Shown here: positions 1 to 38,475 of the stretch, in pieces
Position numbering within the stretch: position 1 is the first letter of the stretch
How the letters are laid out: each line of letters opens with the position of its first letter
Assembly: GCA_945882615.1 (NCBI GenBank)
Contig: CAMCWK010000029.1
Span: 1 to 38,475 of the forward strand
Length of the DNA: 38,475 nt
Origin: Rhizobium sp. Q54
Lineage (GTDB): Bacteria; Pseudomonadota; Alphaproteobacteria; Micropepsales; Micropepsaceae
Reading direction: 5' to 3'
Made by a program: the position numbers and the translations under genes
Notes under the pieces: model-generated
Told to the model about the DNA's origin: nothing
Database searches by the model: none
Seen by the model: the letters and a program-made list of their open reading frames with translations, nothing else

Positions 1-1
1 G

Positions 2-838
2 GTCTGCGCCGTCAAGGCGCCGGGCTTCGGCGATCGCCGCAAGGCCATGCTGGAAGACATCGCCACCGTCACCGGCGGCCAGGTCATCAGCGAGGACATC
101 GGCATCAAGCTTGAGAACGTCAAGCTGGACATGCTGGGCAAGGCCAAGAACGTCAAGATCGACAAGGACAACACCACGATCATCGACGGCGCCGGCAAGA
201 AGACCGACATCCAGAGCCGCGTCACCCAGATCAAGGCGCAGATCGAGGAAACCACCAGCGACTATGACAAGGAAAAGCTGCAGGAACGCCTGGCCAAGCT
301 GGCCGGCGGCGTTGCGGTGATCCGCGTCGGCGGCGCCACGGAAGTCGAAGTCAAGGAGCGCAAGGACCGCGTCGATGACGCCCTGAACGCCACCAAGGCC
401 GCCGTGGAAGAAGGCATCGTGCCGGGCGGCGGTACCGCCCTGCTCTATGCCGCCAAGACGCTGAAGGACCTGACGGGCGACAATGAGGACCAGACCCAGG
501 GCATCAACATCGTGCGCCGGGCGATCCAGTATCCGCTGCGCCAGATCGTCAGCAATGCCGGCCAGGAAGCCAGCATTGTCGTCGGCAAGCTGCACGACCA
601 GAAGTCCAACACCTTTGGCTACAATGCCCAGACCGGTGAATATCAGGACTTCATCGATGCCGGCATCGTCGACCCGACCAAGGTTGTGCGCGTGGCCCTG
701 CAGAACGCCGCTTCGGTGGCGGGCCTGCTGATCACCACGGAAGCCATGATCACCGACCGTCCCAAGAAGGACAGCGGCGCTCCGGGCGGCATGCCCGGCG
801 GCGGCGGCATGGGCGGCATGGGCGACATGGACTTCTAG
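2..838 (+). CDS. groL: 60 kDa chaperonin GroEL, 3' part (5' end outside the window)
   Basis: GroEL forms the double-ring ATP-dependent folding chamber in the cytoplasm with its GroES lid. The frame is open from the first bases and begins inside the apical domain ([18 protein letters not shown]). It continues through the intermediate/equatorial segment with [15 protein letters not shown] and ends in the typical Gly-Met-rich tail [17 protein letters not shown]. About 278 residues are present, roughly half of the usual 545, so the start lies upstream of the window. GC-rich codon use matches a core gene. A strong terminator follows the stop. Identification is essentially certain; whether this is the only groEL copy cannot be seen here. 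Confidence 0.98.
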
Positions 839-867
839 TCCAGACGTTCAATCAGTTCAAAAATGCG

Positions 868-899
868 AAAGGCCCGGTGGAAACACCGGGCCTTTTCGT
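868..899 (+). terminator. Rho-independent terminator after groEL
   Basis: GGCCCGGTG (871-879) pairs with CACCGGGCC (884-892) across a short A-rich loop and is followed by TTTTCGTT. It lies about 30 bp after the groEL stop and separates groEL from the AT-richer cassette downstream. Confidence 0.92.
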
Positions 900-964
900 T
901 TCGGCGTTGTAAAGGTTTCGTTAACTCTGCTAATCCAGTTTCAGTGAGTCGGCAGGAGCGGCGA

Positions 965-1471
965 ATGAGCGAAAAGCTGCTATATACAGTTGGATACGAA
1001 GGCGCCGATTTGAGCGACTTCCTTGCCACTCTCAAAGCTCACAAAATCAAACAAATCATTGATGTGCGCGAGCTACCGCTCTCACGAAGGCGGGGGTTTT
1101 CTAAAAATGTACTGGCGTCAGCTTTGGCAGAACTCGGCATCAATTATCTGCACCTAAAATCTCTTGGCGATCCCAAGCTAGGTAGAGAAGCTGCGCGCAG
1201 CGGTGACATCGCGGGTTTTCGGCGCATATACGGCCGTCATCTAGCAGGGAACGAGGCCAAGGCTGGTCTTGCCGATGCCATGGCGGCCGCCAGGAAGGCG
1301 ACTTCCAGTCTGCTTTGCTATGAACGCGATCATGCCGATTGCCATCGGTCCATCATCGCTGACAAACTCAAATCTGATTTCAAAGTACAACATATTGCAG
1401 TCTCCCCGCCGGTCTTAAAGAGGCGAAAAATCGCCAGTGACCTTACCGCAGGATCTGTCGCGATCGGGTGA
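965..1471 (+). CDS. DUF488 family protein, first gene of a three-gene cassette
   Basis: A 168-residue protein of the DUF488 family. Signatures are LLYTVGYEG at residues 5-13, DVRELPLSRRRGFSK near 33-47, and the family's C-terminal motif LCYERDHADCHR, in which Cys118, Glu120 and Cys126-His127-Arg128 are the conserved positions. The biochemical role of the family is not established. I start at the ATG at 965, preceded by GGCAGGAGCGGCGA; an upstream in-frame start at 863 would overlap the groEL terminator and adds non-family residues. The gene is clearly AT-richer than groEL. The next gene starts inside its 3' end, suggesting translational coupling and one transcript. Family assignment is firm; function is unknown. 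Confidence 0.85.
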   Translation: MSEKLLYTVGYEGADLSDFLATLKAHKIKQIIDVRELPLSRRRGFSKNVLASALAELGINYLHLKSLGDPKLGREAARSGDIAGFRRIYGRHLAGNEAKAGLADAMAAARKATSSLLCYERDHADCHRSIIADKLKSDFKVQHIAVSPPVLKRRKIASDLTAGSVAIG

Positions 1472-2225
1472 AACCGACGCCATCATCATGATTAAAGCCG
1501 CGCCCCAAGTCGGGCAGCGTCACGGTGAGACTGTTTGCTGTGCCGGTATCAGCATTGATGGCAAATGGCTACGGCTCTATCCAGTGTGCTTCAGAACTCT
1601 TGATGATGGCCAGAAGTTCGGCCGTTGGGATCGAGTTCACTTTAAATGGCGCAAGCCAAATGATGATCCACGCACCGAGAGCAGACGCGTGGATCAAGAT
1701 AGCATCTCCATCACCGGTAGCCTTAAGCCATCTGAGCGCGAGAGGTTTCTGAGCAGCCTTATTGTGACTAGCCTCGACAAGGAGCGCGAAAAGGGAAACA
1801 GTTTGGCACTCCTCAAGGCCCGCAATTTCAAATTCAAAATTGCCAAACGAACCACAGAGGAAATTTCAGCTGATCAGTCACGTTTTGACGCACTACGGGC
1901 GCAACCAGACATGTTCAATACGAAAGCAATAATCCCTTACAACCCGTGCCCATACGAATTTAAATTTCGATATCAGACCGATGACGGCGCGCGCGAAGGC
2001 ACATGCCAAGACTGGGAAATGGAAGCCACGTATTTCAGATGGAGCAGAGAATACGGTGAAGCGGCGGCGCTAGATAAGATGCAGCAGGTATTTGGCGTGG
2101 ATTACCCCACCAATGGCATGCTACTCGCAATGGGAACGCATTCGCTTTACCCCGATACATGGCTGATCAACGGGGTGATACGACTTGATGATATCAAGCA
2201 AGGTTCTTTGAACCTCAGGCAATGA
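1437..2225 (+). CDS. Conserved protein of unnamed family, second gene of the DUF488-DUF4238 cassette
   Basis: A 262-residue soluble protein with no signal peptide or membrane segment. I do not have a family name. Visible features are an N-terminal block (HGETVCCAGI, then WLRLYPVCFRTLDD, residues ~30-58) of a type I associate with proteins encoded beside DUF488 genes. A basic region with KWRKPNDDPRTESRRVD follows, then a tryptophan/aromatic-rich C-terminal half. The start is a GTG at 1437, 35 bp inside the DUF488 gene, preceded by AGAGG; the ATG at 1488 is an alternative that would cut off little of the conserved block. The stop overlaps the next start as ATGA. The tight packing argues that the three products work together, possibly on nucleic acid, but nothing here proves a function. 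Confidence 0.75.
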   Translation: MTLPQDLSRSGETDAIIMIKAAPQVGQRHGETVCCAGISIDGKWLRLYPVCFRTLDDGQKFGRWDRVHFKWRKPNDDPRTESRRVDQDSISITGSLKPSERERFLSSLIVTSLDKEREKGNSLALLKARNFKFKIAKRTTEEISADQSRFDALRAQPDMFNTKAIIPYNPCPYEFKFRYQTDDGAREGTCQDWEMEATYFRWSREYGEAAALDKMQQVFGVDYPTNGMLLAMGTHSLYPDTWLINGVIRLDDIKQGSLNLRQ

Positions 2226-3118
2226 GTGACCCAAAGCTTCATCATTTCGTACCACAGTTCTACCTACGTCGCTTCACAGACGCTGATGGACTCCTATGGG
2301 TCTGGAACCGCGATAGCGACAAAGCCTTCCGAACCAACCCTACTAACGTCGCAGCACAAAATTATTTTTATCTCCTCGCCGAGCTAATCCCGCTCGGACA
2401 TGACCCACTTACGATGGAGAGACAGTTTCCCCAGATCGAGCACGAGGTGGCGGCAATAACCGAGCAATGGCTGCACTGGCTCAGACTTGCAGATGTTTAC
2501 GACCAAATCGAAATTCCAGATATCAACCGTGAAATCGTTGCGATGTTCATTGCACTACAATTCTTGCGAACAGAAGACGCCCGCCAAATACTAGGCCTCA
2601 TGGCCGAAGACGCCGAAGCTTCTGCGTCGATTTCTGAGGAAGAGAAAAGGTGCATTCATACCGATCTCCTCTGGGACGAACCTATTGTCAAAGACTTGGC
2701 TAAAAGAATTCAGGATTCTGTCTGGGTATTCGCACGCAACGACACCGACGTGTCGTTTCTGACATCAGATAACCCGGTGGCATTTCGTACCGCCGATAAT
2801 CGGCGATGGGTCAAAGTAGGATTCTATAGTGCAGGAACGTACGTGGTCTATCCAATTGCTCCGGACATCATCATGTACTGCTATCCGAGGGAATCGCCGG
2901 GGGACCAACTGATTAAATTCGACCGGATGCTATCGCCTGTTCAAATGACAAAAGAGATGGTCGAAAGCGAAAACAGCGGTCAAGTCTTTATGGCCTCGCG
3001 CTTTGTCTTCTCACTTGATGGCGATTTTGCCTACGCGCGCAGTTTTGCGCCGTCCATCGGTACTGATCTCTATGGCCCTGATAAAGAAAATCCAGTTGGT
3101 CCAAAAGCTTCTGGATAA
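2222..3118 (+). CDS. DUF4238 domain-containing protein, third gene of the cassette
   Basis: A 298-residue protein of the DUF4238 family. The N-terminus carries the diagnostic HHFVPQFYLRRF block (His7, His8), followed by W-N-R-D-S. The central SFLTSDNPV motif (Thr181-Ser182-Asp183-Asn184-Pro185) is the second family hallmark. The long helical middle segment contains EIVAMFIALQFLRTEDAR. There is no signal peptide. The family's activity is unknown to me; conserved His, Asp and Asn residues would suit an enzyme. The ATG overlaps the previous stop by four bases (ATGA), so translation is probably coupled. GC is low for this genome, as in its two partners, which suggests recent acquisition as a unit. 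Confidence 0.83.
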   Translation: MSDPKLHHFVPQFYLRRFTDADGLLWVWNRDSDKAFRTNPTNVAAQNYFYLLAELIPLGHDPLTMERQFPQIEHEVAAITEQWLHWLRLADVYDQIEIPDINREIVAMFIALQFLRTEDARQILGLMAEDAEASASISEEEKRCIHTDLLWDEPIVKDLAKRIQDSVWVFARNDTDVSFLTSDNPVAFRTADNRRWVKVGFYSAGTYVVYPIAPDIIMYCYPRESPGDQLIKFDRMLSPVQMTKEMVESENSGQVFMASRFVFSLDGDFAYARSFAPSIGTDLYGPDKENPVGPKASG

Positions 3119-3222
3119 TGCAACCATTAAAAAGAAACACTTTCCCTGAACGGGCCTTGGTCTTTTGTTGATCTCATCCGGAGCTTGACCAATAATCACC
3201 CGGAACGAAGCAAGCGGCGGTG

Positions 3223-4476
3223 ATGGCTGGACGAGGCACTGGGTTCCTGCTCGCATTGGGTGCCCTGACATTTGCATTCACTCTGAATTCGGTTGCTGAA
3301 CCAGCAGTGCCGGCGGCGAAGCCGCTTAGCCAGAGCGTCAAAAGTTCCGCCAGCAAAAAGCCCGCCGTCCAGAAGAAGCAGGCTGTCCGCAAGAAGGCGA
3401 CGCGCAAGACCGCCGCGCGCAAGGCCAAACCGGCGGCCAAGTCGCTGGCCATCACCGTCAAGCCGCCGAACGACGCGCCGGATTTCGATTTCACCGACCG
3501 CCTCAAACAGGCGCGCGAACTCGCCGCCAAGGCCCCGCTGCTGCCCGGCGACATGGAGGTGGACAAGGCGTCCGGCAATCTCAGCCGCTTTGTCTGGACG
3601 CTGGTGGTGGGCAAGAAGACCGGGCCGCTGACCGTCGTGCGCATGGACCAGAAGGGCAATAACGACAAGAATCTCGACATCACCTGGCGGATCGACAATT
3701 TCCTCAACACCCGCTTCCAGGTCGCAGGCGATTATATCGTCTTCGCCCAGCGCCGCCCGGTGCGCGCCCCGGTAAAGGGCGGGTGGGAGCCGGCGGTCTA
3801 TACCGCCTACGCGCCCGAGCTCGACACCGCCAGGATGCGCGCCCACGGCATGGACTATCTCAGGCTCCAGGAGCGGCGCTCCTACAATCACCTGCACAGC
3901 CATGACGTGCGCAGCCGCGTGACGCCGGAGCAGACCGTGGTGGAGAATATCCCGCGCTCCATGGTGCTGCGCCTGATGATCACCGAGCATATCGACCCGG
4001 CGCGGATGAAATATGTCGGGATCGAGCAGTGCATCCACGAGGTGCTGATCACGGTGGCGGCCAACCGCGAAAAATCCTATGCCTATGCCCGCTCCAGCGC
4101 CGGCGCGCTGGGCATCTCCCAGTTCATGGAGAGCAGCTATGAGATGGTGCGCAAGCATTATCCTTCCGCGCCGCTCGAGCCCCATTTCGATACCGGCATG
4201 CGCGACCTGCGCAACGCCGTCATGGCGTCGGTGCTGCACATGGACCTGCAACTGGCGCACCTGCCGGCCGCGTATCTGAAGCGCTTCAACGATTCCAGCT
4301 ATCACCTCGCCGCCTACCTGGCCGCGGGCTACAACCGCAACACGGTCAAGGTGGTGCGCACCTATCGCCGCACCAAGACCTTTACCGGCGGCGACGCGCC
4401 CTATGAGAACAAGATGTATGTGCGCATCCAGGACTGGGTCGGCGGCTATCTCAAGCGCAAATACGAGATTTCCTGA
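3223..4476 (+). CDS. Secreted lytic transglycosylase-like (SLT domain) protein
   Basis: A 417-residue exported protein. The signal peptide covers residues ~1-26 (hydrophobic GFLLALGALTFAF). A very Lys/Ala-rich linker follows (~40-75), which may bind the anionic wall. The C-terminal half has an SLT-like region: SSAGALGISQF (~residues 291-301), corresponding to the GAxGLMQ block of soluble lytic transglycosylases, and later LAAGYNRNTVKVV, matching the AYN block. Glu283 (in REKSYAYA) sits one residue off the usual spacing for the catalytic glutamate, so activity is likely but not certain. Such enzymes cleave peptidoglycan glycan strands in the periplasm. A GTG directly before the chosen ATG (3220) is an equivalent start. 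Confidence 0.72.
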   Translation: MAGRGTGFLLALGALTFAFTLNSVAEPAVPAAKPLSQSVKSSASKKPAVQKKQAVRKKATRKTAARKAKPAAKSLAITVKPPNDAPDFDFTDRLKQARELAAKAPLLPGDMEVDKASGNLSRFVWTLVVGKKTGPLTVVRMDQKGNNDKNLDITWRIDNFLNTRFQVAGDYIVFAQRRPVRAPVKGGWEPAVYTAYAPELDTARMRAHGMDYLRLQERRSYNHLHSHDVRSRVTPEQTVVENIPRSMVLRLMITEHIDPARMKYVGIEQCIHEVLITVAANREKSYAYARSSAGALGISQFMESSYEMVRKHYPSAPLEPHFDTGMRDLRNAVMASVLHMDLQLAHLPAAYLKRFNDSSYHLAAYLAAGYNRNTVKVVRTYRRTKTFTGGDAPYENKMYVRIQDWVGGYLKRKYEIS

Positions 4477-4482
4477 AACGCC

Positions 4483-5958
4483 TCAGGTGACCGGCAGTCC
4501 TTGGGGGAATTGGAACAGGCCTTCGGGGTCATAGGCTTTCTTGATGCGCAGCAGCCGTTCCAGGTTGGGGCCGTAATAAGCGCGCTGCCAGTCCTTCAAA
4601 TCCGGGTCGATGTAATTGACGTAACAGCCGCCGCTGGAATCACGGCGCACATCGGCATGGAAATCGCGGATCCAGGCGAGGTTGCGCGCCTCGTCCGACA
4701 TTTGCGGCCAACTGGTCAGGAACTGGGCGCTGAACAGGGCGCCGCGATGCGCGAAGGCGGTTTCGTCAGGCCTCAGCCGTCCCGCCGCGCCGCCAAAGCC
4801 GTCGAACATCACCCCGCCCTGCAGGCCCGCGCCTTGCGCCTTTTCCAGATGGCCCAGGAACCGGGCGATGGCGTCATCGCTGAGCGGCTTGTCATAGAAA
4901 GCCGACTTGGCGGTATAGGTGCCGCGCCCCAGCGTGCCTTCCTGCGAGGTCATCTCGACATGGCATTGGGCGACGCTTTTGTTTTCGCATCCGGCCAGGC
5001 CCAGCATGGTGTGCAGGCCATCGGCATGTTCCAGCGTGCGTGTCGGCTCAGCCCCTACCCCATCGATCAGCCCCGGCAGCAGCGGCGTCAGTTCGGCCTC
5101 GCTGCCGATGAACACGATCAGCACGAAGATCTGCGGCGCCGCGCCCTTGCGGTTCGACGCCATCCGGCAATAGGACCATAGCGCGTCCGGCGCGGCTGGC
5201 GCCCATGTCTGCCAGGACTGAATCACTTTCGATGCGTGCGGCCAGTCCCACTCCAGCAGCAGCGTGGTGATGTTCTTCAGCGGATGGGTCTGAAACTGGA
5301 AGGATGTGGCGATGCCGAAATTGCCGCCGCCGCCGCCGCGCGAAGCCCAGAACAGGTCGGGATGGTTCTGCGCGTCGCAGGTGAGGATGTCGCCCGCGGC
5401 GGTGACGATCTGGGCCTGCCTGAGGTTATCGCAGGTCATGCCATAGGCGCGGCCCAGCATACTGATGCCGCCGCCCAGCGTCAGCCCGGCGATGCCGACC
5501 GTGGGGCATGAGCCGCCCGGCAGCGTGCGCCCGGCCGCCGCCAGCCCGGCATAGACATCGATCAGTTTCGCGCCCGCGCCGATGGTGGCGATGTGGGTGC
5601 CGGGGTCGACGCTGACCTGATTCATGGGGCCGACATCGATCACCAGGCCGGGGCCGGTGGACCAGCCGGCATAGCTGTGACCGCCGGAACGCGCATGGAG
5701 CGGCGTGCCGCTGCGGCGGGCGAAATCGATGCAGGCGCGGACATCCTGTGCGCTTGCGCACTGGGCGACCGCGCTGGGGCGAATGTGATCGAAGCGGGTG
5801 TGATAAAGTTTGCGGCTGATGTCGAAGGTGGGCGCGCCCGGAAGCAGCAATTCGCCCTTCAGCCCGGCTTTAAGGTCCGACAGGGTCGGCTTGGCCGGCG
5901 CGCAGGTCGCCAGCAACGGCGACGCCAGACTGCCCAGAACGAACGCACGTCTTTTCAT
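4483..5958 (-). CDS. Exported FAD-dependent oxidoreductase, berberine-bridge-enzyme type, bicovalent FAD
   Basis: A 491-residue protein. The N-terminus MKRRAFVLGS plus a hydrophobic stretch looks like a twin-arginine (Tat) signal, which would suit a cofactor-loaded enzyme. The PCMH-type FAD-binding domain spans ~60-240. SGGHSYAG places His94 at the 8-alpha histidyl FAD site, and GGSCPTVGIAG places Cys151 at the 6-S-cysteinyl site, so flavin is probably held by two covalent bonds, as in berberine bridge enzyme and related sugar oxidases. The C-terminal BBE segment (NYIDPDLKDW, then AYDPEGLFQFPQG) is complete. Substrate is unknown; oligosaccharide or alcohol oxidation in the periplasm is typical. 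A longer frame to 6042 exists, but the RR motif fixes the start at 5958. Confidence 0.87.
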   Translation of the reverse strand: MKRRAFVLGSLASPLLATCAPAKPTLSDLKAGLKGELLLPGAPTFDISRKLYHTRFDHIRPSAVAQCASAQDVRACIDFARRSGTPLHARSGGHSYAGWSTGPGLVIDVGPMNQVSVDPGTHIATIGAGAKLIDVYAGLAAAGRTLPGGSCPTVGIAGLTLGGGISMLGRAYGMTCDNLRQAQIVTAAGDILTCDAQNHPDLFWASRGGGGGNFGIATSFQFQTHPLKNITTLLLEWDWPHASKVIQSWQTWAPAAPDALWSYCRMASNRKGAAPQIFVLIVFIGSEAELTPLLPGLIDGVGAEPTRTLEHADGLHTMLGLAGCENKSVAQCHVEMTSQEGTLGRGTYTAKSAFYDKPLSDDAIARFLGHLEKAQGAGLQGGVMFDGFGGAAGRLRPDETAFAHRGALFSAQFLTSWPQMSDEARNLAWIRDFHADVRRDSSGGCYVNYIDPDLKDWQRAYYGPNLERLLRIKKAYDPEGLFQFPQGLPVT

Positions 5959-6041
5959 GGCCCGCCCCCGGTCCGCCCCACTTGCATACTGCGCCGCGGG
6001 TTTCTTTGGAAGCGCGCCGCCCTCGGTGCAGCGGCCGTCCA

Positions 6042-6077
6042 AAAGAAAAGGGCCGGAAAGATCCGGCCCTTTTCTTT
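6042..6077 (-). terminator. Strong terminator of the host-attachment-like gene (16-bp perfect stem)
   Basis: The arm 6042-6057 and its exact complement 6062-6077 enclose the four-base loop AAGA. Both outer ends are A/T rich, giving a U-tract on either strand. It lies 30 bp past the stop of the minus-strand gene at 6106, between it and the start of the FAD oxidoreductase gene. Confidence 0.9.
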
Positions 6078-6105
6078 GGCGTTGGATCGGCGCGTGACCG
6101 CCTTC

Positions 6106-6516
6106 CTAAAGCGATAAGGTCTGCAACGCTTTCTGAATATCAGCGATGGCTGAATTGGTCAGCGTTTTGCCGATCTCAGCCGTCATCCGTTCCTGAACCT
6201 CTTTGTGCAGCAGGGGCCGTATCTGACCCAGGGTCTGCGGATCGGCAATCAGGACGAAGGCGGCAAAGTCGCCGCTATGGGCCCGGCGATACAGTTCCTT
6301 TGCCAGCTGCTTGGCGAAGGTGGCCTCATCGGTTGCCTGCTGGGATTGCTCCACAGGCCGCCCACCCGAAGGTCCGTCATCCAGCAGATTTGACGGCTTC
6401 AATTCGCCCTCGGCGGACAGCGCAATGTGGAGGGCGTTGCCCGTATTGCGAAAGAATCGCGCGCCCACGCCATCGGTCACGACGACAAGCGCCTTATGCG
6501 GTACCTTTTCGACCAT
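6106..6516 (-). CDS. Host attachment family protein (baeRF/AtsA-like)
   Basis: A 136-residue cytoplasmic-type protein resembling the 'protein required for attachment to host cells' family. Evidence is the N-terminal ALVVVTDGVGARFFRNTG, a variable acidic/polar middle with DDGPSGGRP, and the conserved C-terminal block FAAFVLIADPQTLGQIRPLLHKEV. The name derives from a plant-attachment phenotype; relation to bacterial release-factor-like (baeRF) domains suggests a role near translation or stress, but this is not settled. I start at the ATG at 6516, with AAGGAT upstream; a TTG directly before it would add one residue. It is a stand-alone gene ending at its own terminator. Confidence 0.8.
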   Translation of the reverse strand: MVEKVPHKALVVVTDGVGARFFRNTGNALHIALSAEGELKPSNLLDDGPSGGRPVEQSQQATDEATFAKQLAKELYRRAHSGDFAAFVLIADPQTLGQIRPLLHKEVQERMTAEIGKTLTNSAIADIQKALQTLSL

Positions 6517-6766
6517 CAAATATAATCCTTAATTTTATGAGGGCCGGTTGTCGCGAGATGAGCGGCTTTCTAATTTGCCTGTCGCGCCTCGGAAAATTAT
6601 CTCCAGCCTGCGTTGATAACGCCTGAGTGGGCGCTTTGATACCCCGGCAAGAGGGCAAGCTCCACTTCGACTTGCGGACGTCAGAACCTCCCGAACCGGA
6701 ACCGCTCACGCGCCTGCGCTTTTCCTTCTCGGGACTGCGGGCACGAACTCAATTGGAGAAGTTCCC

Positions 6767-7219
6767 ATGCGCCTTGTTCCCAAGTTCCTGCTGGCGTCCT
6801 GCGCCGCCCTTGCCTTTGGCGCTATCGCCACCCAGGCCAGCGCCGAAGTCCACCAGACCGGCTCGGTCAATGTCCCCGTCGACCGCTTTGCCGATGTGAG
6901 CTGGACCAAGTTCGAGGGCCCGGTGAACCGCCTGCGCTTCTATGCCGACAATGACACGGTCAATTGCGAGCATATCAGCGTCACCTATCGCGACGGCATT
7001 ACCCGCGAAGTCTTTTCCGGCACCATCCCCATGGGCGGCTACACCACCGTGACCTTCCCGGAAGGCGACAGCCGGATGCGCGAAGTCGCCTTTGCCTGCA
7101 AGGCATCACTTAAGGACGGCGCCCGCATAACCTTCACCGCCTTGTCGGAGGGGCAGACCTGGGCCCAGCGCGAACTGCCGCTGACCCGCCGCGCCGACGC
7201 CATCGCCGCTCCGAACTAG
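6767..7219 (+). CDS. Secreted DUF2541-like domain protein (single domain)
   Basis: A 150-residue exported protein. The signal peptide is at 1-26 (cleavage near QASAEV). The mature part is one beta-rich domain: HQTGSVNVPVDRF, then FEGPVNRLRFYADNDTVNCEHISVTY, RDGITREVFSGTIPMGG, and REVAFACKA. The order (G-V-start strand, GPV-x-x-L/R, a Cys in the middle, a G-x-x-x-x-x-F-S-G strand, a closing F-x-C) matches both halves of the protein at 11306-12130 and the N-terminal domain of the one at 32768-33325. It is the most divergent of the four copies. Resemblance to DUF2541 (YaaI) is an inference from pattern, and function is unknown. GGAGAAG precedes the ATG; a terminator follows. Confidence 0.7.
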   Translation: MRLVPKFLLASCAALAFGAIATQASAEVHQTGSVNVPVDRFADVSWTKFEGPVNRLRFYADNDTVNCEHISVTYRDGITREVFSGTIPMGGYTTVTFPEGDSRMREVAFACKASLKDGARITFTALSEGQTWAQRELPLTRRADAIAAPN

Positions 7220-7239
7220 ACAATCCACCTATGCTGCAG

Positions 7240-7267
7240 AGACCCGGTCGCGAGGCCGGGTCTTTCG
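7240..7267 (+). terminator. Terminator after the DUF2541-like gene
   Basis: GACCCGG (7241-7247) pairs with CCGGGTC (7256-7262), followed by TTTC. It is 22 bp after the stop at 7219. Confidence 0.8.
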
Positions 7268-7348
7268 CTAAAGTTCCCTTGGACAGGGCCCATGGCGGGG
7301 CGCCCGGCTTCGTGTGATACGGTCCCCGGCTAACGGGAGAGACTTAAC

Positions 7349-8347
7349 GTGACTGAACAACCGACGCTTCCCGTATGGCACGAAGGCCATCTGCGCCTGG
7401 CGATTGATGCCGCCGGGGTGGCGCTGTGGTCGTGGAACGTCGATACCGATCACCTGACCATGGACGCCCAGGCCTTCCGGCTGTGGGGCGTGCCCCCCAG
7501 CGCCGAGGTTTCGTTCGAGACCCTGTCGGCCCATATCCATCCCGCCGACCGCGACCGGGTCCGGGCCGCCTTTGCCGCCACCCGCGCGGTGCTGGGCGCC
7601 TATGAGATCGATTTTCGCATCATGGTGGGCGAGGAGGTGCGCTGGATTTCCGCCCGCGGCCAGGGCGATGATTCCGGCATCGTCGGCCGGGTGATGTTCG
7701 GCATCTTCCTCGACGTGACCGGGCGCAAGCAGGCCGAAGAGGGCCACGAGCTTCTGGCCGGCGAAATGAGCCACCGGGTCAAGAATCTGCTGGCCGTCGC
7801 CTCCGGCCTGACCGCCATCACCTCGCGCTCGGCCAAGACCACCCATGACATGGCGCGCGAACTGACCCAGCGCCTCACCGCGCTGGGCCGCGCCCATGAC
7901 CTGGTGCGGCCCCTCAAGGGCAGCGAAGGCCGCGCCGCCCTGCTGGGCGACCTGATCTCGGTGCTGCTGGCGCCCTATGACGATCTGGGGGCCTTCAGCG
8001 GCCGCATCCGGGTTTCGGTGCCGCGCATGGGGGTGGGGGAATCCGCCGCCACCACCCTGGCGCTGGTGATGCACGAGCTGGCGACCAACTCGGTCAAATA
8101 TGGCGCCTTGTCCTCGTCCACCGGCGTGCTGGATGTGTCGTGCGACCCCAGCGGCGATGACGTCACCGTGGTCTGGACCGAGCAGGGCGGCCCCACCGTC
8201 ACCGCGCCAGACGGCGATGGCGGCTTTGGCAGCAAGCTGGCGGCGCGCGCGATGGCCAACCAGCTCGGCGGTTCGCTGGAGCGCAGCTGGGCGCCCGAAG
8301 GCGTTGTCGTCACCCTGCGCATCAACAAGGCGCGCCTGGCCGGCTAG
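7349..8347 (+). CDS. PAS-domain HWE-family sensor histidine kinase
   Basis: A 332-residue cytoplasmic kinase without membrane segments. A PAS domain occupies ~15-130 (GVALWSWNVDTDHL, ending VMFGIFLDVTGRKQAEE). The dimerisation/phosphoacceptor box is SHRVKNLLAVASG with His142 as the phosphorylated residue. The ATP-binding part has the N-box MHELATNSVKYGAL and the WTEQGGP motif that defines the HWE group, then GGFGSKLAARAM. HWE kinases are typical of Alphaproteobacteria and often report light, redox or general stress to single-receiver regulators; no partner regulator is adjacent. No LOV-type cysteine motif is seen in the PAS domain. The start is GTG at 7349, preceded by GGGAGAG. The stop shares the palindrome CTAG with the convergent gene. 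Confidence 0.9.
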   Translation: MTEQPTLPVWHEGHLRLAIDAAGVALWSWNVDTDHLTMDAQAFRLWGVPPSAEVSFETLSAHIHPADRDRVRAAFAATRAVLGAYEIDFRIMVGEEVRWISARGQGDDSGIVGRVMFGIFLDVTGRKQAEEGHELLAGEMSHRVKNLLAVASGLTAITSRSAKTTHDMARELTQRLTALGRAHDLVRPLKGSEGRAALLGDLISVLLAPYDDLGAFSGRIRVSVPRMGVGESAATTLALVMHELATNSVKYGALSSSTGVLDVSCDPSGDDVTVVWTEQGGPTVTAPDGDGGFGSKLAARAMANQLGGSLERSWAPEGVVVTLRINKARLAG

Positions 8348-9555
8348 CCCGGCGCATCCAGCTTCAGGATTTGCCAGCCGAGTTTTTTCAGTTCGGCCTG
8401 GGCGGTGGGCGACAGCGCGCCGGCCGACGCGAACAGTTTGGGCCGTTTGGGATGCTGCGCGGTGGCCGCGGCGCTCAGCCGCGTCAGGCTGCGCGACACC
8501 GCATCGGTCCAGAACAGCGCGTCGAACGGAAAGGCCGCCACCAGCCGCCCCGCCCCGTCAATGTTCAGCACAAAGCCGGAAACCGGGACAAAGGCCTTCA
8601 GCGCGCCCAGCCTGGCGCTGTCGCGCGCCAAGAGCTCGGTGCGGAAGCGGTTGAACTTGGCGACATCGAAGCTGAAGGCGGTGGCGGCGTTTGCGACAAA
8701 GGCGCTCACGTCGCTGGCGCCCAGCCTTTCCAGCGCCTCGGCCATCGCAATGGCGTCGGCCGGCGAATAGAAGCGGTTGGCCGCGAATGCCTTGACCACC
8801 GCGGCATCGACGCCCAGCGCGGTCAATTTCTTGATGACGATCTCGGTTACCTCGCGCGCGGTGCGGCTATAGACCATGTTCGACACGTTCGAGGCGGTGG
8901 AGGCCGAGCTGGCGGCGATGCCCGCCCCGCCGGTGATGAAGGAAATCCCGGCGGTGACCGGAAGGCTGCCCAGCGCCGTGACCTGCGCCACGTCCTTGAG
9001 GCCCGCGCGCAGCGGCGAATAATCGGAATAGGGATCGACTTTCAGCTCCAGCGCCAGTTCGCGTTCGACCTTGGTGACGCCGGTGATGCTGTCGAGCAGC
9101 GGGTCGCGTGACCCGTCAGGATTTTTGGCGCCCGCCACCACTGTGTCAAACATCTTGCCCACGCCCGACAGCAGGTTTCCCACGGTCTCGAACGGATCCA
9201 GCACCAGGTCGCGGCCAAAGCGGATGGGCGCCAGGCCCGCTTTGACGAGGGCCGCGCCGAACGCCTTGGAGCGCGACATTTTCTCGAGCAGCCCCAGGGC
9301 GCGCAATTCCTGCGCCCGGTCCTTCATGCGCCGCAGGCCATTGACCTGGAACGCGCCGTAAGACGTGTTGACGGTGAATATCCAGACAAAACCGTCGCTG
9401 CGCACCACCGGCGAGGCGGTCCAGTTGTCGCCCTGCGCGTCGGCGCCCAGAAGTGCCGCCGCATCGCCGCGCGGGGCCTGTTCCAGCGCGGCGGCAGGTC
9501 CGCCCGCCAGAAGCGCGGCAATCAGGACAGTCGCGATTTTGAAAGCGCCACGCAT
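8344..9555 (-). CDS. Exported protein of unknown function, ~403 residues
   Basis: I do not recognise this family. The N-terminus MRGAFKIATVLIAALLAGGPAAALE is a clear signal peptide, so I start at the ATG at 9555 rather than the longer frame to 9651. The mature protein is mixed. A segment near 20-60 has NWTASPVVRSDGFVWIF. A glycine/alanine-rich hydrophobic stretch near 200-225 (GSLPVTAGISFITGGAGIAASSAS) could insert in or lie against a membrane. The C-terminal ~100 residues look like a small globular domain ending KLGWQILKLDAPG. No cysteine or metal motif stands out. It converges on the HWE kinase, sharing CTAG, and faces divergently from the ModA-like gene, from which 153 bp separate it. Confidence 0.72.
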   Translation of the reverse strand: MRGAFKIATVLIAALLAGGPAAALEQAPRGDAAALLGADAQGDNWTASPVVRSDGFVWIFTVNTSYGAFQVNGLRRMKDRAQELRALGLLEKMSRSKAFGAALVKAGLAPIRFGRDLVLDPFETVGNLLSGVGKMFDTVVAGAKNPDGSRDPLLDSITGVTKVERELALELKVDPYSDYSPLRAGLKDVAQVTALGSLPVTAGISFITGGAGIAASSASTASNVSNMVYSRTAREVTEIVIKKLTALGVDAAVVKAFAANRFYSPADAIAMAEALERLGASDVSAFVANAATAFSFDVAKFNRFRTELLARDSARLGALKAFVPVSGFVLNIDGAGRLVAAFPFDALFWTDAVSRSLTRLSAAATAQHPKRPKLFASAGALSPTAQAELKKLGWQILKLDAPG

Positions 9556-9708
9556 GAGATAGTCCTCTGCGTCCGGCCTTGGCGCATCCGAACAACGCGC
9601 GGGGCGGGGTTGTGGGCGCAAAGAGGGTGTGCGGGGCTCGCAGCGGGACATTTTTCAGTGCAGACTGCCCGGCAAAACACCCCGCAAAAATATAAGGGAG
9701 ACACCCAG

Positions 9709-10464
9709 ATGACGCTCAGGACCATGCTCGCCGCAGCACTGCTGTCGATGCCGTGCGCCGCCCTTCTGGCGCCCAGCGCCGCTCTGGCCGATATCACCGT
9801 CCTCACCTCGGGCGGCACCGTCCCAGGCCTGCGCGCGCTGGCCGCCAAATGGGAGGCCGAGACCGGCAAGAAAGTCACCATCGTGGGCGGCACCGTCACC
9901 CGCGCTCGCGACAATGTGAAAAACATGGTGCCCGGCGATCTTGCCGTGCTGCCGGAACCCCAGTTCAGCGAAGTCGCGGCCAACTTCAAGCCCGGCAGCC
10001 TCACGCCCGTCGGCCGCGTGCATTTTGGCCTGGCGGTGAAGGCGGGCGCGCCGCATCCCGACATCTCGACTCTTCCCAAATTCATCGCCGTGCTGAAGGC
10101 CGGCAGCGGTGTCGGCTTCACCGATCCAGCGCGCGGCAGCGCCGCGGGCAAATGGGTCGCCGACCTGCTGGCGCGGCCCGAATATGCCGGCGTTACGCCA
10201 CGCCCCATCGCCGGCATGCCCGGCCATGCCATCGCCCGGGACGGCATCCAGTACGGCATGGGCCCCATTTCGGAAGAAGTGACGGTGCCAGGCGTGGAAG
10301 TGGTGGGCGTGCTGCCCAAGGAAATCGCCATGCACTTCGACTATTCGGCGGGCGTGTTGAACCATGCCACCCAGGCCGAGGAAGCGGCGCAGTTCCTCAG
10401 CTATATCACCAGCGCCCAGGCGCGACCCGCCTGGAAGGAAACCGGAGTCGAGAACCCGGCCTGA
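9709..10464 (+). CDS. Periplasmic substrate-binding protein, ModA-like (PBP2 fold)
   Basis: A 251-residue exported protein. The signal peptide is at 1-27 (ending SAALA). The mature chain begins DITVLTSGGTVPGLRALAAKWEAETGKKVTIV, the standard opening of molybdate/sulfate-type periplasmic binding proteins. It continues with FGLAVKAGAPHPDIST, VGFTDPARGSAAG, GIQYGMGPISEE and a closing FLSYITSAQARPAWKETG. Its ligand is probably a small oxyanion or organic anion, but no transporter genes (modB/modC-like) are adjacent, so it may work with a distant system. The start at 9709 is set by AAGGGAG eight bases upstream and the signal peptide; the frame extends to 9610 without support. A terminator follows. 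Confidence 0.82.
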   Translation: MTLRTMLAAALLSMPCAALLAPSAALADITVLTSGGTVPGLRALAAKWEAETGKKVTIVGGTVTRARDNVKNMVPGDLAVLPEPQFSEVAANFKPGSLTPVGRVHFGLAVKAGAPHPDISTLPKFIAVLKAGSGVGFTDPARGSAAGKWVADLLARPEYAGVTPRPIAGMPGHAIARDGIQYGMGPISEEVTVPGVEVVGVLPKEIAMHFDYSAGVLNHATQAEEAAQFLSYITSAQARPAWKETGVENPA

Positions 10465-10483
10465 ACGCGGGCGGCGGAAATGA

Positions 10484-10513
10484 AGAGGCCCGGTCCTGCG
10501 ACCGGGCCTTTTG
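10484..10513 (+). terminator. Terminator shared by the convergent ModA-like and Asn-rich genes
   Basis: GGCCCGGTC (10487-10495) pairs with GACCGGGCC (10500-10508), followed by TTTTGCGTTT. The reverse strand has CTTCATTT, so it can serve both convergent genes. Confidence 0.85.
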
Positions 10514-10532
10514 CGTTTGAAGACCGTGAAAA

Positions 10533-11111
10533 TCAGTAGCTGTTGAAGAAATCGATCAGCCCGCTGGTGTCGATATTGAAATTGTCGTTGTAGGTGTAGC
10601 GGTTGTTGCTCTGGTTGCCGTTGCCATTGCTGTTGCTATTGCCGTTACCGTTGCTGTTGCCGTTCGAATTGTTGTTGTCGTTATTGTTGTTGCTTCCGCC
10701 GCCACCGCCGCAGCCATAACTGCAACCGCCGCCACCGTGACCGCCGCCATGATGACCACCGCCCGAACTACCGCCGTAATTCCATACATTGGTGGTGCGG
10801 ATGTTGATGTCCTTGTCCACCCGCACATAGCTCGATGTGTCGATGGTCTTGGAGGTGTCGATATAAGATGAACTGTCGATATGCTTGTTCACCGTCACCG
10901 GCGCATAGACGTTCACCCGCGAATTGACGTCGATATTGACGGCGCGGTTGACATTGTTGGTGATGGTCACCGGCGCGAAGACATTCATCCCCCCGCCCAT
11001 CTGTGGCCGTCCGCCGCCGCTGTAGCCGCCGCCGGCCTGTGCCGCCAGCACGCTCGTCATCATCCCCGCACCGGCCAGTGCGGAGGTCATCAGTAAGCTT
11101 CGTCTGCGCAT
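10533..11111 (-). CDS. Secreted low-complexity Gly/Asn-rich protein
   Basis: A 192-residue exported protein with a signal peptide at ~1-26. The mature region starts with a glycine-rich patch. It then shows a series of short beta-like repeats: NVFAPVTITNNVNRAVNIDVN, NVYAPVTVNKHID, and IDTSKTIDTSSYVRVDKDIN. Next comes a Gly/His patch containing a Cys pair (GGCSYGCGGG) and an Asn/Ser/Gly tract of ~30 residues. The protein ends with the aromatic stretch FNIDTSGLIDFFNSY. The NV-[FY]-A-P-V-T repeats recall surface fibre or curlin-like strands, but I recognise no named family. The low-complexity codons (GTTGTT-type runs on the plus strand) make the tract prone to length change. Function is unknown; a surface or matrix role is an inference. 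Confidence 0.7.
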   Translation of the reverse strand: MRRRSLLMTSALAGAGMMTSVLAAQAGGGYSGGGRPQMGGGMNVFAPVTITNNVNRAVNIDVNSRVNVYAPVTVNKHIDSSSYIDTSKTIDTSSYVRVDKDINIRTTNVWNYGGSSGGGHHGGGHGGGGCSYGCGGGGGSNNNNDNNNSNGNSNGNGNSNSNGNGNQSNNRYTYNDNFNIDTSGLIDFFNSY

Positions 11112-11305
11112 GGAATCCCCTTTCGCCAGACATAATGGTCCGCAGGAATCGCTTCACGCCTCATGCCAGCCCAACCGGCGGTAACACGAAGGTTTCGTGC
11201 CAGGGCGGCACAGATGGGCAAAGCAGGTTGCCCGGAATCGGGAACTTTGGGCCCGCCAGGCCGTTAAGGGCGGCGAGGGGTGGACTGTTTCCTTGGAGCA
11301 CAAAA

Positions 11306-12130
11306 ATGAAAAAACTCACATTACTCACCGCCCTGCTTTGCATGGGCACCGCTGCGCCCGCGCTGGCGGCCTGGCATGAGATCGGCACCATTCGCGTCGA
11401 TCCCGGCCGCGACCGCGATGTGCGCAATTTCAATCTGGGCGGACCGGTGGACCGGTTACAGCTGCGCGCCGAAGGCGCCGATATCCGCTGCCGCGCCGTC
11501 ACCGCGCGCTTTGGCAACGGCCGCACCCAGACCCTGTATCAGGGCAACCTGACCGAAGGTATGCCGCAGAACATCAACATCCCGGGCAATGGCCGTAACA
11601 TCAATCGCCTGTCCTTCGACTGCGGCGCGGAGCGGCAGGTCGGCAATCGCCGCGGCGATCGTGACGACCGCCGCCGGGGCCGCGATGGCGTCGGCGATGC
11701 CCGCATCGTCGTGGTGGCCGATGTCGATCGCTATCGCAAGGAATGGCGCAACAATCCGCGCTATACGAGCGACTGGTCCAAGATTTTCAACTGGGGCAGC
11801 GAGGTGGTGAATGACTGGCGCCTGCTCTCCACTGTCAGCTTTGAAGGCCGCGGCGATTCCGAACGCGCCTTCGCCGGTTGGAAAGGCCAGAATGTCGATG
11901 CCGTGGCGCTGAGGCCGATGGACGCCGACGTGCGCTGCAACCGCGTCAGCGCGCGCTTCGGCAATGGCAAGGCGCAGCCGCTGAACGTCAACAATGGCGA
12001 CTATCTGCGCCGTGGCCAGTATTACAAGCTGGACCTGCCGGGCCGTGCCCGCGACCTGGTGAGCCTGGACCTGCGCTGCCGCGCCACCAACGCGGCCCGC
12101 GTGCGGGTTCAGATCTATACCAGCCGCTAG
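11306..12130 (+). CDS. Secreted protein with two tandem DUF2541-like domains
   Basis: A 274-residue exported protein with a signal peptide at 1-21 (ending ALAAW). Two copies of one domain can be aligned by eye. Copy 1 (~22-110) reads HEIGTIRVDPGRDRDVRNF, GGPVDRLQLRAEGADIRCRA, ARFGNGRTQTLYQGNL, then RLSFDC. Copy 2 (~172-274) reads WRLLSTVSFEGRGDSERAF, VDAVALRPMDADVRCNRV, ARFGNGKAQPLNV, then SLDLRC. Between them is an Arg/Asp-rich linker (RRGDRDDRRRGRD) followed by VVVADVDRYRKEWRNNPRY, a segment that also appears as ILADIGRHRGEWQRSPDW in the protein at 32768-33325. Function is unknown. The ATG at 11306 has TTGGAG upstream; the frame continues to 11003 but lacks support there. It is divergent from the Asn-rich gene. 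Confidence 0.75.
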   Translation: MKKLTLLTALLCMGTAAPALAAWHEIGTIRVDPGRDRDVRNFNLGGPVDRLQLRAEGADIRCRAVTARFGNGRTQTLYQGNLTEGMPQNINIPGNGRNINRLSFDCGAERQVGNRRGDRDDRRRGRDGVGDARIVVVADVDRYRKEWRNNPRYTSDWSKIFNWGSEVVNDWRLLSTVSFEGRGDSERAFAGWKGQNVDAVALRPMDADVRCNRVSARFGNGKAQPLNVNNGDYLRRGQYYKLDLPGRARDLVSLDLRCRATNAARVRVQIYTSR

Positions 12131-12140
12131 CCGACTTGCG

Positions 12141-12184
12141 AAAAGCCACCTTTCCGGTGATCCGGGAGGGTGGCTTTACTCTTT
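12141..12184 (+). terminator. Terminator after the two-domain secreted protein gene
   Basis: AAAGCCACC (12142-12150) pairs with GGTGGCTTT (12169-12177), followed by ACTCTTTT. It lies directly between the stop at 12130 and the small lipoprotein gene, whose Shine-Dalgarno follows within a few bases. Confidence 0.8.
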
Positions 12185-12197
12185 TGAGAAGATGACG

Positions 12198-12461
12198 ATG
12201 AAACGAACCTGCTGCGCCCTGCTGGCCGTCTTCTGCCTCAACGGGTGTGCAGGGATGGATCCGCTGGGCCTTTACGGCGAGCCGGAGCCGGCGGAAGTAC
12301 CGATCGCGTCGCCCGCGCCGGCACCGCAGCAGACGTCCTATAGTTTCTGCCGGCGGATCGCGGCGCAGGACGGGGCGAAAGACAATCCCACCCGCGATAC
12401 CCAGATCCGCCGCACCGAGGCGTCGTTCCGCGACTGCGTGATGGCCTTCGGCGACATCTAG
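12198..12461 (+). CDS. Small lipoprotein, unknown function
   Basis: An 87-residue predicted lipoprotein. MKRTCCALLAVFCLNGCAG carries the lipobox LNGC. The mature part has a Pro/Ala/Glu-rich stretch (EPEPAEVPIASPAPAPQQ) and a C-terminal portion with two cysteines (SFCRRIAAQD and FRDCVMAFGDI) that could form a disulfide. I recognise no named family. An ATG six bases upstream (12192) is in frame, but GAGAAG lies at better spacing for the ATG at 12198. The stop codon lies in the palindrome CTAG shared with the convergent DUF3297 gene. Confidence 0.68.
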   Translation: MKRTCCALLAVFCLNGCAGMDPLGLYGEPEPAEVPIASPAPAPQQTSYSFCRRIAAQDGAKDNPTRDTQIRRTEASFRDCVMAFGDI

Positions 12462-12739
12462 CGCAGATAAGGTTCGACTTTGCCCTTGTACTTGACCGTC
12501 ATGGCGTTGCCGTTGCGGTCCACCGTCTTGCCGACGGCCAGGCGGACCCAGCCCTCGCTGACGCAATATTCCTCGACATTGTTGCGGTCCACGCCGTTGA
12601 ACTTGATGCCAACGCCACGCTCCAGCAGTTCGGCATTGTGGAACGGGCTGGCGGGATTGGTCGACAGTCTGTCAGGCAGTTCCGCCACGTCGGGCTTGTC
12701 GGTCATGTCCATGTCTTTCATGAAGGCTTCGCGCCTCAT
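12458..12739 (-). CDS. DUF3297 family protein
   Basis: A protein of up to 93 residues matching the DUF3297 family over nearly its whole length: LPDRLSTNPASPFHNAELLERG, GIKFNGVDRNNVEEYC, SEGWVRLAVGKTVDRNGN, KYKGKVEPYLR. It is a small cytoplasmic protein widespread in Proteobacteria, role unknown (some members are called glutathione peroxidase-like without clear basis). Starts at 12739, 12721 or 12709 are possible; family members usually begin shortly before the LPDRL block, so a shorter form is plausible. It converges on the lipoprotein gene with a four-base overlap and lies divergent from the DUF1993 gene. Confidence 0.88.
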   Translation of the reverse strand: MRREAFMKDMDMTDKPDVAELPDRLSTNPASPFHNAELLERGVGIKFNGVDRNNVEEYCVSEGWVRLAVGKTVDRNGNAMTVKYKGKVEPYLR

Positions 12740-12817
12740 ATCCCTTCTGCCATCAGGGTTGCAAGCGTCCCGGTTTGATCGTCAATTTCTGCCCGCGCAA
12801 TCTCACCAGGACAAGCC

Positions 12818-13312
12818 ATGGCCTACGACATTTATGATGCCTCCATCCCGCCGCTGATCCACATGCTCGGCGGCCTGATCACCATCCTGTCCAAGGGCGA
12901 GGCCCATGGCGGCATCGACCCGGCAGAGGCGCGGCTGGCACCCGACATGTTGCCGCTGAAGAACCAGGTCTATATCGCCACCGACGGCGCCAAGGGCTGC
13001 GGGGCGCGGCTGGCCGGGGTGGAGATTCCCAAATATGAGGACACCGAAACCACTTTCCCCGAACTGAAGGCACGGGTGGCCAAGACCATCGCCTTCCTCA
13101 AGACCCTGGACCGGGGGAGCTTTCCCGGTTCGGAAAACAAGGAGATCGTGCTGAAATTCCCCAATGTCACGCTGGAGTATAATGGCCGCGACTATGTGGG
13201 AAATTTCGTGATGCCCAATACCTGTTTCCACATCACGGTGGCCTACGGCATTCTGCGCAATCGCGGCGTCGTGCTGGGCAAGAACGACTATCTGGGCGGA
13301 CTGAAGAACTAA
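12818..13312 (+). CDS. DUF1993 family protein
   Basis: A 164-residue protein of the DUF1993 family, a DinB-like four-helix bundle group. It opens MAYDIYDASIPPLIHMLGGL and has KNQVYIATDGAKGCGARLAG, LKARVAKTIAFLKTLD and a closing block FVMPNTCFHITVAYGILRNRGV, followed by GKNDYLGG. Members are small cytoplasmic proteins without known substrate; the conserved His in CFHITVAYGILR could be a metal ligand as in DinB-like proteins. It is complete and monocistronic, with a terminator directly after. Confidence 0.88.
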   Translation: MAYDIYDASIPPLIHMLGGLITILSKGEAHGGIDPAEARLAPDMLPLKNQVYIATDGAKGCGARLAGVEIPKYEDTETTFPELKARVAKTIAFLKTLDRGSFPGSENKEIVLKFPNVTLEYNGRDYVGNFVMPNTCFHITVAYGILRNRGVVLGKNDYLGGLKN

Positions 13313-13316
13313 AGAC

Positions 13317-13348
13317 AAAGGGCCGGCCGTAAGTTGGCCGGCCCTTTT
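13317..13348 (+). terminator. Terminator after the DUF1993 gene
   Basis: GGGCCGGCC (13320-13328) pairs with GGCCGGCCC (13335-13343) and TTTT follows. It also lies between convergent genes and may serve the minus-strand lipoprotein ending at 13365. Confidence 0.87.
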
Positions 13349-13364
13349 CATTCTTTACACCGCG

Positions 13365-13604
13365 TCAGTCGTTATAGCGGTCGTAGCGGCGACCATCCCG
13401 GTCGCGATATTCCCGATTGGGATAGTCTGTGTAGTACGGATTACCCGGCCTGCGGTCGCTGTAATAGATGCCGGAACCCGGCACGGCACTGTCATAACGA
13501 CTGTCACCATAACTGCGGTAATCCCGGTCATAATAGCGGCCAGCGCAGCCCGAAAGCGCCACAACGGCGGTCAGGGCTACCACTACCAATCCTGTCTTTT
13601 TCAT
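13365..13604 (-). CDS. Small Tyr/Arg/Asp-rich lipoprotein with DRRPGNPY motif
   Basis: A 79-residue predicted lipoprotein. MKKTGLVVVALTAVVALSGCAG has the lipobox LSGC. The mature part is nearly all Tyr, Arg, Asp, Ser and Gly (GRYYDRDYRSYGDSRYDS), then YYSDRRPGNPYYTDY and a C-terminal RDRDGRRYDRYND. The DRRPGNPY string is shared exactly with the neighbouring lipoprotein (13752-13994) and nearly with the C-terminus of the protein at 32768-33325 (DDRPNNPYRR). The ATG at 13604 has GGAGACC upstream; longer frames lack support. Function is unknown; a loosely folded, charged, periplasm-facing tail is what can be seen. Confidence 0.68.
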   Translation of the reverse strand: MKKTGLVVVALTAVVALSGCAGRYYDRDYRSYGDSRYDSAVPGSGIYYSDRRPGNPYYTDYPNREYRDRDGRRYDRYND

Positions 13605-13685
13605 TGCGGTCTCCATGGGCAAGCACCCTCTGAGGCAATAACGCGCCGCCTGCCTTTTTGGATGCGCGCGGGTCGATAACAGCTT

Positions 13686-13740
13686 GTGAAAAGGCCCGCT
13701 GAAAGATTGGCTTGCGCCAGCTTCCAACGGGCCTCTTCAA
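13686..13740 (-). terminator. Terminator of the Asp-repeat lipoprotein gene
   Basis: AGGCCCG and CGGGCCT at the outer ends with inner TTGG/CCAA pairing form a stem interrupted by bulges. On the minus strand it is followed by TTTT. It lies 12-60 bp after the stop at 13752. Confidence 0.6.
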
Positions 13741-13751
13741 AAAATTGTCTT

Positions 13752-13994
13752 CTAGTTGCGGTAGGGATTGCCGGGTCGGCGGTCGGCGCGGTTGGGCACC
13801 CCGTCATTATCACGATCGCGGTCATAGGCATTCGGCACACCATCATTGTCCCGATCGCGGTCATAACGGTTTGGCACGCCGTCACGGTCGCGGTCGGCAT
13901 AGCCGGGGCTGTAAGGGCGGTCGTAATAGCGCGGCGCACAGGCTGTAACGGCCAAAGCGGTCAGGCCGATGGCCAGGATTGCTGTCTTCTTCAT
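13752..13994 (-). CDS. Small lipoprotein with tandem Asp-rich (thrombospondin type 3-like) repeats
   Basis: An 80-residue predicted lipoprotein. MKKTAILAIGLTALAVTACAP has the lipobox VTAC. The mature part is an almost pure tandem repeat, DRDRDGVPNRY then DRDNDGVPNAY then DRDNDGVPNRA, closed by DRRPGNPYRN. The D-x-D-x-D-G-x-P-N pattern is that of thrombospondin type 3 / OmpA-linker calcium-binding repeats, so Ca2+ binding is a reasonable inference. The DNA itself is a tandem repeat (about 13797-13905). The same repeats and end occur as the C-terminal tail of the larger protein at 32768-33325. The start at 13994 is chosen for the signal peptide; seven more residues upstream are possible. Confidence 0.75.
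   Translation of the reverse strand: MKKTAILAIGLTALAVTACAPRYYDRPYSPGYADRDRDGVPNRYDRDRDNDGVPNAYDRDRDNDGVPNRADRRPGNPYRN
13797..13905. repeat. Short tandem DNA repeat encoding the DRDxDGVPN units
   Basis: Three consecutive ~33-bp units (each around GGCACxCCxTCA-TTxTCxCGATCGCGGTCATA) lie inside the lipoprotein gene at 13752-13994. The units differ by a few bases, so the array is not a fresh slippage product, but it could change length by recombination. Confidence 0.75.
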
Positions 13995-14135
13995 CACTTT
14001 TCTCCCACATCGCACCTTCTGCCTGCTTTAACGCCTGCGCTGCATATTGGATGCGGATCAGGCCCGCCTAGACTGGAAAAATGCACGGAACCCGGACTAG
14101 GATGGGGCGTTTGGTTCGCCAATTCTGAGGACGTC

Positions 14136-14684
14136 ATGGCCAAGAAACCTGCTCCCAAAACCCCTGCTCCGAAAATCAAGGCCGCGGCACGTCTGCAAAC
14201 CCAGACCGATCTTTCGGGTAACGCGATTCCGGAAATCGCCGAAGCGCTGAACGGACTGGTTGCCGATTCCTATGGCCTCTACACCAAGACCAAGAATTTC
14301 CACTGGCATGTCTCGGGTCCGCATTTTCGCGACTATCACCTTCTGTTCGACGAACAGGCGACGGAAATCTTCGCCACCATCGACGAACTGGCGGAGCGGG
14401 TGCGCAAGCTCGGGGCCAGAACCATTCATTCCATCGCTGAGATCGCCAGGCTTCAGTCCATCAAGGACAATGACAAGGACTTCGTCTCGCCTGGCGACAT
14501 GCTGATCGAGCTGATGAATGACAACAAGCAGGTTATCAAGCGCATGCGCGCCGCACACGAGATCGCCGACAAGCATGGCGATGTGGCAACGGCGTCGATC
14601 CTGGAAAACTTCATCGACGCGGCCGAGAAGCGCAATTGGTTCCTGTTCGAAGCGTCTCGCACGGGCACCGACAGCGGTCACTAA
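14136..14684 (+). CDS. dps: Dps family DNA-binding/ferritin-like protein
   Basis: A 182-residue protein of the Dps family. A Lys/Ala/Pro-rich N-terminal extension (AKKPAPKTPAPKIKAAAR), a type often involved in DNA binding, precedes the four-helix core. The ferroxidase signature KNFHWHVSGPHFRDYHLLFDEQ is complete, with the His and Asp/Glu ligands that lie between subunits. Later blocks are FATIDELAERVRKLG and DVATASILENFIDAAEKRNWFL. Dps dodecamers oxidise and store Fe2+ using H2O2 and protect DNA in starvation or oxidative stress. The ATG at 14136 has TGAGGACG upstream; the frame extends to 13686 only by overlapping the lipoprotein gene in antisense. A strong terminator follows. Confidence 0.93.
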   Translation: MAKKPAPKTPAPKIKAAARLQTQTDLSGNAIPEIAEALNGLVADSYGLYTKTKNFHWHVSGPHFRDYHLLFDEQATEIFATIDELAERVRKLGARTIHSIAEIARLQSIKDNDKDFVSPGDMLIELMNDNKQVIKRMRAAHEIADKHGDVATASILENFIDAAEKRNWFLFEASRTGTDSGH

Positions 14685-14700
14685 CCGCCCTGTTCCAAGC

Positions 14701-14735
14701 AAAAAGGCCCGGTCTTGCGACCGGGCCTTTTTGTT
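14701..14735 (+). terminator. Terminator after dps
   Basis: GGCCCGGTC pairs with GACCGGGCC across TTGC, flanked by an A-run and TTTTTG. The core is nearly the same as at 10487-10508, so this is a recurrent terminator sequence in this genome. It is bidirectional and also faces the minus-strand gene ending at 14751. Confidence 0.9.
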
Positions 14736-14750
14736 TTTGATACGGCGCAG

Positions 14751-15119
14751 TTAGCGCGGCGCCTGAACCTTGTTGGCGTCCCAGACCACAGGCGGCTTGG
14801 ACATGGCCTGCTTTGGAGCGTCAAAGGCGCCCAGGACGCAGACCTGGCCGGACTGAATCACCTGGAAGCTCTGCGCATTTTCACAGACCATGGTGTCGCC
14901 GCTGCGCAGCTGCCAGACGAAGCCGTTATATTTCAGGTCAGGGCACTGCCCCCGCAGCCGATTGACCAGGGTCTGGCCATTCTTCATCTCGAAGACCATC
15001 ACCTTGCCGTCATCGGACTTGCTGGAGACGATGTCGCGGGTGTCGATACACATTCTGGCGCTGGCCGGTCCGGCAATCGCCACGCCCGCCAGAACCAGCG
15101 CTGTGATGAATGTTTTCAT
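14751..15119 (-). CDS. Exported DUF6491-like protein
   Basis: A 122-residue exported protein with a signal peptide at 1-21 (ending PASA). The mature domain reads CIDTRDIVSSKSDDGKVMVF, GQTLVNRLRGQCPDLKYNGF, SGDTMVCENAQSF and QVCVLGAF. The spacing of four cysteines and the GxCPxL / C-x-L-G-x-F ends fit the DUF6491 family as I recall it. A clear relative in this window lies at 33660-34070 (CLRNRNIHDF, IGRCYDLKHN, SLSCVARGDW). Function is unknown; paired cysteines in an exported protein suggest disulfides. ATGGAGGAATTT precedes the start at 15119, giving a good ribosome site; a second ATG 12 bp upstream overlaps it. Confidence 0.75.
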   Translation of the reverse strand: MKTFITALVLAGVAIAGPASARMCIDTRDIVSSKSDDGKVMVFEMKNGQTLVNRLRGQCPDLKYNGFVWQLRSGDTMVCENAQSFQVIQSGQVCVLGAFDAPKQAMSKPPVVWDANKVQAPR

Positions 15120-15285
15120 AAATTCCTCCATGCGGTTTGCCCCCCGCGTGTGACGGCATTATCTGCCTGTCCGCGCCGCCCCGCAAGAGCTACGACAGGT
15201 GTAATACTTAGGGGGCCAAACACTTGACGCAAGCGCCGGCAGAGGCCAAAGGTCCGCCCTTATTGGTTTTTTACGGAGATTTGCC

Positions 15286-17226
15286 GTGTCCGCTGCCCCT
15301 GCTCAGGTGACCATGACCCTGCCCGACGGCAAGGCCCTGACGTTTCCCAAGGGTGTGACCGGCGGGGAAATCGCCGCCGCCATCGGACCCGGGCTCGCCA
15401 AGGCCGCCCTGATCATCATGGTGGACGGCCAGGAATATGACCTGTTCCGGCCCATTGAGCAGGACGCCAAGATCCGGATCATCACCCGCAAGGACCCGGA
15501 GGCGCTGGAACTGATCCGCCACGACGCCGCCCACCTTCTGGCCATGGCGGTGCAGGACCTTTTCCCCGGCACCCAGGTCACCATCGGCCCGGCGATCGAG
15601 GACGGCTTCTATTACGACTTCGCCCGCGACACGCCCTTCACGCCCGACGACCTGCCCAAGATCGAAGCCCGGATGCACGAAATCGTCAAAGCCGCGCTGC
15701 CGACGCGGCGCGAAGTGTGGCCGCGCGACAAGGCGGTCGCCCACTTCCAGGAGATCGGCGAAAAGTACAAGGCCGAGCTGATTGCTTCCATTCCCTCAGG
15801 CGAGGACGTTTCGCTCTACTGGCATGGCGACTGGCATGACCTGTGCCGCGGTCCGCATTTTCGTACCACCGCCGAAATCGGCGATGCCTTCAAGCTGACC
15901 AAGATCTCCGGCGCCTATTGGCGCGGCGACGCCAAGAATGCGCAGCTGCAGCGCATCTATGGCACCGCCTGGCGCGACAAGAAGGAACTGGATGCCTATC
16001 TCACGCGGATGGAGGAAGCCGAGAAGCGCGACCATCGCAAGATCGGCAAGGAGATGGACCTTTTCCATACCCAGGAAGTCGCGACCGGCCAGATATTCTG
16101 GCACGCCAACGGCTATACGCTGTACCGCGCGCTGGAAAATTACATCCGCCGCCAATTGGTGCGCGCCGACTATATAGAAGTGAAGACGCCACAATTGCTG
16201 GACCGCAAATTGTGGGAAGCCAGCGGCCATTGGGACAATTACCGCGAACACATGTTCCTGGCCGAGGTGGAGGATGAAAACCGCACCCTGGTGGTCAAGC
16301 CGATGAACTGCCCGGCGCATGTGCAGATTTTCAACGAGGGCCTGAAGTCCTACCGCGAACTTCCCATCCGCATGGCGGAATTCGGTTCCTGCCACCGTTA
16401 CGAACCGTCAGGCGCGCTGCATGGCATCATGCGGGTGCGCGGCTTCGTGCAGGATGACGCGCATATCTTCTGCACCCACGACCAGATAACGCCGGAGACC
16501 ACCTCGTTCTGCAAGCTGTTGCTGGCCTGTTACAAGGATCTGGGTTTCGACGAGGTGCGGGTAAAACTCGCCACTCGCCCGGAAAACCGCATCGGCAGCG
16601 ACGAAGTCTGGGACCAGGCCGAAAAGGCACTGGCCGAAGCCACCAGCGCGGCGGGCCTGGACTATGCCCTCAATCCCGGCGAAGGCGCCTTCTACGGCCC
16701 CAAGCTGGAATTCGTGCTGCGCGACTCCATCGGCCGCGACTGGCAGTGCGGCACGTTGCAAGTCGACTTCAACACCGCCGAGCGGCTGGGGGCGAGCTAC
16801 ATCGCCCAGGACGGCAACCGTCATCCACCCGTCATGCTTCACCGTGCCATTGTCGGCTCGCTGGAACGCTTCATCGGCGTGTTGATCGAGCACTATGCGG
16901 GAAAGTTCCCGCTATGGCTGGCGCCGGTCCAGGTGGCGGTTGCCACCGTGGTGGCGGACGCCGATTCCTATGCCGGCGAGGTGGTCCAGGCGCTCAAAGC
17001 CGCCAGCCTGCGCGTGACGCTGGATACCGAAAACCAGACCGTAAACTACAAGGTTCGCCAGCACAGCCTCGCCAAAACCCCGAATCTGTTGGTTCTGGGC
17101 CGCAGGGAGGCCGAAAACCGCACGGTTACCCTGCGAAAACTGGGGGTCGAGAAGCAGGAAAGCCTTGCGCTGGAGGCGGCAATTTCTATGCTGGCCGCCG
17201 AAGCCGTCCCGCCCGACCTTCGTTGA
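15286..17226 (+). CDS. thrS: Threonine--tRNA ligase
   Basis: A 646-residue class II aminoacyl-tRNA synthetase that charges tRNA-Thr with threonine and edits Ser-tRNA-Thr. Domains in order: TGS (~10-70); the editing domain with HDAAH (His79, His83) and LCRGPH; the catalytic core with [10 protein letters not shown] (Cys342, zinc ligand), the motif [19 protein letters not shown] and [10 protein letters not shown]; motif 3 [13 protein letters not shown]; and the anticodon-binding domain (~545-640) starting [10 protein letters not shown]. All hallmarks are present and the length is normal. The start is GTG at 15286 with ACGGAGAT upstream. infC follows 130 bp later, the frequent thrS-infC order; that gap holds hairpins, so the two may be uncoupled or subject to readthrough control. 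Confidence 0.98.
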
Positions 17227-17228
17227 GC

Positions 17229-17315
17229 GGTCACGAGGAACCATCCGCGCCCATGATCGAAATTTCGTTTCGCGAGGCTGGCTGGACACCCCTCGCGAAG
17301 CGTGACCATTTTTGC
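17229..17315 (+). promoter_or_regulatory. Nested hairpins in the thrS-infC gap (terminator or leader)
   Basis: An inner stem TTCGCGAGG (17269-17277) / CCTCGCGAA (17291-17299) lies inside an outer pairing GGTCACG (17229-17235) / CGTGACC (17301-17307), with ATTTTTG directly after. It could terminate thrS or act as a leader controlling infC. Sequence alone does not decide. Confidence 0.55.
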
Positions 17316-17356
17316 CTGATGCAAAAAGGGCGCGGACGTAACAACAGGAGAGAGTC

Positions 17357-17902
17357 ATAGTCCCCAGACGTTTTCAGGGTAACGCACCCCCGCCGGCCAA
17401 GGACGGCCCGCGCATCAACGACGAGATCACTTCCAAAACCATCCTTCTGATCGGCGACGACGGCCACAAGTATGGCGAGATCGGCCTGGACGAAGCACTC
17501 GCGCTGGGCGACGAGAAGGGTTTTGACGTCGTCGAAGTCTCTCCCGACAACAAGCCGCCGGTCTGCAAGTTGATGGACTATGGCAAGTTCAAATACGAAC
17601 AGCAGAAAAAGGCCAACGAGGCCCGCAAGAAGCAGAAGGTCATCGAGATCAAGGAGATCAAGATGCGCCCGACCATCGACGATCACGATTACGACGTGAA
17701 GATGAAGGCGATGAAGCGCTTCTTCGACGATGGCGACAAGGTCAAGGTCACGCTGCGTTTCCGGGGCCGCGAAATGGCCCACCAGCATCTGGGCATGGAC
17801 CTGCTGACCCGCGTCCAGAAGGACACCGAAGTCTTCGCCAAGCTGGAACAGTATCCGAAGATGGAAGGCCGTCAGATGATGATGGTTTTGGCGCCTCGCT
17901 AA
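17357..17902 (+). CDS. infC: Translation initiation factor IF-3, ATA start codon
   Basis: IF-3 binds the 30S subunit, keeps 50S away and checks start-codon pairing. The 181-residue product has the N-domain ([25 protein letters not shown], then [24 protein letters not shown]), the lysine-rich linker helix, and the C-domain ([20 protein letters not shown], then [14 protein letters not shown]). The frame opens after a stop at 17339-17341. It holds no ATG, GTG or TTG until 17570, which lies inside the highly conserved [10 protein letters not shown] block. The only sensible start is ATA at 17357, seven bases after GGAG. Non-canonical infC starts are known to let IF-3 repress its own translation. 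A start at 17570 would lose the whole N-domain. Confidence 0.93.
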
Positions 17903-17941
17903 GCACCACCGTCAATTCTTCAGTACTATGTTGATGCCAAT

Positions 17942-18000
17942 GGCCGGCCGCGCCCAAGCGGCCGGCGGCGCCAGAAGCGCGGCTCCCACGGAGCCGCGCC
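17942..18000. repeat. Two GC-rich hairpins downstream of infC
   Basis: CCGGCCGC / GCGGCCGG (17944-17951 / 17957-17964) and a perfect 10-bp stem 17977-17986 / 17990-17999 with loop CAC. Neither has a U-tract. With the true terminator after them they make three hairpins in about 125 bp. Confidence 0.7.
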
Positions 18001-18034
18001 GGACCTTGCGCCCCGCGAGAGCGCTCGAACCAAA

Positions 18035-18066
18035 ACAAAAAAGGCGCCCGCTTGGGCGCCTTTTTT
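18035..18066. terminator. Bidirectional terminator between infC and the convergent membrane protein gene
   Basis: GGCGCCC (18043-18049) pairs with GGGCGCC (18054-18060), flanked by an A-run (18035-18042) and TTTTTT (18061-18066), so it works on both strands. Confidence 0.92.
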
Positions 18067-18087
18067 ATTTCCCGTCGGTCGCCAGAC

Positions 18088-18588
18088 CTAGGCCTCTTCA
18101 ACCGCCTTGTACGCCACCTTCCCGCTCTTCAGCAGGAAGACGAATTGCCCGCGCTCGGCGGTGGCGGGCGCGGCATGGGCCGCCATGAAGCCGCCCGCCA
18201 GTACCGGCGCGGCCATCGGGAAGATCAGCGCGCTGCAGCGGTCGGGAGTCTCGAAACAGGCCCGGATCGCCGGATCAAGCTGGTCGAAGTCGCGGCTGGT
18301 GGCGGGCATGAAATACTGCTGCACGCCCAGGCCGGAGAGGCTCCTCGCCTTCAGCCGGTTGCTGTCGAAGCCTAGCTGCGCCAGCTGCGGGCGCGAGGTG
18401 CCCGGCTGCACGCGGTCATAGGCGCCCTGCAGGCTGCCGCGCGACGCCAGCACCTTGGTGTCCATGTCGGCGATGCTGCCGCGCGACCACAGCGCCGCGG
18501 CAATGATCGCCACCAGTACGACAATGGACGCGACCAGCACCAGAGGCAGCATGTGGTGCTCGTCGCGCCAGCGCAGCAGATTATCCAT
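18088..18588 (-). CDS. Single-pass membrane protein of unknown function
   Basis: A 166-residue protein. MDNLLRWRDEHHMLPLVL leads into one transmembrane helix (~16-38: LVLVASIVVLVAIIAAALW). A mainly extracytoplasmic part follows, with VQPGTSRPQLAQLGFDSNRL, which resembles small outer-membrane-assembly-like folds only weakly. There is a Cys pair (RACFETPDRCSA, possible disulfide) and a C-terminal strand-rich end FVFLLKSGKVAYKAVEEA. I recognise no named family. The start at 18588 is chosen because the helix follows; the upstream extension to 18651 is basic and unsupported, and no clear Shine-Dalgarno is seen for either. It ends at the shared terminator. Confidence 0.65.
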   Translation of the reverse strand: MDNLLRWRDEHHMLPLVLVASIVVLVAIIAAALWSRGSIADMDTKVLASRGSLQGAYDRVQPGTSRPQLAQLGFDSNRLKARSLSGLGVQQYFMPATSRDFDQLDPAIRACFETPDRCSALIFPMAAPVLAGGFMAAHAAPATAERGQFVFLLKSGKVAYKAVEEA

Positions 18589-18688
18589 GGAATTAACTTT
18601 GCCGGTTTTCGTTTCACCAAAACCATGGGGCGAAAGGCGGGCGCGAGCCAAGCAAAGGGTGCGGGCGTGGTAAACGGCTTAACGAAGG

Positions 18689-19636
18689 TTAGCGTGCATC
18701 CGTGTTGCCGCCCGACAAAACAAGGGCCACCGCCTTGCCCCGCGCGTCCAGCCTGCCCGCCAGCAAGGCGGCCAGCGCAGCCGCGCCGCCCGGCTCCACC
18801 ACCAGCTTCAGGTCACTGGCCGCGAAAGCGACAGCACGTTCCAGCTCGGCGTCGCTGACCGCAAAGCCCGGCGCCAGCAGGTCTTTGGCCAGGTCGAACA
18901 CAAGGGCGCCAGGCATCGGCGCCATCAGGGCGTCGGCGATGGAGAGCCTGCCGCCGGGCGCGGCAACCCGCGCGCCCGCTTCCAGCGAGCGTTTCATGCC
19001 GTCGAAATTCTCCGGTTCCACGCTATGGACCCTGGCGGGCACTCCCGCCCCCTTCAGCGCCAGCGCCACGCCGCTGAGCAGTCCACCGCCGCTGCACGGC
19101 ACCAGCACGGCATCCAGAGTCACGCCGAAGCGCGCCGCATCCTCCGCGATTTCCAGACCCGCGGTGCCCTGCCCCGCAATGACGCCGGCATCGTCGAACG
19201 GCTTGACCAGCACCGCGCCGCGTTCGGCGCATATCCGCCCCGCAATCGCCTCGCGGTCTTCGCGCTGGCGGTCATATTCCACCACGGTTCCGCCCAGGGC
19301 TCGCGTACCCTCGATCTTGGCGCGCGGCGCGTCCGACGGCATCACGATCACCGCCGTCATCCCGAACAGCGCGGCCGCCGCCGCCACGCCCTGGGCATGG
19401 TTGCCGGAGGAAAAGGCCACCACGCCATTGGCGCGCGCGCCTTCCGGGATCATCGCCAGCCGGTTGCAGGCGCCGCGAAACTTGAAGGAGCCGGTGCGCT
19501 GCAAGGTCTCCAGCTTGAGGAACACACGCCCGCCGGTCAGCGCATTCAGCGCCGGACTTTCCACCAGCGGCGTGCGCACCGCGTAAGGGGCGATGCGCCT
19601 GGCGGCGGCCTGGATGTCGGCAAAGCCCGGCGTCAT
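18689..19636 (-). CDS. PLP-dependent threonine/serine dehydratase
   Basis: A 315-residue fold-type II PLP enzyme. Lys52 in SFKFRGA binds the cofactor, SSGNHAQG is the substrate/PLP loop, and CSGGGLLSG is the phosphate-binding glycine loop. It has no C-terminal ACT regulatory domain, so it is like catabolic threonine dehydratases or serine racemase/dehydratase rather than feedback-controlled IlvA. It would convert L-threonine to 2-oxobutanoate or L-serine to pyruvate with release of ammonia. Its ATG overlaps the stop of the upstream glycosyltransferase gene by four bases (ATGA), so they are co-translated although no common pathway is obvious. Substrate preference cannot be read from the sequence. 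Confidence 0.9.
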   Translation of the reverse strand: MTPGFADIQAAARRIAPYAVRTPLVESPALNALTGGRVFLKLETLQRTGSFKFRGACNRLAMIPEGARANGVVAFSSGNHAQGVAAAAALFGMTAVIVMPSDAPRAKIEGTRALGGTVVEYDRQREDREAIAGRICAERGAVLVKPFDDAGVIAGQGTAGLEIAEDAARFGVTLDAVLVPCSGGGLLSGVALALKGAGVPARVHSVEPENFDGMKRSLEAGARVAAPGGRLSIADALMAPMPGALVFDLAKDLLAPGFAVSDAELERAVAFAASDLKLVVEPGGAAALAALLAGRLDARGKAVALVLSGGNTDAR

Positions 19637-21384
19637 TCCTGCAGCCGGGTGACCCGGTACAGCGTGATATGCACCTTGCGGCCACGCGAATAATTAAAGC
19701 CGGACAGATCGCTGACCGCGCTCGCATCCGCCTGTATCTCGGCCAGCCGCGCCAGGAAGTCGCCCAGCTCGCTGTCTTCGACCAGCGCCAGCCCGCCCGA
19801 TTTCGCGCCAGCATTGGCAGCACCGGCGCCGTCGGCCAGCACCAGATCCTTGCCGAAGGCGAACAACATGCTGGGCTCCTGATAGCCGGCCAGCGCCAGC
19901 GGCGGATCGCCGGGGCGCGATGCCTGCGCCACCAGCGGCTTCAGCCGTTCGGTGACCCATATCTGATTAAGGCGCGGCGCCGTTCCGGCCAGCAGGGTCG
20001 GCACAAACACCAGCATGGCCAGCAGCGACAACAGCACCGCCCAGCCTTGCGACTGGCGCAGCGCCAGCACCAGCGCGGCAATCGCCAGCCCTGCGCCGGT
20101 GGCGGCCAGCGCCATCAGCCACCACACATCGCCCGCGCCATACAAACGCGGCAGCAGCATCGGCGCCGCCGTCAGCATCACGGCGCCGATCGCGAATTGT
20201 CCGATGGCGATCCAGCGCGCCGCTTTCAGCCAATTCGGCCAGGGCGCGATGGGCGATGGGGTCAGCACAAACAGCGCCGCAAGGATCGCCAGCGCGGGAT
20301 AGGAAGACAGGACATAGTGCGGCAGCTTGGTCGGCACCGCTTCCACCAACAGCCACCAGGCCCCCGCCCAGACCAGCAGGAACCGGACGGCCGGTTCATT
20401 GCGCCGCGCGATGCCCAAGACGATGCCAGGGGCGACAAACAGAATGGCGGGAAAGAAGGTCGCCGCCGACAGCAGCAGGTAGTAGCCCGGCCACATGCCA
20501 TGGCTTTCCTGCCCGCCCGCTAGCTTGGCGGCGAAATCGTTGCCCAGCGAATGTTCGAAGAAGGCGCCCTGGCTCTGGATGGTGATGGCGACCAGCCAGG
20601 GCGTCACCAGCAAAACCGTCAAAAGGAATCCGCGCAGCGCCTGCAGGCCCCGCAGCCAGCGCACATCGCGGTCCCAGATCGCGAGCCCGGCGATGGTCAC
20701 CAGCGCCACGCCCGGCACCACCGGAAACTTGACCAATATCCCGGCGGCACAGGCCGCCCAGCCCAGCAGGATCAGCCGCCGGGACGGTTGTGGCGCATCC
20801 GGCTCACGCGCGGCGCGGTAAACCCGCAGCAACACGCCCTGCACCGCCAGGACGCAGGCCAGCAGCACTGCATCGGTGGTGGCGATGCTGGCCTCGGCGG
20901 CCAGCAGCGCCGTTCCCAGCATCAACAGGCCCGCCACCAGCCCCACTTCGACGCCCACCAGCGCCAGCGCGCACCACAGGGTCAGCCAGGCGACCGCGAT
21001 GGCGCCCAGCAGCGATGGCAGGCGATAGGTCCAGATATGGGTGGTTTCGCCCTGATGGAAGATTTTCCCCATCACGACGGTGCTGGCCGATTGCAGCCAG
21101 TAGATGCCGGCAGGCTTCTTGTAGCGCGGCACCTGGCCCAGGCGGATGTCCACCGGATCGCCCGATTCCACCATCTGGCGCGAGGCCTGGGCGAAGCGGC
21201 TTTCGTCCCGGTCCAGCGGCGGCAGGCTGAGGATTCCCGGCAGCCACAGCAGAAGGCCCAGCAGCGCCAGCAGGGCATAGGGCCGGTGCGTCAGCTGGCC
21301 CCAGACCCGCAGCCCCAAGCCCGGCTGGGGCGACGGCGCGGGCGGGATTTCCGCCGTTTGCACAGGGGTTTGCGAGTCGGTCAT
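19633..21384 (-). CDS. ArnT/PMT-like glycosyltransferase (GT39/GT83 family), integral membrane
   Basis: A 583-residue polytopic membrane protein. After a Pro-rich cytoplasmic N-terminus comes the first helix (YALLALLGLLLWLPGI) and the periplasmic loop LPPLDRDESRFAQASRQM, with the catalytic-type acidic pair Asp60-Glu61. VPRYKKPAGIYWLQS follows, also a hallmark of ArnT-type enzymes. About ten more helices follow, then a ~100-residue C-terminal extracytoplasmic domain. These enzymes move a sugar from a polyprenyl-phosphate donor to lipid A, protein or another acceptor. The divergent GT2 gene encodes a polyprenyl-phosphate glycosyltransferase-like enzyme that could make such a donor. The acceptor is unknown. 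Confidence 0.87.
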   Translation of the reverse strand: MTDSQTPVQTAEIPPAPSPQPGLGLRVWGQLTHRPYALLALLGLLLWLPGILSLPPLDRDESRFAQASRQMVESGDPVDIRLGQVPRYKKPAGIYWLQSASTVVMGKIFHQGETTHIWTYRLPSLLGAIAVAWLTLWCALALVGVEVGLVAGLLMLGTALLAAEASIATTDAVLLACVLAVQGVLLRVYRAAREPDAPQPSRRLILLGWAACAAGILVKFPVVPGVALVTIAGLAIWDRDVRWLRGLQALRGFLLTVLLVTPWLVAITIQSQGAFFEHSLGNDFAAKLAGGQESHGMWPGYYLLLSAATFFPAILFVAPGIVLGIARRNEPAVRFLLVWAGAWWLLVEAVPTKLPHYVLSSYPALAILAALFVLTPSPIAPWPNWLKAARWIAIGQFAIGAVMLTAAPMLLPRLYGAGDVWWLMALAATGAGLAIAALVLALRQSQGWAVLLSLLAMLVFVPTLLAGTAPRLNQIWVTERLKPLVAQASRPGDPPLALAGYQEPSMLFAFGKDLVLADGAGAANAGAKSGGLALVEDSELGDFLARLAEIQADASAVSDLSGFNYSRGRKVHITLYRVTRLQE

Positions 21385-21474
21385 ACGGGGCGACTATGTG
21401 GCCCCAAGCCCTATGTTGCAAAGTCCGGGGCCTGTATAACGCCCCTCATTCCGCCGCAGGAGAAAGTGCAGTCA

Positions 21475-22200
21475 ATGACGGGCCCCGCCGCCATTTCCGT
21501 GGTCGTGCCGGTGAAGGACGAGGCCGGCAATGTCGGCCCCCTCGCCCGCGAAATCGCCGCCGCGCTGGCGGGCGAGCCGGCGCATGAGATCATCTTTGTC
21601 GATGATGGTTCGGGCGACGGCACGGCGTCCGCGCTGGTGGCGCTCAAGGGCGAAATCCCGGCCCTTCGGGTGCTGCGCCATGGCCGCAACCTGGGTCAGA
21701 GCCGGGGCATCCGCACCGGCGTGCAGGCGGCCAGGGGCGAGATCATCGTCACCCTGGACGGGGACGGCCAGAACGACCCCGCCGACATTCCCAAGCTGCT
21801 GACGGCGCTGAGGGCCGAGCCGCAGGTCGGGCTGGTGTCGGGCGTGCGGGTCAAGCGCAAGGACACGGCCAGCCGGCGCATCGCCTCGCGCCTGGGCAAC
21901 GGCTTTCGCAATGTCATGCTGGGCGACGGCGCCACCGACACCGGCTGCGGCCTCAAGGCGTTCCGGCGCCAGGCCTTTCTCGACCTTCCCTATTTCGATC
22001 ACATCCACCGCTACCTGATCGCGCTGGTGCTGCGCGAAGGCTGGAAGGTCACTTTCGTGCCGGTCCATCACCGCCCACGCCTGACCGGCGCGTCGAAATA
22101 CACCAATTTCGGGCGGATGCTGGTCAGCATGCAGGACCTGCTGGGCGTGCGCTGGCTGCAGCGCCGCCATCGCGGCCCCAGCCGGAGCGAAGAGCTCTGA
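21475..22200 (+). CDS. GT2 family glycosyltransferase (polyprenyl-phosphate sugar synthase-like)
   Basis: A 241-residue GT-A enzyme. The nucleotide-sugar site opens ISVVVPVKDEAGNVGPL and includes IIFVDDGSGDGT; the metal-binding DxD is Asp95-Gly-Asp97 in VTLDGDGQNDP. The conserved DTGCGLKAFRR and the C-terminal HHRPRLTGASKYTNFGRM match dolichol-phosphate-mannose-synthase-like enzymes and ArnC relatives. No C-terminal membrane helices are present, so it probably works at the membrane surface. It is divergent (90 bp) from the ArnT-like gene, and the pair could make and use a lipid-linked sugar. The ATG at 21475 has GCAGGAGA upstream; the upstream frame extension is antisense to the ArnT-like gene and is rejected. 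Confidence 0.9.
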   Translation: MTGPAAISVVVPVKDEAGNVGPLAREIAAALAGEPAHEIIFVDDGSGDGTASALVALKGEIPALRVLRHGRNLGQSRGIRTGVQAARGEIIVTLDGDGQNDPADIPKLLTALRAEPQVGLVSGVRVKRKDTASRRIASRLGNGFRNVMLGDGATDTGCGLKAFRRQAFLDLPYFDHIHRYLIALVLREGWKVTFVPVHHRPRLTGASKYTNFGRMLVSMQDLLGVRWLQRRHRGPSRSEEL

Positions 22201-22273
22201 CCTGCCCTTCCCATTCCGGATGATCTATCGTGACCGCCGAGTCGCGGTCGCTCTCTGACCATAGGAGGATTTG

Positions 22274-22702
22274 ATGCTGCGCGTTTTTCCGATGATCCTG
22301 ATCGCCGTCATTGCCTACAACGTCATGGTGTTCGGCAGCGGCGCCGCGGGGCAGCATGACATGGCCGGGCTGCTGGATGGCGGCTTCTCCATCACCGTCT
22401 TCTCGGGCGACGTCTGGAAAGTGTCGCTGGGCGATATGTTCCTGGTCGGCACGCTGGGCCTGCTGTTCGCGGAAATCATCAAGGCGACCGGCACCAGCCA
22501 CCGCGAAATCCTCAACCACGGGCTTTCGATGGTGGTGTTTGTGGGCGCGATGGCCGAATTCCTGGTGCTGAAAGGCTTCGCCACCTCGACCTTTTTCCTG
22601 ATCACCGCCATGTGCCTGTTCGATGTGGTGGCGGGCTATACGATCTCGCTGATCTCGGCCAAGCGCGACCTCTCCATGGCGCCGCACGACCAGCATCAGT
22701 AG
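22274..22702 (+). CDS. Small polytopic membrane protein, unknown function
   Basis: A 142-residue protein with about four hydrophobic segments: ~3-22 (VFPMILIAVIAYNVMVF), ~53-70 (LGDMFLVGTLGLLFAEII), ~82-100 (GLSMVVFVGAMAEFLVL), and ~106-128 (TFFLITAMCLFDVVAGYTI). HREILNHG and the acidic/His residues near the helices are the visible polar features. I do not recognise a named family with certainty. The start is fixed by AGGAGG seven bases before the ATG at 22274; a TTG directly upstream is less likely. The tRNA-Ser gene follows. Confidence 0.75.
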   Translation: MLRVFPMILIAVIAYNVMVFGSGAAGQHDMAGLLDGGFSITVFSGDVWKVSLGDMFLVGTLGLLFAEIIKATGTSHREILNHGLSMVVFVGAMAEFLVLKGFATSTFFLITAMCLFDVVAGYTISLISAKRDLSMAPHDQHQ

Positions 22703-22783
22703 TCCAAAAAGCCTTTAGGCGCAGGAGCTTGGGCAGCCCTTGCGGGCAAAGCCGGGGGCGTGTATTCCCCCTTCTCCCTGGCA

Positions 22784-22873
22784 GGACAGGTGGCCGAGTG
22801 GTTGAAGGCGCACGCCTGGAAAGTGTGTAACGGTGAAAGCCGTTCGAGGGTTCGAATCCCTCTCTGTCCGCCA
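22784..22873 (+). tRNA. tRNA-Ser (anticodon GGA)
   Basis: A 90-nt class II tRNA. The acceptor arm GGACAGG pairs with TCTGTCC (last pair G-T). The D-arm is TGGCCGAGTGG. The anticodon stem CACGC/GTGTG encloses loop CTGGAAA with anticodon GGA, reading UCC/UCU. A long variable arm (AACGGTGAAAGCCGTT) is typical of serine tRNAs. The T-arm is GAGGGTTCGAATCCCTC. The 3' end GCCA is encoded. An integrase gene lies just downstream, and tRNA-Ser genes are frequent island targets. Confidence 0.97.
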
Positions 22874-23109
22874 AGTTCGCCCTTAACCTCCTGATTTGAA
22901 TCGCTTTCCCAAACGAAGGCTGTTCTCACCCCTATTTCATCCCCTATTCCGCCAGATGCCCAGGGATGCGTCAGGGCGGCCGTTCTGGGCAGGGCAATAA
23001 GGGTGCGGGCGAGAGATTGAATGGCGTGAGAGAAATGCGCGCAGCTTCTACAAGCGATCCAATTTAGCGCCGCGAAAGCGGACATAAGTGCACCCTTATT
23101 ACTACCTCA
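22874..23109. other. Non-coding gap between tRNA-Ser and integrase
   Basis: No supportable gene is visible. The minus-strand frame covering it reads through the tRNA and is an artefact. If an attachment site exists, its left half would be the tRNA 3' end plus this stretch. I found no second copy of the tRNA 3' end elsewhere in the window. Confidence 0.5.
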
Positions 23110-23739
23110 TCAGATTTCCACCTGCTCAGACAAGCTGAGAGCATCGTCCACCTCAATCCCAAGGTAGCGAACTGTGCTTTCCAGCTTTGTGTGACCTAGG
23201 AGGAGTTGGACGGCGCGAAGGTTGCCTGTCTTTCGATATATCTGAGCCGCCTTTGTCCGACGCATGGAGTGGGTGCCATATACAACGCTGTCTAGACCGG
23301 CGTCTTCCACCCACTTGTGAACCAGTCGCGCGTACTGACGGATCGACAGGTGATCCTTGGCGTGGAACCTGCTGGGAAAGATATAAGCCCCATAATTTGT
23401 GTCGGTCGATTCTAGCAGTGCTTCGAGCGCAGCTCGCGTCTGCAGGCTGATCTCGAATTGCACAGGGCGGCCGGTCTTCTTCTGGATGATAGTTGTTCTT
23501 TCGCGGGCGCGTGATCCAACATAAACGTCCTGAATCTTGAGACGAACCAAATCGCAGGCTCGAAGCTTGCTATCAATCGCCAAGTCGAAGAGCGCTACAT
23601 CTCGTCGGCTGCCATGAAGTTCCAGTCTGACGCGGATGGCCCATACGTCCTTAGGCTTGAGAGGACGCTTTTGGCCGATTAGCTGGCCCTTATTCCACGG
23701 ACGGCCATCCGGAGCGTTCAAGGTCTGATCAGAGGGCAT
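23110..23739 (-). CDS. Tyrosine recombinase/integrase, catalytic domain only
   Basis: A 209-residue protein made almost only of the tyrosine-recombinase catalytic domain. The full set is present: Arg60 (SKLRACDLV), Lys88 (IIQKKTGRP), His157 and Arg160 (THSMRRT), His183 (LLLGHTKLEST) and the nucleophile Tyr192 (VRYLGIE). The usual N-terminal arm- and core-binding domains are missing; a short N-terminus with a WNKGQLIGQKRPL motif, common to a widespread short integrase family, takes their place. It lies 237 bp from tRNA-Ser and points toward it, the arrangement of a tRNA-targeting island integrase. No excisionase is visible. It could be active or domesticated. Confidence 0.88.
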   Translation of the reverse strand: MPSDQTLNAPDGRPWNKGQLIGQKRPLKPKDVWAIRVRLELHGSRRDVALFDLAIDSKLRACDLVRLKIQDVYVGSRARERTTIIQKKTGRPVQFEISLQTRAALEALLESTDTNYGAYIFPSRFHAKDHLSIRQYARLVHKWVEDAGLDSVVYGTHSMRRTKAAQIYRKTGNLRAVQLLLGHTKLESTVRYLGIEVDDALSLSEQVEI

Positions 23740-23821
23740 ACAGGTCTCCTGCTTACCAACCCTCCCGCTGTCTCATCAGCCCATTGCTGATAGTCTACGT
23801 TACAATTTTTCGGCTCAGGGC

Positions 23822-23899
23822 GAATGTCTGCTTCCCCCAAAAGCGGTCATTCGACCCCGGCCTGCCCAATGTCCGCTTTGCGCCAGAAGGGGACATTCT
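23822..23899. repeat. GTCCGC hairpin repeat, doublet
   Basis: Two hairpins, 23822-23853 (GTCTGCTT / AAGCGGTC) and 23868-23899 (GTCCGCTT / AAGGGGAC), 46 bp apart. Both are degenerate in one arm. The spacer contains CCCGGCCTGCCC. Confidence 0.8.
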
Positions 23900-24040
23900 G
23901 AGGACTGGGAAGCAGCATAGTTGCCCACCAGAACTTTAACCTCCCTCTGCCAATATGATCCCACAGAGCCTCGGATTCCTTCGGGCCTGTATTGATGACT
24001 GACCCGGCAGTGGGGGCACTACTGCCGGGTCGCTTTTTTC
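23900..24040 (+). ncRNA. Candidate small RNA ending at an orphan terminator
   Basis: The stretch ends in GACCCGGCAGT / ACTGCCGGGTC (24001-24011 / 24021-24031) plus CGCTTTTTT. No plus-strand gene precedes it for more than 1 kb. The 5' end shown is a guess bounded by the repeat doublet. Only the terminator itself is certain; the RNA is an inference. Confidence 0.35.
24001..24040 (+). terminator. Orphan strong terminator
   Basis: An 11-bp perfect stem GACCCGGCAGT / ACTGCCGGGTC with a GC-rich loop and a CGCTTTTTT tail. No upstream plus-strand gene. Confidence 0.88.
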
Positions 24041-24050
24041 CGCAGCCCCC

Positions 24051-24126
24051 ATGTCCGCTTTACCCGTAAGCGGTCATTCGTTTCCGACCCGCCCAATGTC
24101 CGCTTTGCGCCAAAAGCGGACATTCG
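24051..24126. repeat. GTCCGC hairpin repeat, doublet
   Basis: Hairpins 24051-24080 (centre TACCCG) and 24095-24126 (GTCCGCTTT-GCGCCA-AAAGCGGAC, the consensus form), 44 bp apart. Confidence 0.88.
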
Positions 24127-24147
24127 CCGCCGCTGATGGGCAGCGCA

Positions 24148-25737
24148 TCAATGCGCAGGGGCGAAGGCGCCGTCTGCTGCGGCCGCCGCTTCCAATGAAG
24201 GCAGATAATTCGGGGCCTTGCGCGCATGGGTGGCCTGCTCAAAGGCATGGCCCAGCGCCAGCATGGCCGCATCCGACCAGGCGGGCCCGATAAAGGACAG
24301 GCCCACCGGCAGGCCATGATCGTAGCCCATGGGCACGGTCAGGTGCGGATAGCCTGCTTCCGACGGAAGGCTGGCGGAATCGGGGCTGCCATAACCAGCG
24401 CTGCGGATGGAGTCGGTCAGGAAGGCCGGTCCCTGTGTGGGACGGATCACGGCATCCAGGTGATAGCGCGTGAACAAATCATCCAGCGCCGCGGTGGTCA
24501 GGCTTTTCAGTTCGTCACGGGCGTGGACATAGATCGGATCGTTGAGATCGCCCCGCGCCTGGGACTCGATCAAGATGTTCTGGCCGAACAAGGCAGTTTC
24601 CCGTGGGCTTGCGGCATTGAAGGCGATCAGGTCGGACAGGCTGCGGACCGTGCCGGTGGGCGTGCTGGCAAGATAGGCGTTCAGATTGCTCTTGAACTCA
24701 TATTGCAGGACCAGATGCTCATCGTCGGAAACAGGCGGGGCCACGAAATCCTTGATCGTGACGATCTGGGCGCCCTGCGCCGTCAAGGCGGCCAGCGCCT
24801 CGCCCAACCGCGTTTCGGTCTGCGCCGGCAGCGCGCCGGGCGACGGCAGCAACACCCCCAGCCTCTTTCCACGGAGCGATGCACCGGACAGCGCCGCGAA
24901 ATCGGATTTTTTCGCGTTCGCGTCCTTGGTGACCGCATCGGCTGCGTCGCTGCCCGCGATGGCATTCAGCACCAAGGCGGCATCGGCGACGCTGCGCGCC
25001 ATCGGCCCGGCGGTATCCTGGCTATGAGAAATCGGCACAACATAGGTGCGCGACACCAAACCCACGGTCGGCTTGAAGGACACGATACCGTTGAAGGAGC
25101 CCGGGCAGACCAGCGAGCCATTGGTTTCTGTGCCGATGGCGGCGGCGGCCAGACTTGCCGCAACCGCCGCGCCACTGCCGGAGGAAGAGCCGCAGGCGTT
25201 ACGGTTCAGCACATAGGGATTCTTCACCAGCCCGCCCACGCCCGACCAGCCCCAGATGGAATTGGAGGAGCGGAAATTCGCCCATTCGCTCAAATTGGTC
25301 TTGCCCAGGATTACCGCGCCCGCCGCCCGCAGCCGCGCCACCAGCGGCGCATCGCGGTGGGTGACATTGCCCGCCAGGGCCAGCGACCCGGCGGTGGTGG
25401 GCATGGGATCGGCGGTCTCGATATTGTCCTTCACCAGGATGGGAATGCCGTGCAGCGGCCCGCGCGCGCCCCTGATCTTGCGTTCGGCGTCCAGCGCTGC
25501 TGCGTCGGCGAAGGCATTGGGATTTACGGCGATTACGGCGCCAAGCCGCGGCCCGGCGCTGTCCAGCGCGTCAATGCGGGCGATATAGGCCCGCACCAGC
25601 TCGGCGGAGCTGACCCGGCCCGCCGCCATGTCGGCCTGCAGGGTGGCGATATCCTTTTCCGCGACTTGGTATCGCGCGGCATGGGCAGCGGCGATTCCCA
25701 AGACCAGGCCCAGCAACGCGATTGATAAAGCACGCAT
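24148..25737 (-). CDS. Exported amidase-signature-family hydrolase
   Basis: A 529-residue protein with a signal peptide at 1-21 (ending AHAARYQ). The amidase signature domain covers the rest. LHGIPILVKDNIET holds the catalytic Lys, and NRNACGSSSGSGAAVAASLAAA holds the cis-Ser. GTETNGSLVCPGSFNGIVSFKPT holds the nucleophile Ser, so the Ser-cisSer-Lys triad is complete. ISHSQDTAGPMARSVADAA and the C-terminal EAGYPHLTVPMGY are further family blocks. It hydrolyses an amide bond, probably in the periplasm; the substrate is unknown. It is high-GC like the core genome although it lies among AT-richer accessory sequence, flanked on both sides by hairpin doublets. Confidence 0.92.
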   Translation of the reverse strand: MRALSIALLGLVLGIAAAHAARYQVAEKDIATLQADMAAGRVSSAELVRAYIARIDALDSAGPRLGAVIAVNPNAFADAAALDAERKIRGARGPLHGIPILVKDNIETADPMPTTAGSLALAGNVTHRDAPLVARLRAAGAVILGKTNLSEWANFRSSNSIWGWSGVGGLVKNPYVLNRNACGSSSGSGAAVAASLAAAAIGTETNGSLVCPGSFNGIVSFKPTVGLVSRTYVVPISHSQDTAGPMARSVADAALVLNAIAGSDAADAVTKDANAKKSDFAALSGASLRGKRLGVLLPSPGALPAQTETRLGEALAALTAQGAQIVTIKDFVAPPVSDDEHLVLQYEFKSNLNAYLASTPTGTVRSLSDLIAFNAASPRETALFGQNILIESQARGDLNDPIYVHARDELKSLTTAALDDLFTRYHLDAVIRPTQGPAFLTDSIRSAGYGSPDSASLPSEAGYPHLTVPMGYDHGLPVGLSFIGPAWSDAAMLALGHAFEQATHARKAPNYLPSLEAAAAADGAFAPAH

Positions 25738-25799
25738 TGATGCCCCCTCTTTTGATCACAGTGGAGCGAGGCCCCAAACCAAAGTCAAACATGTCTCTC

Positions 25800-25876
25800 A
25801 ATGTCCGCTTTATCCGAAAGCGGTCATTCCCGCCCGGTCTGCCGAATGGCTGTTTTGCGCCAAAAGCGGACATTCG
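25800..25876. repeat. GTCCGC hairpin repeat, doublet
   Basis: Hairpins 25800-25830 (GTCCGCTTT / AAAGCGGTC) and 25844-25876 (left arm decayed to GGCTGTTTT, right arm AAAAGCGGACATTC intact), 44 bp apart. It lies upstream of the amidase. Confidence 0.85.
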
Positions 25877-25951
25877 GTGTGATCGATGACTTGGGGTCGA
25901 ATTACCTTTGGCCAACCAGCTCGCGGTTGGAGCGGGCGGAGGTAACGCCCT

Positions 25952-26224
25952 CTACTCCGCTACAGGAGAGGTGAACCTAAGACCCAGCTCTCCTTCGCCA
26001 TACCTAGTTGTGACGGCCTTAATGCTCAGTCCGCCCCTAAGGAACAATACGACCTCAGTACCTGACGGGGGGATGGCGTCACAAGTTATCTTCGCTCCAG
26101 TGGCCGATATGTTTACCACGGCGCAGGGAAGGTCCATATTTTCAATAGGGATAAATAGTCGGGCCTCTTCGTTGATAATCCGACGAGGTGATTCGCGGCG
26201 CTCTTTATCGTAGGGAGTGGGCAT
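25952..26224 (-). CDS. PilZ domain protein (probable c-di-GMP receptor)
   Basis: A 90-residue single-domain protein. The two c-di-GMP-contacting motifs of PilZ are visible: RxxxR at Arg10-Glu-Ser-Pro-Arg14 (with a second Arg at 15) and [DN]xSxxG at Asn38-Ile-Ser40-Ala-Thr-Gly43. The strand pattern CAVVNISATGAKITCDA, PPSGTEVVLFL and GELGLRFTSP is typical. Such small PilZ proteins bind cyclic di-GMP and act on motility, polysaccharide synthesis or transcription; the partner is unknown. The start at 26224 has GGGATGTCTG upstream. It is a single gene of moderate GC. Confidence 0.85.
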   Translation of the reverse strand: MPTPYDKERRESPRRIINEEARLFIPIENMDLPCAVVNISATGAKITCDAIPPSGTEVVLFLRGGLSIKAVTTRYGEGELGLRFTSPVAE

Positions 26225-26337
26225 CAGACATCCCAGTTCGGGTAGAAACTCTCTCTAGGCTAACACTTTAATACGAGACTATCGAGCCCAACCTCACGAG
26301 CGAATGAAGGGCGGGCTAACTCTGCGGGAGCAGAAAG

Positions 26338-26556
26338 ATGTCAAGGCGCAAGCCGCAAGTCAGTAACCTCGCAATTTGGCAGTCAGCGAAGCAGCTATTG
26401 GATTGCTACAACGAAACGGCCCTCAAAGAGGCAGTGAACCGCGTAGAAGAGGCGCGGAAAGTTGGCGACGCAGAAACAGAGGCCGTGTGGGTACGCGTTG
26501 CGCAAGCAGTTTCAGAGTTGCAAAGAATAAAACCGGATGAGGGATCGCTGCAGTAA
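26338..26556 (+). CDS. Small conserved alphaproteobacterial protein, unknown function
   Basis: A 72-residue soluble protein, probably all helical. The IWQSAKQLLDCYNETALKEA, AVWVRVAQAVSELQRIKP pattern belongs to a small orphan family that I recall from rhizobial-type genomes, often ending ELQRxKP. It has no named function. GGGAG lies at good distance before the ATG. Flanks are non-coding with hairpin repeats. Confidence 0.68.
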   Translation: MSRRKPQVSNLAIWQSAKQLLDCYNETALKEAVNRVEEARKVGDAETEAVWVRVAQAVSELQRIKPDEGSLQ

Positions 26557-26587
26557 CTATCCCTCCTTAACGCGCTAAAAACAGGCG

Positions 26588-26619
26588 GTATGTCCGCTTT
26601 GCGCCAGAAGCGGACGTTA
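26588..26619. repeat. GTCCGC hairpin repeat, single
   Basis: GTCCGCTTT-GCGCCAG-AAGCGGAC; one hairpin, close to consensus. Confidence 0.85.
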
Positions 26620-26775
26620 TATGGTCAGATCATCGCCGTGGCATTGGTGGAGTCCAATTGGGGCGGTAATCACGCCAATCGCGCCGAGCAGCCCAGCGAA
26701 CTTGAGCCACCTGCTGGTGTCCAAACTATTATCGCTGTTCCGGACTTGTTCATTATCAGTTCGGGGTGGGTTCAC
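26617..26775 (-). CDS. Possible tiny membrane protein (52 residues)
   Basis: A frame from GTG at 26775 encodes a polar N-terminus (NEQVRNSDNSLDTSRWLK) and one hydrophobic helix (FAGLLGAIGVITAPIGL), ending HQCHGDDLTI. The stop lies in the arm of the adjacent hairpin repeat. No Shine-Dalgarno is visible, and an ATG start is lacking. The composition is more protein-like than the overlapping frames, but this may be a decayed gene or chance. Confidence 0.3.
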   Translation of the reverse strand: MNPPRTDNEQVRNSDNSLDTSRWLKFAGLLGAIGVITAPIGLHQCHGDDLTI

Positions 26776-27143
26776 GGTGCCAGCAGCAGACTGCAAAAAA
26801 CTTCATTCCCAATAATATCAGCGGTCACCGTGTTTTGGGTCCGAAGGGCTCACTCAACCAATCGCCGCGCTCGTGCGGCTGCAGTGGTTCTCTAGGTCGA
26901 GTTTGAACGGCCCGGCAGTGCCCCCACCGCCGGGCCAGGCTAGAAATGCAGCGCCCGAAGGTAGGATTGAGGCGCTACGCGATGAAGATCGCAGACGCGG
27001 AGTTAATGTTCCGTTGTAATTGGACAGGCCCCATTCCGAACGACGCTGCAGCCATGGGCAGCGGCCACGCGCAGCCTCAGATACCAGCGTAAGTCTGATT
27101 ATCCGCTTTGGGTCAGGGGCAGCCCTTCCGCCCTGGTGAGCCC

Positions 27144-27175
27144 AATGTCCGCTTTGCGCCAAAAGCGGTCATTCG
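27144..27175. repeat. GTCCGC hairpin repeat, single
   Basis: AATGTCCGCTTTGCGCC then AAAAGCGGTCATTC; one mismatch between the arms. Confidence 0.87.
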
Positions 27176-27249
27176 CTTCTAAGGCCTTGCGCGCTGCGGA
27201 TCGGCATTCAAAACAGGCACTAGCCGGAACACAAAATGGTCATTCACGG

Positions 27250-27366
27250 TTGATTAATTAATAATGACTAGGCTGTGCCCAGTGGCCCTCTCCGGCTGCT
27301 GGTGGAAAGTGTAAAAATAAGAAGATGATGAAAAGCCCAGCGGCAAGCCACCGCTGGGTTTTTTTC
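27250..27366 (+). ncRNA. Candidate small RNA ending at an orphan terminator
   Basis: An AT-rich patch (GATTAATTAATAATGAC, 27250-27266) that could hold a promoter precedes ~90 nt without a coding frame, then the terminator at 27334-27366. No plus-strand gene precedes it. The RNA is inferred from the terminator; its start is uncertain. Confidence 0.35.
27334..27366 (+). terminator. Orphan strong terminator
   Basis: CCCAGCGG (27336-27343) pairs with CCGCTGGG (27351-27358), followed by seven T. Confidence 0.88.
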
Positions 27367-27452
27367 CATTTTTAGCGCCTTAACATGCCGCTATTAGCAG
27401 CCGCCAAAATCAACCGATGCATCAGGGCACTAAAAGACGCAAACCAGTGGCG

Positions 27453-27483
27453 GAATGTCCGCTTTTCTCAGGAGCGGCCATTC
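27453..27483. repeat. GTCCGC hairpin repeat, single, degenerate
   Basis: GAATGTCCGCTTTTCTCAGG then AGCGGCCATTC. It overlaps the very end of the minus-strand Hpt-like gene. Confidence 0.7.
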
Positions 27484-27976
27484 ACACAGAACTCCGGGGT
27501 GCCATAACCGGCAACGCGTCAACCGCCCGAGTGAGGTGCGAGGAGAGCATCTCTTGCGTTTTCTCGTCACCGGCACGGCCATTAGCAATAAGGCTGAGAG
27601 CACTGATGTGAGAACGTATTGCTTCCGGCATACGGGGATCGGCGGTGTCGCGCTCCTGTAATAGTACTTCAAATGATTTGCAGAATGTGTTTGCGCCCTT
27701 GCTCTGTGCGAGCGCACTACTTCCCCGTATATCGCGCACGATGGTAAAAAAATTTCGCCATTCCGCGTCTTCGCAATTATTCTGCATGAGGCGGGGTAGC
27801 AAGTCTTCCAGGCAACTGATGCGCTGGCGAAGAAAGTCATTAAAGCTTTCTTGGACCCGCTCTGACGCACGCTCTCCCATCGCGACCAGCTGCGTGATCG
27901 GCAACGCATTCGGCCCAGAAATCCGTTTCCTGAGCGATGATCCAACTCTTTTCGGATCGGAGATCAAACCGCCCAT
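27482..27976 (-). CDS. Hpt-like phosphotransfer protein lacking the usual histidine
   Basis: A 164-residue helical protein. The segment WRNFFTIVRDIRGSSALAQSKG aligns with the phosphorylation helix of the Hpt-like proteins that accompany single receivers in Alphaproteobacteria (normally I-A-H-D-[IL]-[KR]-G). Here the phosphorylated His is replaced by Arg81. The C-terminal PEAIRSHISALSLIANGRAGDEKT also fits that family (a helix with IxxHxxAL). It could be an inactive decoy or scaffold, or I have mis-aligned the helix. It starts 13 bp inside the end of the response regulator gene, so the two are co-translated. Start 27976. Confidence 0.6.
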   Translation of the reverse strand: MGGLISDPKRVGSSLRKRISGPNALPITQLVAMGERASERVQESFNDFLRQRISCLEDLLPRLMQNNCEDAEWRNFFTIVRDIRGSSALAQSKGANTFCKSFEVLLQERDTADPRMPEAIRSHISALSLIANGRAGDEKTQEMLSSHLTRAVDALPVMAPRSSV

Positions 27977-28404
27977 GACTGCTGCCTATCGGCATCTTCT
28001 TCGTCGGCTAGGATTACCTTTAGCAAGTGATTCATCAGGGTGCCTGCCGAGAAGGGCTTAACAATGTAACTGTCCGCGCCCTCGCCCATTGCGGTCGAGA
28101 CATCGTCGGCACCATTGTGCCCGGTCAGCATGATGAAAGGAATCCGAGAAAGCCTACTGGAGGTGTCGAGCCGAAGCTTGCGTAAGACCGACAGCCCGTC
28201 CACCGGATACATCTGCCAATCACAGATGATCAGGTCGGGGTACTGAATTTCCATGCGCGCAAAAGCTTGCTCAGCAGATTCTGCAAAATATACTTTGGTA
28301 GCACCAAAACAAAGGAGCATTTCCTTCAATAAGCGGCGCACAAACTCGCTGTCGTCGACAACCAAGATGCTGATCTGCGAAAAATCCGCTTTTGATAAAG
28401 TCAC
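27964..28404 (-). CDS. Single-domain response regulator (CheY-like)
   Basis: A 146-residue receiver domain without an output domain. The acidic pocket is Asp17-Asp18 (ILVVDDSEF), the phosphoacceptor is Asp62 (LIICDWQMYPVDG), and the switch residues are Thr94 (IMLTGHNG) and Lys116 (YIVKPFSA). It is complete. It would pass or accept phosphate from a kinase or Hpt protein; the overlapping downstream gene encodes an Hpt-like protein whose His is missing, so its real partner may be elsewhere (the HWE kinase at 7349-8347 is one possibility in the window). A perfect 18-bp inverted repeat lies about 80 bp upstream of its start. Confidence 0.93.
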   Translation of the reverse strand: MTLSKADFSQISILVVDDSEFVRRLLKEMLLCFGATKVYFAESAEQAFARMEIQYPDLIICDWQMYPVDGLSVLRKLRLDTSSRLSRIPFIMLTGHNGADDVSTAMGEGADSYIVKPFSAGTLMNHLLKVILADEEDADRQQSWAV

Positions 28405-28480
28405 CTGGCGACCTGTGCCAAGCCAGCCGAGGCGATTGGATTACAAGTGTGCAAGTGCGCCCCCCGTCATTTATCAATTA

Positions 28481-28519
28481 ACATCGAAGAGATCGGGGCT
28501 ACCCCGATCTCTTCGATGT
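28481..28519. repeat. Perfect 18-bp inverted repeat with 3-bp loop
   Basis: The arm 28481-28498 (ACATCGAAGAGATCGGGG) is exactly complementary to 28502-28519; the loop is CTA. No U-tract on either strand. It lies upstream of the response regulator gene and is unlike the GTCCGC hairpins. Confidence 0.92.
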
Positions 28520-28643
28520 TCGAATTCCGGTAGGGTGTTTACACCAGAACCCGAATTGTCGCAATTTGTCGCCTAAAAGTGAACCAACCGAAAAAATGTT
28601 GTGCTCTGCGACCGGAATTGGCCGAATTGTGGAATATCGCCCT

Positions 28644-28720
28644 GAACGTCCGCTTTGGGTCAAAAGCGGACATTCGTCCCGAGGCTGCCAATGACTGCTT
28701 TTGACCCAAAGCGGACATTG
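28644..28720. repeat. GTCCGC hairpin repeat, doublet
   Basis: Hairpins 28644-28676 (centre GGGTCA) and 28690-28720 (GACTGCTTTTGACCCAAAGCGG), 46 bp apart. The spacer CCCGAGGCTGCC resembles the other doublets. Confidence 0.88.
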
Positions 28721-28784
28721 GGACCTGAGCCTTTCGCGCGTCAATCTTGTGCCGGAGAGTTGACCAGTAGGGTAGCTGCAGGCC

Positions 28785-29201
28785 CTACCCTTCTCGGTTG
28801 CGGAAATTGTCAAAAGCGAACGGCCCGGGGCCCATTCCAACCAGAAGTAAGAGACCTCCGCAGATCGCGATATCGCGGGTAAAAAGCGCAAACTCCGCTG
28901 CGCGTTGGGGGCCGATATTCAGATGCCAAAAGTCGTGCATGGTAACCGTGGAAATAAGTGAGACCGCAAATAGGGTCACTGCGCCATGGCGTGCGTGATA
29001 TCCGATAAAAAGTAACATGCAGCTGATAAGGATGAGAAAGAAAACGACTAAAAGAATTAGAGGCGCGACAGGCACGCCCTTGGAGGTCATGGCCTGCACC
29101 GTCGGTGACCAGTTCTCAACTATATTTGTCGCGGCGAGCCCATAAAAAAATACAATCGCGCAGCGCCCCAAGAAGGGCGATATTACTTCTGAAATTGCCA
29201 T
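28785..29201 (-). CDS. DoxX family membrane protein
   Basis: A 138-residue polytopic protein of the DoxX group: FLGRCAIVFFYGLAATNIVE, then MTSKGVPVAPLILLVVFFL, GYHARHGAVTLFAVSLIS, the conserved MHDFWH, and TRDIAICGGLLLLVGMGPGP. About four membrane helices. DoxX-type proteins are linked to redox/thiol stress or quinone chemistry at the inner membrane; the exact reaction is unknown. I start at the ATG at 29201 because GGGGGAACC lies before it; a longer frame to 29228 is less likely. Confidence 0.85.
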   Translation of the reverse strand: MAISEVISPFLGRCAIVFFYGLAATNIVENWSPTVQAMTSKGVPVAPLILLVVFFLILISCMLLFIGYHARHGAVTLFAVSLISTVTMHDFWHLNIGPQRAAEFALFTRDIAICGGLLLLVGMGPGPFAFDNFRNREG

Positions 29202-29314
29202 TGGTTCCCCCGCCATACCAATTCGCACTTCGGATCACGAGGTGAGGGCCTGGCCGTCCATGTAACGCTCAGGATGAAAAATAGTACCAGTTGGTATGCG
29301 CTTCTGACGCAAGT

Positions 29315-29347
29315 GGACGTCCGGTCCTGACCCAAAGCGGACATTCG
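29315..29347. repeat. GTCCGC hairpin repeat, single, degenerate
   Basis: GGACGTCCGGTCCTGACCC then AAAGCGGACATTC; left arm partly lost. Confidence 0.7.
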
Positions 29348-29394
29348 GTTCTTATTGTGGACACGGTTCCAGAATATACCTGAGTAGCTGCCTC

Positions 29395-29505
29395 TCAGGC
29401 TTCCGCCCGAAGGACCACACCGCACCACAATTCCGCCGTATGCCGGTCCACAAGCTGCTTGGTCTGTTGGATTGCCTCGTCATCGCCGCGCAATGCAACG
29501 CAATT
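29395..29505 (-). pseudogene. Fragment of a small alphaproteobacterial protein gene
   Basis: The frame NCVALRGDDEAIQQTKQLVD, then RHTAELWCGVVLRAEA, matches the C-terminal part of a widespread tiny protein family (pattern DDEAAI-x-x-x-KQLVDGHDVELW). A stop lies directly before the first residue and no start codon is available, so the N-terminal half is lost or frameshifted. Identification is from memory of the pattern. Confidence 0.4.
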
Positions 29506-29538
29506 CTAGCAGGTGCAAAGGAATAGAATGACCAGCCG

Positions 29539-29898
29539 TTACTCAGCGGCGATGGAAAAGGCTGAACTGACTTCAGACTGGGAGTTTCTAGGCTGAAACG
29601 CGAGCGCTGCTGTGTCCCGCATTTGTAAGTCTTCGAGTTTCCTCATCATCAGACGGTCAGCAATCGAGAGAGGCGCGCAGCGGTCAATAAACTCGGCATG
29701 TTGGCCTGCCCGACTCATAGTGTCCGCTATTTCGCGCGCCGTGGCCAAGGAAACGCTGCAGGCGATGACCGTGCGGGGACCGTTCGCTGTATCGAATCGA
29801 AGTAGCAGGTTCATTGGGGCGTCTGGCGATGTGCTGCGCTCCACTTCTAACAACTCCTGCTTTTCGTCAGCGGGTCGAGGCTTGCCAAGCATATCCAT
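29539..29898 (-). CDS. Hypothetical protein, ~119 residues
   Basis: No family recognised. The soluble protein has an N-terminal part (MDMLGKPRPADEKQELLEVE), then a strand-helix core that reads like a complete small domain: PMNLLLRFDTANGPRTVIACSVSLATAREIADTMSRAG. A middle with FIDRCAPLSIADRLMMRKLED and a low-complexity Ser/Ala C-terminus follow. CCGGGGGACTTC before the ATG at 29898 gives a good ribosome site; the frame extends six residues further to 29916. Moderate GC. It lies in the accessory-like region with no close neighbours. Confidence 0.62.
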   Translation of the reverse strand: MDMLGKPRPADEKQELLEVERSTSPDAPMNLLLRFDTANGPRTVIACSVSLATAREIADTMSRAGQHAEFIDRCAPLSIADRLMMRKLEDLQMRDTAALAFQPRNSQSEVSSAFSIAAE

Positions 29899-30020
29899 GA
29901 AGTCCCCCGGGGTCATCCTGGATTATAACGCTATACGATGGATTTGGTGCCAACGCGGAGCCGGCGCACCGGCAGGGGTGTGAGGCCTCGTGGCCTATCA
30001 AGCCTTATAATAACGCTTGC

Positions 30021-30052
30021 GAATGATTGCTTTTGACTCAAAGCGGACATTG
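30021..30052. repeat. GTCCGC hairpin repeat, single
   Basis: GATTGCTTTTGACTC then AAAGCGGACATTG; left arm diverged. It lies just after the autotransporter stop on the minus strand. Confidence 0.75.
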
Positions 30053-30088
30053 ATCCCTCGTCCAATCGAGATAGCGGGTGCAGAATAA

Positions 30089-32443
30089 CTAGAACCGATA
30101 CGCCGCCGCCAGCATCACCTGATTGGCCGAATAATTGCGGCTCCGCCAGTAAAAATCATACGAGGCTTCCACCGACCAAGTTCTCTCATCACATGCACAG
30201 GACAGCAAGGTAACCCCAGTCCCGACGTTAAGCGTATCGGGGGCGGCGCTCAGACCAGAAGCTATAAATGATGTTGAGCCGACGGCCGTAAACGTTGAGA
30301 CTTTTTGGAAGTTTTGCCCGACAATGTCGTGAAGCCATTTGAAATGAACCTTGGGAAGAATTGTACTACCGTCATCCATATCAAAATAGCGAGCGACATC
30401 CACGCCTAGACCAGACTCAAGAAAACTGTACCTCTGGGGAGCGATTTGCAGATTGACATCGCCGGCACCCGATTCGGTATATCCATTCAGATCTACCTGG
30501 GTGGCCTGCAATGACACCAGCGGCGTAACCGTGTACCCGTCCACGAAGAAGTGTCGGCCCGCCGTGACGAAAGTTGTTACATCCTCGCCTGCATACTTCG
30601 CTAACGCCGTGCGATCTATCCCGGGAAATATAATCTGGCGCCTAGCTGAATAACTGTTCCAGGCATACGACAAGTTGCCATTGGCAAACCAAGTGCCATC
30701 TTCATGTGTGACGTAGCCAGTCGCCTGGTAGCTGTTGAACCCCGTGCTATTGACGCCCGCTTTTCCATCTATAGTGCTGCGCGCATAACCCAGGCCAAGG
30801 CCCACACGCGTGTAGTTAGAAAAAGGTATGTCGTATCCCACCATCGCGCCGAGAATTTTTGATTCATAGCCCGAATAAGCCCCCTGCGCGCCCTGATCAC
30901 CGAAGTAACCGAAGCCCTTGATCCACAAACCGCTGTATTGGTTTGAAGGACATGCCGAGCCGTCTGCGGCTGGTTTTTTTCTTTCATCAGTTAAGCGCTC
31001 GGTTGAGGATTGGGCGCCGCCTCCGCAGAGTCCGGCATTTATGTGAGACGCCAGCATATTTTGAAAAGCCCTGGTTCGCTCGAAAGTGACCAGCGGTGCA
31101 GCTAGCGCGGGGTTCGAAGGGGCAAGTTGCGCCACCGCGTTCACCACAGTAGTTACGTCTGATATCGCATTGATTGCAGGCAGAACCACCGTGACAAGGT
31201 CGGTGTTTATTGCGGCGGGTGCCCCGGGCGTCGCAGCGGCAGGTGCTCCGGGCGTCGCTGCCGCAGGTGCCACGGGCGCCGCTGCCGCTGCCGCCAGGAT
31301 TGCTGGCACTATGGGGGCTGCTACTGGTGCAACAGGTGGTAAGACAACACCCGGGGGTGGGGTCACCGCCACAGTCAGCGGGATGCCAGTTGTCCGTATT
31401 CTGACCTGGCCCGCCACGGTGCCGGCCGCAGGCTCAGCTACAAAGGTGTAAAGCGGATTGGTGGGATCATTTACGACTACGAGGATCGCTCCGTTGGTAC
31501 CGCTCTGAACGGTGCCCGCTTGCGTTTGGACAATATCAAAAAACGTCCCCACGGGAAAAAATGCCGTCTGTGGGACTGCTACATTGATGAGCAGTGTTGA
31601 TCCAAGATTGGTCGCGCCAACCGGTCTGATGTTGCCGTAAACACTCGGGCTTGCCAGCGTTGTGTTGATAACGCCGCTTGCGGTTTGATTGGCGATGGTC
31701 AGTGCGCCGCCGATATTCAAAGTGTTCGTGCCAAGATTGAAGGCATAGGCGTTGACAGCGCCACTGATGGACGCGCTCACTCCTGCGGTATTGCTTCCTC
31801 CAACGACATTAATGGCCCTGAGCCCGTTGGCGCCGCCAACCGCTCCGGTCAAAGCGCTTCCGGAACCGAGGGACAGTGTTCCAGTGTTCGCGGTGTTGGT
31901 GGTGAGTGCGCCGATCAGCCTTGTGTTCGGGGCCAGGCTTATAATGCCGTTACCCGCGAAATTGGTTGCTGATATGTTGGTAGACCCGCTGTTGAAATTT
32001 AGCGATCCGGTTCCACTTACCGTAGTGATGGTACCAAAGAGACTGCCATTGAAGTTAACGGCAGTTCCGTTGTTGCCGCCATTAATGTTGCGGAAAAACG
32101 GTCCACCCGGATTGGTGATACCGATCGCGCCAAACACGTCGGAGCTGCTGTTGAACACTATATCGGATAGGCTTGATGCGTCTGTTGAGACTGCTCGAAG
32201 CAGAGCGTTGGTAACATTCCCACCGCTCGAGTTGTTCGTAAAGATATCCATTTTGGGGCCGCCAATCGTTCCCACGATCAACGTTCCACCGCCGCCTTGG
32301 CCCGTCATGGAAACACCACTGGTAATGCCGGTGGCGTTCAGCGGCGTGGGCGCCGCACCGTTGATAACTTGCTGCGCCCAAGTGGGTGCCGAGAACGCAG
32401 CTATGCTGACAACGACAGACGATAAGAGAAAAGCGCGATTCAT
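30089..32443 (-). CDS. Autotransporter with beta-barrel translocator domain
   Basis: A 784-residue exported protein. The signal peptide is at 1-24 (ending TWAQQ). The passenger (~25-420) is Gly/Asn/Thr/Ser-rich with the short strands of a beta-helix (LNFNSGSTNISATNFAGNGI, LIGALTTNTANTGTLSLGSG). An Ala/Pro linker has a tandem A-A-T-P-G-A-P-A repeat. The C-terminal ~280 residues are the barrel (YSGLWIKGFGYFGDQGAQGA onward), ending in NQVMLAAAYRF with the terminal Phe needed by the BAM machinery. The passenger is probably displayed on the surface; no protease or lipase motif was noticed, so adhesion is a guess. Start 32443 (GGGGA upstream) follows the signal peptide. GC is lower than core genes. 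Confidence 0.88.
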   Translation of the reverse strand: MNRAFLLSSVVVSIAAFSAPTWAQQVINGAAPTPLNATGITSGVSMTGQGGGGTLIVGTIGGPKMDIFTNNSSGGNVTNALLRAVSTDASSLSDIVFNSSSDVFGAIGITNPGGPFFRNINGGNNGTAVNFNGSLFGTITTVSGTGSLNFNSGSTNISATNFAGNGIISLAPNTRLIGALTTNTANTGTLSLGSGSALTGAVGGANGLRAINVVGGSNTAGVSASISGAVNAYAFNLGTNTLNIGGALTIANQTASGVINTTLASPSVYGNIRPVGATNLGSTLLINVAVPQTAFFPVGTFFDIVQTQAGTVQSGTNGAILVVVNDPTNPLYTFVAEPAAGTVAGQVRIRTTGIPLTVAVTPPPGVVLPPVAPVAAPIVPAILAAAAAAPVAPAAATPGAPAAATPGAPAAINTDLVTVVLPAINAISDVTTVVNAVAQLAPSNPALAAPLVTFERTRAFQNMLASHINAGLCGGGAQSSTERLTDERKKPAADGSACPSNQYSGLWIKGFGYFGDQGAQGAYSGYESKILGAMVGYDIPFSNYTRVGLGLGYARSTIDGKAGVNSTGFNSYQATGYVTHEDGTWFANGNLSYAWNSYSARRQIIFPGIDRTALAKYAGEDVTTFVTAGRHFFVDGYTVTPLVSLQATQVDLNGYTESGAGDVNLQIAPQRYSFLESGLGVDVARYFDMDDGSTILPKVHFKWLHDIVGQNFQKVSTFTAVGSTSFIASGLSAAPDTLNVGTGVTLLSCACDERTWSVEASYDFYWRSRNYSANQVMLAAAYRF

Positions 32444-32573
32444 GAAAAAATCCCCTGGTGTAACACCGGCGATCTCTTTCGCGCCTCGACGCACATAACG
32501 TCTGTCGTTCGAAAAAGTTCCAATTCGTGGCCATGTGAGCCCAGGCTCCAGGGCTGGGCTTTCCGCGATAGGG

Positions 32574-32640
32574 GAATGTCCGCTTATGGCGCAAAGCGGA
32601 CAGCGGCTGTACGACCGCTTCTGACCCAATGCGGCATTGG
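32574..32640. repeat. GTCCGC hairpin repeat, short doublet
   Basis: Hairpins 32574-32604 and 32610-32640, starts 36 bp apart, with a shorter spacer than the other doublets. It lies upstream of the autotransporter gene. Confidence 0.8.
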
Positions 32641-32710
32641 CAAAACTAGTTTATGATATTTGCGTTGTGGCAGGTTTGCTGAGAGCGCGGCTCTGGTTCG
32701 GAGCTTTAAC

Positions 32711-32746
32711 TAGAAAAGCCTCGCGAGATTTCTCTCACGAGGCTTG
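32711..32746 (-). terminator. Terminator of the DUF2541-like/Asp-repeat fusion gene
   Basis: On the minus strand, GCCTCGTGAGA and TCTCGCGAGGC pair with one G-T/C mismatch region, then CTTTTCT. About 20 bp after the stop at 32768. Confidence 0.85.
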
Positions 32747-32767
32747 ACTTCAATCTACGATGGTTCG

Positions 32768-33325
32768 TTAGCGACGATAGGGATTGTTCGGGCGATCGTC
32801 ACGATAGTTCGGGACACCGTCGTTGTCGCGGTCACGGTCTACGCGATTTGGAATGCCGTCACGGTCCGGGTCTTGTGCGCCGCCCAAGTCAAATAGCTGA
32901 GAATAAACGTTTGCCCAATCGGGACTGCGCTGCCATTCGCCTCTATGGCGCCCGATATCGGCAAGTATGCGTATTCTACCGCCCCACCGCTCATCAGCCT
33001 GACAATTAAAGGTTAAGCGCTCTAATCGCCTCGCCTCGCCTGGCAGATCAACACGTGCTGGGCGGCCTTCGATCAGGCGACCAGAAAATATTTGACGGGA
33101 ACGTCCATTACCAAATCGAGCCACGACCGAGCGGCAATTGATACTGCTGTCCGCAGCGCGCAGCTGAATACTCTCCACGGGTCCGCCAAATCTTGAATAC
33201 ACAACATCCCGGTCCGATCGGCCCCGCACGTCTATGGTTCCAAGATTTTGCATAGAAGTCTGAGCTGACAATGCGCTTGAGCTAAATAAAAGCGCGGCGG
33301 TAACAAAGAGTAATTTCCTGTTCAT
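32768..33325 (-). CDS. Secreted DUF2541-like domain fused to an Asp-rich repeat tail
   Basis: A 185-residue exported protein. The signal peptide is at 1-21 (ending ALSAQ). One DUF2541-like domain follows (~25-115): QNLGTIDVRGRSDRDVVYSR, FGGPVESIQLRAADSSINCR, ARFGNGRSRQIFSGRLIEG, RLTFNC. Next comes ILADIGRHRGEWQRSPDW, also present as a linker in the protein at 11306-12130. The C-terminus is DPDRDGIPNRVDRDRDNDGVPN, closed by DDRPNNPYRR, the same repeat and end as in the lipoprotein at 13752-13994. So two families that are separate at 11-14 kb are joined here. Ca2+ binding by the tail is an inference. Function is unknown. The start at 33325 follows the signal peptide. Confidence 0.75.
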   Translation of the reverse strand: MNRKLLFVTAALLFSSSALSAQTSMQNLGTIDVRGRSDRDVVYSRFGGPVESIQLRAADSSINCRSVVARFGNGRSRQIFSGRLIEGRPARVDLPGEARRLERLTFNCQADERWGGRIRILADIGRHRGEWQRSPDWANVYSQLFDLGGAQDPDRDGIPNRVDRDRDNDGVPNYRDDRPNNPYRR

Positions 33326-33659
33326 TCGCTATTCTCCGCAAGAAGGACTATAAATTCGCTCCGCCCATATCTGTAGGCGGCGCTTTGTTAAACGCGCCAT
33401 GCGTATGAAAGTTTCAGGGGCGTAAACCAAGAGAGACCCGATAGGCCAACGGCGATTTCGATGAATGCGCTGGCGGTCGCGTGCGCTAAGCCCTGAGCAA
33501 AGTGGCGAATTATTCCATCCAGTGGCTAGATATGTCTGCTTTTGGCGCAAAGCGGACATTCAGGGTTCCCACGCCCAGCATCCACGGCCAGAAGCCTTGC
33601 ACCCCTAACCGCGTTACATCTCGTCCAATGTCTGTAGCACCTGTCGGATTAGGTCGGTT
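33326..33659. other. Non-coding gap with one hairpin repeat
   Basis: No supportable gene. The divergent 5' regions of the secreted fusion protein and of the broken DUF6491 gene meet here. The hairpin at 33531-33562 is the only clear structure. Confidence 0.55.
33531..33562. repeat. GTCCGC hairpin repeat, single
   Basis: GTCTGCTTTTGGCGC then AAAGCGGACATTC; one mismatch. Confidence 0.83.
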
Positions 33660-34070
33660 ATCACCGTCCCCGCTATCGCCCAATCCTATCAGGGTGACGA
33701 CCGCGCCTGCCTACGCAACCGCAACATCCATGATTTCCAGATCGTGCCAGGCGACCGTTCGCTGGTGGTCACTGACATCGCTCGCAACCGCTACCGCATC
33801 AACTTCATCGGCCGCTGCTACGACCTGAAACACAATTTCGGCTTGGCCTTCCGCACCCGCGGCGTCGGCTCCCTTTCCTGCGTGGCGCGCGGTGACTGGG
33901 TGCACAATCGCGCTGTGCTGGGACCCGGCAGGCAGTGCATCGTCGAGAGCGTGGAACACCAAACCCGCGCCCTGGACCGCATGGATTATGAAGCCATGCA
34001 GGCACGCGACCAGGGGTGGGATCGCCGCGACCACGACTATCGCGATCGCCGGGACCGCAACTACCGCTAA
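33660..34070 (+). pseudogene. DUF6491-like gene without a start codon (5'-truncated)
   Basis: The frame encodes the end of a signal peptide (VITVPAIAQSYQGDD) and a full DUF6491-like domain: ACLRNRNIHDFQI, IGRCYDLKHNFGLAF, SLSCVARGDW, QCIVESVEH. It ends with a basic/Asp-rich tail (DRRDHDYRDRRDRNYR). Between the stop at 33606 and GTG at 33744 there is no ATG, GTG or TTG. GTG 33744 lies inside the domain, so translation from there would lose the signal peptide and the first conserved Cys. The first ~15 residues seem replaced by unrelated sequence near 33655. It could be a pseudogene, use a rare start such as ATT at 33648, or reflect a sequencing error. It is homologous to the protein at 14751-15119. 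Confidence 0.65.
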
Positions 34071-34087
34071 CACCGCCTTCGCCTGAA

Positions 34088-34121
34088 TCGGGGCGCATCC
34101 TTTGCGAAGGTGCGCCCCGCT
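34088..34121 (+). terminator. Hairpin after the DUF6491-like gene
   Basis: GGGGCGCA (34090-34097) pairs exactly with TGCGCCCC (34111-34118). There is no long U-tract, so termination may be weak. Confidence 0.55.
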
Positions 34122-34162
34122 CCATAAATGGGACTTTGTTCCCTCCTGCGCGTTACCAGCGC

Positions 34163-35572
34163 ATGCCAGCCGCTTCATTCCGCGCCCTGGCCCGCCCCGC
34201 GGGCCCATTTCTGCTGGCATTTTGCCTGTTCCTGGGTCTGGGCGCCTGCGCTTCGGTGCCCCATATCGCCCCTACCGCGGCCCCCGCCAACTTCAAGCCC
34301 GAGATGCTCGCCCGGGGCGGGGCCCTCACACCGGCCCAAGGCAAGGCCATCCTGCAAAAGCTCGCCACCGAGCCGGGCGATGCCGGATTGCTGCAACGCC
34401 ATCTCGCCACGCAAGCCGCGATCGCGGGCAGCCCGCTGATCGCGGGCAATCGCACAAAATTGCTGCGCGACGGACCGCAGACCTTCCGCGCCATGTTCGG
34501 CGCCATCCAGGACGCCAAACGCGACATCAACCTGGAATATTATATTTTCGAGGATGTGGAGCATGACGGCATGCGCCTGGGCGACCTGTTAATCGCCAAA
34601 CGCCAGGCCGGCATCGCCGTGACTATCATCTATGACAGCTACGGCTCGGGCAGCACACCCACCGCTTTCCTCGATCGCCTGCGGGCGGCAGGCGTCAAGC
34701 TGGTGTCGTTCAATCCGGTCAATCCGCTGGAAAGCAAGGTCCCCTATGCGCCCAACAACCGCGATCATCGCAAGATCCTGGTGGTGGACGGCCAGGTCGC
34801 CATTGTCGGTGGGGTCAATCTGAGCACCGCCTATCAGAGCAACCCCCTGGGCAAATCCGGCGGCCCGCCCGGCACCACACCGGATCAATGGCGCGACACC
34901 GACCTGCAGATCGAAGGCCCCGCCGTCGCCGAGCTGCAGAAACTCTTTCTGGAACACTGGACCGGCCAGAAAGGCGAAGCCGTGGACTCTTCGGCGATGT
35001 TTCCCGCCAACGGACCCAATGGCCCGGCGGTGGTGCGGGTGATCGGCAGCACGCCCGGCGACGGGCTGCACCTTTATTACGCCGCGCTGCTCACCGCGAT
35101 CCGTACCTCCGAAAAGAGCGTCTGGATCACCACCGCCTATTTCGCGCCCACACCGCAGCAGATCGGCGAGCTGAAGGACACCGCCCGGCGGGGCGTGGAT
35201 GTGCGCCTGCTGCTGCCCGGCCGCAGCGATTCCGCGCTTTCCATCGCGGTGGCCCATTCCCATTACACCGGTCTGCTGGAGGCGGGCGTGAAGATCTTCG
35301 AGACCTTCGACATCGTCCTGCACTCCAAGACCGCGGTGGTAGACGGGGTGTGGTCGTCCATCGGCTCGTCGAATTTCGACCATCGCAGCGTCATCTCCAA
35401 TGACGAGGTGGATGTCGTCGTCGTGGGCAGCGAAGCGGCGCAGGAGCTGGAAGCGCTGTTCCGCAGCGACGAGGCCGCTGCCAATCCCGTCCCGCTTGCG
35501 GCATGGAAATCCCGCCCACTCTGGAGCCGGCTCAAGGAGACCTACGCGCTTATGTGGGAGAAAATGCTGTGA
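34163..35572 (+). CDS. Phospholipase D family lipoprotein (cardiolipin-synthase-like)
   Basis: A 469-residue predicted lipoprotein. MPAASFRALARPAGPFLLAFCLFLGLGACAS has the lipobox LGAC (Cys29). Two HxKxxxxD motifs define the PLD fold: His202-Lys204-Asp209 (HRKILVVDGQVAIVGGVN) and His387-Lys389-Asp394 (HSKTAVVDGVWSSIGSSNF). The layout resembles bacterial cardiolipin synthases of the ClsB/ClsC type rather than secreted PLD toxins. It could make cardiolipin or exchange phospholipid head groups at the periplasmic side. The start at 34163 is chosen because the signal sequence follows; the frame continues to 34016. The next gene starts at GTGA overlapping its stop, so both are co-translated. Confidence 0.88.
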   Translation: MPAASFRALARPAGPFLLAFCLFLGLGACASVPHIAPTAAPANFKPEMLARGGALTPAQGKAILQKLATEPGDAGLLQRHLATQAAIAGSPLIAGNRTKLLRDGPQTFRAMFGAIQDAKRDINLEYYIFEDVEHDGMRLGDLLIAKRQAGIAVTIIYDSYGSGSTPTAFLDRLRAAGVKLVSFNPVNPLESKVPYAPNNRDHRKILVVDGQVAIVGGVNLSTAYQSNPLGKSGGPPGTTPDQWRDTDLQIEGPAVAELQKLFLEHWTGQKGEAVDSSAMFPANGPNGPAVVRVIGSTPGDGLHLYYAALLTAIRTSEKSVWITTAYFAPTPQQIGELKDTARRGVDVRLLLPGRSDSALSIAVAHSHYTGLLEAGVKIFETFDIVLHSKTAVVDGVWSSIGSSNFDHRSVISNDEVDVVVVGSEAAQELEALFRSDEAAANPVPLAAWKSRPLWSRLKETYALMWEKML

Positions 35573-36348
35573 GAGGATTGCTGATAGCCGCGCTGCTGCT
35601 CCTGGCGGCCGGGACACAGGCCTCGGCCTCTGGCCCGCAACTGCCCTGCGCCGCCGCCCCGTCGGTCTATCCCGCGGCCGACGCGCTTCCCGCGATTGCC
35701 ATCTGGCATGGCGACGAACTGGATCGGCACAAATGGCAGCCACCCGCCTGTACCGGATGGCCCGCCGCCTCCCGCGCCAAGTTGATCGTCACCCTGGCCG
35801 CCAGCTTCCGCTATGCCGGCAGCATGGATGGATTGCTGGCACGGGTCGGCGCCATCTCCTCCTTGCGCGACATCCACTACTGGTCGGTGACCGACAAGAA
35901 GTGGGGTCTGCTGGCATATGATGCCTCCGCTTTATCCGGCCCGGACGCCCGATCCCGCCGCGCCGACTTCGCGCCCACCGAACTGGTGAAGGGCGCCGAC
36001 CTGCATTACTGGGAAGACGACACCCGCACCGGCCCCACCATCTATCGCCTCAAGGTGCTGGAAAGCAGCAGCGAACGCGCCGTGATCTCCAGCGACAATG
36101 TCACGGCGGTGCGCCGTTACTTCTTCACCATCTTCAAGCCGGGCGCGCTGCAATCCCTGCTGATCATCCAGCGCCTGTCGCCGGGGGTGTACGGTGCCTA
36201 TATCGTCAGCCGCAGCGGCGAAGGCACCAGCGTGCTGGCGTCCGGCCATGACGATTCCTATGTCAGCCGCACTAATGCGCTCTATCGCGCTTTGGCCGGA
36301 ATCAAAACCGACCTGGACCCCCCCGCCGCCATGCCCGCGCCGCGTTAG
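35569..36348 (+). CDS. Exported protein coupled to the PLD gene, DUF6675-like
   Basis: A 259-residue exported protein. The signal peptide is RGLLIAALLLLAAGTQASAS. The mature protein has the well-conserved blocks YWSVTDKKWGLLAYDASAL, RRADFAPTELVKGADLHYWE, DDTRTGPTIYRLKVLESSSE, TAVRRYFFTIFKPGALQSLL and GAYIVSRSGEG. I recall this as the DUF6675 type; the name is tentative and function is unknown. The start is GTG at 35569, giving a four-base overlap with the PLD stop and GGGAG upstream; an ATG at 35503 would lie inside the PLD gene and would spoil the signal peptide. Coupling suggests both act on the same envelope lipid process. Confidence 0.75.
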   Translation: MRGLLIAALLLLAAGTQASASGPQLPCAAAPSVYPAADALPAIAIWHGDELDRHKWQPPACTGWPAASRAKLIVTLAASFRYAGSMDGLLARVGAISSLRDIHYWSVTDKKWGLLAYDASALSGPDARSRRADFAPTELVKGADLHYWEDDTRTGPTIYRLKVLESSSERAVISSDNVTAVRRYFFTIFKPGALQSLLIIQRLSPGVYGAYIVSRSGEGTSVLASGHDDSYVSRTNALYRALAGIKTDLDPPAAMPAPR

Positions 36349-36358
36349 TCACATCTAC

Positions 36359-36448
36359 TCTCACCATGGGCGGGCTTGACCCGCCCATCCAGCGCGCCAA
36401 GCGCAATTAAAAAGATGGATGGCCGGGCAGGCCCGGCTCTTTTTGTAC
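36359..36448. repeat. Second palindromic repeat type (GGGCGGG-CCCGCCC) with terminator
   Basis: ATGGGCGGG (36366-36374) pairs exactly with CCCGCCCAT (36380-36388). After a spacer, GCCGGGC (36422-36428) pairs with GCCCGGC (36431-36437), followed by TCTTTTTG. Translated on the minus strand it gives a LDGRVKPAHG-type peptide, the spurious product commonly annotated from an alphaproteobacterial extragenic repeat. The second stem can terminate the PLD operon. Confidence 0.7.
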
Positions 36449-36478
36449 CAAGCGGCTGGCCTATCTCGCTGCGGCGAC

Positions 36479-36556
36479 GAATGACCGCTTTTGGCGCAGA
36501 GCAGACATCTGCCCGGTTGAGGGCGAACGACCGCTCCTGACCCAAAGCGGACATTT
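36479..36556. repeat. GTCCGC hairpin repeat, doublet
   Basis: Hairpins 36479-36509 and 36525-36556, 46 bp apart, both with a few mismatches. Last copy in the window, between the PLD operon and trpB. Confidence 0.83.
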
Positions 36557-36622
36557 GCCCTGACGGCGCAGAGCGCCACCACCAACGCAACCCTTAAAAC
36601 GCCGGCCGTGGAATTCTGATTC

Positions 36623-37849
<1,227 letters not shown>

Positions 37850-37971
37850 TATATACTCGAGTTAGCCCTGCGGCGCTTGATTTAAATGAGTTTTACGCAT
37901 TTCTTCCTATCGCATCGGCGTTTGTAATCCCAATAGTCATTAGTGTGGTTACTAACCAATTTAGGGCCACT

Positions 37972-37990
37972 CCATGAGTCATTCTCATGG
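37972..37990. repeat. 7-bp perfect hairpin upstream of trpB
   Basis: CCATGAG / CTCATGG with loop TCATT, ~125 bp before the trpB start. It could be an operator or part of a leader; nothing more can be said. Confidence 0.6.
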
Positions 37991-38172
37991 AACACAGTGA
38001 AAGGTAAGAACCACGCGCGCGAGACGACGGCCGAACCTTGAAGCGACAGCACGGTTCAACGTTGTTTTTCTCTATTCTTGAGCATGTGACGATGGAGCCA
38101 ATCTACAAGTCCAAGGCTAGACTTTGTGGGGCCTAGGGCACTCGGGGAGATTTCTCAATGCGTACGAAGGGA

Positions 38173-38246
38173 AACCTGCGGGTTCGAAAAAGATGGCCTG
38201 GGACACCTTGGGGAGGGGGCGCATGCGTCTTCGGAACCCGCAGGTT
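38173..38246. repeat. 13-bp inverted repeat after the fasciclin gene
   Basis: AACCTGCGGGTTC (38173-38185) and its exact complement (38234-38246) enclose a 48-bp G-rich loop. It begins 8 bp after the fasciclin stop on the minus strand, so it may end that transcript, though no U-tract is present. Confidence 0.75.
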
Positions 38247-38253
38247 ATTCAAA

Positions 38254-38475
38254 TTAGCCCTTGGGAATGACAACCGTATCGATCACGTGAATGACGCCGT
38301 TGTCGGCCGTGACATCGACAGAAACGACCTTGGCACTGTTCACCTTCACGCTGCCCATGGTTGCGTCGATGGAAATATTGCGGCCCTCTACCGTCTTCGC
38401 GTCAGTCTTTTTTCCGGCGAGGCTTGAGCTCATGATCTTTCCAGGAACGACGTGGTAAGTCAGAATTTGGACAAG
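38254..38475 (-). CDS. Fasciclin (FAS1) domain protein, 3' part
   Basis: The last 73 codons of a gene whose start lies beyond the window. LTYHVVPGKIMSSSLAGKKT is the conserved Y-H-[VI]-[VL] box of FAS1 domains. GRNISIDATMGSVKVNSAKV follows, and the closing NGVIHVIDTVVIPK is the second FAS1 signature. Bacterial FAS1 proteins of this size are usually secreted single-domain proteins with an adhesive or surface role. The stop is TAA at 38256-38254. Signal peptide and length cannot be judged. Confidence 0.9.
   Translation of the reverse strand, partial: LVQILTYHVVPGKIMSSSLAGKKTDAKTVEGRNISIDATMGSVKVNSAKVVSVDVTADNGVIHVIDTVVIPKG

Follow-up and report, generated by a model that had tools for sequence, protein, structure and literature searches.

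The stretch of DNA analysed here (38,475 nucleotides; the window) carries three genes between groEL and its neighbour, and the question that they raise is whether they form one mobile unit and what this unit might do. An initial annotation, made from the sequence, proposed that the genes for a DUF488 protein, an unnamed middle protein and a DUF4238 protein move as a block and could serve defence or DNA processing. We found that the stable unit consists of DUF488 and the middle gene and is not a conserved three-gene unit, and that this pair is already catalogued as the PADLOC candidate PDC-M19A/B (below, M19A for DUF488 and M19B for the middle protein). We suggest, at about even odds, that it is a mobile pair for DNA processing that may dock on the sliding clamp, is probably directed against invaders and has DUF4238 as an optional effector.

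Horizontal gain of the locus downstream of groEL

All three genes are on the plus strand (Table 1), with the overlaps of 35 and 4 bases noted initially; the GTG start of the middle gene is backed by alignment to the ATG start of the homologue in the congener G008. The cassette is also AT-richer than both neighbours, as had been proposed: GC is 0.523, 0.511 and 0.495 for DUF488, the middle gene and DUF4238 vs. 0.635 for groEL and 0.632 for the downstream gene, and GC3 is 0.515, 0.551 and 0.515 vs. 0.886 and 0.845. Its distribution is patchy, with 6 of 61 genomes (one holding a mere 27-residue remnant) and 10 of 398 in a larger sample. GC3 and this distribution support that the cassette was gained horizontally.

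For groEL, 18 genomes of the genus were matched, of which G014 lacked the locus and G022 provided only 399 bases downstream. Only 2 of the 17 congeneric groEL loci have the cassette (G000 and G008), and the sequence 3' of groEL is variable, which rules out a conserved groEL operon with the GC content of the clade. One gene 3' of groEL is common to G002, G005, G009 and G020, and another stretch is common to G008 and G010. The downstream gene, initially regarded as core-like, is present in 5 of 61 genomes, its own included (E up to 0.001), and does not appear to be core. The hairpin after groEL did not satisfy the T-run rule of the scan on the plus strand. A search of region 780-3300 for repeats and att-like ends gave one 16-base direct repeat in two copies, inside DUF488, and no inverted repeat pair.

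Table 1. Features of the locus (positions in the window)
Feature	Position	Strand	Evidence
groEL 3' part, cut by the contig start; borders the insertion on its upstream side	47..838	+	GC3 0.886
Hairpin after groEL, probable terminator	868..895		12 pairs; terminator-like on the minus strand only
DUF488 protein (PDC-M19A), 168 aa, predicted enzyme	965..1471	+	PF04343 98.6 bits; PADLOC PDC-M19A 7.6e-29; AF2 pLDDT 92.2
DUF488 C118-x-E120 ... C126-H127-R128, putative active site	1316..1348	+	Invariant in 70 aligned proteins
PDC-M19B protein (middle gene), 262 aa, tandem-OB-like, predicted DNA-binding partner	1437..2225	+	PADLOC PDC-M19B 1.9e-32; AF2 pLDDT 92.7; modest matches to PriB/RPA/RecO-type OB folds
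M19B internal clamp-motif-like QPDMF, residues 156-160	1902..1916	+	In a predicted loop
M19B C-terminal clamp-motif-like QGSLNL, residues 255-260	2199..2216	+	In the lower-confidence tail
DUF4238 protein, 298 aa, optional third gene	2222..3118	+	PF14022 128.7 bits; PADLOC DUF4238-Pers 8.5e-6, partial
Downstream border gene, weak SLT/MltB-like below cut-offs	3220..4476	+	Directly after groEL in G018 (locus L030)

DUF488 and the middle gene form the stable unit

DUF488 lies within 400 bp of the middle gene in 97 of 102 middle-gene loci and within 300 bp in 86 of 90; in 67 of 69 viral contigs, left after 5 open-ended ones were dropped, the distance is at most 500 bp. The orientation varies (88 pairs on the same strand, 9 on opposite strands) while the pair stays together. 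The genome-contig loci are the best 80 of 321, and duplicates were removed before counting (L041, L046 and L075, which repeat L024, L025 and L035); the genomic and viral M19B sets overlap by 6 of the 69 viral proteins, whose C-terminal 200 residues also occur among the 102. DUF488 itself is a common domain, present in 50 of 150 sampled genomes.

DUF4238 adjoins the pair in only 3 of the 102 middle-gene loci and in none of the 69 viral loci; conversely, among 30 DUF4238 loci, the pair is within the 1.5 kb flank only at the locus of the window. Based on these counts, the proposed movement as a block holds for DUF488 and the middle gene, whereas DUF4238 is rarely found with them. The three-gene order is confined to the window and one congener, G008, with identities of 74, 77 and 60% across the two; the third locus (L068) has DUF4238 on the other strand, next to a middle gene that stops early. 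That the three genes encode one obligate three-protein system would fit the 4-base overlap in the window, the direct abutment in G008 and the order kept in two congeners; the co-occurrence counts, however, lead us to reject the obligate unit and to regard such a system as very improbable.

Bacteria, plasmids and phages all carry the pair, and relatives occur in archaea. It is carried by 21 plasmid records and by 7 Gordonia phage records, the only phages returned by the phage-record searches; in the one examined, it adjoins an immunity repressor with an integrase nearby. These records support the link to mobile elements that had been suggested.

Neighbours were scanned using 212 of 282 proteins picked by a simple ORF rule, the omitted ones being mostly very short or very long. 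In raw counts, models of DNA methyltransferases made up most of the PADLOC matches listed at 1e-10, reaching at most 8 of 106 and 3 of 106 members for any one model, and among the 25 families listed of 58 and of 35, there were single matches to AbiEi, AbiEii, capP, MzaA, PD-Lambda-5_B and PDC-S33 and two to mad2. Pfam gave, also in raw counts, N6_N4_Mtase (8 and 3), Resolvase (3 and 4) and Phage_integrase (2 and 2), the remaining families being largely metabolic or housekeeping among the 25 listed of 110 and of 116. Embedding in a defence island is therefore weak, the neighbour families being mostly ordinary among those listed.

M19A has an invariant, enzyme-like site

The DUF488 protein scores far above the Pfam gathering cut-off (98.6 vs. 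22.2 bits) and matches PADLOC model PDLC04505. The proposed Cys118/Cys126-His-Arg motif is borne out, and C118, E120, C126, H127 and R128 are invariant in an alignment of 70 proteins, every one of which is the partner of an M19B; in our reading, this putative site defines the family. No sequence relatives were detected in the PDB, and a fold search returned weak Rossmannoid matches only, the best by VIA being CbiL (Z 9.1) and diphthine synthase (Z 8.3), which are not diagnostic. Burroughs and Aravind (2023, NAR Genom Bioinform) reportedly placed DUF488 in a RapZ-C/DUF488/DUF4326 clade of the rhodanese-phosphatase superfamily and are said to have predicted DNA-end processing. M19A shares the DUF488 domain with this clade, and its fold resembles the halves of CbiL and diphthine synthase. 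In Pfam, DUF488 is still a domain of unknown function.

M19B has a predicted tandem-OB-like fold

M19B matches PADLOC model PDLC04508; Pfam gave just a chance-level line (DUF7108, E 0.17) and NCBIfam nothing. The protein, initially described as basic and aromatic, is only weakly basic (pI 8.2, net charge +2, 9.9% aromatic residues), and DUF488 is the basic member of the pair (pI 9.8). The confident AlphaFold model of M19B is tandem-OB-like, and the best matches among solved structures are single-strand DNA-binding proteins, albeit modest ones. The top five Foldseek matches are CST, LEF-3 (twice), RPA and a telomere end-binding protein, with E values of 3e-4 to 1.2e-3 but rmsd values of 12-24 Å and TM scores of 0.2-0.3. 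By VIA, M19B matches PriB and an archaeal RPA domain with Z 8.0, and its second half matches RMI1 with Z 7.0 (rmsd 2.7-3.2 over 82-89 residues), Z 7-8 being a range that common arrangements reach. PDB sequences gave one chance-like line, a hemocyanin (E 0.32).

The closest comparison among named domains is possibly DuOB (PF22557, dual OB-containing domain), matches to which adjoin DUF488 in all three loci found, two of them over the Pfam cut-off; in two loci, a third gene, which we take to be DUF4326, adjoins DUF488-DuOB. Two Sulfolobales M19B proteins match DuOB below the cut-off (E 0.0019 and 0.00058; 18.7 and 20.4 bits vs. 27), as do 2 of the 14 members of alignment A4 (best E 0.0021), and a profile comparison gave an N-terminal similarity with an E value of 0.0023 and a probability of only 12.6%. 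DuOB was not matched by the window protein (E up to 1) or by two cyanobacterial M19B proteins and that of Natronococcus (E up to 0.05); the M19B model found none of the three DuOB-matching ORFs, and these ORFs, as read, end without the Q-x-x-L-F tail, unlike M19B.

Clamp-like motifs in the flexible regions of M19B

The consensus for binding to the bacterial beta clamp is Q-phi-x-[LM]-[FL] or Q-phi-x-[LM]-x-[FL] (PMC11139829). A loose form, Q..[LM](x)[FL], is present in the tails of 80 of 100 M19B proteins, and the strict form in 28; the strict count is this low because the second motif position is often non-aliphatic. The window tail itself, QGSLNL, fits the looser Q-x-x-L-x-L, its second residue placing it outside the strict set. 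For comparison, loose and strict forms occur in 1 and 0 of 97 DUF488 tails, 17 and 10 of 1712 other ORFs, 3 and 2 of 278 neighbour genes, and 8.2% and 3.0% of shuffled M19B tails. The widest pattern is found in 93 of 100 M19B tails vs. 19.6% of shuffled ones, so composition helps it. Because the sequences are related, the counts are not independent: the wider pattern is kept by 52 of 63 representatives at 60% identity, compared with lower fractions at 45% (13 of 20) and at 40% (8 of 12). From the tail-motif set, L062 and L191 were dropped as truncated and the early-stopping L068 and L087 were kept; 7 of the 69 viral proteins (open-ended or <220 aa) were dropped from clustering and tail-motif counts.

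An internal motif, Q..[LMF][FL], is present in 94 of 100 M19B proteins, compared with 16 of the 715 other ORFs between 200 and 350 aa long, 10 of 206 neighbour genes and 6.0% of shuffled zones. Both motifs are conserved in flexible regions: in the AlphaFold model, the tail has a pLDDT of 68 and then 53, and the internal motif is in a loop. From these patterns, we infer that M19B may bind the sliding clamp via its C-terminal and internal motifs.

The archaeal relatives are consistent with this idea. Three of the four have PCNA-box-like tails (QPGLDSF, SSGIDKWL and NYGIDRWL), two of these three being close relatives, and the Haloquadratum protein is without one. Moreover, the two Sulfolobales proteins have internal QATLDQYI and QATLEQYI in the region that holds QxxLF in bacteria. 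On two archaeal plasmids, ParB-HTH-DUF488 fusions adjoin M19B, and DUF488 was not found in two of the four archaeal stretches (S. islandicus and Natronococcus); two scans of viral contigs gave no more archaeal M19B homologues.

Alternatively, the Q-x-x-L-F stretches could serve to attach M19B to DUF488 or to a different partner rather than to the clamp, as they occur in nearly all pairs and many are off the strict consensus. We consider this improbable, given the PCNA-box-like archaeal endings (including that of S. shibatae, which keeps DUF488 beside M19B as a ParB fusion) and the perfect motifs of cyanobacteria (QLSLF) and of a Gordonia phage (QISLF).

If the motifs are for the clamp, M19B could instead sit in its groove to arrest replication, as SocB does, with DUF488 controlling or licensing it. 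Two motifs per protein could outcompete the polymerase, and the layout of two overlapping genes would fit. However, we rate this reading as still less probable than docking on a partner: groove blocking needs no large DNA-binding-type fold, DUF488, with its invariant enzyme-like site, does not resemble an antitoxin, and the pair is on opposite strands in 9 loci, a layout that, to our knowledge, is unusual for toxin-antitoxin pairs. Occupation of the clamp groove has a precedent in the toxin SocB (PMC9690074).

EndoMS/NucS offers a precedent for docking on the clamp: its DNA-binding domain is somewhat like ssDNA-binding proteins, it has a C-terminal clamp tail, and the motif is of PCNA type in archaea and of beta type in Actinobacteria (PMC8228993). 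IS1634 transposases are a second precedent for beta/PCNA switching (PMC4549789). M19B may be similar in its predicted DNA-binding-type domain, clamp-like tail and putative beta/PCNA split; however, NucS has its own RecB-like nuclease, whereas the putative enzyme here is the separate DUF488 protein. NucS chains in PDB sequences did not match the M19B profile (E up to 1), and an EndoMS chain is only rank 27 in Foldseek (TM about 0.1, not meaningful).

A proposed clamp-docked pair

We propose that M19B binds DNA, probably single-stranded or end-containing, and docks via its two motifs on the clamp, i.e., beta in bacteria and PCNA in archaea. By docking, M19B would bring its partner DUF488, a Rossmannoid protein whose putative active site is Cys/Glu/Cys-His-Arg, to newly replicated DNA, and DUF488 may process or modify DNA ends there; the pair would thereby probably hinder invading replicons, phages and plasmids among them. 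In the window, the pair is inserted between groEL and its neighbour, and the overlapping DUF4238 gene would supply an optional effector. The initially suggested role in defence or DNA processing is plausible. More tentatively, and with clearly less than even confidence, we speculate that this is a clamp-guided module for immunity or DNA processing of bacteria, archaea, plasmids and phages, in which a tandem-OB adaptor moving with the clamp delivers a DUF488 DNA-end enzyme to the nascent DNA of invaders, with the motif tuned to beta or PCNA, DUF488 mounted on a DNA-sliding protein of ParB type in some archaea, and exchangeable third-gene effectors such as DUF4238.

The pair might instead be a clamp-linked accessory for DNA repair or end processing, following a NucS-like logic, that aids the carrier replicon or host and is not involved in immunity. 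The OB-type fold matches, the clamp-like motifs, carriage by conjugative plasmids and temperate phages, the archaeal ParB fusion and the largely ordinary neighbour families are all compatible with this possibility. Nevertheless, we think it somewhat unlikely, since the pair is patchy (10 of 398 genomes), is catalogued as a defence candidate and overlaps, in the window, a gene of an anti-phage family.

Both proteins of the pair match their PDC-M19 models in PADLOC and adjoin each other; the window adds DUF4238, and in the PADLOC copy used, which came without a description, the anti-phage role is that of a candidate. In the literature searched, DUF488 was not found joined to a replication-clamp motif, nor was PDC-M19 named; in PMC12704722, both "DUF488" and "sliding clamp" occur, the clamp mentions concerning ParB and a reference title. 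The pair itself is a known candidate, and the reading of M19B as tandem-OB with clamp motifs is new here. The possible link to the clamp gives this hitherto anonymous defence candidate a hypothesis that is pointed and inexpensive to test: that M19B binds DnaN, and that activity depends on the final residues of M19B. If true, immunity or DNA processing would here rely on the sliding clamp as an address label, and the chemistry of DUF488 would become testable with newly replicated DNA ends as the defined substrate.

DUF4238 as an optional third gene

The third protein is a clear DUF4238 member (128.7 bits vs. a gathering cut-off of 27). One member of this family causes strong T7 resistance (PMC9122126). 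The window protein has the DUF4238 domain in common with this single-gene anti-phage system; however, its gene sits in an operon, and its match to DUF4238-Pers, which we assume to stand for the protein tested in Rousset 2022, is weak and partial, with the best stretch at residues 1-123. Any cooperation with the pair would be optional. The initially proposed His-His/TSDNP motif stands in part: among 29 sequences, H7 and the T, S and N are conserved below 70%, whereas H8, D183 and P185 are kept in at least 90%.

A cassette between groEL and its downstream neighbour

The window covers one contig in full. Its three cassette genes overlap by 35 bases (DUF488/M19B) and 4 bases (M19B/DUF4238), and because their GC3 is 0.52-0.55 versus 0.89 and 0.85 in the flanking genes, the cassette looks foreign to its host genome. 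Coordinates and GC3 thus agree with the initial annotation, which had described three overlapping genes in one direction, AT-richer than their neighbours. Using PADLOC, we found that the DUF488 protein matches PDC-M19A (7.6e-29) and the middle protein PDC-M19B (1.9e-32), which are listed together as a candidate pair; our literature search did not find the name PDC-M19. Neither Pfam nor NCBIfam gave a credible match for M19B of the window, and the DUF4238 protein matched the PADLOC DUF4238-Pers model weakly and partially (8.5e-6). Elsewhere in the window, a possible genomic island (22784-33325) comprises a tRNA-Ser followed by a phage-type integrase (23110-23739, minus strand), an amidase and an autotransporter (30089-32629), and GC falls to about 0.52-0.59 across 26-33 kb.

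Features of the cassette and its borders
Feature	Position	Orientation	Remark
groEL	stop at 838		upstream border of cassette
DUF488 gene	965-1471	same strand as other two cassette genes	well above Pfam cut-off
M19B (unnamed middle gene)	1437-2225	same strand as DUF488	GTG start
DUF4238 gene	2222-3118	same strand as DUF488 and M19B	well above Pfam cut-off
Downstream border gene	start 3220

The locus is not conserved at groEL across the whole clade with clade-typical GC; rather, the cassette is present in 2/17 congeneric groEL loci (the window's genome and G008). In G008, the same gene order lies 3' of groEL, separated from it by about 1 kb, with identities of 74% (DUF488), 77% (M19B) and 60% (DUF4238) to the window. 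In G018, the window's post-cassette gene is the next gene after groEL, at a distance of about 0.3 kb. We regard this locus as an empty site, although groEL and that gene each appear there as two ORFs. Elsewhere, the sequence 3' of groEL is variable; one gene is common to G002, G005, G009 and G020, and one stretch to G008 and G010. The small ORFs between groEL and the cassette in G008 (L024:2938-3954) read by eye like what we take to be DUF4160/DUF2442-type genes, and a similar stretch follows groEL in G010 without the cassette. A remnant of the M19B C-terminus in a congener (L028:7927-8199) still ends in QLSLL.

DUF488 and M19B form the unit

M19B matches occur in 6/61 genomes of the relatives set (the window's own included; the G002 match is a 27-residue remnant) and in 10/398 genomes of the phylum sample. 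DUF488 lies within 300 bp of M19B in 86/90 loci and, with plasmid and phage loci added, within 400 bp in 97/102 (88 on the same strand, 9 on the opposite). It also lies within 500 bp in 67/69 viral contigs, which may include host DNA; in the remaining two, the M19B gene itself runs past the end of the available stretch, and six of the 69 viral proteins are identical over the last 200 residues to one of the 102, such that the sets overlap. By an iterated model, DUF4238 is present in 3/102 M19B loci, in one of which (L068) it is convergent to an early-stopping middle gene, and in 0/69 viral contigs. Conversely, the pair lies within the 1.5-kb flank in 1/30 DUF4238 loci of the phylum scan, which is the window's own. 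The idea that three genes move as a block is therefore not borne out, and we reject a three-gene system; the side-by-side occurrence anticipated by the initial annotation holds for DUF488 and M19B and fails for DUF4238. Because DUF488 is near-constant beside M19B, DUF4238 is infrequent and the order is kept in G008, we conclude that the pair, already a known candidate in PADLOC, is the system and DUF4238 a rider that has persisted long enough for two species to share it. Since one published member of the DUF4238 family gives strong T7 resistance (PMC9122126), DUF4238 probably adds an effector in the window's genome.

M19B has a predicted tandem-OB architecture

The AlphaFold2 model of M19B (71 aligned sequences) has a mean pLDDT of 92.7 and a pTM of 0.88. 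Using Foldseek against the PDB, the first five rows held CST, baculovirus LEF-3, RPA and telomere end-binding protein (E 3e-4 to 1.2e-3), which are OB-fold nucleic-acid binders, but TM is 0.2-0.3 and rmsd 12-24 A; HIN-200 DNA sensors rank next. VIA-align gave Z 8.0 to PriB (residues 7-95) and an archaeal RPA domain (6-97) at rmsd 2.7-3.2, and Z 7.0 for residues 105-255 to RMI1. Because, per the tool's warning, Z 7-8 is a common range, we read the model with caution as a tandem-OB architecture, from which M19B is predicted to bind DNA.

Two Sulfolobales relatives matched Pfam DuOB (dual OB-containing domain) at 0.0019 and 0.00058, both below cut-off, as did 2/14 unnamed members of alignment A4 (best 0.0021), while M19B of the window, of two cyanobacteria and of Natronococcus had no match at E up to 0.05. 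In profile comparison, the N-terminal parts of M19B and DuOB align with E 0.0023 but a probability of 12.6%. The next gene is DUF488 in 3/3 DuOB loci found (two over the DuOB cut-off), so that DuOB and M19B have the same partner; the M19B model had no match to the DuOB ORFs of these loci. M19B may thus be a remote cousin of DuOB, which is a lead rather than membership. At L268:430-2124 and L269:1315-3070, the gene after DuOB and DUF488 has a C-x-CKP-x-ACHG-like motif and is presumably DUF4326, which makes a parallel three-gene arrangement.

Clamp-like motifs in M19B

M19B C-termini are of the Q-x-x-L-F type (QPTLF, QLSLF, QRSLF, QGNLF) or have six residues, as in QGSLPL and QMSLDL. The canonical beta-clamp motif is given as Q-phi-x-[LM]-[FL] and Q-phi-x-[LM]-x-[FL], with phi aliphatic (PMC11139829); a looser QxxLF is applied elsewhere (PMC12926913). 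Counts of the strict form, the loose form (Q..[LM](x)[FL]), a wider tail pattern and an internal second motif (Q..[LMF][FL]) are tabulated.

Motif counts in M19B and controls
Set	Strict	Loose	Wider	Internal
M19B	28/100	80/100	93/100	94/100
Viral M19B	19/62	46/62
DUF488	0/97	1/97
Other mechanical ORFs (>=150 aa for strict and loose), same loci	10/1712	17/1712	42/1712	16/715
Neighbour genes	2/278	3/278		10/206
Shuffled M19B tails (internal: shuffled stretches)	3.0%	8.2%	19.6%	6.0%

After clustering, the wider pattern persists in 52/63 representatives at 60% identity, 13/20 at 45% and 8/12 at 40%. In the window, the motifs are QPDMF (residues 156-160) and QGSLNL (255-260), neither with an aliphatic second residue. 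Short docking motifs usually sit in flexible tails or loops, as these do in the model: the internal motif is in a loop after helix 140-155, and tail pLDDT is lower (68 at residues 251-260, 53 at 261-262).

The archaeal replication clamp is PCNA, and we therefore expected the motif to change in archaea. Among archaeal plasmids we found four distinct homologues, with the endings QPGLDSF (Natronococcus), SSGIDKWL-Q (S. islandicus) and NYGIDRWL (S. shibatae); Haloquadratum M19B has no PCNA-like ending. The two Sulfolobales proteins have an internal QATLDQYI or QATLEQYI where the bacterial QxxLF region lies. These three endings, of which the Sulfolobales tails lack the leading Q, and the internal stretches resemble the PCNA-binding consensus Q-x-x-I-x-x-F-F (PMC4549789). 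Because two homologues are close relatives, this gives two independent cases for a switch and one against. For both NucS (PMC8228993) and IS1634 transposases (PMC4549789), a change between beta and PCNA motifs has been reported. The gene right after M19B on the Sulfolobales plasmids (L193:4346-4852 and L194:4358-4849; no Pfam match in the S. islandicus copy) has an IEID...FExK pattern that reads like a PD-(D/E)xK nuclease; the position following M19B may be a site for interchangeable effectors.

DUF488, carriers and a proposed mechanism

The DUF488 model (pLDDT 92.2) has weak solved-structure relatives (CbiL, Z 9.1; diphthine synthase N-terminal halves, Z 8.3), and C118, E120, C126, H127 and R128 are invariant in 70/70 aligned rows. 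Burroughs and Aravind reportedly grouped RapZ-C, DUF488 and DUF4326 in 2023 and predicted DNA-end processing. DUF488 was found in 50/150 sampled genomes, far more commonly than M19B, and must therefore have other settings. By Pfam, ParB_N-HTH-DUF488 fusion genes adjoin M19B on the S. shibatae (Saccharolobus; L194:2433-3482) and Haloquadratum (L195:4582-5664) plasmids; no DUF488 was found in the examined stretches of the S. islandicus and Natronococcus plasmids. CTP binding is described in a 2025 paper for an archaeal ParB-fold protein with DUF488 and HTH fused to it (PMC12704722). One Streptomyces plasmid DUF488 also has an N-terminal HTH, and DUF488 thus recurs in association with DNA-binding domains.

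We suggest that M19B would bind DNA via its OB-like domains and dock on the replication clamp through its two motifs, so presenting the putative enzyme DUF488 to nascent DNA or to DNA ends; the outcome would most likely fall on invading replicons. Of this picture, the pairing, mobility, structural model and motifs are observed, whereas binding, chemistry and defence are proposed. Unlike the pair, the tandem-OB and clamp-docking reading was not found in the literature searched, which did not include the most relevant paper.

The pair is mobile: it is present in 21 plasmid records, of which 12 are typed conjugative, and in 7 Gordonia phage records. In the one phage record examined (L181:3042-7110), the pair consists of gene 43 and the oppositely oriented gene 42, between immunity repressor and integrase; gene 43 touches the gene annotated as immunity repressor, and the integrase, gene 39, is nearby. 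Plasmid and phage carriage fits cargo used in conflicts; equally, the pair could protect or process the DNA of its own carriers. In some loci, DNA methylase genes lie upstream of it (L042:2749-4113; L195:1446-2938, where the genes are annotated as methyltransferases), and Pfam N6_N4_Mtase was found in 11/212 scanned neighbours.
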